Source: Bolinopsis microptera (lineage: Eukaryota; Ctenophora; Tentaculata; Lobata; Bolinopsidae). Taken from it: DNA of 64,000 nt. A program made the translations under genes and the position numbers. Shown in pieces: positions 1 through 64,000 of this stretch. Below the pieces are notes generated by a model. The model was not told the origin of the DNA, searched no databases, and saw only the letters and a list, made by a program, of their open reading frames with translations. Positions within the stretch are counted from its first letter, which is position 1, and each line of letters starts with the position of its first letter. Location of the stretch: NCBI RefSeq assembly GCF_026151205.1, contig NC_087080.1, positions 10,339,837 to 10,403,836 on the forward strand, given 5' to 3'.

Positions 1-924
1 TGGAGAAGGAATTTCCGCGAGGTAAGACCGCGTTTAAAATCTAACAAGTCGCAAGTTTAACGCTGTTGTGTTAGCAGTGTTCCATCCGCATTTAATAGTA
101 TAAATTTATCTTCTCCTGTTTAATTTAAAATGTATTATTTTCGGAAACCATTTTGCACCTGGTTATGGTTATGGAAATACCATCCAGGTAGAATAACCCA
201 TAAAGTATGTGTTATGGACTAAGTTATTGTAGAATTTCGATCAAATCTGAAATAAATAATTTCGGCAAATATTCTGTAAATTCTGAAGTTCTGATATAAA
301 GAGCCAGACATAAATACATAGGGAGACACTGATCTTAAATACAATTATGGAGCACCAGCTACAGTTTCTGAGTTCAGGTAAATGCGGCGAGCCATTTTAC
401 CCCGTTTTACCAAATATGATCATAAACCAGAATCTTAAAATAGAGCACATTCTCTCCACGCTTTCTTTTAAAGTTTTAATACTTTCAACGCTACTAGATA
501 TGTAACAAATAATTTGAGATCATTATGAATACGATGTCGTTACATTTAAACGTAGAACAATTATTCCTTATCCTGATAAGAGCCTTTTTCTTGTCGCAAT
601 AAACGGGAAAACTACAAATTTTGCCCGGAAACATTACGCTTCCTCTTTATCAACTCAGCCAGCAGTGAAAGGGAATGAAACAACGGAGAAACACCAAGTG
701 TTAATAATGAGGACTACATTTGGCACTGAAGTTACACACCAACAACTCAACTCAAAACATTCTTACGAATTATCACAAATAAACCAGATGCAGAACTTTA
801 ATTGCCGGGCAGGTCAAACCTGAGAAAAAAGGTGAGAGTACGAAATGAATGGAGAGAGGGACACGGGACTGCAACATATTTTCCCACTAGTCCGGCTCCG
901 ACCCCGGACGATAAGGGATCTGTC

Positions 925-947
925 ATTGGCTAACAGGAAGTCACGTG
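925..947 (+). promoter_or_regulatory. Composite ATTGG/GGAAGT/CACGTG motif, copy 1
   Basis: An inverted CCAAT box (ATTGG) is followed after five bases by AGGAAGTCACGTG, that is an ETS-like GGAA core merged with an E-box. The same order and spacing recur at 4467 and, less exactly, at 7899. Function as a promoter or enhancer element is inferred only from the motif classes; no gene start is visible nearby. Confidence 0.3.
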
Positions 948-2935
948 ACCAGAACACCAGTGCTAATTAAACCGGGAACCCCTTGAAGAGATGTGAATTA
1001 TAACCCGAAATACCATCATGATCTCCACTCGCACAGTACAGAGTAGCCTGGGATCGGGAGACAACCTGGAGCACACACGGCGGCTAGCCTGTCAACAGGG
1101 AACCCAACATCACGTGATGTGGAACACGTGATCCCGCTCCAGGAAATCCATTGATCAGCCGGGGACTGGGGGGAAAAACTCCGATTCTTGGTGTTGCACC
1201 GTGTCAGCTGTGTTACATCACACATTACCACCGTGGGGATCCAGCTCTCTCTCTCCCTCTTTCTCTCCAACTTCCCAGAATTGTTAGCAGAAGAGATAAA
1301 GCTACCTTATCTCCCTCTATTTTCTCACAGGTATTACCACTTATTGAAATCTCATTAGGGGCATTTGTGAGAGCGGAATCAGGGATGAAGTGGAGTCTGC
1401 ATGGCCTCCCCACCTGTCTGCACCCTATCAAGTACTTTGTAACCAACAGGATCAATCATGTCATTTGCTCGGTCAGGCTGTTTTTGCAAAGCTTATTAAC
1501 ACAAAAACGGCCTGGTTGCAGGATCTTTTGCAGAATAAGTAAGTTGAGAATACAGAAGGAACTAAAAGGCAGAATCTTACATTTGATGGAAATTGCAGTA
1601 AGCAGAAAAACATTCTCGCTTTACTTTTTCTGCCTAAATATTTAAATTTAGTAGCTGTCCTGGTAAGGTTGCACACGTGTGGTGCACGTGTGGTGTGGTG
1701 CACATGTAGTGTGCTATATTTGGAGCGTATGGCAGGGCTCCAAGCCCTGAGCTGGGGTTGGGAGGGCGGGTGTAGTGGCACTACTACACCAGCACTGTAG
1801 TGCGGACACTGCTAGGAAAATGGTCTTCCTGGCGAGGAATCCTCCAAACTGTAGCCGACGCTGCTTGGTGTGTTCCCTCACCCCTCACGTGTGTGTGTGT
1901 GTGTTGGCCAACTTGAAGCTTTACTTAGTTACAACCAATAATAGTGTTTTATAGTCATTGGGATATTTCGACTAGTCTGCTGGATCTTAATCATTGTCCC
2001 CCCCCCCCCCCTCTACAAAACCACATACAAAACCTTGAAATCATTAAAACTACACAAAACCTTGAAATCATCAAACTTAATCAAGTATTAAGTTATAATC
2101 GTGTCTAGGACCAGACCTCGTATCTCTTTGTTACGAGAACGAATTTGTCACATGCCTGCTTGGTGTGTTCCACTGGCCCCTCCCGCAAAATGGGAAGGAA
2201 GTTAGCCTAAATTGTTCCGTTTTGACAAAATCAAAGTACAAAGTAGAATGAAGATGAGAGCTCAGACTTCTGCTAGCAGTTAAAGGGTTAGGTGCTCAAA
2301 GTTAGGTATCACTGTGAAATGTTGACGTAACCATATCGCTTTTCGGAAAAAGGGACAATATCATGAAAAATATATTTATATAATTTGAAATATTATCGCA
2401 ATTTATCGAGAGCCTTGGATATGATATTATACTTATGAATATTCTATCACACGTGTACAAAAAATAAATCCCAGTCATCCAACGACCAGTTTATTGAACC
2501 TTTGCCAGCATATTAACTCTGAATGTGAGCCTGTCCAATGTCCTCACAGGGTCACACTCGCGCCCTGCCGTGACTCTGTGGCAATCTTCTGTAGCAATAC
2601 AAGTCCCGTAATGGGTATTTAATGAGCCTGTAATTAGCAGATAATGATCCCTCCACTTATTGCATGCCTGGGTAATCAATACTTGTGAGTCTCAGCCAAT
2701 ATATGAACATAATAGCCGAGTAAGATTTAAGTACACTCTGAGTCGGACCACGTGGTATGTCAGGTGACCACGTGGTCGGTCACGCGACCACGTATCTTGA
2801 TTTGAATATGACAATTTATCAGGTATTATTGCTTGTCAGAAAGATCCGGAGAGAGCTCCTCTCTCTCTCTCAGTTTATGAAACACACAAACAGTTGTTGA
2901 ACTAACACTGAAGTTCAATGTGACAACAAAAAGAG

Positions 2936-3030
2936 AGACCTGTACAGTGTACTCTACACAGTACACACGTGTACTTGTCACGTGTACACAGTACACACGT
3001 GTACTTGTCACGTGTACTTGTCACGTGGTA
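2936..3030. repeat. CACGTG-rich tandem repeat
   Basis: Imperfect tandem copies of a short unit built from GTACAC, CACGTGTAC and TTGTCACGTG fill this stretch. A looser cluster of ACCACGTGGT palindromes lies just upstream at 2747-2795. The repeat multiplies E-box cores (CACGTG), so it could bind bHLH factors, but simple minisatellite expansion explains it equally well. Confidence 0.6.
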
Positions 3031-4466
3031 TGTCAGCTGATTGCTGGTATCAGAGATATCAGATAAAATGTGTGGGATACCACGTACCGTGTAGGCACAC
3101 CTATATTAGCGGATGTTCTTTTATTTGTACAATAACTGGCAGTTCAGGGACCAGGGTTGAGAAAGACAAGATACGCTATTATTATATAAACCGTGAGGAA
3201 GATATGAAGAAAGTATTTGTAGGTAGAATGTTATCTGAAAGAGCAAGACTATAACTCATTAAACTGTAAATATGCGTGATCTGTAGAGCAGGGTGTAAAT
3301 GCTGCCAGGGCGGGAACAGGTACAGACTACATCACATATGATACTGTAAACCAACACTGGTCACAATCTTGGACACTTGTACTTAACACACACCCTGAAA
3401 TGAAATTTAGTGGTGGGGAAGTGTGCGGTCTTATGCCAAGGTCAGGATCAAATTACTTGTGTCGCAGAGGGGGCGCGGGCCGGGTTGAAAATTGGAACGG
3501 ACCTAGAATGTGGTATTGGAATGGAGCAGTGGATGGAAATCCAGAGCTTTTACAAAATGCTATGCGTCCTGATATATCATGTATTATTATGTCACATTAT
3601 ATGTGTCACTGGTTACGAGTGACATTATGCCATATGCTATTAAATAATGACGTCAAGATATCAGATATATGGAAACCGATGGAAAGGAGTATAATAGCTT
3701 GCTGTGCAGAATCATCTCCATTAAGGGGGCGCAAATATTTCAGATATTCCAACGAAATCAATAAAATGTTAGGAATGAGAATTTGGAAATACCATGAAAC
3801 CTACAGTATGGTTAGGAAGGCTACTCTAACGTAAGTCAGTTAATAGCTTGACTTCGGCATGTAATCAAATCCAGTATAAAGAAAATCAAGTACTGGTTAT
3901 GAGCATAAAGCATAATGTGCCCATTGCTATGATAATTCATGGCATGACTTAATTTCAAATTGAGCAATTATATTGATTTGAACACTATTCACGTCAACCA
4001 AGCGGCTAATCGTAGTAATCGACGATCAGCACCATCGCTGGATTTCATGATTAGAACTTTTTAAATTCAACGAAAATCAGATTAAACGGAATACAAATAA
4101 ACAGCTGTTGCCCAAATATGTGAGTTATGTATGCACACAGCCACAGAATTATTTAAAATATTTCACAGCTATTTCCACAACAACTACCACAAAAGAGAGG
4201 AACACGTCACACTGCCCGACATTCGGGTCATCAGAGGTGCGATATACAGCAATCTAGAGCAAACACACAACTTAGCAAAGGACACGCGTATTGGATGTAT
4301 CATTTAAACACTTTACTAATATTCAAAACACGATGGGACAGGAATAACCGGGAGGAGCCCCGGGGGTGCCTTACAGATCTAATTAATTACATTACACCGC
4401 CGCCAGGTTATACACATAACCCTCAGGGGTCGTGGAAAGGTCACGTGGTGTAGTTCCCGTCCGGTG

Positions 4467-4489
4467 ATTGGCTGCGAGGAAGTCAGGTG
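4467..4489 (+). promoter_or_regulatory. Composite ATTGG/GGAAGT/E-box motif, copy 2
   Basis: ATTGG, five bases, then AGGAAGTCAGGTG, the same arrangement as at 925. A CACGTG lies 25 bases upstream at 4442-4447. Together they resemble a CCAAT/E-box promoter module, but no coding start follows. Confidence 0.3.
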
Positions 4490-6839
4490 GGAGGGTTGGG
4501 GCCGGCTATTGGTGGGTTTGTGCGAGGTGTTCAAGAGCAGGGACTGTGTGTGACACGCACATTGCACTCGGTTTACGTTTCTGGAAAAAACGGTTGTTTT
4601 ACGGTCCAGGGGTTTATATGTCCCAGAACAGTGGAGCAAACATGAAGTTGGAGCTGGAGTTGAGACGGTGTATTAACTAATCGATCAGAAAATGAAAATT
4701 AATTAATTACACATTAAATTAATTATCAGATCACATATTAAATACCATTACACTGACTGATATCTGATACTTGACAGTGTGTATTACGAGATGTGACGTT
4801 TGTAAAGTACTCGGAATATCCAGATAATGATTTAGAGTCACTGAATACATGAGATAATGTCAGAGTAGAACTGTTGGTCCCCGTTATAATAGTTGGCCAA
4901 CACAAACCACAATGAAGGTGTTATATTGTCCTTTAAGTCTCCTTGCTAACCACTGTTATACAGTGCACTCCAACCTGTAGACAGCTAAAACGGCAACATT
5001 TTTAATAAGAACATCTTTTAGAACATTCTTTTGTCAAATGAAAAAGTCAAAGAGAGGCCGTTTCATAGGTACTCGGCAACAAATGTTTTGCCGAACAAAC
5101 AAAACGTTTTTTCACACACACAAAAAAAACATAATATTATTTCCTGAATATTTTAATGCACAAGTGGCAGCAGCGCACACATTTAATTGTTGAGTAAGAC
5201 GTTTACTTTCGAGATCAATTTATATAATTTTATGCTGTACATAACACGAATATAGCTTTCTGTCCAAACACGTGTGAGCCTTGGATAATAATACAGCTAC
5301 TTACAGATTCTACTCCGATTAAATTGGATCAAAAAGTCTGATTTTGTAGTGAAAATTGAAAGATAAGAGCCAGATAGAGACGCAATTGGGCCTAACTGAC
5401 AAACCAAAAGGGTGTAACCACAAAACGTAAAGATTACAAATCAGCAGAACTATCAGAGATATCTCTGAACCATTAGCAGAGAGATATAATATCCCTCATA
5501 ATTAATGCGCCGACTAATACAACTGTTGAAAGGGCAGTAACTGTCCCCTGACAAGAGAGACAACCTACTGAGAGATCAGCTCCTGCTCAGATGGTCGAGA
5601 ATTCCCACAGTCCCCCAGTTTGTCAGCCCTCAAAGAGCTGTGGTTGCACCAAACATCATCAACTTCAGAGTACAGACTAAATATTGGATCACCCCCGTCA
5701 TAAAGTTTTAACCCCTGTTTTAACCCCAGTACTACCACTACTATCTGGGGGCCGGTTCCGGGACAATTGTGTAACTAGCTTCAACTGTAGGGCTTACGTC
5801 AAGGCTTAGCCTTGATGGGAGAGCTGTGTTAGAAGCGCGGTGCAAACCTCAACAAAAATGTTATTCTTGACTTATTTATATCTGTTAAAACCGGATTTAT
5901 AGGTCAGTTGATAGGGAATTGACTCATTTGACCTTCGAATAATTAGAAGTGTGAATATGGTTGGTACTTCTGGTGCCACCTGTCTCGTACTTCTGGTTTG
6001 TTTTAGTATTACACGTTATATAACGCAAACATGGGCAGCAAGACGTGACAGTTTATAATATGAGATACCATGACATCAGTATATCTTAGATTGGAGGGGT
6101 TAGAAGTAAGAATCAAGCAGCTTCACTAAGTCAACAGAGTACACTCGGTGTAAAGTAGAGGAGAGAGTTGAGAGAGTCTCTCCTCGACTGAACCCACAAT
6201 ACAGGAATCATCAATGCGAAGGTCGAACCTGCAGATCTCTCTACTGCTACAGTAATAGTATAGAGATATAGCGCCTAGTGCAGGATGACAGCTAACGGAA
6301 GGAGTACTTGTCACATGACTGTCAACTGAGCTGTGGACTGCCTTGCTTGTCACGGACACCCAATACAAATAGTACCTTTATCCCTCTCTTTATACGACGA
6401 TTATCAAAGGCTGATTTGACATGTGTACTAACGTAGCCAATAGGTCCTATCAAAATGTTCGGATTTAAGAAGTTTATGAGATTCCTAGTACTTACTCAAT
6501 AACATATAAGGTGCTTTATCGTGATGGAAATAACAGGTCGTTACTAAAATCTTTACATTGTACAATAGCTTTTTGATTTAATAGCGGGTAATCTCAGAGT
6601 CATTTCATCGATAAAAGATTGAAGGTTTGTCAAATAAACTGCAATTTGATAATCCTACCGTTGCTAATTACCCTAGATTTTTGCGTCAAAGAAAATTTCA
6701 GCAGACGATGGTTAAATGACCTCAAATCAATTACCGCTAAATTAAAATTGTGTACAAGAGCTCCTTTTTGGTACCGCAAACTAGGTCAAGTCCTACTGCA
6801 TGTCCGCTATGAACTAGGCTCAGTTGCGATCATCCTTAA

Positions 6840-7567
6840 GGGGGCAGGGGGGGGGGTCCTCATGGAAATTTTCTCAAAATCGATTTTTTAGTTGTTTCTA
6901 ATAGAGGGGAGTGATGTCTATCAGATGCTTTTAATCCCATAGAAAAATATTGTTCCTAGCCGAAATTATTGCCGGTCAAAGGTCAGCGCTTGTGTGTAAT
7001 TGTATTGCGCAAGGGATTTTTGATCGCGTGTCCTGAAAATCGACTCTAAAAATCTATCTTCTCCTACATTTTTTGAGCAATCACTCTGAAACTTTCAGGA
7101 TATGTTCTAGGGACCATTTAGAAGAGATAAGCCGGATGGAATTTTGAGATAGGCCTTTAAAAATTTTTTATTTGATTTTGAAAATCTTGGACCTCGAAAA
7201 ATCATCACAAAACGAGGTCCAAGATTTTCAAAATCGAATAAAAAATTTTTAAAGGCCCATCTTAAAATTCCATCCGGCTTATCTCTTCTAAATGGTCCCT
7301 AGAACATATCCTAAAAGTTTCAGAGTGATTGCTCAAAAAATGTAGGAGAAGATAGATTTTTAGAGTCGATTTTCAGGACGCGCGATCAAAAATCCCTTGC
7401 GCAATACAATTACACACAAGCGCTGACCTTTGACCGGCAATAATTTCGGCTAGGAACAATATTTTTCTATGGGATTAAAAGCATCTGATAGACATCACTC
7501 CCCTCTATTAGAAACAACTAAAAAATCAATTTTGAGAAAATTTCCATGAGGACCCCCCCCTGCCCCC
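6840..7567. mobile_element. Palindromic TTAA-flanked MITE
   Basis: The element is almost wholly a palindrome. Two arms of about 355 bases, beginning GGGGGCAGG and ending with its complement, meet at a loop of roughly 16 bases near 7197-7213. Arm-to-arm identity looks about 98-99 percent (one difference seen is GTG versus GCG near 7029/7382). TTAA occurs directly outside both ends (6836-6839 and 7568-7571), which is the piggyBac-type target duplication. There is no transposase frame, so it is a non-autonomous foldback element. It lies 71 bases past the stop codon of the EGF gene and may be in its 3' UTR. Confidence 0.85.
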
Positions 7568-7638
7568 TTAAAGAAGGGTAATTTTTTTCACACCATTAAT
7601 TATCACTTGCAATGCTACTATCTGCAAGGCTTACGTAC

Positions 7639-9064
7639 TCAAGAATACCCCGACCAATCTGGATAAGCACATGTTGCACGTGTGACAAATTCCAGCCAAC
7701 CACAAACGTTGTCAGGATTCTTCTCACAGTCCTTCTTCAACTTGTACACATATTGTAGTTCATCAGAAGGGACTGAGTAATGAATAAAACAATTAATGGT
7801 TGTAATGATTATAAATTGACAGAAGTGTCCCGTAGACCAACGTTACTTCCTAATATGTCTTCTTCAGGTGGGTCACGTGAGCAGAACAGGGAACTCTGAT
7901 TGGGTGGCAGAATCATGTGGTTGACAGGCGGTGGAGTAATTGGCAGGTTGAGGGAATGGAGGAAAACGTGGTTTAGGTTTCATTGTGTGTACAATGTAAT
8001 CAGGAAAACGCTAGACAGTCCCGTAAATTGTAAACGTTAAGAAAGGAGAGAGAAGAGAGTTGACTTCAGGAGATTAATTAATAGTAAGTACAGTTTGTAT
8101 TTATCAGGGGGCTTCAATTTCAAGTTGAAATGTACACCCTATACTTTATTTGGAGAGCTTACAAACGTGTTTTTAATGCAATAAAGATATCAGATAAATT
8201 ATCACGAAACTAGACATTAGTCATTAAATTTAAGTCTCCTGTTGACGCTATGATAACATCGCCCATGGTACAGTATTTTGTAAGGGCTCGGGGGTAATCA
8301 TCGTAAGGTAATGAGATTTACAGCTTTGGAAACAATTCAGTTTTGAGGCTTATCACTGCAAATTTATCAGTTTAAGAAACCTTTACAGATTGTCTGAAGT
8401 GAGTGAGCAGTGAGTGTGCAAATTCATCAACAAATCTGTTACAATGATGCCATTAACTTTAAATGTACTTACAGCGAGGGCATTCACATCTGAAACCGCT
8501 GCTACTGTCTTTGTCGTTAACGCAGTTGCCTTCATTTTGACAAGGATTCGGGTCACACATGTTGACAGTAAATCCGCACAGCTGACCATCATAACCAGAT
8601 TCACATTTGCAGTGAAACGAGCCCACAGTGTTTATACAGGTTCCTCCATTCTGACAAATGTCTGGGTTTTGAGTGCATTCATTTATGTCATTTTCACAGT
8701 TGTTGCTTGTATAGCCCTTATCACAGAGGCACTCAAAGTCATCCATCAGAGAGATGCATTTACCGTGATCTCTACATGGATTTTCTCTGCAATGATTAGC
8801 ATATTCACAGAATGGGCCAGCATAATCACCAGAACAAATGCAGTGATCGTCTATACAGGTTCCACGGTTACAACCGGCCCTTGAACAATCAACCTTGTGG
8901 TACTGACACCTCTCACCGGTAAATTCGTCTCGGCACACGCAAACTATCTGATCTGCCTGTTGAGGGTAACAGTCTCCACGTCCGTAGCACGTGTTTTCGG
9001 CACAAGTTTCGGAGGTCACAACTTGTAGTATCCCAGCAAATATAATGATGCTTTTAATGAGCAT
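7639..9064 (-). CDS. Secreted EGF-repeat protein, two exons, 241 aa
   Basis: Exon 1 is 9064-8473 and exon 2 is 7772-7639, joined in phase 1 by a GTAAGT donor and a TACTCAG acceptor. Residues 1-18 form a signal peptide (hydrophobic core IIIFAGILQVV). Then come four complete EGF modules: 21-53, 60-86, 92-123 and 130-163. The fourth has the calcium-binding start DINEC (126-130) with the matching GSFHC. A fifth begins at Cys170, but its last spacing is unusual: after CEC at 193-195 there are 17 residues before Cys213. The tail (213-241) adds three more cysteines in a segment I do not recognise, ending WSGYS. The protein is presumably an extracellular ligand or matrix component with no membrane anchor. 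The exon 2 join is inferred from phase and cysteine content. Confidence 0.75.
7899..7919 (+). promoter_or_regulatory. Composite ATTGG/E-box-like motif, copy 3
   Basis: ATTGG, five bases, then AGAATCATGTG, a degraded version of the motifs at 925 and 4467. A perfect GTCACGTG lies upstream at 7872-7879. It sits inside the intron of the EGF gene. Confidence 0.25.
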
Positions 9065-9329
9065 GCTATCACATTACTTCCTGAATGAAAATTTAACTTT
9101 GTAAATCTTTGTTTTCAGTTTAAATATATAAATTTGAACAGTTTTTGAATGAAAAAAAAGGATAGTATAATATGACAATGAGCAAAGAAACATGTTCTCT
9201 AAATATATTAAATTATGTAAGTTATAAGACGGGGGTTTCCAAATATATAATGCAAACAATTTGTACCTGGAAAATATGGTCCAATCAATTTAAAAACATA
9301 GTGCACATGCACTCATAACATAATATTAT

Positions 9330-9849
9330 ATTATTATTATTATTATTTATTAATCAACTATATACAGCAAACACAAGATAATATAAATTAAATCATAAAA
9401 TCGAGTGGCCGAGTAGTCTCGACTCACCCATAACTTCTCCAAAGGCGTCTATCATGAGCTTTGTACACTAAATCGTTGAAATTACTTAAACTAAATCTTT
9501 TATTTACAATCACAATAATTTGTTTAGTCATAATGTCTTTTAATAATAAATCAAATAAATTTGAACGAGGTCTGCCCCTCCTTCCTTTGTAGTCAAAACA
9601 TCCTAAACATGCAAATCTGAAAGATAAGAAGGCGGGAGTGTCATCACCGCTTCTGAGAACGTGCCCAAGCATCTTCCATCTTGCTTTCTTGATCCTTTCA
9701 GTAAGGGGTCTGACATTACATCTCTTATATAAATTCTCGTTGCTGATAACCGTAGGCCAATAGGTGTTGATTATCTGTCTCAGATGCTTCCTTTGAAGAT
9801 AAAAATACAGTTCCATCAAACAAAACCATTTTTTAATTTGAAAATTCAA
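9330..9849 (-). mobile_element. LINE 3' fragment (RT C-terminal region)
   Basis: A minus-strand frame of 141 codons (9849-9424) ends with the C-terminal motifs of non-LTR retrotransposon polymerases: ERIKKARWKMLGHVLR, then RRGRPR, then a final DRRLW. After the stop, about 90 bases of 3' sequence end in an (AAT)n-type tail at 9330-9352 as read on the minus strand. It is a 5'-truncated copy, since no RT core motifs are upstream. A CR1/L2/RTE-like origin is likely, but the clade cannot be set from this part alone. Confidence 0.75.
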
Positions 9850-10059
9850 TTAATTATTATATACTAGCACATTATATTCTAGCAGGAACCCGTTTTACCC
9901 TAAAATGATGTCAAGATATAGCAATATCTATTTATTCATTAAGTGATTTTGACACCACTTGGGGGTCAAAATTTTAGGACCTTAAGTTCTTACTCCTTGG
10001 GTCACAATATTTAATTTTTCAACTACCTGCCGAAGCGGTGGGTTGGGAGCCCCCCCTGG

Positions 10060-11938
10060 GATCATTTCGTCCGTAAAATTTTACACAATATAAAAGCTAC
10101 AATAAATTATCTATAAAATTTACATAAACAAACTTAAGTCTAAGAGACCTCGAAGATTGTCTTCTGAGGTATGAGATATGTCAGGATTTTTGTCTTCCTC
10201 TGTTCCCCTGAGTGCTAGAAGTGTGCTTCGTAGCAGATCAAACCTGAATCGTGTTCTGATGTGGTTTTTGACCTGGCAGGGCTCTTAGCTTCTTTATTGT
10301 GGTCAGCTATCATCAAGAAAACAACACAGTGCAGAGTGGTACTGGTCCCATACCTCCAGATGTTGTAAAGACTAGTGGGACAAAGGACCCTTTCTCTGAC
10401 TGAAGCTTCATCCTAGCCTGGGTGTTGGTCTTCCTGGAGAATGAAGTTGGTTGGACAGGCAGGAGTGCAGGTTCTATCCTTACACTTGGCTTGTTGAAGG
10501 AAGAGTGTCTCTTATGGCATTATGGCACATGGAAACATATCCACCTAATTTACAATCAAGGGCATGGTAGACACTGTTCACATTTCCGCAGGCACATTTA
10601 GAGGGCACTCCTTGGATCTTTCAACCATAGAGTAGGCGTATGCTGTCTTGGAACTCTTGCTTGTTTAGAACAGAGTTGAGGTCCGTTAGAGGTAATGCAA
10701 GTTGATGCTCCCTTCTCTCTTGCTTGGCTTAAGTGGTTCTTAAGAAGATGATCTGACCCATTATAAAGCATCTTGAACCTTTGCCAAGAAGCTAGGCTAA
10801 CACTGACATACAAAAGCGGAAAGCCAAACCCGGTTTGATTGTTTTGTCTCGTTCTGTGACCTGTGTTCTTAAAATATCGGTGTACACTTTAATTTTTCTT
10901 TTAACTTTGTAGTTTGTTACTTGTTAGTTAATACTTAATTATTCGTTAGTGTATGCATTATTTATTATCGGTTATTAAATTTCATAAGACATTGTGTAAA
11001 ATGATTTCACACATGTGTAGGTCATTATGCAGTGGCGTTGCGCGCAAATAACTTAAAGTTAATAAAGTTAATTTTTTGACAGCTAGTAAAATGCGCGCGC
11101 ACCTACGTACGTCACGTCATGTTTCGACCAGTTAAATCAGTGGTATGTACTATGTAGTAAGAACTTAACGTGAAAAGCTTTAGAGCAGAGATGTATTACT
11201 TTCTGAACAGCTTATTCTACACAATAACATCATCATAGTGCTTACCAAAACAGAAATCTGAAATATGAAGTCATTCAGCCGATCACCAGGAGTTAACCCG
11301 GTGAACTTCGCTGTACTATAAACTATTTAATTAGAATTAGGTCCGGCAAAAAATGTAGAACGTAAAACATTTAACTTCACAAGCTCAAAATAAGGCAATT
11401 AACTTTAATGCAAGAACTGGAGAAAAGTAATTTTATGCATTTCTATGCCCTTCTGAGGGGTAAAATAAATAAATAAATAAAGTCAATTTTTACAGCACAG
11501 CAATATATATCTAAATATCAGATCCTCTGTAATCATAATGTATAAAAAAAGGAGCTTTTCTCAAGGGGTTTTCAGGGTTAAAAATTGCCCGGCTTCGCTA
11601 TCGGAGAGGGCCAGGCCCCCCAAACCCCCTCAGTCCTTCGACCGGACACCTAAGTAAACCAAAAGTCTGGTCCCACGAGCCGCCTATGACCTTGGGGATA
11701 GAAACTATTCATCTGTTTCCTCAGTTCTTTTTTTTTCAAAAAAGGTGATATCCTAGTTTTGTTGGTTGATTAAACTCACAAGATCTTTAGTGAGTGCCAC
11801 TAAGTATGCATATTCACGAGATGCTATCCTGACGGGATTGGTGATAGCTAGGCCTCCACATCGAACAGGGAGTTCAAAGATACCTCCCTCGTGCTGATTG
11901 ACTGGGCGACCGAGGAGGGCTGGAATGAGCACATGCAT
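10060..11938 (-). mobile_element. Decayed reverse-transcriptase element, split in two
   Basis: Minus-strand frames at 11938-11753 (GRPVNQHEGG...RCGGLAITNP...REYAYL) and from 10813 down to about 10150 carry the C-terminal part of a retroelement polymerase. The second part has LNSVLNKQEFQDSIRLLYG followed by the zinc-knuckle-like pattern CACG...HALDC..GG at about 10605-10540, then a run of related sequence with stops and frameshifts. In related elements these segments are contiguous. Here about 0.9 kb of unrelated AT-rich sequence (10.83-11.75 kb) separates them, probably a later insertion. No intact product is possible. Confidence 0.65.
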
Positions 11939-13620
11939 GATCTAACTCTATACTTCACAATGAAATAGCTTTTCACTGTATGTAGTTTCTAAGTGCAGTA
12001 GCTACTCATATAATTTTGATAAATAGTTGTAAATGTAGCCTTCGTCCTTCGTCCCTCCAGTTCTTCGTCATCAGACAAATTTACTCAACAACATCAACTC
12101 TCGAGAAAATACCATGGCAAGTCTCAGAAAAGAAGCTGAGTGCTCAGACGTTTGGATGAAACCTCCATTTCCTCCAGAATTTTCTTCGATGACTCATCCA
12201 TTTGCCGCCTTAGATGTCATTGTCAATCTTCGTGCACTGTATTCGAGAAGGAGAAAAGATAAGGTACTGGAAATTCTAAAAAGATCACTTGAACCGAGCG
12301 TGCTTAATCGCTCAACACTCTATCTTCGACATTTTTCAACAAGCAACAAGGGCCCCCGACAGTTGAAACCAACTCGAATCGATGTATTTTCGGATGCTGA
12401 TTTCGAATCAACGTGACAAAATGCTCCCCTGGCAAGATATTGACGAAAACCTGTATCGATCACGTGATATGACCGTATAAATGATAAAGAAGTTAGTCTA
12501 ATTTCTCGTTAGGCTTAGAGTTTCAGTATATGCTTTTAGGGATTGGGTTAGGGTTGGGTTTTGTAGGTCTATAACTTACCAATAGTAGAGGCTCTTACGG
12601 GCAAAAAGACGTGTTTTCTGCTACGAGTTTAGGGACCTAACCGCTAATTGGACACAATAGTATGATGTCTAAGGATCGATAATATGTTAAGAAGTATAAA
12701 TTTGGCCTTATTAGTCACGTGCTATACCAATGCGCGTTTTAAACTTTGACAGTCTATTACTCTAAGGCAAATAGAGTAATTATATTCATATTTTGTCAGC
12801 AATAAGATCACATTATTTTCTATTTGGTGTGAAAATATGAGCTAGAACAGACATAATCTCGCTGAGTTATAGCTGTTTGAAATTAATGATGAACGCGCGG
12901 GTGCCAATTGATAACAACTAAATGCTTTTGCGCGTAGTGCGCGTCGAAAATTTGGCAAAAACGCTTGCGGAGTGACAATATTCAAACTTCGATAAAGTAT
13001 ATGAAGTGGGTACTTCTCGGAAAGGAAACATTTAGGCAAACACTATGTGACTATTTTTGGATTGATTTAATACAACTGCAAAAAAATATTCAAACTTCAA
13101 GCAAAAAAGTTAAAATTTTTACCACTTTTTTGGATTTTTACCCCCAAAAAAATAGAGGGATTTTTCAAATTTTTATATCATCTTGTGCGGCTGTGTTATA
13201 GCTATCTCCATGCAAGTTTTGGCGACATGCCAACAAAATTAACTTGTTCAAAATATCAAAAAACATGGTTTTTTGGCCTATTTTTGGCCCAAAAATCGGT
13301 TTTTTGCAATTTTACCCCCAAAAAGTCAGTCCAATCATCTTAAAACCACTTTTAATCGATTCTACGGTCAAAAATACGTCTAGTAAGGTGTATCTGGGGT
13401 CCTTAGCGTATCGAGCAGACAATGCCCGTAAGAGCCTCTACTACAAGTAAAGACGCGCGCCAAGTGGGACTCGTCGAAGGTCTCTAATATTTGAAACAAA
13501 TATTTTACGAGTATCACCCGTTTAGAGGGTTAGGATTTCGAACACAAAATAGTTATTCAGGGTCAGCTAGCCAGAGGACGGATTGAAAAAATTACTTGAC
13601 AGTCGAGTGTAAAGTGATTG

Positions 13621-14206
13621 GCTTTTAGTAATTCACTCGCCCAAAAATTTCACGTGACTTTGGTTTTTATGGTTTTGCAGCCGTACAAAACGGTTTTACA
13701 TAAACCCTAATCCCAACCCTAACCCTAACCATAACCCCGAAGCTAACCATAACCCTTTATAAATCTTTATTCCACTGGGAAGTTTTTAAAATAGGATAAT
13801 GTTTTTGATGAAATTGTTTTTAAATATTGTATTTGATAATTAATTAATGTTGGTGGGGAAATATTTATTATATATTTTTTCACACAGTGCAATGATAGTT
13901 TGTAAACATGTGTGATGATGTGATGTCATAAATTGTACTTTACTTTACTTTACTTTTACCACAATACAACCCTAACCCTAACCCGAGCCTTAAACAATCG
14001 AATTCGTATTTTACTAGCCTGTCACGTGACCAAAACGGTTTTTTGGCCAAAACTCTCCAAGGAAGCATTTTTACCTTTACTTACGTCATGGGGGGGGGTG
14101 ATTCGGAATCAGCGTCCAAAAATACATTGATTTATATCACTTTCATGCCCAAAGGGCCTTTTCACAAGAATTTTCTTAAAATTTGGGTGAGCGATTTATG
14201 AGGAGC
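13621..14206. mobile_element. Non-autonomous TIR element, long copy
   Basis: The left end reads GCTTTTAGTAATTCACTCGC and the right end, read in complement, GCTCCTCATAAATCGCTCAC, a terminal inverted repeat of about 28 bases shared with the short copy at 15437. There is no transposase frame. The interior holds telomere-like blocks (CCCTAACCCTAACC at about 13707-13730 and 13966-13985) and a tract of ACTTT repeats at 13938-13955. No clear target duplication was seen. Confidence 0.6.
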
Positions 14207-15317
14207 GAAAGCATGATTAATCATCATCTCATTGCTCTATCCAGAGCCCTTGCGCTTGCAGTAGCGCGCGCCCGCCTCACGGCGCGCCCGAAGTGGCGCG
14301 AAAGCACATGGTTAGGTGAAATCATCTCACTTGAACCTCTCATCTAGATCTTCTTGAATACATGTACAAGACATTAGGAGGCTCAGGACTATGCTTTACT
14401 GGGCGGCACTCAACCTGTCATTCCGCCGAATCTCTATAATATGTTTATGAACATAATAGCTTGGGGTCCCCAGGTAAGACCATGCTGCATGACCAAAGTT
14501 ATAAAATGGATATTGTATCATGTATGTTTATAACTTACCAAGACGCATGATTAAACATTAACGTAACACTACAGTGACGCCCTCTTCAACCTTATTCTTT
14601 CATATAATTCCAACATTGATCATTGATCATGCAGCGCATGCATTACATGTGAATTACATTTCAGTCCACAGTCAATATTTGAAACAAATATTTTGCGAGT
14701 TGTAGCGCGATGCAATGTACTATTTAACTGGGCCGCACCGCGCATCTTCTCGCGACCACATTATTATTTGATGCGTGGCGCGGCCCATATCAGTGCTTCG
14801 CATGGCCCATAGTAAAACGGCAATGGGGGTCACGACGTGATACATGACAATAGCTGGCCGGCGGTGAAGTCACTCACAAAGTAGCTTTCAAGTTTGGTTG
14901 TTTGTGTGTGCTTAGTGGTAGGACAGAGGTACGGTAAATACTTTTCTGCCGTTTCCTCAATCGAAATTTCACATTTTGTACTAAATTTGTAACCTGTGAC
15001 CAACCAGTATTAGTAAGGTCAGTGTGAGTGACACAGGTTACTAGTTACCATTGAGGTGGTTTTTAAGATGTGATTTATTTCCTGTCCAGTTCAAATTCCA
15101 TCCAGTATTCCTTCATTTATACAATTTTACTTATACATTATATTTCAAAGTTTATAGCGCTCAAATTATTTGTCCACTGTAGAGTACAGTAATACACACT
15201 TTATAAAGTGTGAAGTATACTGCAGAGTAACAGTAACACACTTAATATTTAATATCAAAATAAAAGCGTCTGCGGACTTAAATTGTCATGTTTTCCGAAG
15301 TTATAGAGTTTCAAAGT

Positions 15318-15848
15318 TTCATGCGGTTTCATTTATTTTATTTAGAATTTAGTCAAACTTATCCATCAACAAGATTAAGTGGAGCTTAAGTCAACAGCCA
15401 AACCCCCCATCCCCCCGCAGAGCGGGGTCGGCGGGGGCTTTTAGTAATTCGCTCGCCCAAAAATTTCACGTGACTTTGGTTTTTATGGTTTTACAGCCGT
15501 ACAAAACAGTTTCTTAAACATTAAAATTTGGGCGAGCGATTTAGTAGGAGCGGTCGGCGGGGCCCTTCGTTACGCCACTGGCCGTACCTACGGCCCGTAG
15601 GTTAATATAACTTACTTCCATCTCTCTACTCTCTTCGCTTGGTTTATTTAATTATAATTTAACTCGAACTAGCGGAAATTGTATACGACTACGAGTACAT
15701 ACATTATTATCGGAAAACAAAAAGATATTAAAGGTGACGGCGTCGGCCAACATGAACAGTTTCGAAGTTTCATGCGGTTTCAGTTATTTTATTTAGAATT
15801 TAGTCAAACTTATCCATCAACAAGATTAAGTGGAGCTTAAGTCAACAG
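15318..15848. repeat. 80-bp direct repeat, two copies 450 bp apart
   Basis: The block from TTTCATGCGGTTTCA to AAGTCAACAG occurs at 15318-15397 and again at 15768-15848, with only one or two differences. The second copy continues into GGTTTCC instead of CCAAACCC. It looks like a recent local duplication; nothing in it appears coding. Confidence 0.75.
15437..15551. mobile_element. 115-bp MITE with 11-bp direct repeats
   Basis: Short relative of the element at 13621. The left end GCTTTTAGTAATTCGCTCGC mirrors the right end GCTCCTACTAAATCGCTCGC (complement). It is flanked by GGTCGGCGGGG on both sides (15426-15436 and 15552-15562). The exact target-site length is uncertain because the repeat is G-rich, but 8-11 bases fits a hAT- or Mutator-type mechanism. 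Confidence 0.75.
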
Positions 15849-15960
15849 GTTTCCACTATCTTTGGAGAGGAAGACGCATCCTATGATGATATCTTTCATC
15901 CTGTGAGTGTGAGACTGAGATACCGTAAACAATTATACGTGCGTTGAGCGTAACGAGTTC

Positions 15961-16052
15961 ATATTTTAATTCGCAACTGTCATTTTATTAATGCAATGCC
16001 TCAGCTTCATCATTGCATTATTAATAAAATGACAGTTGCGAATTAAAATATT
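15961..16052. repeat. Long hairpin, 38-bp arms, 12-base loop
   Basis: ATATTTTAATTCGCAACTGT and its extension (15961-15998) reappear as the exact complement at 16011-16052, apart from a 3-base TTA bulge in the right arm. The loop is CCTCAGCTTCAT. The fold has the size of a microRNA precursor, but it could also be a small foldback element. Confidence 0.8.
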
Positions 16053-16428
16053 AACTTTGCTATACTGTTACTAAATTTGTAAATCATAACTGTGACCAAA
16101 GTTTGTCAGTTAATATATGACATTAATTTGTTACAACTTTTCTCATGATGGGAGTTATACTCGTAGTCATACTGGTTGAACTTGACGTAGTTAAAAATTA
16201 CGCTACGTGTTTTCATGAGGCAAACGATAACAGTTATGGGATATAACAAGAGAAGTTTGATTCAGATAGCCACTATTTCTCTTGCTGCCTCGTCAAATAT
16301 TCGTCCAAAATCTAAATTTCAGAGTGAACATGGTCATGGCTTAATCTGTGGTTCTAATTTTCCAAAGGCCTTTTCCGACGCGGTTTTGAATTCGTATAAT
16401 TCTTGATCATAGAAATATTAGTTGTACT

Positions 16429-17382
16429 TATGACAGGGGTGTAGGAATGATTTTCTTCCCAAGGGGGCCAAAATCTTATGAGTTTTTAAAATTTAGCACA
16501 CGTGTGCTACAGCCTGAATTTTAAAAGCAGTAAAAAGTTCAGTTTTAACCATACCATGCCTGCAAACAATTTTAAGTTTACGGCAGGATGACCTTAGCGA
16601 AGGCTGGAAATTGATAACATTTTTTTGGCAGATGGATACTATAAAAATTTTTTTTATAATTGCGAAATTTGTTTGATAATTTTTCACGTGCAAAAGGCCT
16701 AGCTGAGCAATTCAAATAATACGATTATAAATGCATATTAGGGCCTGCGACCGGGTGGTGTAGTGGTAACACGATCGCCTCCCAAGCAGAAGACCCGGGT
16801 TCAAATCCGGTCGGATGCAAGTCGGCCAGTTACCAAGCTGTGATTTGGTACAGCTTCGGCTGGTGATACACACTCTCTGGCTCGTAGGACTAACCCCCCT
16901 ACAGCTAGTATAGTGCCTCAGCACAGAGTGGCTTAGGGTTACTGAAAAGGAGATAAGCACCTCAGGCCATCCCAACGTTCGGGAGAGACCTGCCCTTGTA
17001 TCTTGTTGTTGTATTAGGGCCTGCAAGCACCTTTTGCAAAATAAGTGTAGTTCGAAAAAGGGATGCAATTTCAGGAAATTTACTTCCAGAATTGAAATCT
17101 AGCAATGTGAAATGATAAATCCAGCAAAATTTTTGTGCCAATTTAAGGGTCAAAGGATAAAGTCCTGCAAATTTGAAAGATATGCTTACAGTAATTATAC
17201 TTATAGGTCTCACTCTCAAAAAGGGTGCAAGGAGGGAGAATCTGGACCAATTTTTGGAAAATTTGTTTTAAGGAATGAAATTTGAATTCTAGCAATGAGG
17301 AATGTAAATTTGTACTACAAGGGGGGACTATCGTGCAGTTAGACAGGATAGGCCAAATGAGGCCAAAAAAGTTGACCTATGA
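16429..17382. mobile_element. Insertion in one duplicate, with an empty-site counterpart
   Basis: In the second lectin unit GTTGTACTTATAAGTTTCGA is continuous (21270-21289). In the first unit the same sequence is split by about 0.94 kb, and TATGA is present on both sides (16429-16433 and 17378-17382). The insert starts CAGGGGTGTAGGAA, a terminus also found in complement near 40430-40447 and 59250-59271, so it belongs to a repeat family of this genome. A SINE is nested inside it. Confidence 0.65.
16749..17011 (+). mobile_element. tRNA-Gly-derived SINE with 13-bp target duplication
   Basis: The head resembles tRNA-Gly with anticodon CCC: A-box region TGGTGTAGTGGTAACAC, anticodon loop CTCCCAA and B-box GGTTCAAATCC. 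The T stem pairs badly and there is no proper acceptor closure, so it is not a working tRNA. A unique body of about 190 bases follows and ends in TTGTTGTTG. TATTAGGGCCTGC is present at both ends (16736-16748 and 17012-17024), the signature of target-primed insertion. Confidence 0.85.
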
Positions 17383-17622
17383 GTTTCGATCGTTGGTTGT
17401 CCATGTGGTCTGAACTCAGAAATTATGTCTATTTGGTTTCAAATTCTATATCTCATCAGCCGCAGTTTCTCCTCATCATAAATAATCTTTCATCCTGTGA
17501 GTGTGAGACTGAGATGCCGTAAACAATGTCAATACGTGCGTTGATTGTAGCGAGATGCCGTGACTATTCCGTTTTTAATCTAACAAAAATTAACCACAAC
17601 TTTCTGATGCTTCAGCAGAACT

Positions 17623-18768
17623 ATGGCCTTCCTGAAATTGATGGTGTTCTCTGCAGTAGCGATCGTGCTCGCTTCAAGCAAGAAGGGGGGTTCCGCAGTT
17701 TCTGTTGAGGAGTTGCGTGAACTGCTGGTGTCTTCTATGCAGACGACTATATCTTTAACAGCTGTAGTCGAACAGCAGACAAAGAGTATCAGTGAAATCA
17801 CAAACTTCGTGGACGAAGCAAAAGAAGAGATCAAGGATTTGAAAAGTAAGATTGAAAGTCTGGGGCAGAAAGACGAAGAACAGACAGGGATCGAGGAACT
17901 CGAGGAGAAATTAGTGAAGGAAATTGAAGCACTGAAAGAAACATGTGCCGAGGAATTGAAGTAAGTAAACAGTTTATAGCTGTAGTTGTATATGGTTCTT
18001 TGAATTCACGAGGAAAATTCTCTGAGAGTTTAACTGTCGCAATAGCTAATAAAGTTGATTTATAAGTAGATAACTTGTAAATTTAAACCTTCCTCGTCGC
18101 AGAGCCAGTGTGGACGAAGGAAAAGAAGAGATCAACGACTTGAAAAGTAAAATCGAAAGTCTGGGGCAGAAAGACGAAGAACAAACAGGGATCAAGGAAA
18201 AATTAGTAAAGGAAATTGAAGCACTGAAAGAAACATTTGCCGAGGAATTGAAGTAAGTAAACACTAACAGTTTATACTTATAGCAGTAGTTATAAATTTA
18301 ATATGGTTCTTTGAATTCACGAGGAAAACTCTCAAAGAGTTTAACTGTTGCAATAATTAATAAAGTTGATCTATAAGTAGATAACTTGCAAATTTAAACC
18401 TTCCTCGTCGCAGAGCCAGAAAGAATGACGTGATGGTGGTAAGCGGAGAGGAGAATCTGAGGGAGGAGCGCTGTGCGAAAGTGTGTGCTGGAACCTCAGT
18501 CAGGGGAGCAACCAACTGGGTGGATTACAGCTCGAACGGAATCTACGCAGACGTTGACATCAGCAAGTGTGGGTTCGTGACAATTCCAACTGTGACTTCC
18601 TCTCTTGAGGGCACCACCTCTCATTGGACTACGACAGGGAGCTCGGAGATTTATAGTGTGACTACCGGAACTTTTAGGATCTACCTGGTGGCTCAAAGTG
18701 GCAGAGGCGGTGGTGCGAATAAAATGGGTTGGAACGTGGAGTGGATCGCGGTGGGTTATACCTGCTGA
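17623..18768 (+). CDS. Secreted coiled-coil protein with H-lectin-like domain, long form, 280 aa
   Basis: Three exons: 17623-17960, 18103-18252 and 18414-18768, all joined in phase 2 by GTAAGT donors and GTCGCAG acceptors. Residues 1-19 form a signal peptide (MAFLKLMVFSAVAIVLASS). A long acidic and lysine-rich coiled coil follows, rich in heptads such as ELEEKLVKEIEALKE. Exon 2 is a near copy of the end of exon 1, so it adds one more neck repeat without changing frame. Exon 3 encodes a compact domain of about 95 residues with GIYADVDISKCGF, SHWTTTGSSEIYS, FRIYL and a final WNVEWIAVGYTC. The TGFxVxF...WIAIG-like ending recalls H-type lectins, so sugar binding by an oligomer is a fair inference but not shown. 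Confidence 0.8.
18103..18252 (+). other. Duplicated coiled-coil exon of the long lectin form
   Basis: This 150-base exon (phase 2 at both ends) is about 90 percent identical to the last part of exon 1, and the introns after the two exons match as well (GAGGAAAA.TCTC.GAGAGTTTAACTG...). Duplication of an exon together with its intron therefore lengthened the neck by 50 residues. Skipping it would keep the reading frame. Confidence 0.8.
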
Positions 18769-21117
18769 TGTTTCTACTAGTACTGGATCCAAATGCATGA
18801 GACTTTATTTTATTGTTAAACTTTTATTTAAAGTTTTTACATCAAAGAAAAGAATGATAATACAAATTTAAAAATAAAAATCAGCTGATAAATATTATTA
18901 AACCAAGAAAAAAATTAATTTTTTAATAAGATGAGTATCTATATTATTGATTTTAATGAAAATATTAATGTTTAATAAAAGATGTTTACAGTAGTTTTAA
19001 ATTTTATTGCACGAACAGTAGTTTTATTGAAAAATACCATTTACTAATCAAAACATCCTGTTCAAATTCTGTTAGCAAATGACAGAAATTCATTTCTGCT
19101 GACGTCAGCAAGGCTCAGACCCCCTCCCCCGTCCAGCATTTCCAAACCCGCCCCTCTCCCCTCCAACCTCGGCTACTGAGTACTGACGTCATAATATGCG
19201 AACGCTCCCATAACCACAACTCAATTGTTAAATATTCCAGCTCAAACTTTTGAAGCTATCAGTATAACTATAAGTGACAGTGTAGACTGTCCCTCATCAC
19301 GTCGAGACCAATGAATGGATATAATTAGTTGTTACACAATAACATGGTGAGATGATCATGGGGGAAAGTATCGACCGACTCCGAAAAACAAAGACGTGAA
19401 AGTTATTAAGAGTTAACGGGTACAAAACCAACATATATAAAACTTTGGAGGAGAGCCAAGTTTGAGCTAGAATATGAAACAATTGCCCTGACGCACGTTA
19501 AATTTGTATCTAATGAGGGCGGTAGTAAAACTGACCACAGCTATACTTAATAAACCATATCATTTCCAATATATTACTTAACTTTGAACTTATTTTCGAC
19601 TTTTCAGTTTTCACCTTTTGAGTACGCCTTGACACTTGACTTTGAGAGTTGATCAGTACGATTAATAAGTTTTTCGTATAAAGATGCTGACGGGCGTAGG
19701 TAGGGAAAATTAGTATGCGACTGATTTAAACAGTTGATCAACAGAGTTCAGTTCGCCGAAGTACTAATATCATTGTGCACTGTGCTGTGTGCTGGCAAGC
19801 ACGACCGCCGCCATTATAGTTATACTCACTATACTATTTTAATTTACCCTATATTCTATTATACCCCTTTACTGTTTTTCCAGGCATTAAGACTCATCGA
19901 AATTCGTTCAGCAGGCATATTTTATGTTCAAAACATTCTGATTCAATGTCAAAGATGAAAGAAATGAGAAATAGTTATGTGGAGGTTTTTAAGAAATTTG
20001 CGCCAAATACGCGCCAGCACTGTTAGTGTTAAGTGTTAGTGTTATACGAAATTCGGTAACAAAAACCCAAAATCGCCAAATTCTTTATTCAGGTGCCTTA
20101 AAAAACATATTAAAATTGAGTTAGTGGGAAGTGGGTTTTCTGGAACCCCTGTTTTACAACAGATTGTCGTGAAGTATATTTATATAAATATTATATAGAG
20201 TATAGACGCTTTGGTAGTCAATTGTAGCCTACATTCAAGTGTCCGTGGATTCAAAAGCTTTAAAGATACAGCCCTCTCGGATCACAGGTCTTGAAGATAG
20301 TCGTTTAGACTTTAGTTTACATTATGTAACAAAATAATTTAACGTCATTATCACCACTTGATGACGTCATCAAGTTAACCGTTTTAAAAACTTTATTTTT
20401 GACAAAGTAACACTAGCAACTTTTCAAATCGATTTTGCACCATTAATGCGTAATTTTATTCAAATTTTGAGGTCATATTTAATTTTTCAAGTATTCTGAA
20501 AATTTGCCAGGAAGTTTTCTTAGTTTTCTCCTTCATAATAATAATATAAAGATATTTTCTATTTAAATTTAATTAAAGTTAGTCCTTTTTTGAAGAACAC
20601 TTTTATAAAAATATCCATTTTGTGATTTAGTATTTACCGGTGTTGGGCCATCCCTTGGGTCGTGGAGCTCGGTTCTGATTTCTATAAGTATAGGTTTATA
20701 TTGTGCATTAGGTTAAATCAAAAGTTGAAAATAAAGTTGTACACGTGGGGACACACCCAAATTGATAGAAAATTGCTAAAATCACTGAAAACTGCTATTT
20801 TCACAATTCTTTGCTCATTTGTGATTTCGATTAGATTCTGCTTTCCCACAATAGTTATAAAAAACAATAGTTATAAATGGCATTATATATGAATTTAATG
20901 CCAACTTGAATTAGTAAAAAGTGGCATATCCAGACAGTGATCGACAGATATGCTTACCTAAACACAAGGAAATGTTTTTAAAAGCAAAATTTCGAAATCG
21001 TTGAAATTACCTCCTAATATTAATGATTAATGAAATCAAAAAAAGGTTCCAAAAAATGATTACGTAATATGTGAACGACGGACTACCCCTTATGAACATA
21101 ATAGCATGGGGTCCCCA
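18769..21117. other. Spacer between lectin units
   Basis: After the matching 3' UTR-like block (to about 19035) this is AT-rich, unique-looking sequence. I see no coding exon, RNA gene or element with defined ends. Confidence 0.5.
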
Positions 21118-21517
21118 GGTAACTATTTCTCTTGCTGCCTCGTCAAATATTCGTCCAAAATTTAAATTTCAAAGTCATGGTCATGGCTTTTATGGTTCTG
21201 ATTTCCCAAATAAAAGGCCTTTTCCGACGGTTTTGAATTTGTATAATTCGTGATCATAAAAATGTTAGTTGTACTTATAAGTTTCGATCGGTGGTTGACC
21301 ATGTGGTTAGAAATTAAATCTGTTTCAATTCTATATCTCATCGGCCGCAGTTTCTTCTCATTATAAATAATAATCGTCTATATCTCTCATCCTGTGAGGG
21401 TGAGACTGAGTGAGATACCATAAATAAAATGTACGTTGATCGTAGCGAGATCGTGCCGTCACTATTTCGTTTTTTTAACAAAAATTAACTACAACTCTCT
21501 GATGCCTCAGCAGAACT

Positions 21518-22143
21518 ATGGCCTTCCTGAAATTGGTGTTGGTGTTCTCTGCAGCGATCGTGCTCGCTTCAAGCAAGAAGGGTGGTAAGAAGGGGAGGTT
21601 ACGCAGTTTAACATTCGAGATCAACGAATTGAAGTAAGTAAACAGTTTAGAGCAGTAGTTATATTAATATTTAATATATGGTTCTTTGAATTCACGAGGA
21701 AAATTATCTGAGAGTTTAACTATTGCAATAATTAATAAAGTTGATTTATAAGTAGATAAATTGTAAATTTAAACCTTCCTCGTTGCAGAGCCAGAAAGAA
21801 TGACGTGATGGTGATAAGCGGAGAGGAGGATCTGAGGGAGGAGCGCTGTGCGAAAGTGTGTGCTGGAACCTCAGTCAAGGGAGAAACCAACTGGGTGGAT
21901 TTCAGCTCGAACGGAATCTACACAGACGTTGACATCAGAAAGTGTGGGTTCGTGACAATTCCAACTGTGACTTCCTCTCTTGAGGGCACCATGTCTCATT
22001 GGAGTACGACAGGGAGCTCGGAGATTTACAGCGTGACTACCGACACTTTTAGGATCTACCTGGCGGCTCCACATGGCAGAGGCGGTGGTGCGAATAAAAT
22101 GGGTTGGAACGTGGAGTGGATCGCGGTGGGTTATACCTGCTGA
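21518..22143 (+). CDS. Secreted H-lectin-like protein, short form, 156 aa
   Basis: Exons 21518-21633 and 21789-22143, joined in phase 2. The signal peptide MAFLKLVLVFSAAIVLASS and the lectin-like exon are nearly identical to the long form at 17623, with conserved cysteines, GIYTDVDIRKCGF, SHWSTTGSSEIYS and WNVEWIAVGYTC. Between them only about 20 basic residues (KKGGKKGRLRS) remain, so the coiled-coil neck is missing. This form should therefore be monomeric or oligomerise differently. It derives from the same duplication; the intron sequences also match. Confidence 0.8.
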
Positions 22144-22406
22144 TGTTTCTACTGGATCTAAATGCATGAGACTTTATTTGATTGTTAAACTTTAAGTTCA
22201 AAGTTTTTACATCAAAGAAAAGAATGATAATATAAACTTTAAGATAAAAAACTTTTAATCGGCTAATAAATATTAAACCAAGAAAAAAATTAATTTTTTA
22301 ATAAGATGAGTATTTATATTATTATTATTGATTTTAATGCCTATGTCAAATATTACTGTTTAATAAAGGAATTAGTTCATAGTTTTTAATTTTATTGCAC
22401 GAACAG

Positions 22407-22720
22407 TTGGAACGTGAAGTGGATCGCGGTGGGTTATACCTGCTGAAGTTTCTACTGGATCCAAATGCATGAGACTTTATTTGATTGTTAAACTTAAAGT
22501 TTTTACATCAAAGAAAATAATGATAATATAAATTTCAAGATAAAAAAATTTTAATTGGCTGATAAATATTAAACCAAGAAAAAAAAAATTTTTTAATAAG
22601 ATGAGTATCTATATTATTGATTTTAATGCCTATGTCAAATATTAATATTTAATAAAGGATGTTCATAATCATAGTTTTTAATTTTATTGCACGAACAGTA
22701 GTTTTATTGAAAAATACCAT
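22407..22720 (+). pseudogene. 3' remnant of a third lectin-like gene
   Basis: The last 13 codons (WNVKWIAVGYTC then TGA, 22407-22446) and the whole 3' flank of the lectin genes are present, with no 5' part. The copy begins just after TTGCACGAACAG, the sequence that ends the 3' flank of the other units, so it marks an unequal-recombination junction. Confidence 0.8.
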
Positions 22721-23099
22721 CACCGAGAAAAATTGAAATAAAAGTGAAATTAGAGGTCACATTAACATTGAAAATTACAATGGCGATTGATGTTGAATTG
22801 GTTTCTTTTTTGGGTTTTTTGTTTTAAGTCGAAACGTTCTGGGCGCCGCACAGTCTGTCATTCCGGAAAATCAGCATATCAATACCAAATACGGAAAATC
22901 GTTTATTGTAACAGTGAACAGTAGCAAATTACAGTAGCAAATTACAATAATATTTGGCAGTTTGCAAGAACATTAAAGACGATATCAACAGGTTTCTTGG
23001 GCTCTAGCTGTGAGTCCAAATTTTCTGCAAATTTCCTTTTTTTTCTCTTAGCTGAGCTCGAATGAATAACTTTAAGAATTATAGTACGAGTCCAATAGT

Positions 23100-23648
23100 T
23101 TAAGACACCGGAACCAAGCTTTCCTCGCTGACTCCATGCCCAGTAGATTGATGGGTCTGCCAATCTCCAGCTCCCTCGGGATCCAACCCTCCTTCCCCTC
23201 CCACCTTCACGGTAAAACTCTCAGCAGCCTTGTTAGCATCATGATCCTTCACTGTGAAACTAGTGCTAGTAAGGGAGGTGAACTCCTCTGAAATATTGTT
23301 CCCTTTCTCCCTTTCTTCGCCCTCTTCACCCTCTTCACCCTCTTCACTTTCTTCCCCTTCTTCCTCCTCTTCAACCACATGTTCGTCCGGTGCCGCCTCT
23401 TCCGACTCCACTTCCTCTGTTTTAGTGGTCGCGATGGGTATCTGCTCCACCTTGAAGGCAACCTTGCTCGGGACAGCACTAGCGGAGTCATAAGGTCGTC
23501 TCCGGGGCTGCACCTCCATTTCTCGCTGCTTCATCCGACGCTGCAGGACTCCGTCTCTCTTTTTGGGTTTGTTGTCGCTGAAGATGTCGAGTCTGCTGTC
23601 GAGGAGAGAGGATCCGACCAGCCAATATGTGTCGATTATTGTGTCCTC
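23100..23648 (-). other. NIT-GC exon 18: end of cyclase domain and acidic tail
   Basis: The exon starts with EDTIIDTYWLVG, which closes the cyclase fold, and continues with about 170 residues of disordered C-terminus. The middle is a glutamate/glycine tract of about 30 residues encoded by a 9-base repeat (CCCTCTTCA in the plus strand, about 23315-23370). The stop TAA is at 23102-23100. The tail length probably varies between alleles because of the repeat. Confidence 0.8.
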
Positions 23649-26600
23649 CTGAGGTAAAAGATAGTCGGTTAAATGAGGGTTAAAGAATTCCAAACATTTA
23701 AAGTCTAACTCCGAAACTTGTTCAAAAACATGATAGTGTAACAGAAAGGTTCGAGTGATTCTTAGACCGAATTTAAAATCTACAAACTAGATAATTTTAA
23801 TCTGGGATGGAGATTTCATTAATGTTATCCGAGATTAGATTAACAAAACCATTATAAACTGCAGGTTGGTCTTTAAATTTCCACTCTCATATGATAGCTA
23901 GCTGAACGGAGATGTTTATTTTGTACTGAGATGACCGACTTACTATCTTAAACTGCCCCCTGAAGAGTGTCTCGAAGATTCCCGTGTCCGCCAGAAAATT
24001 CCTCGTGTAGTTCGTTATCAATATCCTCATAGCTGAAATGTATATACATAATATATACTATATAGGGGAGATAATATGTGTGATGTGATCCAACGGCGCG
24101 GGACTCAAAAGCCCGATTTACCGTAATACCGTAATAGTATTAGTCCCAATCTAGGTACCGAACTATTTTCCCTTCCTCCAAACTGTACGATAAATCAACA
24201 ACAAAAATTGTTAATCGTGCACACTTTTTGGATGATAAAGGTCAAGCCTTAAGGTTATGACCGTGACCCTTTAAGTTGCTACACGTTTCATATCCCTTTC
24301 GTGCACGCGAAGTGCACACTCTGACCGGAGTTGAACACGTGTCACATGACTTTGCGGGGTGCCATACAAATCAGGACGCTCGTGCAGGAGGTTATCAGCT
24401 TGGTTAACGAAAGATTCGCAACTGGTGTATAGTATGAAATAACAAATTGCAGCCCTCTTGCATGAAAGTTAAAACAGCGTCAAACGTTCCAATTGGTTGA
24501 TTTTATCAGAAAAACTAAATTTTGCTGTTTCAGTTTGCAACTAACCGGCAACAGTAAAGGATATTAATTTATCAAAATGTTTTATTGATATTACCTTGAC
24601 TTCTTTCCTCCATAGCGGTCGCGAGGTTAACCGTCTCTCCAAACACACAGTATTTAGGAATCTTCATCCCTATCATACCCACAGACACTGGTCCTGTTGC
24701 CAACCCAATTCTGAGCTTCACCTACGAGATATAAATACTAATAGTGTGATTGGTTTACTTAATTGGTCTGAATATTAGCATCATCACAAACCTCCTTTTA
24801 GCAGACATTGTATGTACGGACATGATAAGGGACGCAAATGTTTTTTTGACGTACACTACATGGTAACTGGACTTTAATTTGGGCGGACATTACATGAACT
24901 GTAAGCCCTCCAGTCTTCACGTAATCTCCGATAAAGAAGTCAATTCTAGTACTGAATTTGCCTTGCCCACTGCCCAGGTAACATAGCAATTCTTTCAGCA
25001 GTTTCATTATTATTAGTCTGAATATATATGTGAATTTCAGATCAAACGCCACGGAAGCAGAACTGGAATTAAAAGTGTTTTAATAAAATGCTAGTCATAT
25101 GTTTTATGACGACGCTTTGTAGTTCTGCCTTATATTATAGTTCTGGAACATGTACTGTTCAGATTCTAGGTTTAATAGATATATTCAGACTGGTTAAATG
25201 GACAATGGTGAATGGGGAATTGGAACGCCTTGTGGTTTGCAAATATGTTCAAATTATTGCAGTGCGAATTCTTTTTGATAAATTAGTACTTGACTTCCTC
25301 TGTACATGCTCCAAAATCATTTCTCAATTTACAGAGATTATATACGGGGTGGTTCTTTAACTTCCCTATCATTCTTTTGACAAACTACCTGAGACTCGAG
25401 TACCAGCAAACAGCGAAACTACCGTCTGGTTTTCGTTACCTATTTCATGAACTTTAAAGCACCACCTTTACATTTAACAAGAATATTCATGACTTTTTTA
25501 TCAAGTGTTTCCTTTTGATTAATTGCGGTTGTCGAGCAATATTTGATCAAGGTCATGACTATTTCATGGCTCATTATACCATCAACCAGTTAACCATCTT
25601 GGGATCTGCAAAGTACTGTAAAATTGAAGCTTAAACACTTCCTTTATAATTATATCATGTTAGAAAGCTCATGGACATGCTGAACTAGGGTTTAACAGTT
25701 AAATAGTGACCAGATTTAAAAAAATCAAATGAATAAAAAATTTTAAATAACCAGACTTACCTCACACATAGACTCATTTTCGTGGTCCAGGTTCTGAATC
25801 TGTCCGAGCATGTCGAGTGCCAGGTGAGCAATGTTGGTAACACTCTCACTGGTTGCTTTACTGCCACAGGTCGGGAGACCTGTGACTGCCACGTAGGCGT
25901 CTCCCACCGTGTCAGCCTGTTGTCCTTAGGGTCAGTAAGTGGCAATATTAATAGGCACGTGCACGTGCATAATGTGGTCCACGTGCACGTGCACAATGTG
26001 ACCCACGTGCACGTGTAGCTATCTGGTGATCGAGATTGTTCTGTGAAGCACAAACGTATTTGCATGCGTGATCAATTTCAAACACACAACCACGACAATT
26101 TGTACGGCTATAATACCTAAAGTGCTATTAAATTTAATGGTCGCAGCAGTTTTTTTTAACAGTTTTAACAGCGAAGTATTTTATCTGGAATTCAGTTATT
26201 TCTGGGGGATTGTTAACGATGGCATAGTGCATACTGACCCTTCTAGCTCTCTAAAATGGGTAAAAACATTTTTAGTCATATGTTATTTTGACCTTCCAAG
26301 CGTTCATATCTATTTGCTCTAAAATAACTATATTTAATATTAGAATTAGCTCAAGCTGTATTGTATATTTTAGCTGCATTTCGAGCTATGATATCCTTGA
26401 TATCCACCTTAAGAATTTGAAGGTGTATATTATATTTGAAGGTGATATTATATTTATAGCGAATGATCTACAAAACTATGTGGTTGAAATTAGAGAAAGT
26501 CTAGGGAAACACATTATGGTACCTTACAAAATATGTGGTTGAAATTAGAGAAAGTCTAGGGAAACATATTATGGTACCTTAAAAGCGTCATATTTGTCCG

Positions 26601-29600
26601 TGAGCTTGTCGATTAAACAGAATAGATAGTTGAGAAGATTCACGACTTCTGTGGCTGAGTGGTAGCTGGAGATCAGGGTAAAGTTAACGATATCCGCGTA
26701 TAAAACTGAAAAATGGGGTGTTAGAGAGAAGAGGTATTTGCTTTTTAAAATTTAACTAAGACAACACTCTCGCCCCCCCCCCCCCCCCCCGGTCCCAACC
26801 CCCTAATGATATCATTAGATACACCTACATGAGAAGTAAGTAGGCTTGAAAATGGCCGACAAAAGCTCTCATCCATACCTGACACAGAGTCGAATATCTC
26901 AGGTGTAACTGTGATGTGATTCTTCAGTTTCTTAGCTATATCAGCTGGCACCAACTTGTAAATCAAATCATCTGAGCGCTGTTTTTCTCTGCTTAAAACC
27001 TCTGTTAGCTTCGTCAGCTGAACCGTGTTTTGAGTCTGAACTTTTACCAACGAGTACGTTTTATCTGCAAATATTGGGGGTTGTGAAATTTACCACTACT
27101 GGCGACTTTATGCAATTTTAATCAGGATGTTTAAATCTTGGTAAGATTCATTTCCCCACAGTAAAGTCAAACTAGATGGGCGGAATATTTATCACAACAA
27201 TTCTAATTTTAATTCGAAGGTTTAGCAGCACAAAATGAGTACCTTACTATATTAATACCTAGTATATAATACATATTTGATAAACTTTTATATTAGTGAT
27301 TTATCTTCGTCTTATAAAAAACCTAGGGTTCTAACTCTAAGAAACTGGAATTACTCACATTCTTTTTTATCCTAAAATCTATGACCATACAATGCTTCAG
27401 AAAGGTAACTTTGTAGAAAGTATGGAACTCTACTCATTTATCACAGCCGTCTTCATTCATCAGATGAGCCCCAAGTTATAGGTATCGTTAGTAATATTAG
27501 ACAGTTTTTGGGTTTTCCAAATAGTTTCTGATTATTCTGATTTGCGACAAATGATATTGCACTGTTAGGATAAACGACGTTTCAAAGTAACAACTTCTTA
27601 TTCATGCTGACAAAATTGGTAAATATGTGAGAAAACTGTCTCATAAAATTTATTAATCAAAAATGGCTAAACGACAACAAATTGTTCAAATACTCGACTA
27701 AAATTAGAATCAAAATCTATATATATACACCACTACTCGATCTGCTATTCAATAAACTTAAAACATCCACTAAGTCTAAACAGCAAGTACGTGATTGTGA
27801 TCGTGTGATGGAATGACATGTACAGTGATAACAGATGATAAGATGTAAGTGATAACAGATGATAAGGTAAAAGATACAATACATGTGAGATGGTGTATAC
27901 ACAATGTGAGTGAAATTATAGTGAGTGGTTACTGATTGTGAGCGAGATGTGAAAAAACATTAAAAATTACTACTGCTAGAAAACTGAAACTGTATGCAAT
28001 AAAAAGGGAATGAAACTAAAATATCTAAAATTCTTCAGTACTAGCTATGATAAAACGTTTAATAGTATCCAGTTTTTCTCTCTTGTTAATTGTAGGGTTC
28101 AGATTAATAATAAACATCGCTTCGAAAATCTTTCTTCTGACAGTATTGGGCTCAATTCTTAAAATATCTACTTCTAAACTGGGATTTAACCCCTCATGAC
28201 AGCTCGAATAATGTATGGCAAAAGCTTGACTAACATTAGAAGGGGTAGCAGGGTAGGTAGCGTAACGTAAGTGTTCTCCTACACGAGCATGTACTTTCCT
28301 ACTGGTTTCTCCAACGTACAGCTGGTCACATAATTTACACTTAATCTTATATACAACATTCTTCACTTCACAATCTTTATTACAAACTATCAAAGGACAA
28401 ATTTTACATGAATTAATACTGCACACACGTTTATCATACGGTCTGTTACTACATAAAATATTTCTCAATTTCGAAGTAGGTTTAAAGTTTACTTTAATAG
28501 GTAAATTGTTCTGCTTTACATAATTTCTAATCTTATTGCTAGTACTGTCCGAAATAAAATCTAAATTAAGAACTGTCCTGGAATCATCCTCAACACTCTG
28601 ACGCCTGTTAGAATTACTACTGTTACAATAACGTCTTGGGTTCTGGTACCCGTTTTTCTGTAATAGATCATCAAGGAGTCTGAGAGAGTGCTCCTTTTCC
28701 GCTGGGCCAGATGAGATACGGCAAGCCTCGCTATATAGGTTCTTCACTGTATTAATCTTAACAGACTCAGGATGGCAAGAGTTGTTGTGCAGGGTAATAT
28801 CCTTTTGTTGCGGCTTGCGGTACAATCTGCTGGTTAATTTACCGTTTGGCTCGATCCGGACCTCAGTGTTCAGGAAGGGGATAAAATCGTCCTGTTGTTC
28901 TGGAAAGTCGACCTCCCACTTCAACTTTTTGTCCGGATCTTGGTCTGCAATCTGTTGAACCAGAGCAAGGGCTTCTTCTTTCGTCTCTGCAGTACTGGCA
29001 GCATCATCTATGTAGCGTTTGTAGAAGTTCGATAAGTATACCGATAGGTAGTGTCGATCGGTGTAGATAGAGTTCTTCTCGAACTTGTACACTCTAATGA
29101 TGGCACAGAAGGGCCCTGGCCTCAAACCCATGAACAGACCATCCTGCTGTAGCCAGAGAGTCCTGTTATACACAAAGAAAGAGTTGGTAAGGATGTGTAG
29201 TAGGATCTCATGAATGTCTGTCAGGCTGAGTCCCATCAGGTCCAAACTGTCTCGGTGCTCTGTAGCTAGCTCAATGACATCGTCTATACAGCCCTGTACG
29301 TTTATGTTAGTGTATAAAGCTGAAATATCCGCGGCAAAGAACTTTCTCCTGGCAAGCTGTTCCTGAGAGATCTGGCGGAGCATCTCTATGTGCTGGATTA
29401 AATTACTCAGGTGACTAGGCACCTCATTAAGGAGAGGTTTAAGAATGGTCGTCACTAGCCAACTGAGTCTCTCTGTAGGTGAGTCCACGCAGCTGATGAT
29501 GGGTCTAACCTTAACCTGCTCAAGAGGGATCGTCGAGCGGAAGCTCTCCGGAGGGTTCTTGTGGGTCTTGATTTGGACGTACATGACTGGGAGGCTGACA

Positions 29601-32600
29601 TGGTCAGGAACTCTGATCCGTCGTTTGTAGTCGTCGTCAAGGTTCCGCTGTGATGAGATCTTCTTCCACAGGTTATTCGACTCCTTCACCAGGTTCTCCG
29701 TCTTCTTCTTGATGAGCTGTGTGAGCTGTTGAGAGGTGGGTTCCGCTACTGAGACAGTTTTACCGTTGATTTTTCTCGTGGGAAGCACACGCTGGTACAC
29801 AGCTGTCTCCTGGAGGTGATTCTCTGTTAGATGCCGATGTGTGTCCTTAGTTGTCACCACAAACTCACCGCACTTGTCTGATACCGACACGTGTAACGTC
29901 CTGTCTGTCAGAAGGGAGCGTAAACCATCTTTCTGAAAACGAGTGAGGTTATCCTGTGGGTTGGTGTTAGTCACGAGGTCCTGTACAAAGCGGTTAAACT
30001 GTGCCAGCTTGTCCTCTAAAACCGGGTGAGTGGGGTCAGGTGTACTGGTGAATGGTGAGGGAAAGGGACACAATCTCCTCACTTTGCTGGAACTCGACTC
30101 CTCGGTGGGCTCAATCGGGGCACTAACTTCCGCACTAGTGTCTGAGTTGGCACGTTGAGTGATAGCGTGTACGTGTTTGTGTCTGATCTTAAACACACAC
30201 TGAGCGATATCAACGGCAACTTTATCCTTGAATGACTGGTCAATTCGCGGAGACACGGCGAAGTTAGGTCCGAGAGCTAAAACTGACTTCTGCTGCTCGG
30301 AGACACTGTCGATGTTGAGAGTAGTGACTCTGTCGTCAGCAGGTTGAGTAGTGGATGGAGGAGGAGGAGGAGTAGGAGGGTAGTATTTCTCCAACAACCA
30401 AGAAAACTTCTTCTGTAAACGGTCCTTATAATGCTGCTTAACATAACGCTGGTGTTCCTCGCAAATAGTAGCAATACTGATGAAAGTAGAATGGTCCACT
30501 TTATGAAATAAACTGTCCTTCAACTGTAATAAATCACGTTTTCTGTCTGCAATAAACTGATACTGATATGATATGTGCTGTTGCAATGATAATGTTCTTA
30601 TTCTGTGCTGATAACGTGTTACACTGCCAGAATTCTGCCTCATCGGAAACAATGATGACTGATTAAACGTAGTACTGTTCAACATAAATACAGGAAAAAC
30701 TTGCTGTCGTTTACAGCAAGTAATATTGTTATTTGAGAGAATAGCACAGATATAACAGTATCCGACTATGTTAGGACAGTGCTCATTAAATATTGCTCAG
30801 CTTTTTGATACATTTTTAGTATATTTTCGGTATATTTTTGGTTTATTTCTGGTCTATCTCTGGTCTGCATGGCTCGACCTTTTTGTGGCTTTAATCAATC
30901 ATCAAACGTATAAAAAGGTAATGTTTCCAAATTACAGACATTCTGCATCACTAGTTGAGCTGCTCTTTGCTCGACTTTTAAATAAAGAAACATTATGTCA
31001 CCTCCCCAACTATGGTAAAATCAAATATTAGAGAAGACAAATTGGGAGTAAACAACATTTTCTTGAGTTCACGTAATATGGTTTAAAGCGTAAAATTGTG
31101 TTGCCTTAAAGGTCGGATATAACTACAAATTGGTGTCTTGCGCACATTTAGTAGCTCCTTCCTCGCTCCATTATTTAATGAAGATTGACCCCACCTCATA
31201 CTAGCTGTCAAATCTAATATCAAAGCGGACAAAGTCTACCAATTCTCAGTCGTTTACGTCACACTTTAAACAATGTTTTAAAAGCCCCAACAAATTTATG
31301 AAATTTAACAACTAGTACCTGGGTAGGGAGGGAGGTTCAAAAATCCAAAATATCGTCAAATAATTAGAAATAATTTTATCTGTTGCTTTTAAAGCTCAAT
31401 AACGACCAAAAAAGTTTCAATTTCCGACTGAGCTGGTAACCATCGACACATATTTTTTAACAAGTAAAAACATCAAAATTATAAGATTTATTATAGTCGT
31501 TCAGTTTATCACTTCGAGATGGCAGGGCCTACTCTCATGCTGTCTATAGGTGATAATTAATTCTGAAAAACTAGAGACAACTGGGGAATGATCCCAGAAC
31601 CTCGACATTTCGCGTGCCTTGCTCTACCAATTGAGCTACTGACCCTGATTCCCAGAGCGAAATCACCAGTCATATACAGCACAATTTCATGCTTTGTGTG
31701 GAATATCATTTATCGTTCAGTTTACTTATAGTAGATATTTTTGCTCAGTTTTGAGTATTTTTATTTTTGTTTAGACTTCTATTATAGTAAGTGAACAGTC
31801 TCTTGCAACTGGTCATTTCGTTTATCAGGCAATATAAAGCTAAATATCTCAATAAATACCCTAACGACTGTTTGTTAATTATTCCTGTAATGACATGTTA
31901 TGACCCGGAGGAGATAGTTTAAAAGTTTAAACATATAACTATAAGACAAGTTCACGCCACAATTATGGTCAACATGTCCACGAAGTTATTTGATTTCATG
32001 GGTGAAGTATGAATGGTGTGACCTAAATTTAGATCAAAAATATCGTTATTTGATAACGTAAACGCAAATCCAATTATTTGAAATATAACCGATGAACTAC
32101 TACCGATGAACTGGTCGCTTATATGCACTGGTTGCTCGATCAAGGAGCCATTATATTCTTGAATAATTTTGGTTCTTGGGGAATGGGTAAACAAATATAT
32201 TCAACAACAACTAAGTAATGAAATAATACTTACTTATATTAGCCCAGAAAAGAAAAGGCTCAACCAAGGCAATAAAAATGAGTGCAGTCACGGTAATCCC
32301 AATCAACATGTTGGCGTTTCGTCTAAAATCGTCAATGTTGTTCAACATTGCCCGCCCCAAGATGTTCTGAACTGTTTTAAGCTGCTCGTTGTACAAACTT
32401 ATCACTGAAATAAGAAATGAAGGTAGGTAAGTGTTGGATGATAATGAAGATTGTAACAGGAACGGGGTTTTTGAAGGCCGAATTTTCTATTTTTTAAAGT
32501 TGACCGTGTTTGGTGTTTCCGGCGATCATAAAATCAACAGTTCAATAATTCTAGGATTTTGTTAAAAGGATAAATTAGATATATAATATAATATATACCT

Positions 32601-35600
32601 TGGCTTTTGAGTGCTGAGCGCGATAATTCCCGACAGCTTGCTGGAGGGAACGCGTGGGCACGAAAAAGCCAAGGTATTATGTATTATAATACATTCCGGT
32701 TCCGATTGGAAAGGGTGTAATGTGATACGTGCGCATGATACAATATAGTCAGAATTCACACACAAGCACTCTTGTTGTCGGATCCTATCTACAGAAACAA
32801 CTATCTGTTTGGTCTACTGAGAAACCTATTTTGATAGATCCATTGGCACTCAACAACTATGATTTTAAGCGGCCAGGTAGCGCAGTTGGTTAGAACGCCT
32901 GTCTTACAATCGTTAGGTTGCGAGTTCGAAACCCACTGACTGCCTGGTCGTGGGGTGAGCGTCGTCGACGTTCAGCTAAGGATCATGAGTGGTCTATGCA
33001 GCCCCCCGGTCTACTCAGCCGAATACTCGAGAAATCGGGTGTGAGGGTTAAATGAGGAGCTGCACATTGCAGCAAAGTCTCGGACGAAGAAAGTATGGTA
33101 CACACTACCTTAACCGTCACTGGCCAAAAAGATCCTTCGGCTTCCTGTAATTGGCTGGTTGCACTTGTGTAACATTGTGGCTGTTGGAATACACCGAAGT
33201 AAAATAAGTGTCTAGATAAAAAAAAATGACATAATATCTTGCTGTACTGCATCGTCAAAGTTTTTATAAAGTGTGTAATATATATATTACACACTATATA
33301 TAGAACGCCATGCACATGGTGTTATTTGTTTTGAAACTTGCCGCTAGCCAGTCTGAGTCTAAGGTATGCTGATAATACCTTCGCTTCCCTTGCGGGATAT
33401 ATCTGCAAATTATCAGCTCTCAGTGTCCACGAGTTTTAGTGGATATAATTCCCGGAAGGTATTATAACCGGTCAATAAAATACGGCTGATAAAAATAAAA
33501 GCTCAGCGTTTTATTCGACCGATCATTCTGGAAGGAACATTTTCATTTGAAACAATGCTGAACCATGCTATCTTTGATTAGATTCTATCCAGTCCAATAT
33601 TGGCAGCCAATGATGATCAAGAATCTAACCACGTGACGGTACGTGATGCGTTAGGTTGATCCTTCGATCCCTTTTATATAAGTATATAGTTCTCATTAAA
33701 TCACAAGTGATGACCACGAGAGGAGGATCATTCTAACGTTCAAGACTGGAACCCAGTACCCAAGCAAAGTTTGTGGGGGGGGGGGGGGGGCCTCGTCGCT
33801 ATATTCGTCATCGAATTTTGGGCTTTTTGTAGTTTGTCGAAAAAGTTAGATCTAATTTCCACCAATGTCGAAAATTGCGGAAAATGCCACTACTCACTAG
33901 TTCTTTGTAATTTCTCCCTTCACCATTCTCATAATAAATTGCTAGTGGCAATAACTCCCCCGCCCAATAACTTTCAGTGACCACTATATAGCGGGGGGGG
34001 GGGGGGGGCCAATGGCATAAAATGGCATAAAATGGCATAAAATGGAGACTTTTTCTATGGAGAAAATGGAAAAACCCATGAGTAATTCTCCATTTTCTCC
34101 ATTTTATGCCATGAATTTTGTCTTCGAAATTTCATCTTTAACACCATTTAACACCTAAATTGGACATCCTAACATGTTTATTTACGCTTACTAGGGGCGT
34201 AACAAGCTTATGAAAGCTCATAGTAGGCTACTAGATGCTTATACTAGGTTAGTAGAGGCACACTTCAGGCAAACTCATAATTACTCAAGCCTAGTGTAAA
34301 GTTATTTCTACAGGCTACAGCAGGAGTGAGTAATAGGGGAGAGGGGGGGGGGGGGGTACCAATGGCATAAAATGGCATAAATGGCATACGTTTTATGGCA
34401 TAAATGGAAATTTTTATTGGCCAATTCTCCATTTATGCCATGAATTTAGGTCTTCATATTTGACTTTAAATTCGCAAATTATTATTAGTACTTGAATAAG
34501 AGACATGTTTCATGCTTTATAACGCTTGGAATGATTGTTAAAGATTCATATGACAAATAAAGAAAATAGAAATGTATTATATCAAAAATGGCATAAATGG
34601 CATACGTTTTATGGCATAAATGGAAATTTTTATTGGCCAATTCTCCATTATGCCATTTATGCCATTGGTACCCCCCCCCCGGGGAGAGTAATAGGCACTG
34701 AGAAGTGAGACCTACATCCTCGACAGTCGAAACAAGTTCGCACTGCAAAGGGGAGGCCTGCCTTCCGAGATCGCATTACCAGGGGGAAGCCTCGAGTCCA
34801 AATTTGTGTATCGAGGGGTAGGTGCAGACTTCGATAAACCGAAAAACTAAAAAAATATTTTCGGCTAATAATGAAGAGGGTAGCATGAAACGTGGAGAAA
34901 AGTGGTTTTTAGAAAAACTTTGAAAAATTTTGACTTAGAAAATTTTCGGCCCGAGTCATTCTCGATACGTACCTCTCGTATCGAGAGCTCCCGATTCCGA
35001 GCTCGTGTTGCAAAGGGGAGGCCTGCCTTCCGAGATCGCATTACCAGGGGGAAGCCTCGAGTCCAAAATTGTGTACCGAGAGGCAATTTTCTAAGTCAAA
35101 ATTTTTCAAAGTTTTTCTGAAAAACACTTTTCTCCACGTTTCATGCTACCTTGTTCATTATAAGCCGAAAATATTTTTTCCGTCAAAATTTTTCAAATTT
35201 TTTCTGAAAACCGCTTTTCTCCACGTTTCATGACCGGGTAGCACTACCCTGTTCATTATTTGCCGAAAATATTTTTTCGGTTTTTCGAAGTCCACACCTT
35301 CCCCTCGATACACAATTTTGGACTCGAGGTAATGCGATCTCGGAAGGCAGGCCTCCCCTTTGCAACACGAGCTCGGAATCGGGAGCTCCCGATACAGGAG
35401 GTACGTCTCGAGAACGACTCGGACCGAAAATTTCTAAGTCAACATTTTTCAAATTTTTTCTGAAAACCACTTTTCTCCATGTTTCATGATACTCTGTTCA
35501 TTATTGGCCGAAAATATCTTTTTTTTAAATAATTTTTCTCGAAATTCTAAATTTTTCAGGTTTTCAATGGCATAAAATGGCATAAAATGGAGACTATTTC

Positions 35601-38600
35601 TATGGAGAAAATGGAAAAACCTATGAGTAATTCTCCATTTTCTCCATTTATGCCATTGGCCCCCCCCCTATATAGCGTGACCAAATGCCAATGAATTGTG
35701 TCTACTTTTCGAGGACATTTCAGATACATTGTCTAATAAAACCTCCACGTGCCCGGGTGGCATGGTTGATGTGATCAATATCCTATATGAGTTGTCGACC
35801 CACGCGGTTTGGACCAGGTACATAAATTGCATCGCTTGATTGTTGTATTGTAGGCAATGCTATACAGTTTAAGGTGTGTGCTGTGTGTCGTAACCACGAG
35901 GCAAGTTAACCATGAAGCTCACGCAGCTGAATATGCTCAGAACTTATAACCTCTGATTATAACGCAGTTTTTGCAAGCATGACGTTAAACTTGATAAAAA
36001 ATGAAGTGGCGGAGTAGAGTCAAAGCAATTGAAAATTTATTTCCACATAATTTGATCCAAATTTAAGCTTTGATTCTGCTCAAACGCCAGACATCTTCCG
36101 TTTATCTTAAAGACTGCAGTGTTGGACCATGCACTTTGACTTGCTTTTGACGTAAGATGGATGGGAACTTCTAGTTCTACTTCAGACTGCCAACAAAAGT
36201 TCATTTAAACCGGTAAAGATCCGATTTATAACGCGTTAAAACATGGACTGAGATAAATTATATAAGTCATCTTGCTGCTCCTATTATAACAGTATTGGAA
36301 TTAAATTAAATTCGATACAAGTTTCAGTTGTCTTGTTTGGTTTGGCTTCCTTTTTTAAATGTGGGAATCGTTTGTTTGCGAATTTGTAACAAGAATATTG
36401 TATTATAATTTTGAGTAAACATTAATCGAGTAAACCGCTCGATTCCCAATCAATACCTTATTGGCTCATTGGCCACAACTAAAACATTTTATATTCTGAA
36501 TTTTTAGCATCTAAATTATTTATATTTTATTTTCCGTTTCTTCCTAATACTCTAATATCATAACGATAACATTCTTGGAATTGTCGGACAAATTCTTGGA
36601 ATCCGATGATTAATTGGGTGATCATTCAGCCGATCAGTTCATTTTTCACAGAATTGTTCAGGTGCTCATTCAATAACCTATTGTGCACGTGGTATCACCT
36701 CGGAGGAGGAGTTATTGAAAGGTTCTTCAAATGAAATTGCTAAAAACCGGACGTATTGGTTGAAACTATACTGCAAAAGTATTGACTTTAATAGCTCTTT
36801 GCAGTGACATTCATCGCACGATTAGTTGTGGGTTCGCGGCTTGCAATAAGTTTCTAAATCAAAATGCCTGGACCAAAAGATATACCTTTGCCTATAATTT
36901 GATCGCACTTATCCTTAAATATGAATCATGAACAGTGATTCTTCTGCGGCCGTTAACTTTCTGAGTTCAAAAGTCTGCGATTCTTTATCATGGCGATACT
37001 ACAAGTTAACTTAAATTCAAATTGTTAAGTTTAAAAATCTGCTATCTGCTCAAATAGCTAAAGGTTACGCGAAGTTTGTTGTATTATATTTAAAGCTGTA
37101 ATCAGAGCTGATTAGTTTAATGTGCTGTTTTATCAGATTGTGACGAAAATAATGATAAGATGCCATAACACCATGCACATTATAACCTTCCACATATGCC
37201 AATATTACCAGTATCTAAATTACAACCTTCCACATATGCCAACATTACCAGTATCTAAATAACAACCTTCCACATATGCCAACATTACCAGTATCTAAAT
37301 TATAACCTTCCACATATGCCAACGTAACCAGTATCTAAATTATAACCTTCCACATATGCCAACATTACCAGTATCTAAATTATAACCTTCCACATATGCC
37401 AACATTACCAGTATCTAAATTACAACCTTCCACACATGCCAATATTACGAGTATCTAAATTATAACCTTCCACATATGCCAACATTACTAGTATCTAAAT
37501 TATAACCTTCCACATATGCCAACGTTACCAGTATCTAAATTATAACCTTCCACATATGCCAACATTACCAGTATCTAAATTACAACCTTCCACACATGCC
37601 AATATTACGAGTATCTAAATTATAACCTTCCACATATGCCAACATTACTAGTATCTAAATTATAACCTTCCACATATGCCAACGTTACCAGTATCTAAAT
37701 TATAACCTTCCTCATATGCCAACATTACCAGTATCTAAATTATCGCTCATTAGGACAAGGCAAATATGTCTGGATACTGGTATAAAAGAACTGTATTTAT
37801 AGTTTTGACACTTGACAGAGATTTTGGGTTGTGATAGTTTAATACCGAGAGCTGATCGGTTAGTCGCTGTCACCTGCCAGAAAATATCAGACATTAAAAC
37901 CCGAATTTTTAACGGTATGTTTGACGGATGCTATTGACAATCAGTTGTCAACCCTAAAACAAAGTGTCACACTTCTTGACTTTTCTTAGGCAATTAATCT
38001 AGTCATAACAGTGAGATACCGTTCATCTGCACTGTGGGGGAGCACTATTGGGAGGGGGGTGGTGGGGGAGCACTATGGGGAGGGGGGGGGGGGGGGAGCA
38101 CTATGGGGAGGGGGGGTGGTGGGGGACACGTCAACAGTTGCAATTGGGAATATGTTAAATATGTTAAATATGTTAAATATGTTAAATATGTTAAATATGT
38201 TAAATATGTTAAATATGTTAAATATGTTAAATATGTTAAATATGTTAAATATGTTAAATATGTTAAATATGTTAAATATGTTAAATATGTTAAATATGTT
38301 AAATGTTTTATGTCAGTGTTATAGCCCAATATATTTTATTCGCATATGACGCAAACATCATCGTTTCTGCAGACACGTTCACTGAACTGATCATGCGTGC
38401 AAATAGTGCTTTAAATGCTGTACAAACGTGGGTTAATAATAACAGTCTTAAACTTAATGTAGGTCAAATTAAATATTTTTGAAAAAAATATATATTAGAC
38501 TGGCGTAGAACTACCCAGGTCCCAGAAGTCTGACGACTACACTATGATTATGAAGGGGGATTGCTGGCCAGTTTATTTATTTATTGATGCATTATTTCTG

Positions 38601-41600
38601 TGCATAATATGTTAGGTTTTGCAGATATGTTTTTAAATTATATCTTTTGATTCTTCTTTGAAATAGGTAATAGACACATTTCTTTAATATATCAAGAATG
38701 ATAGGCCTATCCTGAAATGATGTCATCTCAAGTAAGCATATTACACAATAGCTAAATTTTCCGTCGGCAAATAAAGGAACCTTGGTAGTTGGTAGTTGTT
38801 ATATGGTTCTAGCTAATAGGAAAAAAAATTGTGCGCGATACAGGGAATAATAATATAGCTTCATTTTAATTTCCATGGCAGCGGACCACCTGATAATTCA
38901 TCAAAGTACTGATCCTCGACTGCATACGGAGAAGTCATTAAAAGTTGATAATTTAAGAGTAATGAGTATATTATATAGTGCTGTTCGGATCGCCCATGCT
39001 CGATGAATGAACCACCTCTGTTTAATGTTTATTTGATCTCTGAGTGCAGGATTCAATTTAGTTCACAAAACTCCCATACAATATATAATACCAGTGAGTC
39101 TCACCTTATGGATTGTCATTTGACAACCTCTCGCAGCGGGAGGTCTGAAACACCAAATTAATCGAAAAAAAAAAAGATAAAAACGCTCAACATAATATAA
39201 CGTTTTCTCTGTATTATTACAAAGGTGTATGTACTTATTATTCCCGTATGGTACCTTAACCCCTCACTATTAGTCGCTTGGCTGTGGCGGAGTCTAACAA
39301 GTGACTAGGTGAGCGGGCGGGCCGTAGCACTCTTGTTGTCGGAACCTATCTACAGTAACAACTATCTGTTTGGTCTACTGAGAAACCTTGTGATAGATCC
39401 ATGAGCAAACAAACAACTATGATGACGAAGTATCTCGCTGTCCTGTCTGTCAAAGAATTTATTGCACTTGTGCTTGCTGCTTACATCTTTATTTGCGGGT
39501 GTTTGAGTTCGTGGGTGAGCCGTGCTCGAGTCGCTCCAGACATTTGATAATGTCACTGTCAAGGGCACGTGACTAGGATTTGTTTTATGAAGTGATTTTT
39601 TTCGGGTTTGAAAGATAAAATATTAAAGCGGCCGCCAGTTATCTTTATAAAGCTGCCTATTTAAATTTTAAACCATATACATGTCGACTAGAAATCATAT
39701 ATATATATTATTCGTCACTTTAAACTAATTACAACACTACAAATCTATTACATTTATTGAGTATTATGTAACGTGATGTGAATATTTTAAACGGGTAATA
39801 TCCTGTCCAAACCCTGGATACATAACATGAAGACTTTGTTGTAACTTTGTATAAAAAGCATTAATATACATTAATATATATATATATATACATATATGTT
39901 AATGTATATTAATGCTTTTTATGTCATTATACTGTATATAACAAATAATTTGAGTGGCAGCCGCTTCGATAATCGCTCTGTTTAACAGCGCTACCTCAAA
40001 CTATTTGTTAAATAAATATAATTATTATAGCGGTGAAACATTAAACTTATTTATTAATATTAAAAATATTATGCAATGTATGGGGTGGGAAGTCTCCCTT
40101 CATCACAGCCCGCTAGTTTTGCTGTTTTACTGCCTCTTAATATGCTTGATCGTGGTCAGTCAAGTTAACCCGACGTTTTAGAACCAATAAAAACGAATTA
40201 TGCACAAATAAGAACCACCAGAGAAAGGATGATGGAGTCAGCAGATTTGTTCCCTTCGGCGTGGTTATATGAGTCTGAAGACTGACTCAACTCGAGAGAA
40301 GGATTTCATAGTTGAGAGTGTCTGATTCAGTTTTCACTTCTGTTGAAGATTCTGCCAGGACTTCTGAAATCAAGTTCTGAGTCACCAGAAGAGCTGTTCT
40401 TCAGACTTCTTCTTGAGTGCTGTGACCCCCCGCTTCCTACACCCCTGCTGTGACGACTTCACGTTAATTTGGCTTTGTGGTTTAACTCATATGCAAAATT
40501 CCTAGATTTAAGAGAGTACAGTGAGTAACCGTAAACTATCTCAAAATGTAAAAATCTGACGATTCTCAAACTCTCCTCATAATGTCACATTGTGATCATC
40601 CTTAACACCCTGTGGCCATTCTAGGTATCTTTCCATTGCTGACTCCCTCTCCGACCATTGATACATTTTGAGATGGGGACATGATCTGATATTTGTGGGG
40701 CGTCAGATTGGGGGAATCCTTGGAAATCCTTATAGTGGTCGGTCACATTACTAGACAACTGCAACGGTTAAATGCATAACTTTTTCCTCCGTTCCATGCC
40801 ACCAGATGGTAAATTAGCCACTTAGGTTTCTCCGACCTTTATAGTTCACACTCTTTATCTGCACGGCTACAGTACTCTTAAGATGTGGCTGACACAATTT
40901 TGATTATACCAATTTGATCACCAGAAATCAATTTCTTTGATTACAGAAATTTCACTATTTATAATTGATCGCCAATTAATTCACCTGCACAAAATTACGG
41001 TAAGACCTCTGCCTAAATTTCCTTCAAATTGTTTCAAAAATATAAACAACATGACAGCTAAACAGTTATGACGGGTTCTATGGTCGTGGTGCATATAACG
41101 CTAATAGCACCCCTCACGCGTGATAGTACCCTGAACCTTCTGCGTGAGAAGGCGCTGTCTAAATTAATAGATATCACGGTGCGTATATATATGGAGCCGC
41201 TAGAACACAATTATTGCTTGATACTCTTAGACGTGTATTGATCGGGGTTCAGCGCCAATTTGTAACGCATCGCTTCCATTAGGGATAAGAGGTTACTTCG
41301 AGTTTAGGGGCAACCATTAAATTGTCAACAACTTTAATATTGCACTATGCAACTTGCATTATTTTATAAATCCGACTTTGCAGTATAAGTAGTGCACTGA
41401 ATATTTCAAATTAAATAGGGTAAATACTAAATAGGGTGAGTTACAATCCCTCGACTGATTTGATACACGATAGACTAGGCCGAATATTAGCGTTCTTACA
41501 AATTATATTCCTAGTAGTAGTAGTACTAGTAGTAGTTGTATTATTCCTAGTTGTGTTATTCGTTTGGTAGGTTTAAAAATTAGGGATTCGGGCTTTCCAA

Positions 41601-44600
41601 AAAACAATGTGTTGAAGTTCACCAAAGTTCGTCATTTTACAATTTAGAGAATCAAGCCATGAAAACTATTTTTCACGATATTTATTTTTGAAATGTAACT
41701 TAAGACATAAACAATACCAGCCAAAAGATCTTGAATTTTTGGCCACCGATTTCATGTGTTAAAAACAAGAAATATTGCAGTACTTGAAATCCTTTTAGTT
41801 GAAACGAATCCAATTTACCGCTATCAAGACAATTCACGAGTTGCACAATTGCGATTTAAATGTGCATGGCACAACTGAGAAAATATTGTACATTATTTAC
41901 GATACAAGCTACTCTATTTTCTTACAAATATTTAAAAAAAAAGAAAGAAACTTCCTCCCTTAATTATCGCCTAAAATAACCCGATTTTATCCCAGATTTA
42001 TGCACCATGTTTGAACTATCTGGATGGAGATCTTACTACACGGCAAACGGGATCCTCACTACAGGGGAGTTTCTCATCGGTACCAGCCTCAACCTCATCT
42101 GCCTCACTTACTTTCTCCGTAAACGCTGCTCCGCTATAAACCTCCTCTTTGTGTTCGTCAGCGGAACCGACCTGGCTCTCTCTTCCATCATGCTCTTCTC
42201 TGCCATATCCGCCTTCGCAGAGGGGAGACCCCTCATGTTTGAGAACAAGCTGTTCTGCAATATCTGGGGACTGATCTGGCATACAGCCTGTGGGTTCTCC
42301 ATTTATCTGATGGCTGTGTTGGCGATAACTCGCTGGCTCGGCCTGGTTCACCCTTTGAGGAGGATAAAGAGGAGGTTCGTTGCTGTGAGCATCCTCATCT
42401 ACCTGGCAATCCAGATCTTCAAGAGCACCATGAACTATTGGTACATGGAGAAGGCATACAGCTACAATCCAGTATTTTTGGGGTGCAGTGTCAACAACAT
42501 TAACACTCAAAATATCACAGTTCTCGACAAGCTGCTCTACACCTTTCTCTACATATTCGAAGTTCTCTTACCAGGAATCCCTGCCATCGTTTTCTCCATA
42601 GCAACATTCGTAAGCCTCCTTAAAAAGGACAAGAACCTCCAGAGCAACAATGGGGCACCCCTGTCTAAGAGAGTGTCACCCAATAGAAGATGTACAGCAA
42701 CCAGCGAGATGGAGGACCCACTACATGGACACTCGGGATGGGAGAAGAAGAGAGATGCAACAATCACCATCCTGATCCTTATTGCAACTTACCTGGTGCT
42801 CAACCTTTGGTTTTGGTTGTTGACGCTAGGGGACGCTTTCTACATATTTTCTGATAAGACTCTGAACTATACCACCATCTGGAATGGTGACGTGAAATCT
42901 TACTACATGACCTACTATGTTATATATATTCACACTGTTGTACTAAACTCAGTAGCCAATGCTATTATATACATTTTTAGACTGAAGGGTATTAAGACTT
43001 ATATTATATATATGTGTAAATCTGGTAAAAAAACTGAAGTTTACTCGAATAGAGCTGTGTTGAAGAGAAAGCCAACCGCTATGTCTGTTTTCTATCGAGT
43101 CTCAATTAATAATGGCATTAATTCTGGCTCCACTGATGTGGTGCCCTAGGAAATGTATAGGGTTTTGTTCTTTTAGCTTTAATATTTCTTATTTTGTGAG
43201 TATAATTATTAAGGATGTTACAGATGGAATATATTTAATGTAGTTCGAAGAGTCTTGATCCCCTTCACGTCCTTCTTATATGGTCGCCGGTTTCTGGCCT
43301 AAAAAGCTCTATTCGCGTTCAAGATTAGCGTTTCTTTTGTCTATATAATAGAAAATAAACTAAAATACTAAGATATTGTAATAAGTGCATTAATTTCGGC
43401 TCGCGAGAGCGTAAAAATAGGTATTGACCTAATAACTCAACAACCTGAAGTCTGTAGACTTTAAAACCATGATCTACCCCACTCAATAAGATAATGCTGA
43501 CCATTTTTATGCCCAAGATGAGCCCTTATCTCTCATCAGAAGCTGAGATATCTTGTAATAAGTACATTAATTTCGGCTCGCGAGAGCGTAAAAATAGGTT
43601 TTGACCTAATAACTCAACAACCTGGAATCTTTAGACTTTAAACCATGCTCTACCCCACTCAATGTAATGATGCTGACAATTTTTATGCCCAAGATGAGAT
43701 TTAAGCTCCCATCAGAAGCTGAGATATCATGAAATAAGTGTGGCAATTGTTACTCGCGAGAGCGTAGAAGGGCGTGGTCACATAACTTATCAACCTTAAG
43801 CATGAGGACTTTAAAACCAGGTTCTAACCCCCTAAATGTGATGATTCTAATCATTTTCATACAGTTGATATAGTTGATCTCCTTTCTCCGATCAGAAGTG
43901 GAGATATGTGGGTTTAGATATCGCGAAAGGGCCAAAAAAAGGGCGTGATCAATTGCACAAAACTGCCCCATATTGAGAAAGTCTACCCAAACCAAATTTG
44001 TTCCTTAGGGGTCCCTTGAGCCGTTCCAGGTCTCAAACCTCGGGGCGGAAGACGTTTCTACTGGAATATTCTCAGATCCTTGATTAAAAATATCACCTTC
44101 CTTCTGTCCCATTATAATCTTGATAAGAGTGTTTCAAGGTTTTGCACAGACTTTATTTTAAACACTTTAGAACACATTGCACATAGATGATTGTATTAAA
44201 AATGGCAATGTGGCTTAAAAATATTCATCTGCTGAAAATATTCATCTTACACTTAAAATACTGATTTATTGGATAGCTCCCTTTAATATCTTATCTTGAA
44301 GTTGAACTTATATTGACTATGTATTAGATTTTCAACTTGATTGATCAATAGACTGTTTTTTCTAGCTCCTAATTTCTTTGGTATCACTACCACCTTTTCA
44401 TTTTGTAAAATAAAAAACCATAAAGTAGAACACGAATTGAAAGTATCGGCAACTAGAACGAACACCGATGCAACAATAAGACAACATTAAGACACCAATA
44501 AGACAACATTAAGACATTAAAAAGTATGATATTGTAGTACCTGCGATCCAGTTGATGCCCATAGACTTGGAAGCTTCCAGGCTCTGATTGTTAAGAATCC

Positions 44601-47600
44601 GGTACCGATGTCCCCTGTGGATAAATTAGTGAACACTTGTCCAACTTTACTCATGATACATCCCAACGGAAACGATCGAACGGTTATATATACATGTCAC
44701 ATATGTGGTGCATAGAATAAGTTCATCAACCGTTCTGTGATATGCAATTTATATATTAAATATCAGCAGGATATAAACACACTCTCATTTCATTTCATCA
44801 TGTTCAGTTCATTTCATCACGTGATTAAACCTGAGCAGATCAATGGCATCAGAGAGGCGGTCCGTGTCTGACTTCAGATCGGGCACGTACATTAGGATCT
44901 TAGAGAAACAGTAGTCCTCCACTGCCTGGTTCGCTACCATCAGCTGTACTTTCTCCGCATCTGCGTAACCTGGAGTGTGACTTATAGAGGGGTCATGCAT
45001 ATTGCATACTAACTAACTATTTGGGGAGTAATTACTTACGAGTAAATACTGAATCTCAGATTTGGTATTCATGAACCTCGAGTACGAACCGCACCAAGTA
45101 AGAACCTAAGTACCTACCTAAGAACAAGACGGCGGTATTTGCAAGCCCGTAAAACAAATGTGTGGCTATATCTGTATAGTGTATATTAGGACACAATGAA
45201 ACTACCGGATCACGATGTATGGGGACTTGCCACCCTATGGCAATATAAATTGTACGGTGTATGCTGTTACTTAGATTAGTGTGCTTTACAATAAAATATG
45301 TTTCAATTTTCTTTTTGCCTTATACTGAGTAGACAATTGTTCGCATTAACAAATTTGCTCACATCACTCTCGTATGAGCGGGATATAATCATTAATTAAT
45401 ACCTTAAACTTCACTACATTAAAAAGTTATAAAAGAAAACTTTGGTCTCTTTTATTTAACACACTGGCTCAATCTAAAACATTCTACGACATTCAGAAGC
45501 TGATTTATTTGCGGAGAATCAATGTGGTAAAAAGTGGTAATTGTGAATTTTGCTGAAGTTGGAAATTTTGGGAAATATTGGAAAGGATTTCTGTGACCTG
45601 CTCCGACCATTTCTCGTTGAAATCGCTTTGTTTCAAATTGTTGATGACAAAACGATGTATTCGACTGTACTAGTTGGTACTGGTTAAATGAATGATACTT
45701 TAAATCGTGAGACAATCTCACAATCTGAGTATGAGTTTAATTTTATGCATGACCCCTATAGATATACCTTAATTCCCAAAAATTTGGGCGACAAAAAATT
45801 TGAGCGGGCCTCTCGCCCAAATTTTTTGCAGACCAAATTAATTGCATACATCTTTTCCGTCTGCTAAATTTTTTGCTAACCAAACTTTTGGCATTTGGCC
45901 TGTGGCCCTGAAATCTATAGAAAGATGGCTTTTTCTTCATATCCAAGTGAAATAATATTTGAAATTTTAGTTTTCTAATCTGTCATTCATGGCTTGACCA
46001 AGTAAAAAGGCTTATATTTTAAATGAATAGAATTAACTGGAATAGCTAACATCTACTAATAAAACAAATGGCTAGAGGTACGGATAGCTAGAGATTTAAA
46101 CAAGAGCTGCAAATGTATATCTATCATTTTGTACTGTGCCATCATCACCTTTTTTTTAGTAGTTACTGGGCAGATCGTAAATTTCATAATGTGAAACAAC
46201 TCAGACTACCACCTACATGCTTAAAATTGAAAGCAAAATGATTGAAATAATAAGGAATAATAATGAACTAAGGCAAATATCTAACTGAAATTTTATTGGA
46301 AAATCGTTCATTTTTCGAAGAATTTGTGCCCAAATTTTCGGTCGCCCAAATGAGTTCAAATTTTCTGCCCAAATTTTTCGGGCTCAAATAAATTGTGCTC
46401 AATGTAATGGCACACAAATTTTTGGGAACTAAGGTACTAGATATAGATTATTATCAGCAATTGTAGAATTCTTTTAATGATCAAAGGTTGAGAAATACAT
46501 GGGTATGTGGGTATGGGGTCACCCCCCCCCCCCCCCCCAATAATTTCCACATGAACCACAAAAAGGCCAAGGTGTAAATTTCACACTATTAATAATATCA
46601 CATTTTGACCGGAAGTATTGAAACAAGTTGGATTTTTCATGACTGCGCTCCAAATAAGTACTCTATTCAATGAACCAAATTCTGCGAATTTTGAAAACCA
46701 GAAACGTGTATAAATATAATCATATTGGTGGGGGGAGCATGATCTATTTGTTTTGACGCGTGACAAAAGTCGACCAATCAGTGCGCAGTACTCAGCAGCC
46801 GACCCAATCACAGTCTCAAATCACAAAGCAACCAATTTCCTGTCACCTCCCCGACAATTGCAGTCACGTGAATAACCAGTAACCTCCTGCACAGCGTTTA
46901 CTTGCAAGCTCTTGTGGCCACTTAACTGTGAAATATAAATCACACACGTACCTTCGAAGTAGTAAAATGAGGAAGTTAAGTTAAACAACATTCATTTAAA
47001 AATAAATAAACGTATATTTAAAAATATCGTCTGCAAGCGTAAATTATAATCAAGAATTTAATAGCGCTATCAAAGTATCAAATATATAAAAACTAACCAA
47101 GATATTTGACAAATGTAAGCAAAGATTGGCTGTCTTTGACCATTATATAGTACGACATAAGATCAATATGTTACATCTATTAATTTCGAATTTACTCAAA
47201 GACATTTTAGGAACAAAGCTTTTTTCGGTGGATTTATTGCCTGTCATGTTTATTATGATTTCCGGGATAAACCGGCAAAAATTTGCAGTTTCTGATATTC
47301 GTCAATGGTGAAAATGGCAAAAATTTTTACAAATGGCAAAAGCTTTTTATCTCTGCATTTGCAATGGTATGTGTGGTATTTGTGCCGGGCTTTGGCTGTC
47401 ATTTTCCTGAGGTGCTAGTATCCAGAAACCATTATTTCTGCTTCCTTTGCTGATTTGAGACAGTAAAACTACATATAATATTATAAAGTTAACTCTCACT
47501 TATTAGTTTTGTAACATTAATGCAGTCAGGATCAGGACCTCTCCACTTCTTGAGAGGTTTCTATCATTTTTGAAAGTGGTAACACGCTTATACCTGGAGC

Positions 47601-50600
47601 TTAAAGCACGACACTACCATCATCACACATTAGGTGCTCCACCCCAAATTTAATCAATTTAAATCAAAATTTGCGCAGTATAAACAGCACAATTTAAACC
47701 ACTTTTAACCACTCTGCCCAACACTACTTACCCACTTCATATAGTACTTCATATGTGGTACGCAAGGCTATTTTAAGTTTCAACTAAATACTGATTCGGA
47801 TAAACGGTGCGAATGCCTTTACAACCCATCAAATACGTCAGCAATTCCTTTTTAAGGTCGACCATTCGACGATAGTTAAAGCATTGAACGTGATGTTAAA
47901 TCATTTTCAAAGTGGTGTAATGTCTAGACGGAACGATAAGTTATTCACGAGAGCGATAACTGGACAGAATACCCACCTTCTATTTACTGATGCAAAAAAT
48001 TGTATTGGACGTTTAACCTTCATTTGCTGTCTGATTGCGGGAAATATTATTCTTGAGAATACCTTCGGTGTAAAAGAACATGCCGATAGCATCAATCTTA
48101 GCTGCTCTACTCTGTATCTCCAGTAGACACTTAAACGCTACTAGCATCTTCCACTTTCGTGTTCCAAACAACGCTGGTTCTGAGGGAGTGATTTTTTTGA
48201 GCAACTTATTTTAATTATTGTAGTAATGAGTCAATTTTCAATGTCATGATTGGTATTTGAAAAAAGTTGTTCAACAGATAGGTAACACAGTTGTAAAGAA
48301 CCGCAGACCATCAAAAATTAGCGACATAATGCCCGAGGAGATCCCGAATAGGTCACTTTTATATACCTTACCAGGCTGCATTTGAAGTTTGAACGGACAT
48401 TAATTGGACGCTAGTGGCCCTAGCGTTCATTTTAATGTCCATTCACACAATATCCAGTCAAATAACGCGCGATGAGATAATCAAATAAACCCGTTTCTCT
48501 CTTACCTTCGCTAAAAGTATACACAACTGATTGCACAAGTATCTCCATTACTTTGGTGTAGAATGAGTTCACATGTAGAGTCAAGTTGTTGATGGCAGCA
48601 CTTGTTGAAGGGGGAACTCTTATTTCACGGAACTTTTCGAGAACATCCTGCAAATTAATTGCGTCTTGGTTATAAAGATTTTAAAATGGGCATAACTCGG
48701 CTAAATTTTTAATAATCAACGTTAAATTTTGGGAAAGGTTTTCGATTATCAAAGCGAATGTGTCTAGAAAATGTTAAGTTTCTAGCTCAACGCGTTCTCA
48801 TTTTATTATGAAAATAGTGTAACAGAGAAAGTCTTGGTTTGACCAATATCTATAATAATATCTATAATCTTTTTATCTATAAAATTTTCATGCAATTGCC
48901 AATTTTTACACGAATTACGTGAGTTATTGATAATATTGAAGGGTTGCATGTGGGCAGTTATTTCTGGGCCACTCTGTAGTAGTTATAAAATAGTATAATA
49001 AGCAACTTGGCTCCTTCTTAAACTTTATTTACGGACAAATTTTACACGGTTATCGCATAAGTATCTACCTAAAAGTAATGAATTGATTATAGTTCACTCG
49101 TAGTAACTTAGTAACTAAGTAACTTAGTAACTAAATAACTTAATATGTGAGAAAAAACAGGTCTGAAGTGGTCGTAGTATGAATAACAGTTGGCCAATAC
49201 TAAATAAGGAAACGAAACTTCAAACAATCTGTCAACTGACGTAACAGCGAAAGGCTGGTTCGGTTGTCTGGTTGTCTGGTTGTCTACGACTACACATATG
49301 ATTTACTGCGGCCGTTTTTGTCAAAACCCTGTTTTACCGCGAACGCCGATTGTTTTCACCCAAACTCTGCGGTAAATCAGGGTTTTACTGTACACATATG
49401 TGACTAATGGCTATATAGTTAATTAAATGCACAACATAATTAAGATTAAATAAAATAATTGAACACAAGATAATTCTAAATCCAGCTATAATCTACGATA
49501 CGTCCAGACACCTGATATAGCCAGTTTCTTATCCAGATATTTTTCCTCACTCACAAGAGTGCAATATAAAAACGTAGACTATGGATCGAGCGAGGTACCC
49601 ATCACTGCAGGGGTGCACGCTTATACTTATACTACGCATCACTGAAGGGGTGCACTCCAATGGATTTTGCCACGTCACTTTCCAGATCCGAGCCGACGCA
49701 TGTTGGCTTGGCAGAAGCGTTTATCCCCAAATCAAGGCTAAAACCATTGAATCATAGACCCTGTATCTATCACAGCTCAATATACAAGCAGGAATAAATG
49801 CAGTGTATAAAGGATTTGTCTCGAGAGGGATTTAAACAAGCGACTTCTCGACAGATTTTCCTAAACTACAATTGTCACAGCATTGCGCCGACAAATAATG
49901 TCAAGCAGATTACATTGTGGTTGCTATGGTAACTCACATCTCTCTTCTGTAGAAAGTTGAGGCTGGTGTTGCTTACAGATTATATTGTGGTTGCTATGGT
50001 AACTCACATCTCTCTTCTGTAGAAAGTTGAGGCTGGTGTTGCTGATCTGAAGGTTGTCTGTCTCGCTCTCAACAAACCCCTTGCCCATGGCAGTGTACAG
50101 GATGTATTCTTGTGGGTTGGTTACTGTCAGGTATTCTGGAAATCCTGTTCTGTACAGCTCGTTTATCCTCTTGTCCGTTTCAATCTGTGAAAATATCTGT
50201 GAAATTGTTATTCTTTATCATATTATGTTTATAATATGAATAATTTATTTGATATCTCCAGAGAGTTTTTCTAGAACCTGTTTTTCTAGTACCACCTGCA
50301 TAAATTGGTGGTTGAGATCCTTGAAAATGACGACTTTAATCCTTTTAAAGCAGTTACCCCGATTTAGGGTTACTTGATTAATAGGGTTAAACTCTGGTTA
50401 TAACAATTATCATCGCGCAAGTAGACGAATAATTTGCATTTATATAGAGAATTTTAGACCGGCGTAAAATCTGCACCGTGGCGGGGGACATTTGTCAGAT
50501 AGCAAGTAAAAATGAACACGCCTGAGGCCACCAAAGGAAACAAATTTTTGGCCCATATTCACTATGGGGGGAATGCAACGTCAATTAATGTCAATTAATG

Positions 50601-53600
50601 TCAATTAATGTCAATTAATGTCAATTAATGTCAATTAATGTCAATGTCAGTTTTGCAAAATTTTGGAATACTGACATTAATTGACACGATATTTTTCGAC
50701 CAGAGATTATGTAGTTCTACCATATTGTTAGCACTTTAGAACGTTTATATCATCAATTTATTCACTACTATCACATATGGAAATGTGAAATGTGAAAAAA
50801 ATTCAGATCATTAAACAATAAAACTAAAATAATACGGTTTCCCGAAATTTAATTTTCTTAAATGGGCGTGGCCATCCAAGGGCGTGGTTCTCAACATCAT
50901 CAGAACTTAAAACCCACATTAAACGAAATGCCTTCATGACATTTATATTTGAATAACGAATCTTAAACAGCTAACATTACTCCTTCATACTAAAAAAGCC
51001 GATTCTAAATATTTTACCTGTATAAGAAACCAATAAAATATGGGCGTGGCCGGTGGGGACCGAAGAAGGAAGAGTTGGAAGCTGAAATTTTTTTTGGTGG
51101 TCTTTGAACCTAAGGATCAACAGATAAGAACATACTCATAATTATTCAAGGACATTTTGTTTTTTTGAACCGGTCTAACTTACATAGACGTGAATATCTT
51201 GAATATTTATCGAATAATGATAATCTCAAATTTCAAGACATATTAATGTCAATTAATGTCAATTAATGTCAATTAATGTCAATTAATGTCAATTAATGTC
51301 AATTAATGTCAATTAATGTCAATTAATGTCAATGTCAGTTTGGGGTTTTTATGGAATACTGACATTAATTGACGTTGCATCACCCCCTTCACTATAAATT
51401 AAACATCACTGCATCATGAGTCAGTAATTGAAAGGATGAACCACAAATATAACAATGTTTTCTAAGAAGATTTCAACTTTCATCTTAATACGGTAGACCG
51501 CATACCTGGGCATGCTGAAGTTTGTTGAGATTCCCATGCGAACGATCCATTACATACTTGAAGGTAAAGGACTGTTCTCTGAGGATTTCTGTCATTAAAT
51601 TACCAATCTTCATGCCTGAAAGGGTACGTATTGCTTATTATATTATATTGCAATAATACGTATTGCTTTCTTGATTAGAATTTCAGCGCATACTTTTGGG
51701 TTACTTTGTCGCATCCATTAACTGGTAATGAGGATTTGCTCATCTTGATTATTGATTCTTAAATGTTTTCTACTTTTTTTTTCTCTGTTCTCAAAACTTC
51801 ATAATCATAAGATTTTCTTGTGTACCTTGTAATATTCGCATCTCGTAACGTTTGACTTCAGGACTGTGGGAAAGAGCTTGATACACATCGAATCCTGAAA
51901 AGGAATTCAGTCATTAACTTGATAACTCGAACTTAAGTCGGCGTAATTCCCAGACAATATCGATATGTCATTTTGGCTAAAATTAAATTCACGGTGCACT
52001 TTGATCTCGACAGGTGCCTCCCACTCAACTGATTTGAGGAACACAGATGGTTTCTCAACTTATACCCATATATTTGGGTTACTTGTCTCATAATTACTGT
52101 CTCAGAAAACCGGATTTATAAATACTCTGTGATACCGGATAGAAGTCTGGATGTCGGTGGGAGGGGGGTTTGGATTTTTAGTAAAATGGTTCCTGATAAA
52201 GCCACCTCCCCTCCCCCTCTCCCCCTCCCTCCCCCATACCGTTTAAACATCAGTTAACCGGCGATCTAACCTTTAATTAAACTTCATCCGGTTTAACACC
52301 TTTGACGTCTGCATATTTTAAACACCTTTCAAGAATCAGACGCGTATTATCTTAATCAGAAACTCCCAAACAATTTATTTAACAGGAAGTTTAACACGTA
52401 GCTGACGTAGTAAATAAGTATCAATACTGTAAATATTAGTCAGCGTCAAACTCCAATCAGTAGGTATTTGACAAGCAGTTTAGTAGGGACGATCACCTAA
52501 ATCTGAGCCCAAATATAGTGCCGGAATTCACTTACCCGCGATATAGTGTCAGTATTCACTTACCCGCAATATAGTGCCAGTATTCACTTACCCGCAATAT
52601 AGTGTCAGTATTCACTTACCCGCAATATAGTGCCAGTATTCACTTACCCGCAATATAGTGTCAGTATTCACTTACCCGCAATATAGTGCCGGTATTCACT
52701 TACCCGCAATATAGTGCCGGTATTCACTTACCCGCAATATAGTGCCGGTATTCACTTACCCGCGATATAGTGTCAGTATTCACTTACCCGCAATATAGTG
52801 CCAGTATTTACTTACCCGCAATATAGTGTCAGTATTCACTTACCCGCAATATAGTGCCAGTATTCACTTACCCGCAATATAGTGTCAGTATTCACTTACC
52901 CGCAATATAGTGCCGGTATTCACTTACCCGCAATATAGTGCCGGTATTCACTTACCCGCAAAAAAGTGCCGGTATTCACTCACCCGCAATATAGTGCCAG
53001 TATTCACTTACCCGCAATATAGTGCCAGTATTCACTCACCCGCAATATAGTTCCAGTATTCACTCACCCGCAATATAGTGCCAGTATTCACTTACCCGCA
53101 ATATAGTGCCAGTATTCACTCACCCGCAATATAGTGCCAGTATTCACTTACCCGCAATATAGTGCCAGTATTCACTCACCCGCAATATAGTTCCAGTATT
53201 CACTTACCCGCAATATAGTGCCAGTATTCACTTACCCGCAATATAGTGCCAGTATTCACTCACCCGCAATATAGTGCCAGTATTCACTTACCCGCAATAT
53301 AGTGCCAGTATTCACTTACCCGCAATATAGTGCCAGTATTCACTTACCCGCAATATAGTGCCAGTATTCACTTACCCGCAATATAGTGCCAGTATTCACT
53401 TACCCGCAATATAATGCCAGCATTCACTCACCCGCAATATAGTGCCAGTATTCACTCACCCGCAATATAGTGCCAGTATTCACTCACCCGCAATATAGTG
53501 CCAGTATTCACTTACACGCAATATAGTGCCAGTATTCACTTACCCGCAATATAGTGCCAGTATTCACTTACACGCAATATAGTGCCAGTATTCACTTACC

Positions 53601-56600
53601 CGCAATATTATAGTGCCAGTATTCACTTACCCGCAATATAGTGTCAGTATTCACTTACACACAATATAGTGCCAGTATTTACTTACACGCAATATAGTGT
53701 CAGTATTTACTTACCCGCAATATAGTGCCAATATTCACTTACACGCAATATAGTGCCAGTATTCACTCACCCGCAATATAGTGCCCGTATTCACTTACCC
53801 GCAATATAGTGCCAGTATTCACTTACACGCAATATAGTGCCAGTATTCACTTACCCGCAATATTATAGTGCCAGTATTCACTTACCCGCAATATAGTGTC
53901 AGTATTCACTTACACACAATATAGTGCCAGTATTTACTTACACGCAATATAGTGTCAGTATTCACTTACACACAATATAGTGCCAGTATTTACTTACACG
54001 CAATATAGTGTCAGTATTTACTTACCCGCAATATAGTGCCAGTATTTACTTGCCCGCAATATAGTGCCAGTATTCACTTACCCGCAATATAGTGCCAGTA
54101 TTCACTTACACGCAATATAGTGCCAGTATTCACTTACCCGCAATATTATAGTGCCAGTATTCACTTACCCGCAATATAGTGTCAGTATTCACTTACACAC
54201 AATATAGTGTCAGTATTCACTTACACACAATATAGTGCCAGTATTTACTTACACGCAATATAGTGTCAGTATTCACTTACACACAATATAGTGCCAGTAT
54301 TTACTTACACGCAATATAGTGTCAGTATTCACTTACACGCAATATAGTGTCAGTATTTACTTGCCCGCAATATAGTGCCAGTATTTACTTGCCCGCAATA
54401 TAGTGTCAGTATTCACTTACACACAATATAGTGTCAGTATTCACTTACACACAATATAGTGCCAGTATTTACTTACACGCAATATAGTGTCAGTATTCAC
54501 TTACACACAATATAGTGCCAGTATTTACTTACACGCAATATAGTGTCAGTATTCACTTACACGCAATATAGTGTCAGTATTTACTTGCCCGCAATATAGT
54601 GCCAGTATTTACTTGCCCGCAATATAGTGTCAGTATTCACTTACACACAATACAGTGTCAGTATTCACTTACACACAATATAGTGCCAGTATTTACTTAC
54701 ACGCAATATAGTGTCAGTATTCACTTACACACAATATAGTGCCAGTATTTACTTACACGCAATATAGTGTCAGTATTCACTTACACGCAATATAGTGTCA
54801 GTATTTACTTGCCCGCAATATAGTGCCAGTATTCACTTACCCGCAATATAGTGTCAGTATTCACTTACCCGCAATATAGTGCCAGTATTCACTTACACGC
54901 AATATAGTGCCAGTATTCACTTACCCGCAATATAGTGCCAGTATTCACTTACCCGCAATATAGTGCCAGTATTCACTTACCCGCAATATAGTGCCAGTAT
55001 TTACTTACCCGCAATATAGTGCCAGTATTTACTTACACGCAATATAGTGCCAGTATTCACTTACCCGCGAAGAGGAGCAAAGTGATCAGGGGAACGGACA
55101 GGAAGACGGAGGTTCTGTAAAAGACCTTTTTAGCGTCCGTGTCACTGAACTTTTGTGGGAGTGCTGCTAAATCCTGATCCATGTCTGGTAACATGACGTC
55201 AACCTGAACAGTATTACAGGTTACATGTGACCCTATGTGATCCTGTGTGATCCTGTGTAATCCTGTGTGATCCTGTGTAATCCTGCGTGATCCTGCGTGA
55301 TCCTGTGTAATCCTGTGTAATCCTGTGTGATCCTGTGTGATCCTGTGTAATCCTGTGTGATCCTGTGTAATCCTGTGTGATCCTGTGTGATCCTGTGTAA
55401 TCCTGTGTACTCCTGTGTAATCCTGTGTGATCCTGTGTAATCCTGTGTAATCCTGTGTGATCCTGTGTAATCCTGTGTAATCCTGTGTAATCCTGTGTGA
55501 TCCTGTGTAATCCTGTGTGATCCTGTGTAATCCTGTGTACTCCTGTGTAATCCTGTGAGGGATGACTATTGACTAGCGAACAGAGCTTATTTGGCCAATC
55601 AAGTTTATTCGATTCAAAATTAAAAGTTAGACATTTAAATCGTTTTAATCCGACCGCACACAAAATTTCAATTTCGATTAGTTTGCCTTCAACTCAAAAG
55701 TAGATGTTGCAGGCCGCAGCCGGGTTTAGAACAGTTTTTCGGAGAAAAATCCGTCCGAAAATTCGTCGTTATGAAGCGATATGCCGGAACACGATACAGA
55801 TTCCCATTACTCAATAAAACATCCTGTGATCTTATTGACTTATTCTGTGTTATCAGACATCCTTCGGAAGGACACGGGGCTTGACGACAGCAAGGAGATT
55901 AACAAACTCATGCTGGATAGACAGATTTGGAAAAAAACTATTTCTGTTCGGACGTTGAAGCCGCCCTAAGTCGAGTCGAGTAAGTCGTGTGTTATCAGGC
56001 TCAGAGGATCATGGGACCTATATGATGTGTGGTCTCGAAGTTATCCTTCGGATTCTCGAATGCTTGACAAGTTGACAGGTCATTAAATGATTACGTTATC
56101 TTCCTTGAACTTAACGAGAGAGCTTCAAACATTTGAAATAAATTTTTCACCACAGCGCCTTTATCCCTGTTACAGACTTTAAAGGTATGATTGTCATATC
56201 ATGATAAGTGCAGCCCAACTACCAACTTTATAGTCTCGTTTTATAGTAAACGCAATACGCATTAAACAAAGCCGTTTTTCTTTATAGTTTCGAGTATACA
56301 CGATATGAGCCATAATTCAATATACATTGTTCAAGAAGTGTTCACAAAAAATTCCAATTCCTGATTCCGTTTTGGTTCGGTTCAGTAAACCAATTAAGTT
56401 TGGAATTAAAGTTAATGTTTATCACTTCTATTCCGATAAAATATTCCATAACCATGAGATAAATAATACATATTTGCTGTAAAGCTAAACCTCTGGCTCT
56501 GGAAAGACAGGCTAAGCTGGCATCTCAGTAAAACCACAATAATCAAACCGTAAGTTGTATCTCTCTGATTCTAACCTGAGTGAGGTCCTTGATATTGTTG

Positions 56601-59600
56601 TTAACTCCGCTGACACTTCCAGAGTATCCACTCTGCCCTCCCGAGTACACTCCCCCTCCTACCTGAAATTAACAATAAATTAACATTCAATTAACAATCA
56701 ATTAGCCTCCCGGGTACACTCATACCCAACCTGAAAATAACAATTAAATATAAAAAGAAAATAAGCGGTGCTTTTACACTAAGAAAATATACGTGATTTG
56801 TACTTGTAGGTCATGGGTGCAGTTCTGGTAGTTTACCCTACTTCTAACTCTAAATTTATAACATTTCTAATATTCTGGTAATTTAACGTCGTAATTATCT
56901 CAACACATTTTGAGAAATTATTGTTTCTCTACGACACAATTTCAAACAATCGAAGAATCGTTCCAAATTTCGAAATAAACCCTTCCAAAATCCTTTAATT
57001 TGGTCGTAAAACCACGTTTTAAATTTATACTTGACCACATTTAAGTTTAAAATACCTTTAACATGTATTATACGAGACAACGAGGGGTGTCTGTGCCTTT
57101 GTGGTTAATTTTATGAAATTGAAATGCTGGTTCAAATATTTCAAGTACTTCAAGAATTTCCGCTAAAGATCATTTCAAGTGGTCTACACTCTACACCATG
57201 CTATTAAAGTTTTATATTTTTATAGGCTGCTTATGGACTGTTCATTTACTCGACTTTAAACAGGGCCGTCTCGGGTTGGCTGAGGTATCTAATGGGTTCA
57301 GCGTATAATCGACTTCATATTGCATTCTATCAGAAATACTTAAAGATGCCATTAGATTCCCCGGGAGGATAAGTAATATCGAACTATCCACCATGCCAAT
57401 ACCATAAAATGTATTATATAGTATTTTTATGGTAAATTTATTATTTTTAATTGCTTGGTACGACTGCGGTAAACATTTACGTAAATACTACGTCAATACA
57501 TGACCTCGAACAGGAGTTGTCATGCTACTCTTAATAATTATTGCTGCGAATAAATAAATTTAATCGTGGCAAAATACTGAATCGTAGCGCAACACAAACA
57601 TCTCCCCTAAATAATATTACTTCAACGTGTCAGAATATAATTATAAAATCAACCTTGTCGTCAATATGTAAGTAGATTTGAATCTCTTTGACTAAATAAA
57701 TAGATAGATGTCGAGCTTGTGAATTATAAAGTTCCCAATATTGTAACGTGCTCAACTGATATGGCATATATCAGTATAGTATATGTATACTTGCTCCTAA
57801 TAGTAATACATACCAGTGATATGTTTAAGGAGCAAGTATACCTATCCGGACAAAGCAAACGAAAATATTTATCCAATTATCAGTTCCATGTGTAATGAAT
57901 TATCTACAATTAAAATAACAATAACAATTACAATATGATAGAGCGCTTCTTTATTTTATAAGGAGCACTATGTTATATTTGTATTGTGTGTTTCCAATAC
58001 GCTACAACCCAATTAATTAAAGTTCCTGGTAAAAATCAATAGTTTGAAATATACCACTTATAATCAGCTAAAATATTTAAACAGAAATATACAACAATTA
58101 TTACCAATGATTTATTAATTAATTAATTAATTGATGGTTATGATTGTTGTAAATTACTGTTTTGTGCATCAATCAATAATTAATTAATCAAATCATTATA
58201 AATTATTATAAAGGATTATAAATGATTATGAATGATTATAAATGAACAATTAAATGATTATAAATATCCTACAAAACACAGACCTTGTTCATGTTAGAGG
58301 AGTACACCCCACTCCCGACAGGTCCGCTGCTGGGATAGTTTCCCAGCTGGTGGATGGGCTTTATACTCCGCCCAGTCAACTGCAACTGACTGCTTTTACT
58401 GGACGCTGAACCACCACTGAAGATTTGATAATTACTTAAATAATTAATATTTTAACAACTCAATTATTAATTAATAAAATTACAGTTCTGGACACAGTTC
58501 CTAAAAATGATCTAAGATGGATGGAATGTTTTAGAAATGTTAGTTTTGGATGTAGCAGATTTTAGTTTTACGTAGACTTCATTCTGGAAAGTTCGTTACA
58601 TGAGCTACACTGTGTTATGTATTCATGAATACCGATTGTTTTTAATGAACCTTTTGCTCAGCAATTATACCAAATTCTAAATATGTGTTGGCGCTTCGAG
58701 CCACAGCCTGAATTTCAAAAAATTGTCGGGGTAAGGACAAAAGGAAATTGCGGCATGTGCGGAATCGCGATTTTTTCAGTTCTCCGTGACAAATGCATAT
58801 TTTCCTTTAAATCTGAGGACCAAATTTCACGATTTCGATAAGTATATGAAACAAATCACATCCACGAATGTAGGTACGGACTTCAGAAAACCGAAAAAAT
58901 ACTTTCGGCTCATAATGGGTAGCATGAAACATAAACAAAAAAGTTTCCAAGAAAATTTTTGACTTAGAAAATGTTTTGTTAAAAAAACAAAAAAATATTT
59001 TCTGAAGGCAGAGTTCCCGCTTCCGAGCTCCTTTTGCGAAGATCGCATTACAAAGGGGAACTCTCGAGCCCAAAATCGTATATCGAAGGGGTTGGTCAAA
59101 AGTAGTTTCCAAGAAAATTTTTGACTTCGAAAATTTTTTGTTAAAAAACGAAAAAATATTTTTTTCCCAAAAATTTTTAGAAACCTAAATTTAAAAGTTG
59201 GCCCTTTTTGGCCCCCTGCCCAGATTTCATGGGGGGCGATGCCCCCCCCCCCTGCTTCCTACACCCCTGCTAACTAGTTCACGCAGTTGTACTTGTGTTA
59301 AGAATTTAAGAACTTGTTACATTTTATAAATGATTAATGAACTTAATAGCGAGTCTCTAGCTATGATTGCATACTATCTATAGGTATGAGATAATGTTAA
59401 AGATGAATCGCAGATTTACTTAAATTTACAATTTAACTTGGTCTTGATTCTGACAGAGACCATCCCTGCAACTAATTGGCGATTTTGTGCACCGTTTTTT
59501 GTCATCTGCAAAATATGCCCTCCAGATGCTATATAATATGTAGTATTGAATCAAAGTCAGAGACTCGCTATTTTATTGAGAGTATCTTTAGCTTTGTAGC

Positions 59601-61708
59601 ATTGACGAGATATATGTCGCTTCTATTCTCGTATGATTTTTATTTTTTAAAATAGCTCAAAATGAATTTTTTGCTTTTTTTGTTACCGTAAGCTATTTCG
59701 ATTTTAAGCTATATTTTTATCATTTTATTGGTTTTTTTCTTTTTTCTTCCCTTTTTTTCAAAAAACTTCTTTTACCTTAACAAAAAAACAAAAAAATGTT
59801 ATTACCCCTACTTAGGACGTCCGCCAAAATCTCGGATTTTCAGTCCACCCTCCCCCTTGTCCGAATTTTCAAACCCCCTCCCTTCCGGACTTCCGGATTT
59901 TCCTAGGTTTATGAGGTTCAGATCCTTGATTTTACTGTGACTATAGTACTCTCAGTTGAAGTTGGGGCTTGGCACGTTATTATATCAAAGAAAATGAAGC
60001 CACCACCCTGTTCTTCATGCTAATTTTGATGTTCAGCTCCTATCATCTCTTTGACCAATCTCAACTGACAACTCTATAAATATCCCTTACCAGTTACCAC
60101 TTTTGCTGAGTGCTTTTATTTTAAAGAGCTTTTATTTTAAATTACCATCATTTATAAACCAAAACCACAATTAATGAGGATTTTAAGTTTTAAATTTATT
60201 AAAAAATAGACTAATGTCGCCGTGTGAGGTACTATACACCATTTAACTACACTCAGGAGTCAGGTTAGAGTGACTGACTTTATCTAATCTTAAGTGAGAA
60301 TATTATACCAGACCGAAGTTGTTGATTAAAAATTTTTTCTACCACCAAGTCCAACAAAATAGAAAAATAAATATTCCTAACACCATACTTTATTTAGCTG
60401 GATTATAGCATAAGCTGTAGTTACTAATTAGAGGACTGCAAACAATGTTTCAGTTTATTTTCATCGTTAATCAAATTTTAGCTGTGTTTAAGCCGATGCC
60501 CATTAATTCCCATGCCCATTTGACCAAACGTTTAGGAGTAAATGGGTATGAGGTTCCCCCCCCCCCCCCCCCCCCCATTAATTTTCACATGGGCCACAGA
60601 AAGGTCAAGATGCCAAGTTCACTCTATTAGATTTAATATTGCATTTTGGCCGGCAGTATAATCGAAACAACTTGATGGATTTTTCGTGACTGCGCTCTAA
60701 AAAAATACTTAATTCAGTGGACCAAATTAATTTGAAGCAAGTTTCATTGGGGTCGCAAGTACTAAATTGTATGAACCATTGCAATTTCCATCAAACATCC
60801 TCTATAGTCCCAACCACTTTCAAGTAATTTAAATACAATAATCGTAATGTAACCACTTATCTAACTATCTAAAAGTTCGTACATCCCTGCTCACCAGTTT
60901 TCCAAGCCCCAGGTAAAGCCGAGGAACTCACCAGTTTTCCAAGCCTATAGTACAGCCGAGGAACTCACCAGTTTCCAAGCCTCAAATACAGCCGAGGAAC
61001 TCACCAGTTTCTCAAGCTTCAAGTACATCCGAGGAACTCACCAGTTTTCCAAGCTCCAGGTAAAGCCGAGGAACTCAACAGTTTTCCAAGCTCCAGGTAA
61101 AGCCAAGGAACTCACCAGTTTTCCAAGCTCCAGGTAAAGCCGAGGAACTCACCATGGTTTTCCAAGCTCCAGGTAAAGCCAAGGAACTCACCAGTTTTCC
61201 AAGCTCCAGGTAAAGCCGAGGAACTGAAGGAATCTCTGGAACCAGGGTAGGATGTAGTCTCCTCCCCAAGAGTCGTTCTCGTGGGCTGCTTCTTCGTCTC
61301 TGTACCTAGGATGGTAATAAGTTACCAATTTCGAAACTACTGTTACCAATGGTAACTACTATTACCAACAAACTGCTCACTGTTGTTACTGAATATTTTT
61401 ATGGCGGTTGTTAAAGACTCTTAGTCTTATTGGCATTATTTATATAAACAGTGGTGAATTGGATACTTTTTCGGCCTCTGGAAGGAGTAGATGAGACAAA
61501 AATAAACTTGACGAATCCATAAAATTAAAAACACAGCAATACGACCAAAGTAACCCAAATAGTAAAAACACAGTAACCAAGGTAACCTAAGCACACGTTA
61601 CCTTCTAGTGATGTGATCATTGACATTATCCCGCTCGGTCTCCGGACCGAGCACGTCCGCGTGCGGGTTAACCGCGCGCACAGGCTGCGCGTTCACTGCG
61701 GGACTCAT
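23100..61708 (-). CDS. NIT-domain receptor guanylate cyclase, 18 exons, 898 aa
   Basis: Exons (minus strand): 61708-61602, 61305-61192, 58416-58284, 56662-56576, 55203-55065, 51894-51826, 51615-51506, 50184-50008, 48647-48506, 44969-44831, 44614-44541, 32404-32234, 27064-26879, 26705-26578, 25916-25761, 24721-24595, 24032-23944, 23648-23100. They sum to 2697 bases, all junctions agree in phase, and all introns are GT-AG. Order: cytosolic Ser/Gly-rich N-terminus (1-177), TM1 (178-194), extracellular NIT sensor (about 200-430), TM2 (461-485), signalling coil ending KLVPADIAKKL (518-534), class III cyclase domain (about 545-728), acidic tail to 898. There is no kinase-homology domain, unlike natriuretic-peptide-type receptors. 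Proteins of this layout are known in annelids and other invertebrates and have been linked to nitric oxide or nitrate/nitrite sensing. The product would make cGMP at the membrane; a catalytic Arg is missing (see the catalytic entry). The gene carries unusual splice-site repeats. Confidence 0.85.
25956..26015. repeat. Tandem CACGTGCACGTG repeat
   Basis: Three copies of a unit of about 25 bases, each with the double E-box palindrome CACGTGCACGTG, lie in intron 14 of the cyclase gene, about 40 bases before the exon 15 acceptor. It could be a bHLH-binding intronic element or a simple minisatellite. Confidence 0.7.
26471..26582 (-). repeat. Duplicated exon 14 donor (2 x 55 bp)
   Basis: The end of exon 14 and the start of its intron, AAG|GTACCATAAT and the following 40 bases, are repeated in tandem. 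The coding donor is at 26577/26576, the copy at 26522/26521. Use of the copy would retain GTACCATAA, which gives an in-frame TAA after two codons. Confidence 0.8.
28025..30685 (-). mobile_element. Penelope-like retroelement, full-length ORF of 886 aa
   Basis: One uninterrupted frame from ATG 30685 to stop 28025. The centre is a Penelope-type reverse transcriptase with KFFAADISALYTNI (motif A), GLFMGLRPGP and FYKRYIDD (catalytic YxDD). The C-terminus has a cysteine-rich stretch (CSINSCKICPLIVC) followed by a GIY-YIG endonuclease: VVYKIKCKLCDQLYVGETSR, the catalytic Arg in RVGEHL and Glu in IFEAMF. A zinc-finger-like patch before the nuclease is known from some Penelope-like clades. No frameshift or stop is seen, so the copy looks recent and possibly active. 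It lies in intron 12 of the cyclase gene, in the same orientation. Element ends are not defined; a small inverted repeat CTTGCTGT/ACAGCAAG lies just upstream at 30701-30721. Confidence 0.9.
31577..31645 (-). repeat. tRNA-like sequence, probably SINE head or tRNA pseudogene
   Basis: Read on the minus strand it starts GGGTCAGTAGCTCAATTGG, a typical eukaryotic tRNA D-arm (A-box), followed by an anticodon-like loop with CGC and a B-box-like GGTTCTGGGATC. The T arm is out of register and the acceptor ends do not pair, so a functional tRNA is unlikely. It is in cyclase intron 12. Confidence 0.4.
32598..32674. mobile_element. 77-bp MITE with TA ends
   Basis: CCTTGGCTTTT at the left and its complement AAAAAGCCAAGG at the right are flanked by TA on both sides, which suggests a Tc1/mariner-type target. 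A similar inverted pair, ATAATACCTTC and GAAGGTATTAT, lies at 33373-33466 and shares the internal ATAATTCCCG, so it may be a sister element. Confidence 0.6.
32871..33210 (+). mobile_element. tRNA-Val-like SINE
   Basis: The head has A-box TAGCGCAGTTGGTTAGAACG, an anticodon-like loop CTTACAA (TAC, valine) and B-box GAGTTCGAAACCC. GGCCAGG can pair with CCTGGTC, but the spacing is wrong for a tRNA acceptor stem. A unique body of about 260 bases follows. The right end near GTAAAATAAG is approximate, and no clean target duplication was found. Confidence 0.65.
33993..35668. mobile_element. hAT-like non-autonomous element, outer copy
   Basis: Terminal inverted repeats begin with a G run then CCAATGGCATAAA, mirrored at the right end as TTTATGCCATTGG then a C run. 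The 8-bp duplication TATATAGC flanks it (33985-33992 and 35669-35676). The interior contains large inverted segments (GGGGAGGCCTGCCTTCCGAG at about 34749 and 35012, and its complement near 35340) but no transposase. A second element of the same terminal type is nested inside. All of this lies in cyclase intron 11. Confidence 0.8.
34344..34680. mobile_element. hAT-like MITE nested in the outer element
   Basis: 337 bases, ends G-run + TACCAATGGCATAAA and complement. The 8-bp duplication GGGGAGAG occurs at 34336-34343 and 34681-34688. The inner half is itself an inverted repeat (ATGGCATACGTTTTATGGCA occurs in both halves). The nested position shows that this family kept moving after the outer insertion. 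Confidence 0.8.
35700..37180. other. Cyclase intron 11, unique part
   Basis: AT-rich intronic sequence without a recognisable exon, RNA gene or bounded repeat. Confidence 0.5.
37181..37742. repeat. 40-bp minisatellite, 14 copies, with 160-bp higher-order repeat
   Basis: Unit TATAACCTTCCACATATGCC + AACATTACCAGTATCTAAAT. The variant order shows a four-unit block (37381-37540) repeated exactly at 37541-37700, so the array last grew by duplicating a 160-bp block. It lies in cyclase intron 11. Confidence 0.95.
38036..38126. repeat. G-rich minisatellite (GGGGAGCACTAT units)
   Basis: Three to four units of GGGGGAGCACTATGGGGAGG with long G runs, up to 14 Gs. The plus strand has many G tracts and could form G-quadruplexes. 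It directly precedes a 9-bp repeat. Confidence 0.85.
38151..38304. repeat. 9-bp tandem repeat TATGTTAAA, 17 copies
   Basis: Perfect TATGTTAAA units in a row. Because the period is three codons, open frames on both strands are artefacts of the repeat. Confidence 0.95.
38339..38482 (+). mobile_element. LINE reverse-transcriptase fragment
   Basis: The frame FAYDANIIVSADTF...ANSALNAVQTWVNNNSLKLNV is the end of the palm domain of a non-LTR reverse transcriptase (consensus FADDT...W...N.L.LN..KTK) with the YADD box damaged to AYDA. It stops at TGA 38480-38482. A short stretch with (TTTA)n follows. Only this fragment is left. Confidence 0.7.
39851..39922. repeat. Perfect 24-bp inverted repeat with AT loop
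   Basis: ATAAAAAGCATTAATATACA.. at 39851-39874 is exactly complementary to 39899-39922. The 24-base loop is alternating AT. It is probably a small foldback element or a cruciform-prone site. Confidence 0.8.
39923..42006. other. Upstream region of the nested GPCR
   Basis: No exon or RNA gene recognised. It contains short TAGTAG repeats at 41513-41535 and the family terminus CTTCCTACACCCCTGC at 40431-40446. The GPCR promoter should lie in the last part, but no clear TATA or initiator was identified. Confidence 0.4.
42007..43149 (+). CDS. Class A (rhodopsin-like) GPCR, single exon, 380 aa
   Basis: Seven hydrophobic helices with class A marks: Asn29 (TM1), Asp55 in VSGTDLALS (TM2), Cys84 at the top of TM3 and Cys160 in loop 2 for the conserved disulphide, and TM7 NSVANAIIY (314-322). 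The DRY box is T108-R109-W110, keeping only the Arg. TM6 (ATITILILIATYLVLNLWFWLL) lacks the usual Pro, and NPxxY is NAIIY. The third intracellular loop (about 205-250) is basic and carries candidate phosphorylation sites. N-glycosylation sites Asn169 and Asn287 are in outer loops. The extracellular N-terminus is only about 15 residues, so a small ligand or peptide is likely, but the subfamily is unclear. The start has a good context (CACCATGT). It is nested in cyclase intron 11 on the opposite strand. Confidence 0.85.
   Translation: MFELSGWRSYYTANGILTTGEFLIGTSLNLICLTYFLRKRCSAINLLFVFVSGTDLALSSIMLFSAISAFAEGRPLMFENKLFCNIWGLIWHTACGFSIYLMAVLAITRWLGLVHPLRRIKRRFVAVSILIYLAIQIFKSTMNYWYMEKAYSYNPVFLGCSVNNINTQNITVLDKLLYTFLYIFEVLLPGIPAIVFSIATFVSLLKKDKNLQSNNGAPLSKRVSPNRRCTATSEMEDPLHGHSGWEKKRDATITILILIATYLVLNLWFWLLTLGDAFYIFSDKTLNYTTIWNGDVKSYYMTYYVIYIHTVVLNSVANAIIYIFRLKGIKTYIIYMCKSGKKTEVYSNRAVLKRKPTAMSVFYRVSINNGINSGSTDVVP
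43371..43935. repeat. Tandem repeat of about 175 bp, three copies
   Basis: Three successive units start at about 43371, 43545 and 43721. Each has ATTAATTTCGGCTCGCGAGAGCGTAAAAATAGG or a decayed form, then CAACAACCT, ACTTTAAA, CTACCCCACT and TCAGAAGCTGAGATAT. Units 1 and 2 are about 90 percent alike; unit 3 is more diverged. The length resembles satellite monomers. It begins about 220 bases after the GPCR stop. Confidence 0.8.
45767..46434. mobile_element. MITE with TA target and AAATTT-rich interior
   Basis: The left end CCTTAATTCCCAAAAATTTG matches the complement of the right end (CAAATTTTTGGGAACTAAGG), and TA flanks both sides. The sub-terminal regions repeat GCCCAAATTTTT-type motifs. No transposase frame. 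It is in cyclase intron 9. Confidence 0.7.
46771..46880. promoter_or_regulatory. CCAAT-cluster with E-box in cyclase intron 9
   Basis: Three CCAAT boxes (ACCAATCAG, CCCAATCAC, ACCAATTTCC) and a TCACGTGA E-box lie within 110 bases. CCAATTTCCTGTCACCTCC is the complement of the ATTGG/GGAA/E-box arrangement seen at 925 and 4467. It may be an intronic promoter or enhancer, but no transcript start is visible. Confidence 0.3.
49906..50044 (-). repeat. Duplicated exon 8 donor (2 x 70 bp)
   Basis: The last 27 coding bases of exon 8, its donor GAT|GTGAGT and the following intron bases occur twice in tandem (50044-49976 and 49975-49906). The coding donor is 50007/50006 and the copy 49937/49936. The copy would add 70 bases, which shifts the frame in exon 9. 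Confidence 0.85.
50566..51387. mobile_element. hAT-like non-autonomous element with sub-terminal tandem repeats
   Basis: The 8-bp duplication TTCACTAT is at 50558-50565 and 51388-51395. The ends read GGGGGGAATGCAACGTCAAT and, in complement, GGGGGTGATGCAACGTCAAT. Just inside each end is a run of the 10-bp unit TCAATTAATG (six or seven copies on the left, about nine on the right), followed by GTCAGT...ATACTGACATTAATTGAC. No transposase. It is in cyclase intron 7. Confidence 0.85.
52510..55064 (-). repeat. 28-bp minisatellite made of 5' splice sites, about 90 copies
   Basis: On the minus strand the unit is GTAAGTGAATACTGGCACTA + TATTGCGG. The first unit is the genuine exon 5 donor (TTCGCGG|GTAAGTGAATACTGG), so the array starts exactly at the exon-intron junction. 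Nearly all copies keep GTAAGT. Frequent variants are GTGAGT and GCAAGT, both accepted donor classes. Longer 31-bp units with an extra TTA (about 53607, 53862, 54145) mark higher-order blocks. Retaining the sequence from exon 5 would give GGT AAG TGA, an immediate stop. It fills most of intron 5. Confidence 0.95.
55213..55556 (-). repeat. 10-bp minisatellite before the exon 5 acceptor, about 34 copies
   Basis: Minus-strand units ATCACACAGG and ATTACACAGG repeat up to about 10 bases from the branch/acceptor region of exon 5 (acceptor TGTTCAG at 55204-55210). Each unit has CACAG|G, an acceptor-like AG without a pyrimidine tract. The period makes a long open frame (HRITQDYTG) on the minus strand that is an artefact. 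Confidence 0.9.
56640..56750 (-). repeat. Duplicated exon 4 acceptor
   Basis: The exon 4 acceptor and first coding bases (TTTCAG|GTAGGAGGGGGAGTGTACTC GGGAGG, junction at 56663/56662) have a decayed copy 68 bases upstream (TTTCAG|GTTGGGTATGAGTGTACCC, junction 56731/56730). The copy would enter a TGA after ten codons. Confidence 0.7.
58830..59275. repeat. Relative of the interior of the 33993 element
   Basis: TACGGACTTC..AAAACCGAAAAA.TA.TTTCGGCT.ATAATG...GTAGCATGAAAC and the AAAATTTTTGACTTAGAAAA block match the interior of the element at 33993-35668, and the stretch ends with GCTTCCTACACCCCTGC. It is a partial or diverged copy in cyclase intron 2. Nearby 59640-59940 is T-rich without a gene. 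Confidence 0.6.
60896..61228 (-). repeat. 37-bp minisatellite seeded by the exon 2 donor, about 9 copies
   Basis: On the minus strand the unit is GTGAGTTCCTCGGCTTTACC + TGGAGCTTGGAAAACTG. The first copy is the last 34 coding bases of exon 2 plus its donor (AACTG|GTGAGT at 61192/61191). Copies near the exon are almost exact; those farther away drift. Most keep GTGAGT, one has become TTGAGT. Reading on past the true donor gives TGG TGA, a stop. Confidence 0.9.
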
Positions 61709-62951
61709 CCAATGGACAATAGTTCGTCAAACTCCGATTTAAAGATTCAAGAATACAGTATAAAACGGTGAATAGTAAGGAAACTGATAATCTCCTGCAC
61801 TTCAAAGGCAATAGAAATAATATGCCGTCACTGGAGAAAGCAATAATAACGATATTGGTCCAGTAGCTGTCAGAATCGGTGCGATTAAAGTGACAATATA
61901 ATTATAAATAGACGTCTGACAAGTTAAATGCGTCCGCTGAGGGGAGAGTAGGTATTTGAATTTTGCTACAATTTACAGACATTATTATCCTTATCATTAG
62001 ACTCTAGTAATGCTGATAAACCTAGGATTAATTTCAAAAGTACGACTCTTAGTTCTGGATACAATTGCCCACGCTAACGGCGAGGAGATTGATTTCATCC
62101 GGCAGTGCTAATTAATAACTGGTTTACAAAAGATACATAATTACATGAATATAATGATATATAATGAAAACCTTGTTCAGCCTGTATTGGAATATATAAG
62201 TAAAATAAAATTAGGATAACCCTTAAGCAACGTGATGAATTAAAATATTGCTGCCTACTTGACAAAATCGAAGCAAGCATGGTTTATGAATACTGTTTGA
62301 TAGGTCTAGTTCCTGTCTATTAGTGCTTTTCATGCAACAAGTAAAACAAATCCTTTATGTCATGTTTCCAGGGTTTGGACTGGAATTGCCTGCTTAAAGA
62401 ACCTCCATCGCATTACATTACATAATTTTCTCAATAAATGTAATAGATTTGTAGTGTTGTAATTAGTTTAAAAAGCGAATGACTATGAGAGCAAATTAAT
62501 GAGCGGGGCCGGCATCACATGGTCCATAAAGCAAACAGAAACGGCGTATGATGATAAAGTATATGAACTACACGAGAACAACTTAACTGTGCTTTAGATG
62601 CCCGGCTACAGATTACCGATTTTCCCCTCGCCAGAAAACAAATCAAACACTGTATATATAAATTTGGTTTTTGGGCCAAAATTAAATTAATATCAATTCT
62701 TAACAATGGCTTTCTATTAATTTATAATCGTTATAATAATTGGAAAGAGAAATAACAACTTCGTATAAACAGTAAACACATGCTGGTGTAAGATTACGAT
62801 GCATTGCCACAGGCAACTGTGCAACTGAACAACAAACAATGTCTATCAAATATGACTCGCATTTCTTACCAGAGCTACTTATCACGTGTCATGATAGAAA
62901 GCATTAAATTAACATCACTAAAAAGTCTAACAACAGACTACCCGACCACAC
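61709..62951 (-). promoter_or_regulatory. Intergenic region, presumed cyclase promoter
   Basis: This is the 1.24 kb between the BRD-type stop and the cyclase start; both genes run on the minus strand. It is AT-rich, apart from a GC-rich CpG-containing patch over exon 1 (61640-61710). No TATA box or other definite element was recognised. Confidence 0.4.
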
Positions 62952-63954
62952 TCAAAGGTTAATAACTTGATCTACAATATCAGACGACATAGCGCCTCTC
63001 ACAGCAGCCTCCCCCACCACATCTCTCGGTGGAACATGTCCGGATATCATGTCCGTCAGATTCTCCCTGACCCTCCCCGCCAGGGCACTCTCCTCTGCTC
63101 CCACCTCCCACGTGGCTGGAGTAGAGGAGACTGGTGGTTTACTGAGCCGGGCCGCTTGTTCCTGGTGTAACTCCGCAAGCAACCCGCTTGTTTTTTCTAG
63201 TTTTTCTTGCAGTTCGGGGTCCTCGCAGGCTTGCTCTAGTTTGCTTTGTAGAGCTGGGTCGTTTATTATGTCGGGGATATCGTCTGATTCTAGCAGCTTC
63301 AGCAAAGATTCCTCCTCTTTGATGATGTCCTCTGGTTGGTGTTTTGGTAGTTGAGTCTGCTTATCCTCCGCAGCAGTGCCTGGTTCCTCTGTTTCAGTAG
63401 CGGATGACCCAGCAGAAACGCTAGTTGCTGATTGAGAGGGTATTTTCATGGTATTTCCTAGTCTCCTTGCTCTTAGTAGACGTTTCTCTCGGATAATCTT
63501 AGCGTACTTTTGAGCGAGGAGTTTGTTAGCCTTTACATGACCACCGGCCGTCAGACTGTTGATAATGTTATCTACTGGCTGGCGGAGAGAGTCATGACAA
63601 CCCTTGGCAAACTCTTGGACACTTCGACAGTAAGCCAGACCTATCTCATCACCATAGCAACTGTAGAGGAGCTGCTGATCCTCATCATCAAGACTGCTGA
63701 ACACTGAGTCGTAGCTGGGCATGAAGCTGCCAAATGGACCGTAGTGGAGGTACTGGGGCGGTTTGTTGGGTTGTCTCTTTTTTTCTCTAAAGTTGTTGAG
63801 AAGAGAGGTGGTGGTATTTTCGTGGGGTTCAAAGCAGGAGAGGTCAACAGGCTTCTCTGCCGGTTCCCCGGGCTGAGCATTCATTATATTCAGGACTACT
63901 GTGTTGGTGTCTTCATCTTTAGTCAGGTATCCTATTCTAGTTTCACTCGCCAAC
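62952..63954 (-). CDS. BRD7/BRD9-type protein, last exon (partial gene)
   Basis: The exon begins at 63954 after a CAAACAG acceptor and runs to TGA at 62952, giving 333 residues. The first codons, LASETRIGYLTKDED, are internal: the first codon is TTG, not a start. The segment PQYLHYGPFGSF..YDSVFSSLDDED..LLYSCYGDEIG with VQEFAKG and GGH matches the conserved region C-terminal to the bromodomain in BRD7/BRD9 (DUF3512). Near the end, LEKTSGLLAELHQEQAARL matches their C-terminal helix. In animals this protein is a subunit of a SWI/SNF chromatin-remodelling complex (PBAF for BRD7, ncBAF for BRD9). The bromodomain exons lie outside the window to the right. Confidence 0.85.
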
Positions 63955-64000
63955 CTGTTTGCAGTGCAGATTTAAGATTTGTAAAAGCATTTTGAGTAAG

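Follow-up and report, generated by a model that had tools for sequence, protein, structure and literature searches.

The first intron recognised in the coding region of a ctenophore gene opens with a minisatellite of 91 tandem copies of a 28-bp unit, the first of which spans the exon-intron junction, so that every unit repeats the splice donor of the preceding exon or a variant of it. The array is probably a minisatellite of the type described in amphioxus as mirages, in which a junction duplication expanded to 91 copies and was tolerated since the donor at the exon edge is the one used. According to this model, a short tandem duplication would have covered the junction, including the last four exonic and the first 24 intronic nucleotides with the donor, and unequal exchange or slippage would then have expanded the unit to its 91 copies, which now lie within the intron. 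Because splicing would take the exon-edge copy, the mRNA would be unchanged and the array would persist. Comparable duplications appear to have arisen elsewhere in the same genome, both at donors and at certain acceptors. The initial annotation of the window (the whole stretch of 64,000 nucleotides that was analysed) had offered three options for the array, of which "kept neutral" comes nearest to this reading.

The 28-bp array and its host intron

The array (52512..55068, minus strand) consists of 91 copies of GCGGGTAAGTGAATACTGGCACTATATT, as delimited by TRF (period 28, 91.0 copies, 92% matches) and by alignment of the units. The first unit begins with four exonic nucleotides (GCGG), which are followed by 24 intronic nucleotides that include the donor, GCGG|GTAAGTG. 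The initial annotation had counted about 90 copies, placed their start at the donor of the gene and taken the 5' splice site of that gene as the source of the satellite, and these descriptions hold. Its list of donor variants agrees with positions +1 to +6, where GTAAGT occurs in 75 units, GTGAGT in 10 and GCAAGT in six, but leaves out a T at position -1 in 31 of the 91 units. GT is retained in 85 copies and replaced by GC in six. The donor 9-mers are CGGGTAAGT (44 units), CGTGTAAGT (19), TGTGTAAGT (12), CGGGTGAGT (10) and CGGGCAAGT (6); from -3 to +8, 40 of the 91 donors, the genuine one among them, are identical. All 90 downstream donors would, if used, retain a premature stop, as had been stated for any donor but the first. 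Recursive splicing is unlikely, as the array contains neither CAG nor TAG.

The exon from which the array starts (55065..55194, minus strand; MLPDMDQDLAALPQKF..LLLFAG, ending in phase 1) was recognised by its open frame and by the presence of the same exon in a paralogue on contig C8, which matches the host gene exon by exon. It opens with an ATG at 55194, as does the paralogous exon, and is the first identifiable coding exon; its earlier designation as exon 5 finds no support. Non-coding exons may lie 5' of it. The last exonic letters, ..TTCGCGG, end at 55065, the intron opens at 55064 with GTAAGTGAA, and the genuine donor CGG|GTAAGT (-3 to +6) occupies 55059..55067 on the minus strand. Of the 3170 bp of the intron (51895..55064, minus strand; 3' end CCTTTTCAG), 2553 bp are array. 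The next exon, FDVYQALSHSPEVKRYEMRILQ (51826..51894, minus strand), is also present in the paralogue, and a third, MKIGNLMTEILREQSFTFKYVMDRSHGNLNKLQHAQ (51506..51615, minus strand), was read from the sequence. Joining of the first exon to the second (51894-51826) yields LLLFAG|FDVYQALSHSPEV, and the paralogue yields LLLFAG|FDVYQALSQSPEV. The paralogous intron has the identical position and phase 1 (AG|FDVYQ), a length of 147 bp and the donor GTTTGG, and TRF at a minimum score of 30 revealed no array in it. Sequence comparison thus confirms the predicted junction at 55065/55064, because the paralogue has a phase-1 intron at the equivalent place without an array. For the same reason the array did not give rise to the host intron, and an origin of that intron through tandem duplication of AG|GT was rejected.

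The host gene had been named an NIT guanylate cyclase. A guanylate cyclase is hinted at by an HNOBA-like linker in the paralogue (E 9.5e-5, below cut-off), to which a segment at 26948 in the window corresponds. The NIT part of the name received no support, as Pfam NIT matched neither the joined paralogue protein nor the genome contigs (control genomes likewise gave no match), and none of four cyclase catalytic motifs tried was found.

Repeats that resemble earlier stages of the same process occur in the window and in the paralogue. A 70-bp tandem duplication (49906..50043, minus strand; TRF 2.0 copies, 98%) lies over a likely donor, AGAGAT|GTGAGT, at a later exon of the host gene and is a possible early stage. 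A 37-bp array of 9.1 copies (60890..61225, minus strand) starts inside an open frame, ..FLGFTWSLENW, and repeats the donor CTG|GTGAGT; the open frame has no Pfam match, and the array belongs to a separate gene or to an exon not yet recognised. The paralogue contains a perfect duplication of 23 bp (2.1 copies) over an acceptor. All three look like earlier stages of junction duplication.

Recurrence at splice junctions of the genome

The locus had been taken for a special one, but its architecture recurs in other parts of the genome, where it is found at donors and also at some acceptors. A photoprotein search of the same genome gave 55 matches, many of them clustered in tandem, and the best of these resembles berovin (E 1.2e-121) and mnemiopsin 1 (E 2.4e-121), in keeping with a ctenophore. 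Motif triplets were counted in the 265-Mb assembly (232 contigs), with a spacing of 10-40 nt for GGTRAGT and of 10-45 nt for AAGGTRAGT, CAGGTRAGT and the acceptor-like TTTNCAGG. GGTRAGT triplets numbered 8573 versus 964 for the reversed pattern (9-fold), AAGGTRAGT triplets 726 versus 38 (19-fold), CAGGTRAGT triplets 790 versus 11 (72-fold) and TTTNCAGG triplets 1564 versus 223 (7-fold). The counts are of units and give long arrays more weight. The unrelated control GATGRGT gave 1070 matches and its reverse TGRGTAG 3977; since unrelated motifs thus vary about fourfold (964 to 3977), the 8573 GGTRAGT triplets are, by themselves, less telling than the counts for the longer motifs. A commoner single motif was rejected as the source of the donor enrichment, as the array-free parts of the window hold 11 single GGTRAGT motifs versus 14 for the control (small numbers). 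Single TTTNCAGG motifs were commoner there than their control (12 versus 4), and background therefore explains part of the acceptor excess.

At least 21 distinct donor-motif arrays were found among the matches listed (the first 100 places per motif), and all 21 were inspected, with boundaries between array and exon judged visually, on the basis of open frames and the splice consensus. Nine of them start, in the sense orientation, at the donor of an open exon (L003, L009-L012, L049 and L054-L056). The exons at L003 (34-bp unit) and L009 (54-bp unit) are paralogous and sushi-like (E 0.043 and 0.0038, below cut-off), and their arrays are built from differing units at the same kind of junction; the intron that follows the L003 exon is bounded by two arrays, one of the donor type and one acceptor-like. 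Two joined exons at L010 gave Img2 (E 1.1e-7, below cut-off). L011 gave DPH2 (E 2.9e-7, below cut-off); its exon had no Pfam match, and a PDB search was also empty. The open frame at L049 follows an acceptor, and those at L012, L054, L055 and L056 have no Pfam match. Five further arrays reach the acceptor of an opposite-strand exon or come to within about 35 nt of it: LMF1_C at L005 (E 1.7e-28), a weak methyltransferase match at L006 (E 0.09), copine at L007 (E 1.5e-4, below cut-off), MoCF_biosynth at L052 (E 1.9e-13) and an open frame at L053. The L013 array is intronic and antisense, near the donor of a CUB exon. Near the remaining six (L002, L004, L008, L014, L050 and L051) no exon was recognised; L002 and L004 are one dispersed 39-bp family, and L008 consists of three units. 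A unique, gene-specific system is ruled out by the pattern counts together with the 21 inspected arrays.

All six arrays listed for the GATGRGT control were inspected as well. One, L021, adjoins a SPARC_Ca_bdg exon (E 2.1e-8), with its start at the donor of that exon; the copies in this array read GATGAGT and have lost GT, whereas the site at the exon edge is intact. At the other five no exon was recognised. Among the 13 acceptor-motif arrays listed, all of which were inspected, two (L067 and L068) clearly run across an acceptor; a long open frame follows L057 at a distance of about 75 nt, and an open frame follows L066 at about 170 nt; no exon was recognised at the other nine, with L060 inspected short of the array end. 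L063 and L064 have one array and its flank in common. The unit of L007, found with the donor motifs, spans an acceptor and 17 nt of exon.

Donor letters and rival explanations

The initial annotation had proposed that donor quality is kept across the array. The U1 5' end of the genome is canonical (AUACUUACCUG), and predicted pairing with it is at least as strong as that of the genuine donor in 54 of the 91 copies, the first included, and weaker in 37. The mean predicted pairing energy was -10.05 kcal/mol, compared with -10.4 (sd 1.2) when the 17 distinct substitutions were placed instead on randomly drawn sites that carry the same base (P=0.61). Variable sites make up 4 of 9 donor positions and 10 of 19 positions elsewhere in the unit, and mean diversity is 0.111 in the donor versus 0.061 elsewhere. 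The 28-bp array therefore shows no sign of maintenance of donor quality, and the proposal fails for this array.

A different picture emerged from 11 donor-spanning arrays, namely the two in the window and nine found by the motif patterns, the latter having been selected through intact donors. Variable donor sites numbered 11 of 99, versus 65 of 291 at other sites (Fisher P=0.018), and a stratified test gave 11 versus 19.3 expected (P=0.006). Without CpG sites the proportions were 9/96 and 54/275 (P=0.026); taken separately, the nine pattern-found arrays gave P=0.019, and P was 0.14 for the two in the window. L021, the copies of which lack the donor, was omitted, and its inclusion would add variable donor sites. 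In a sliding-window version of the test none of 20000 draws was as low, but as the windows overlap and are few in some arrays (two in L037), the stratified site test is preferred. The reduced variability of donor letters over the 11 arrays is a lead rather than proof of function; neutrality does not predict it, and the result counts against plain neutrality.

The same data bear on the view that the copies function by binding U1 snRNP, either restraining productive splicing or, through telescripting, shielding the long intron from premature cleavage and polyadenylation. Although the canonical U1 end, the 54 well-pairing copies, the low donor variability over the 11 arrays and the presence of one AATAAA and one ATTAAA in the host intron past the array are in keeping with it, we consider this function quite improbable: the 28-bp array lacks constraint and 37 of its copies pair more weakly, the copies of L021 have no donors, acceptor arrays display the same pattern without U1, and titration of U1 by one locus would hardly be possible. 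Somewhat less improbable, yet still unlikely, is that splice junctions are preferred sites of duplication through a process tied to transcription or splicing, beyond mere tolerance. The 9-, 19- and 72-fold excess of donor-motif triplets, which single GGTRAGT motifs of the window do not share, and the different units at similar junctions of the paralogous sushi-like exons speak for such a process; however, the counts weight long arrays, the unrelated controls spread from 964 to 3977, the sample was selected by donor motif, and single acceptor motifs account for part of the 7-fold excess. An artefact is very improbable. Misassembly can occur in long arrays and the junction is known from genomic sequence rather than from cDNA, but the paralogue shares the junction, the unit holds exonic letters together with the donor, and nine other arrays are alike.

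Tolerance of an expanded junction duplication is thus the preferred explanation, and we infer that splicing proceeds from the first donor and that the remaining copies are neutral. Counted in its favour are the array-free junction of the paralogue, the variable donor letters and chance-level U1 pairing of the 28-bp array, the nine of 21 arrays in sense orientation at donors, the acceptor-spanning repeats (L007, L067, L068 and the paralogue), the donor loss in L021, the two-copy 70-bp duplication as a possible early stage, and the likeness to amphioxus mirages, for which normal splicing is reported. Counted against it are the low donor variability over the 11 arrays, the six of 21 arrays without an exon, and the small proportion (2 of 13) of acceptor-motif arrays that span an acceptor. 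It is conceivable, though we doubt it, that exon-intron junctions are a favoured birthplace of minisatellites, with hundreds of donor and acceptor arrays plausible across the genome by extrapolation from the seven GGTRAGT arrays that the initial 2.7 Mb of contig C1 contain, and that the copies retain their donor letters in part. In that case the spliceosome would routinely select the exon-edge site from dozens of near-identical ones, and junction-linked duplication, perhaps with weak selection on the copies, would feed intron growth.

Comparison with known systems

Each array represents a natural test of 5' splice-site choice. In the 28-bp array, with 91 competing donors, 40 of them identical from -3 to +8, it is mainly the position relative to the exon that can mark the right one. 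The initial annotation held that no system of this kind had been described, which is not the case. A human minisatellite with multiple donors is in print: Turri et al. (1995) reportedly described an interferon-induced transcript, said to be that of the gene 6-16 (IFI6), in which a minisatellite supplies multiple splice donor sites. Several donors are used there, to judge by the title, whereas here the inner donors would all lead to a stop.

Other repeats are less similar. Internal tandem repeats of human segmental duplications, with units of about 30 bp, lie in some cases at exon-intron boundaries (PMC2812944); they are tied to exon elongation or new introns, whereas here an array-free paralogue shares the intron, which the array therefore did not create. 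A C. elegans minisatellite linked to alternative splicing is a different, recurrent element (PMC4039745). No ctenophore report of intronic minisatellites was among the literature matches listed (12 of 233), which does not prove its absence.

The closest counterparts are the mirages of amphioxus, described in Adh3, in the globins BflGb6 and BflGb9 and in troponin C, with similar imperfect repeats in PGBD5 (PMC3087553, PMC3902484). Their units, 10-72 bp in Adh3 (PMC3087553), are likewise repeated in tandem across an exon-intron boundary, and both regular splicing, by RT-PCR, and length instability were observed (PMC3087553, PMC3902484). Here, too, the unit crosses the boundary, with the last four exonic nucleotides and the donor in the first unit; many but not all copies carry splice signals (85 of 91 GT and six GC, with GT lost in L021); and both 5' and 3' boundaries are affected in the genome (nine donor cases, and acceptors at L007, L067 and L068). 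The differences are that amphioxus is a cephalochordate with 3-6 copies in the globin case whereas the ctenophore array has 91, and that normal splicing was seen by RT-PCR there and would be expected here. The array is a real finding, of the mirage kind already described, and its ctenophore host has further examples in the genome. The occurrence of mirages in an animal so distant from the cephalochordates suggests that introns grow through junction-spanning tandem duplication more widely than would be gathered from the work on amphioxus.

Arrays beside exons

The first coding exon identified in the host gene, the minus-strand gene that carries the 28-bp donor-spanning array, is preceded by a 10-bp array of 33 copies (55226-55557; unit CAGGATTACA/CAGGATCACA on the minus strand). 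Since this array stops approximately 30 nt upstream of the exon, arrays lie on either side of it.

Elsewhere in the genome, a single intron separating two sushi-like exons (C1:400757-402100) has an array at each end: the 5' end holds a donor array with a 34-bp unit (L003), and the other end a 19-bp acceptor-like array (L028; TTACCCTCAG) that reaches the next exon. An array found with the GATGRGT control motif (L021, C1:4052977) begins at the donor of a SPARC-like exon; the GT has been lost from the copies and is retained at the site on the exon edge.

At L012 (C1:17645700), a donor-motif array, the open frame contains the whole of the first 23-bp unit, so that the start of the intron resembles duplicated exon sequence. 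L012 is a candidate case of intron extension or gain through tandem duplication.

Dispersed minisatellites and gene clusters

Two donor-motif arrays at different places (L002 and L004) have a 39-bp unit in common, and two acceptor-motif arrays (L063 and L064) share a 20-bp unit together with its flank, which indicates that some minisatellites in this genome are dispersed. The window contains a further array, of 14 copies of a 40-bp unit (37179-37743). Photoprotein genes form tandem clusters (C1:21999412-22006929, C5:17012730-17026401 and C13:11082451-11094340) in which the gene-to-gene spacing is about 0.94-1.0 kb.

Open frames in the window

Between exons of the host gene, the minus strand carries a 923-aa open frame (28025-30796) that presumably resembles a Penelope-like reverse transcriptase. 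Also within the host gene, on the opposite, plus strand, is a 389-aa open frame (41980-43149) whose product we take to resemble a seven-pass receptor. A minus-strand open frame at 62952-63971 matches DUF3512 (E 4.6e-38), a domain presumably as in BRD7/BRD9.
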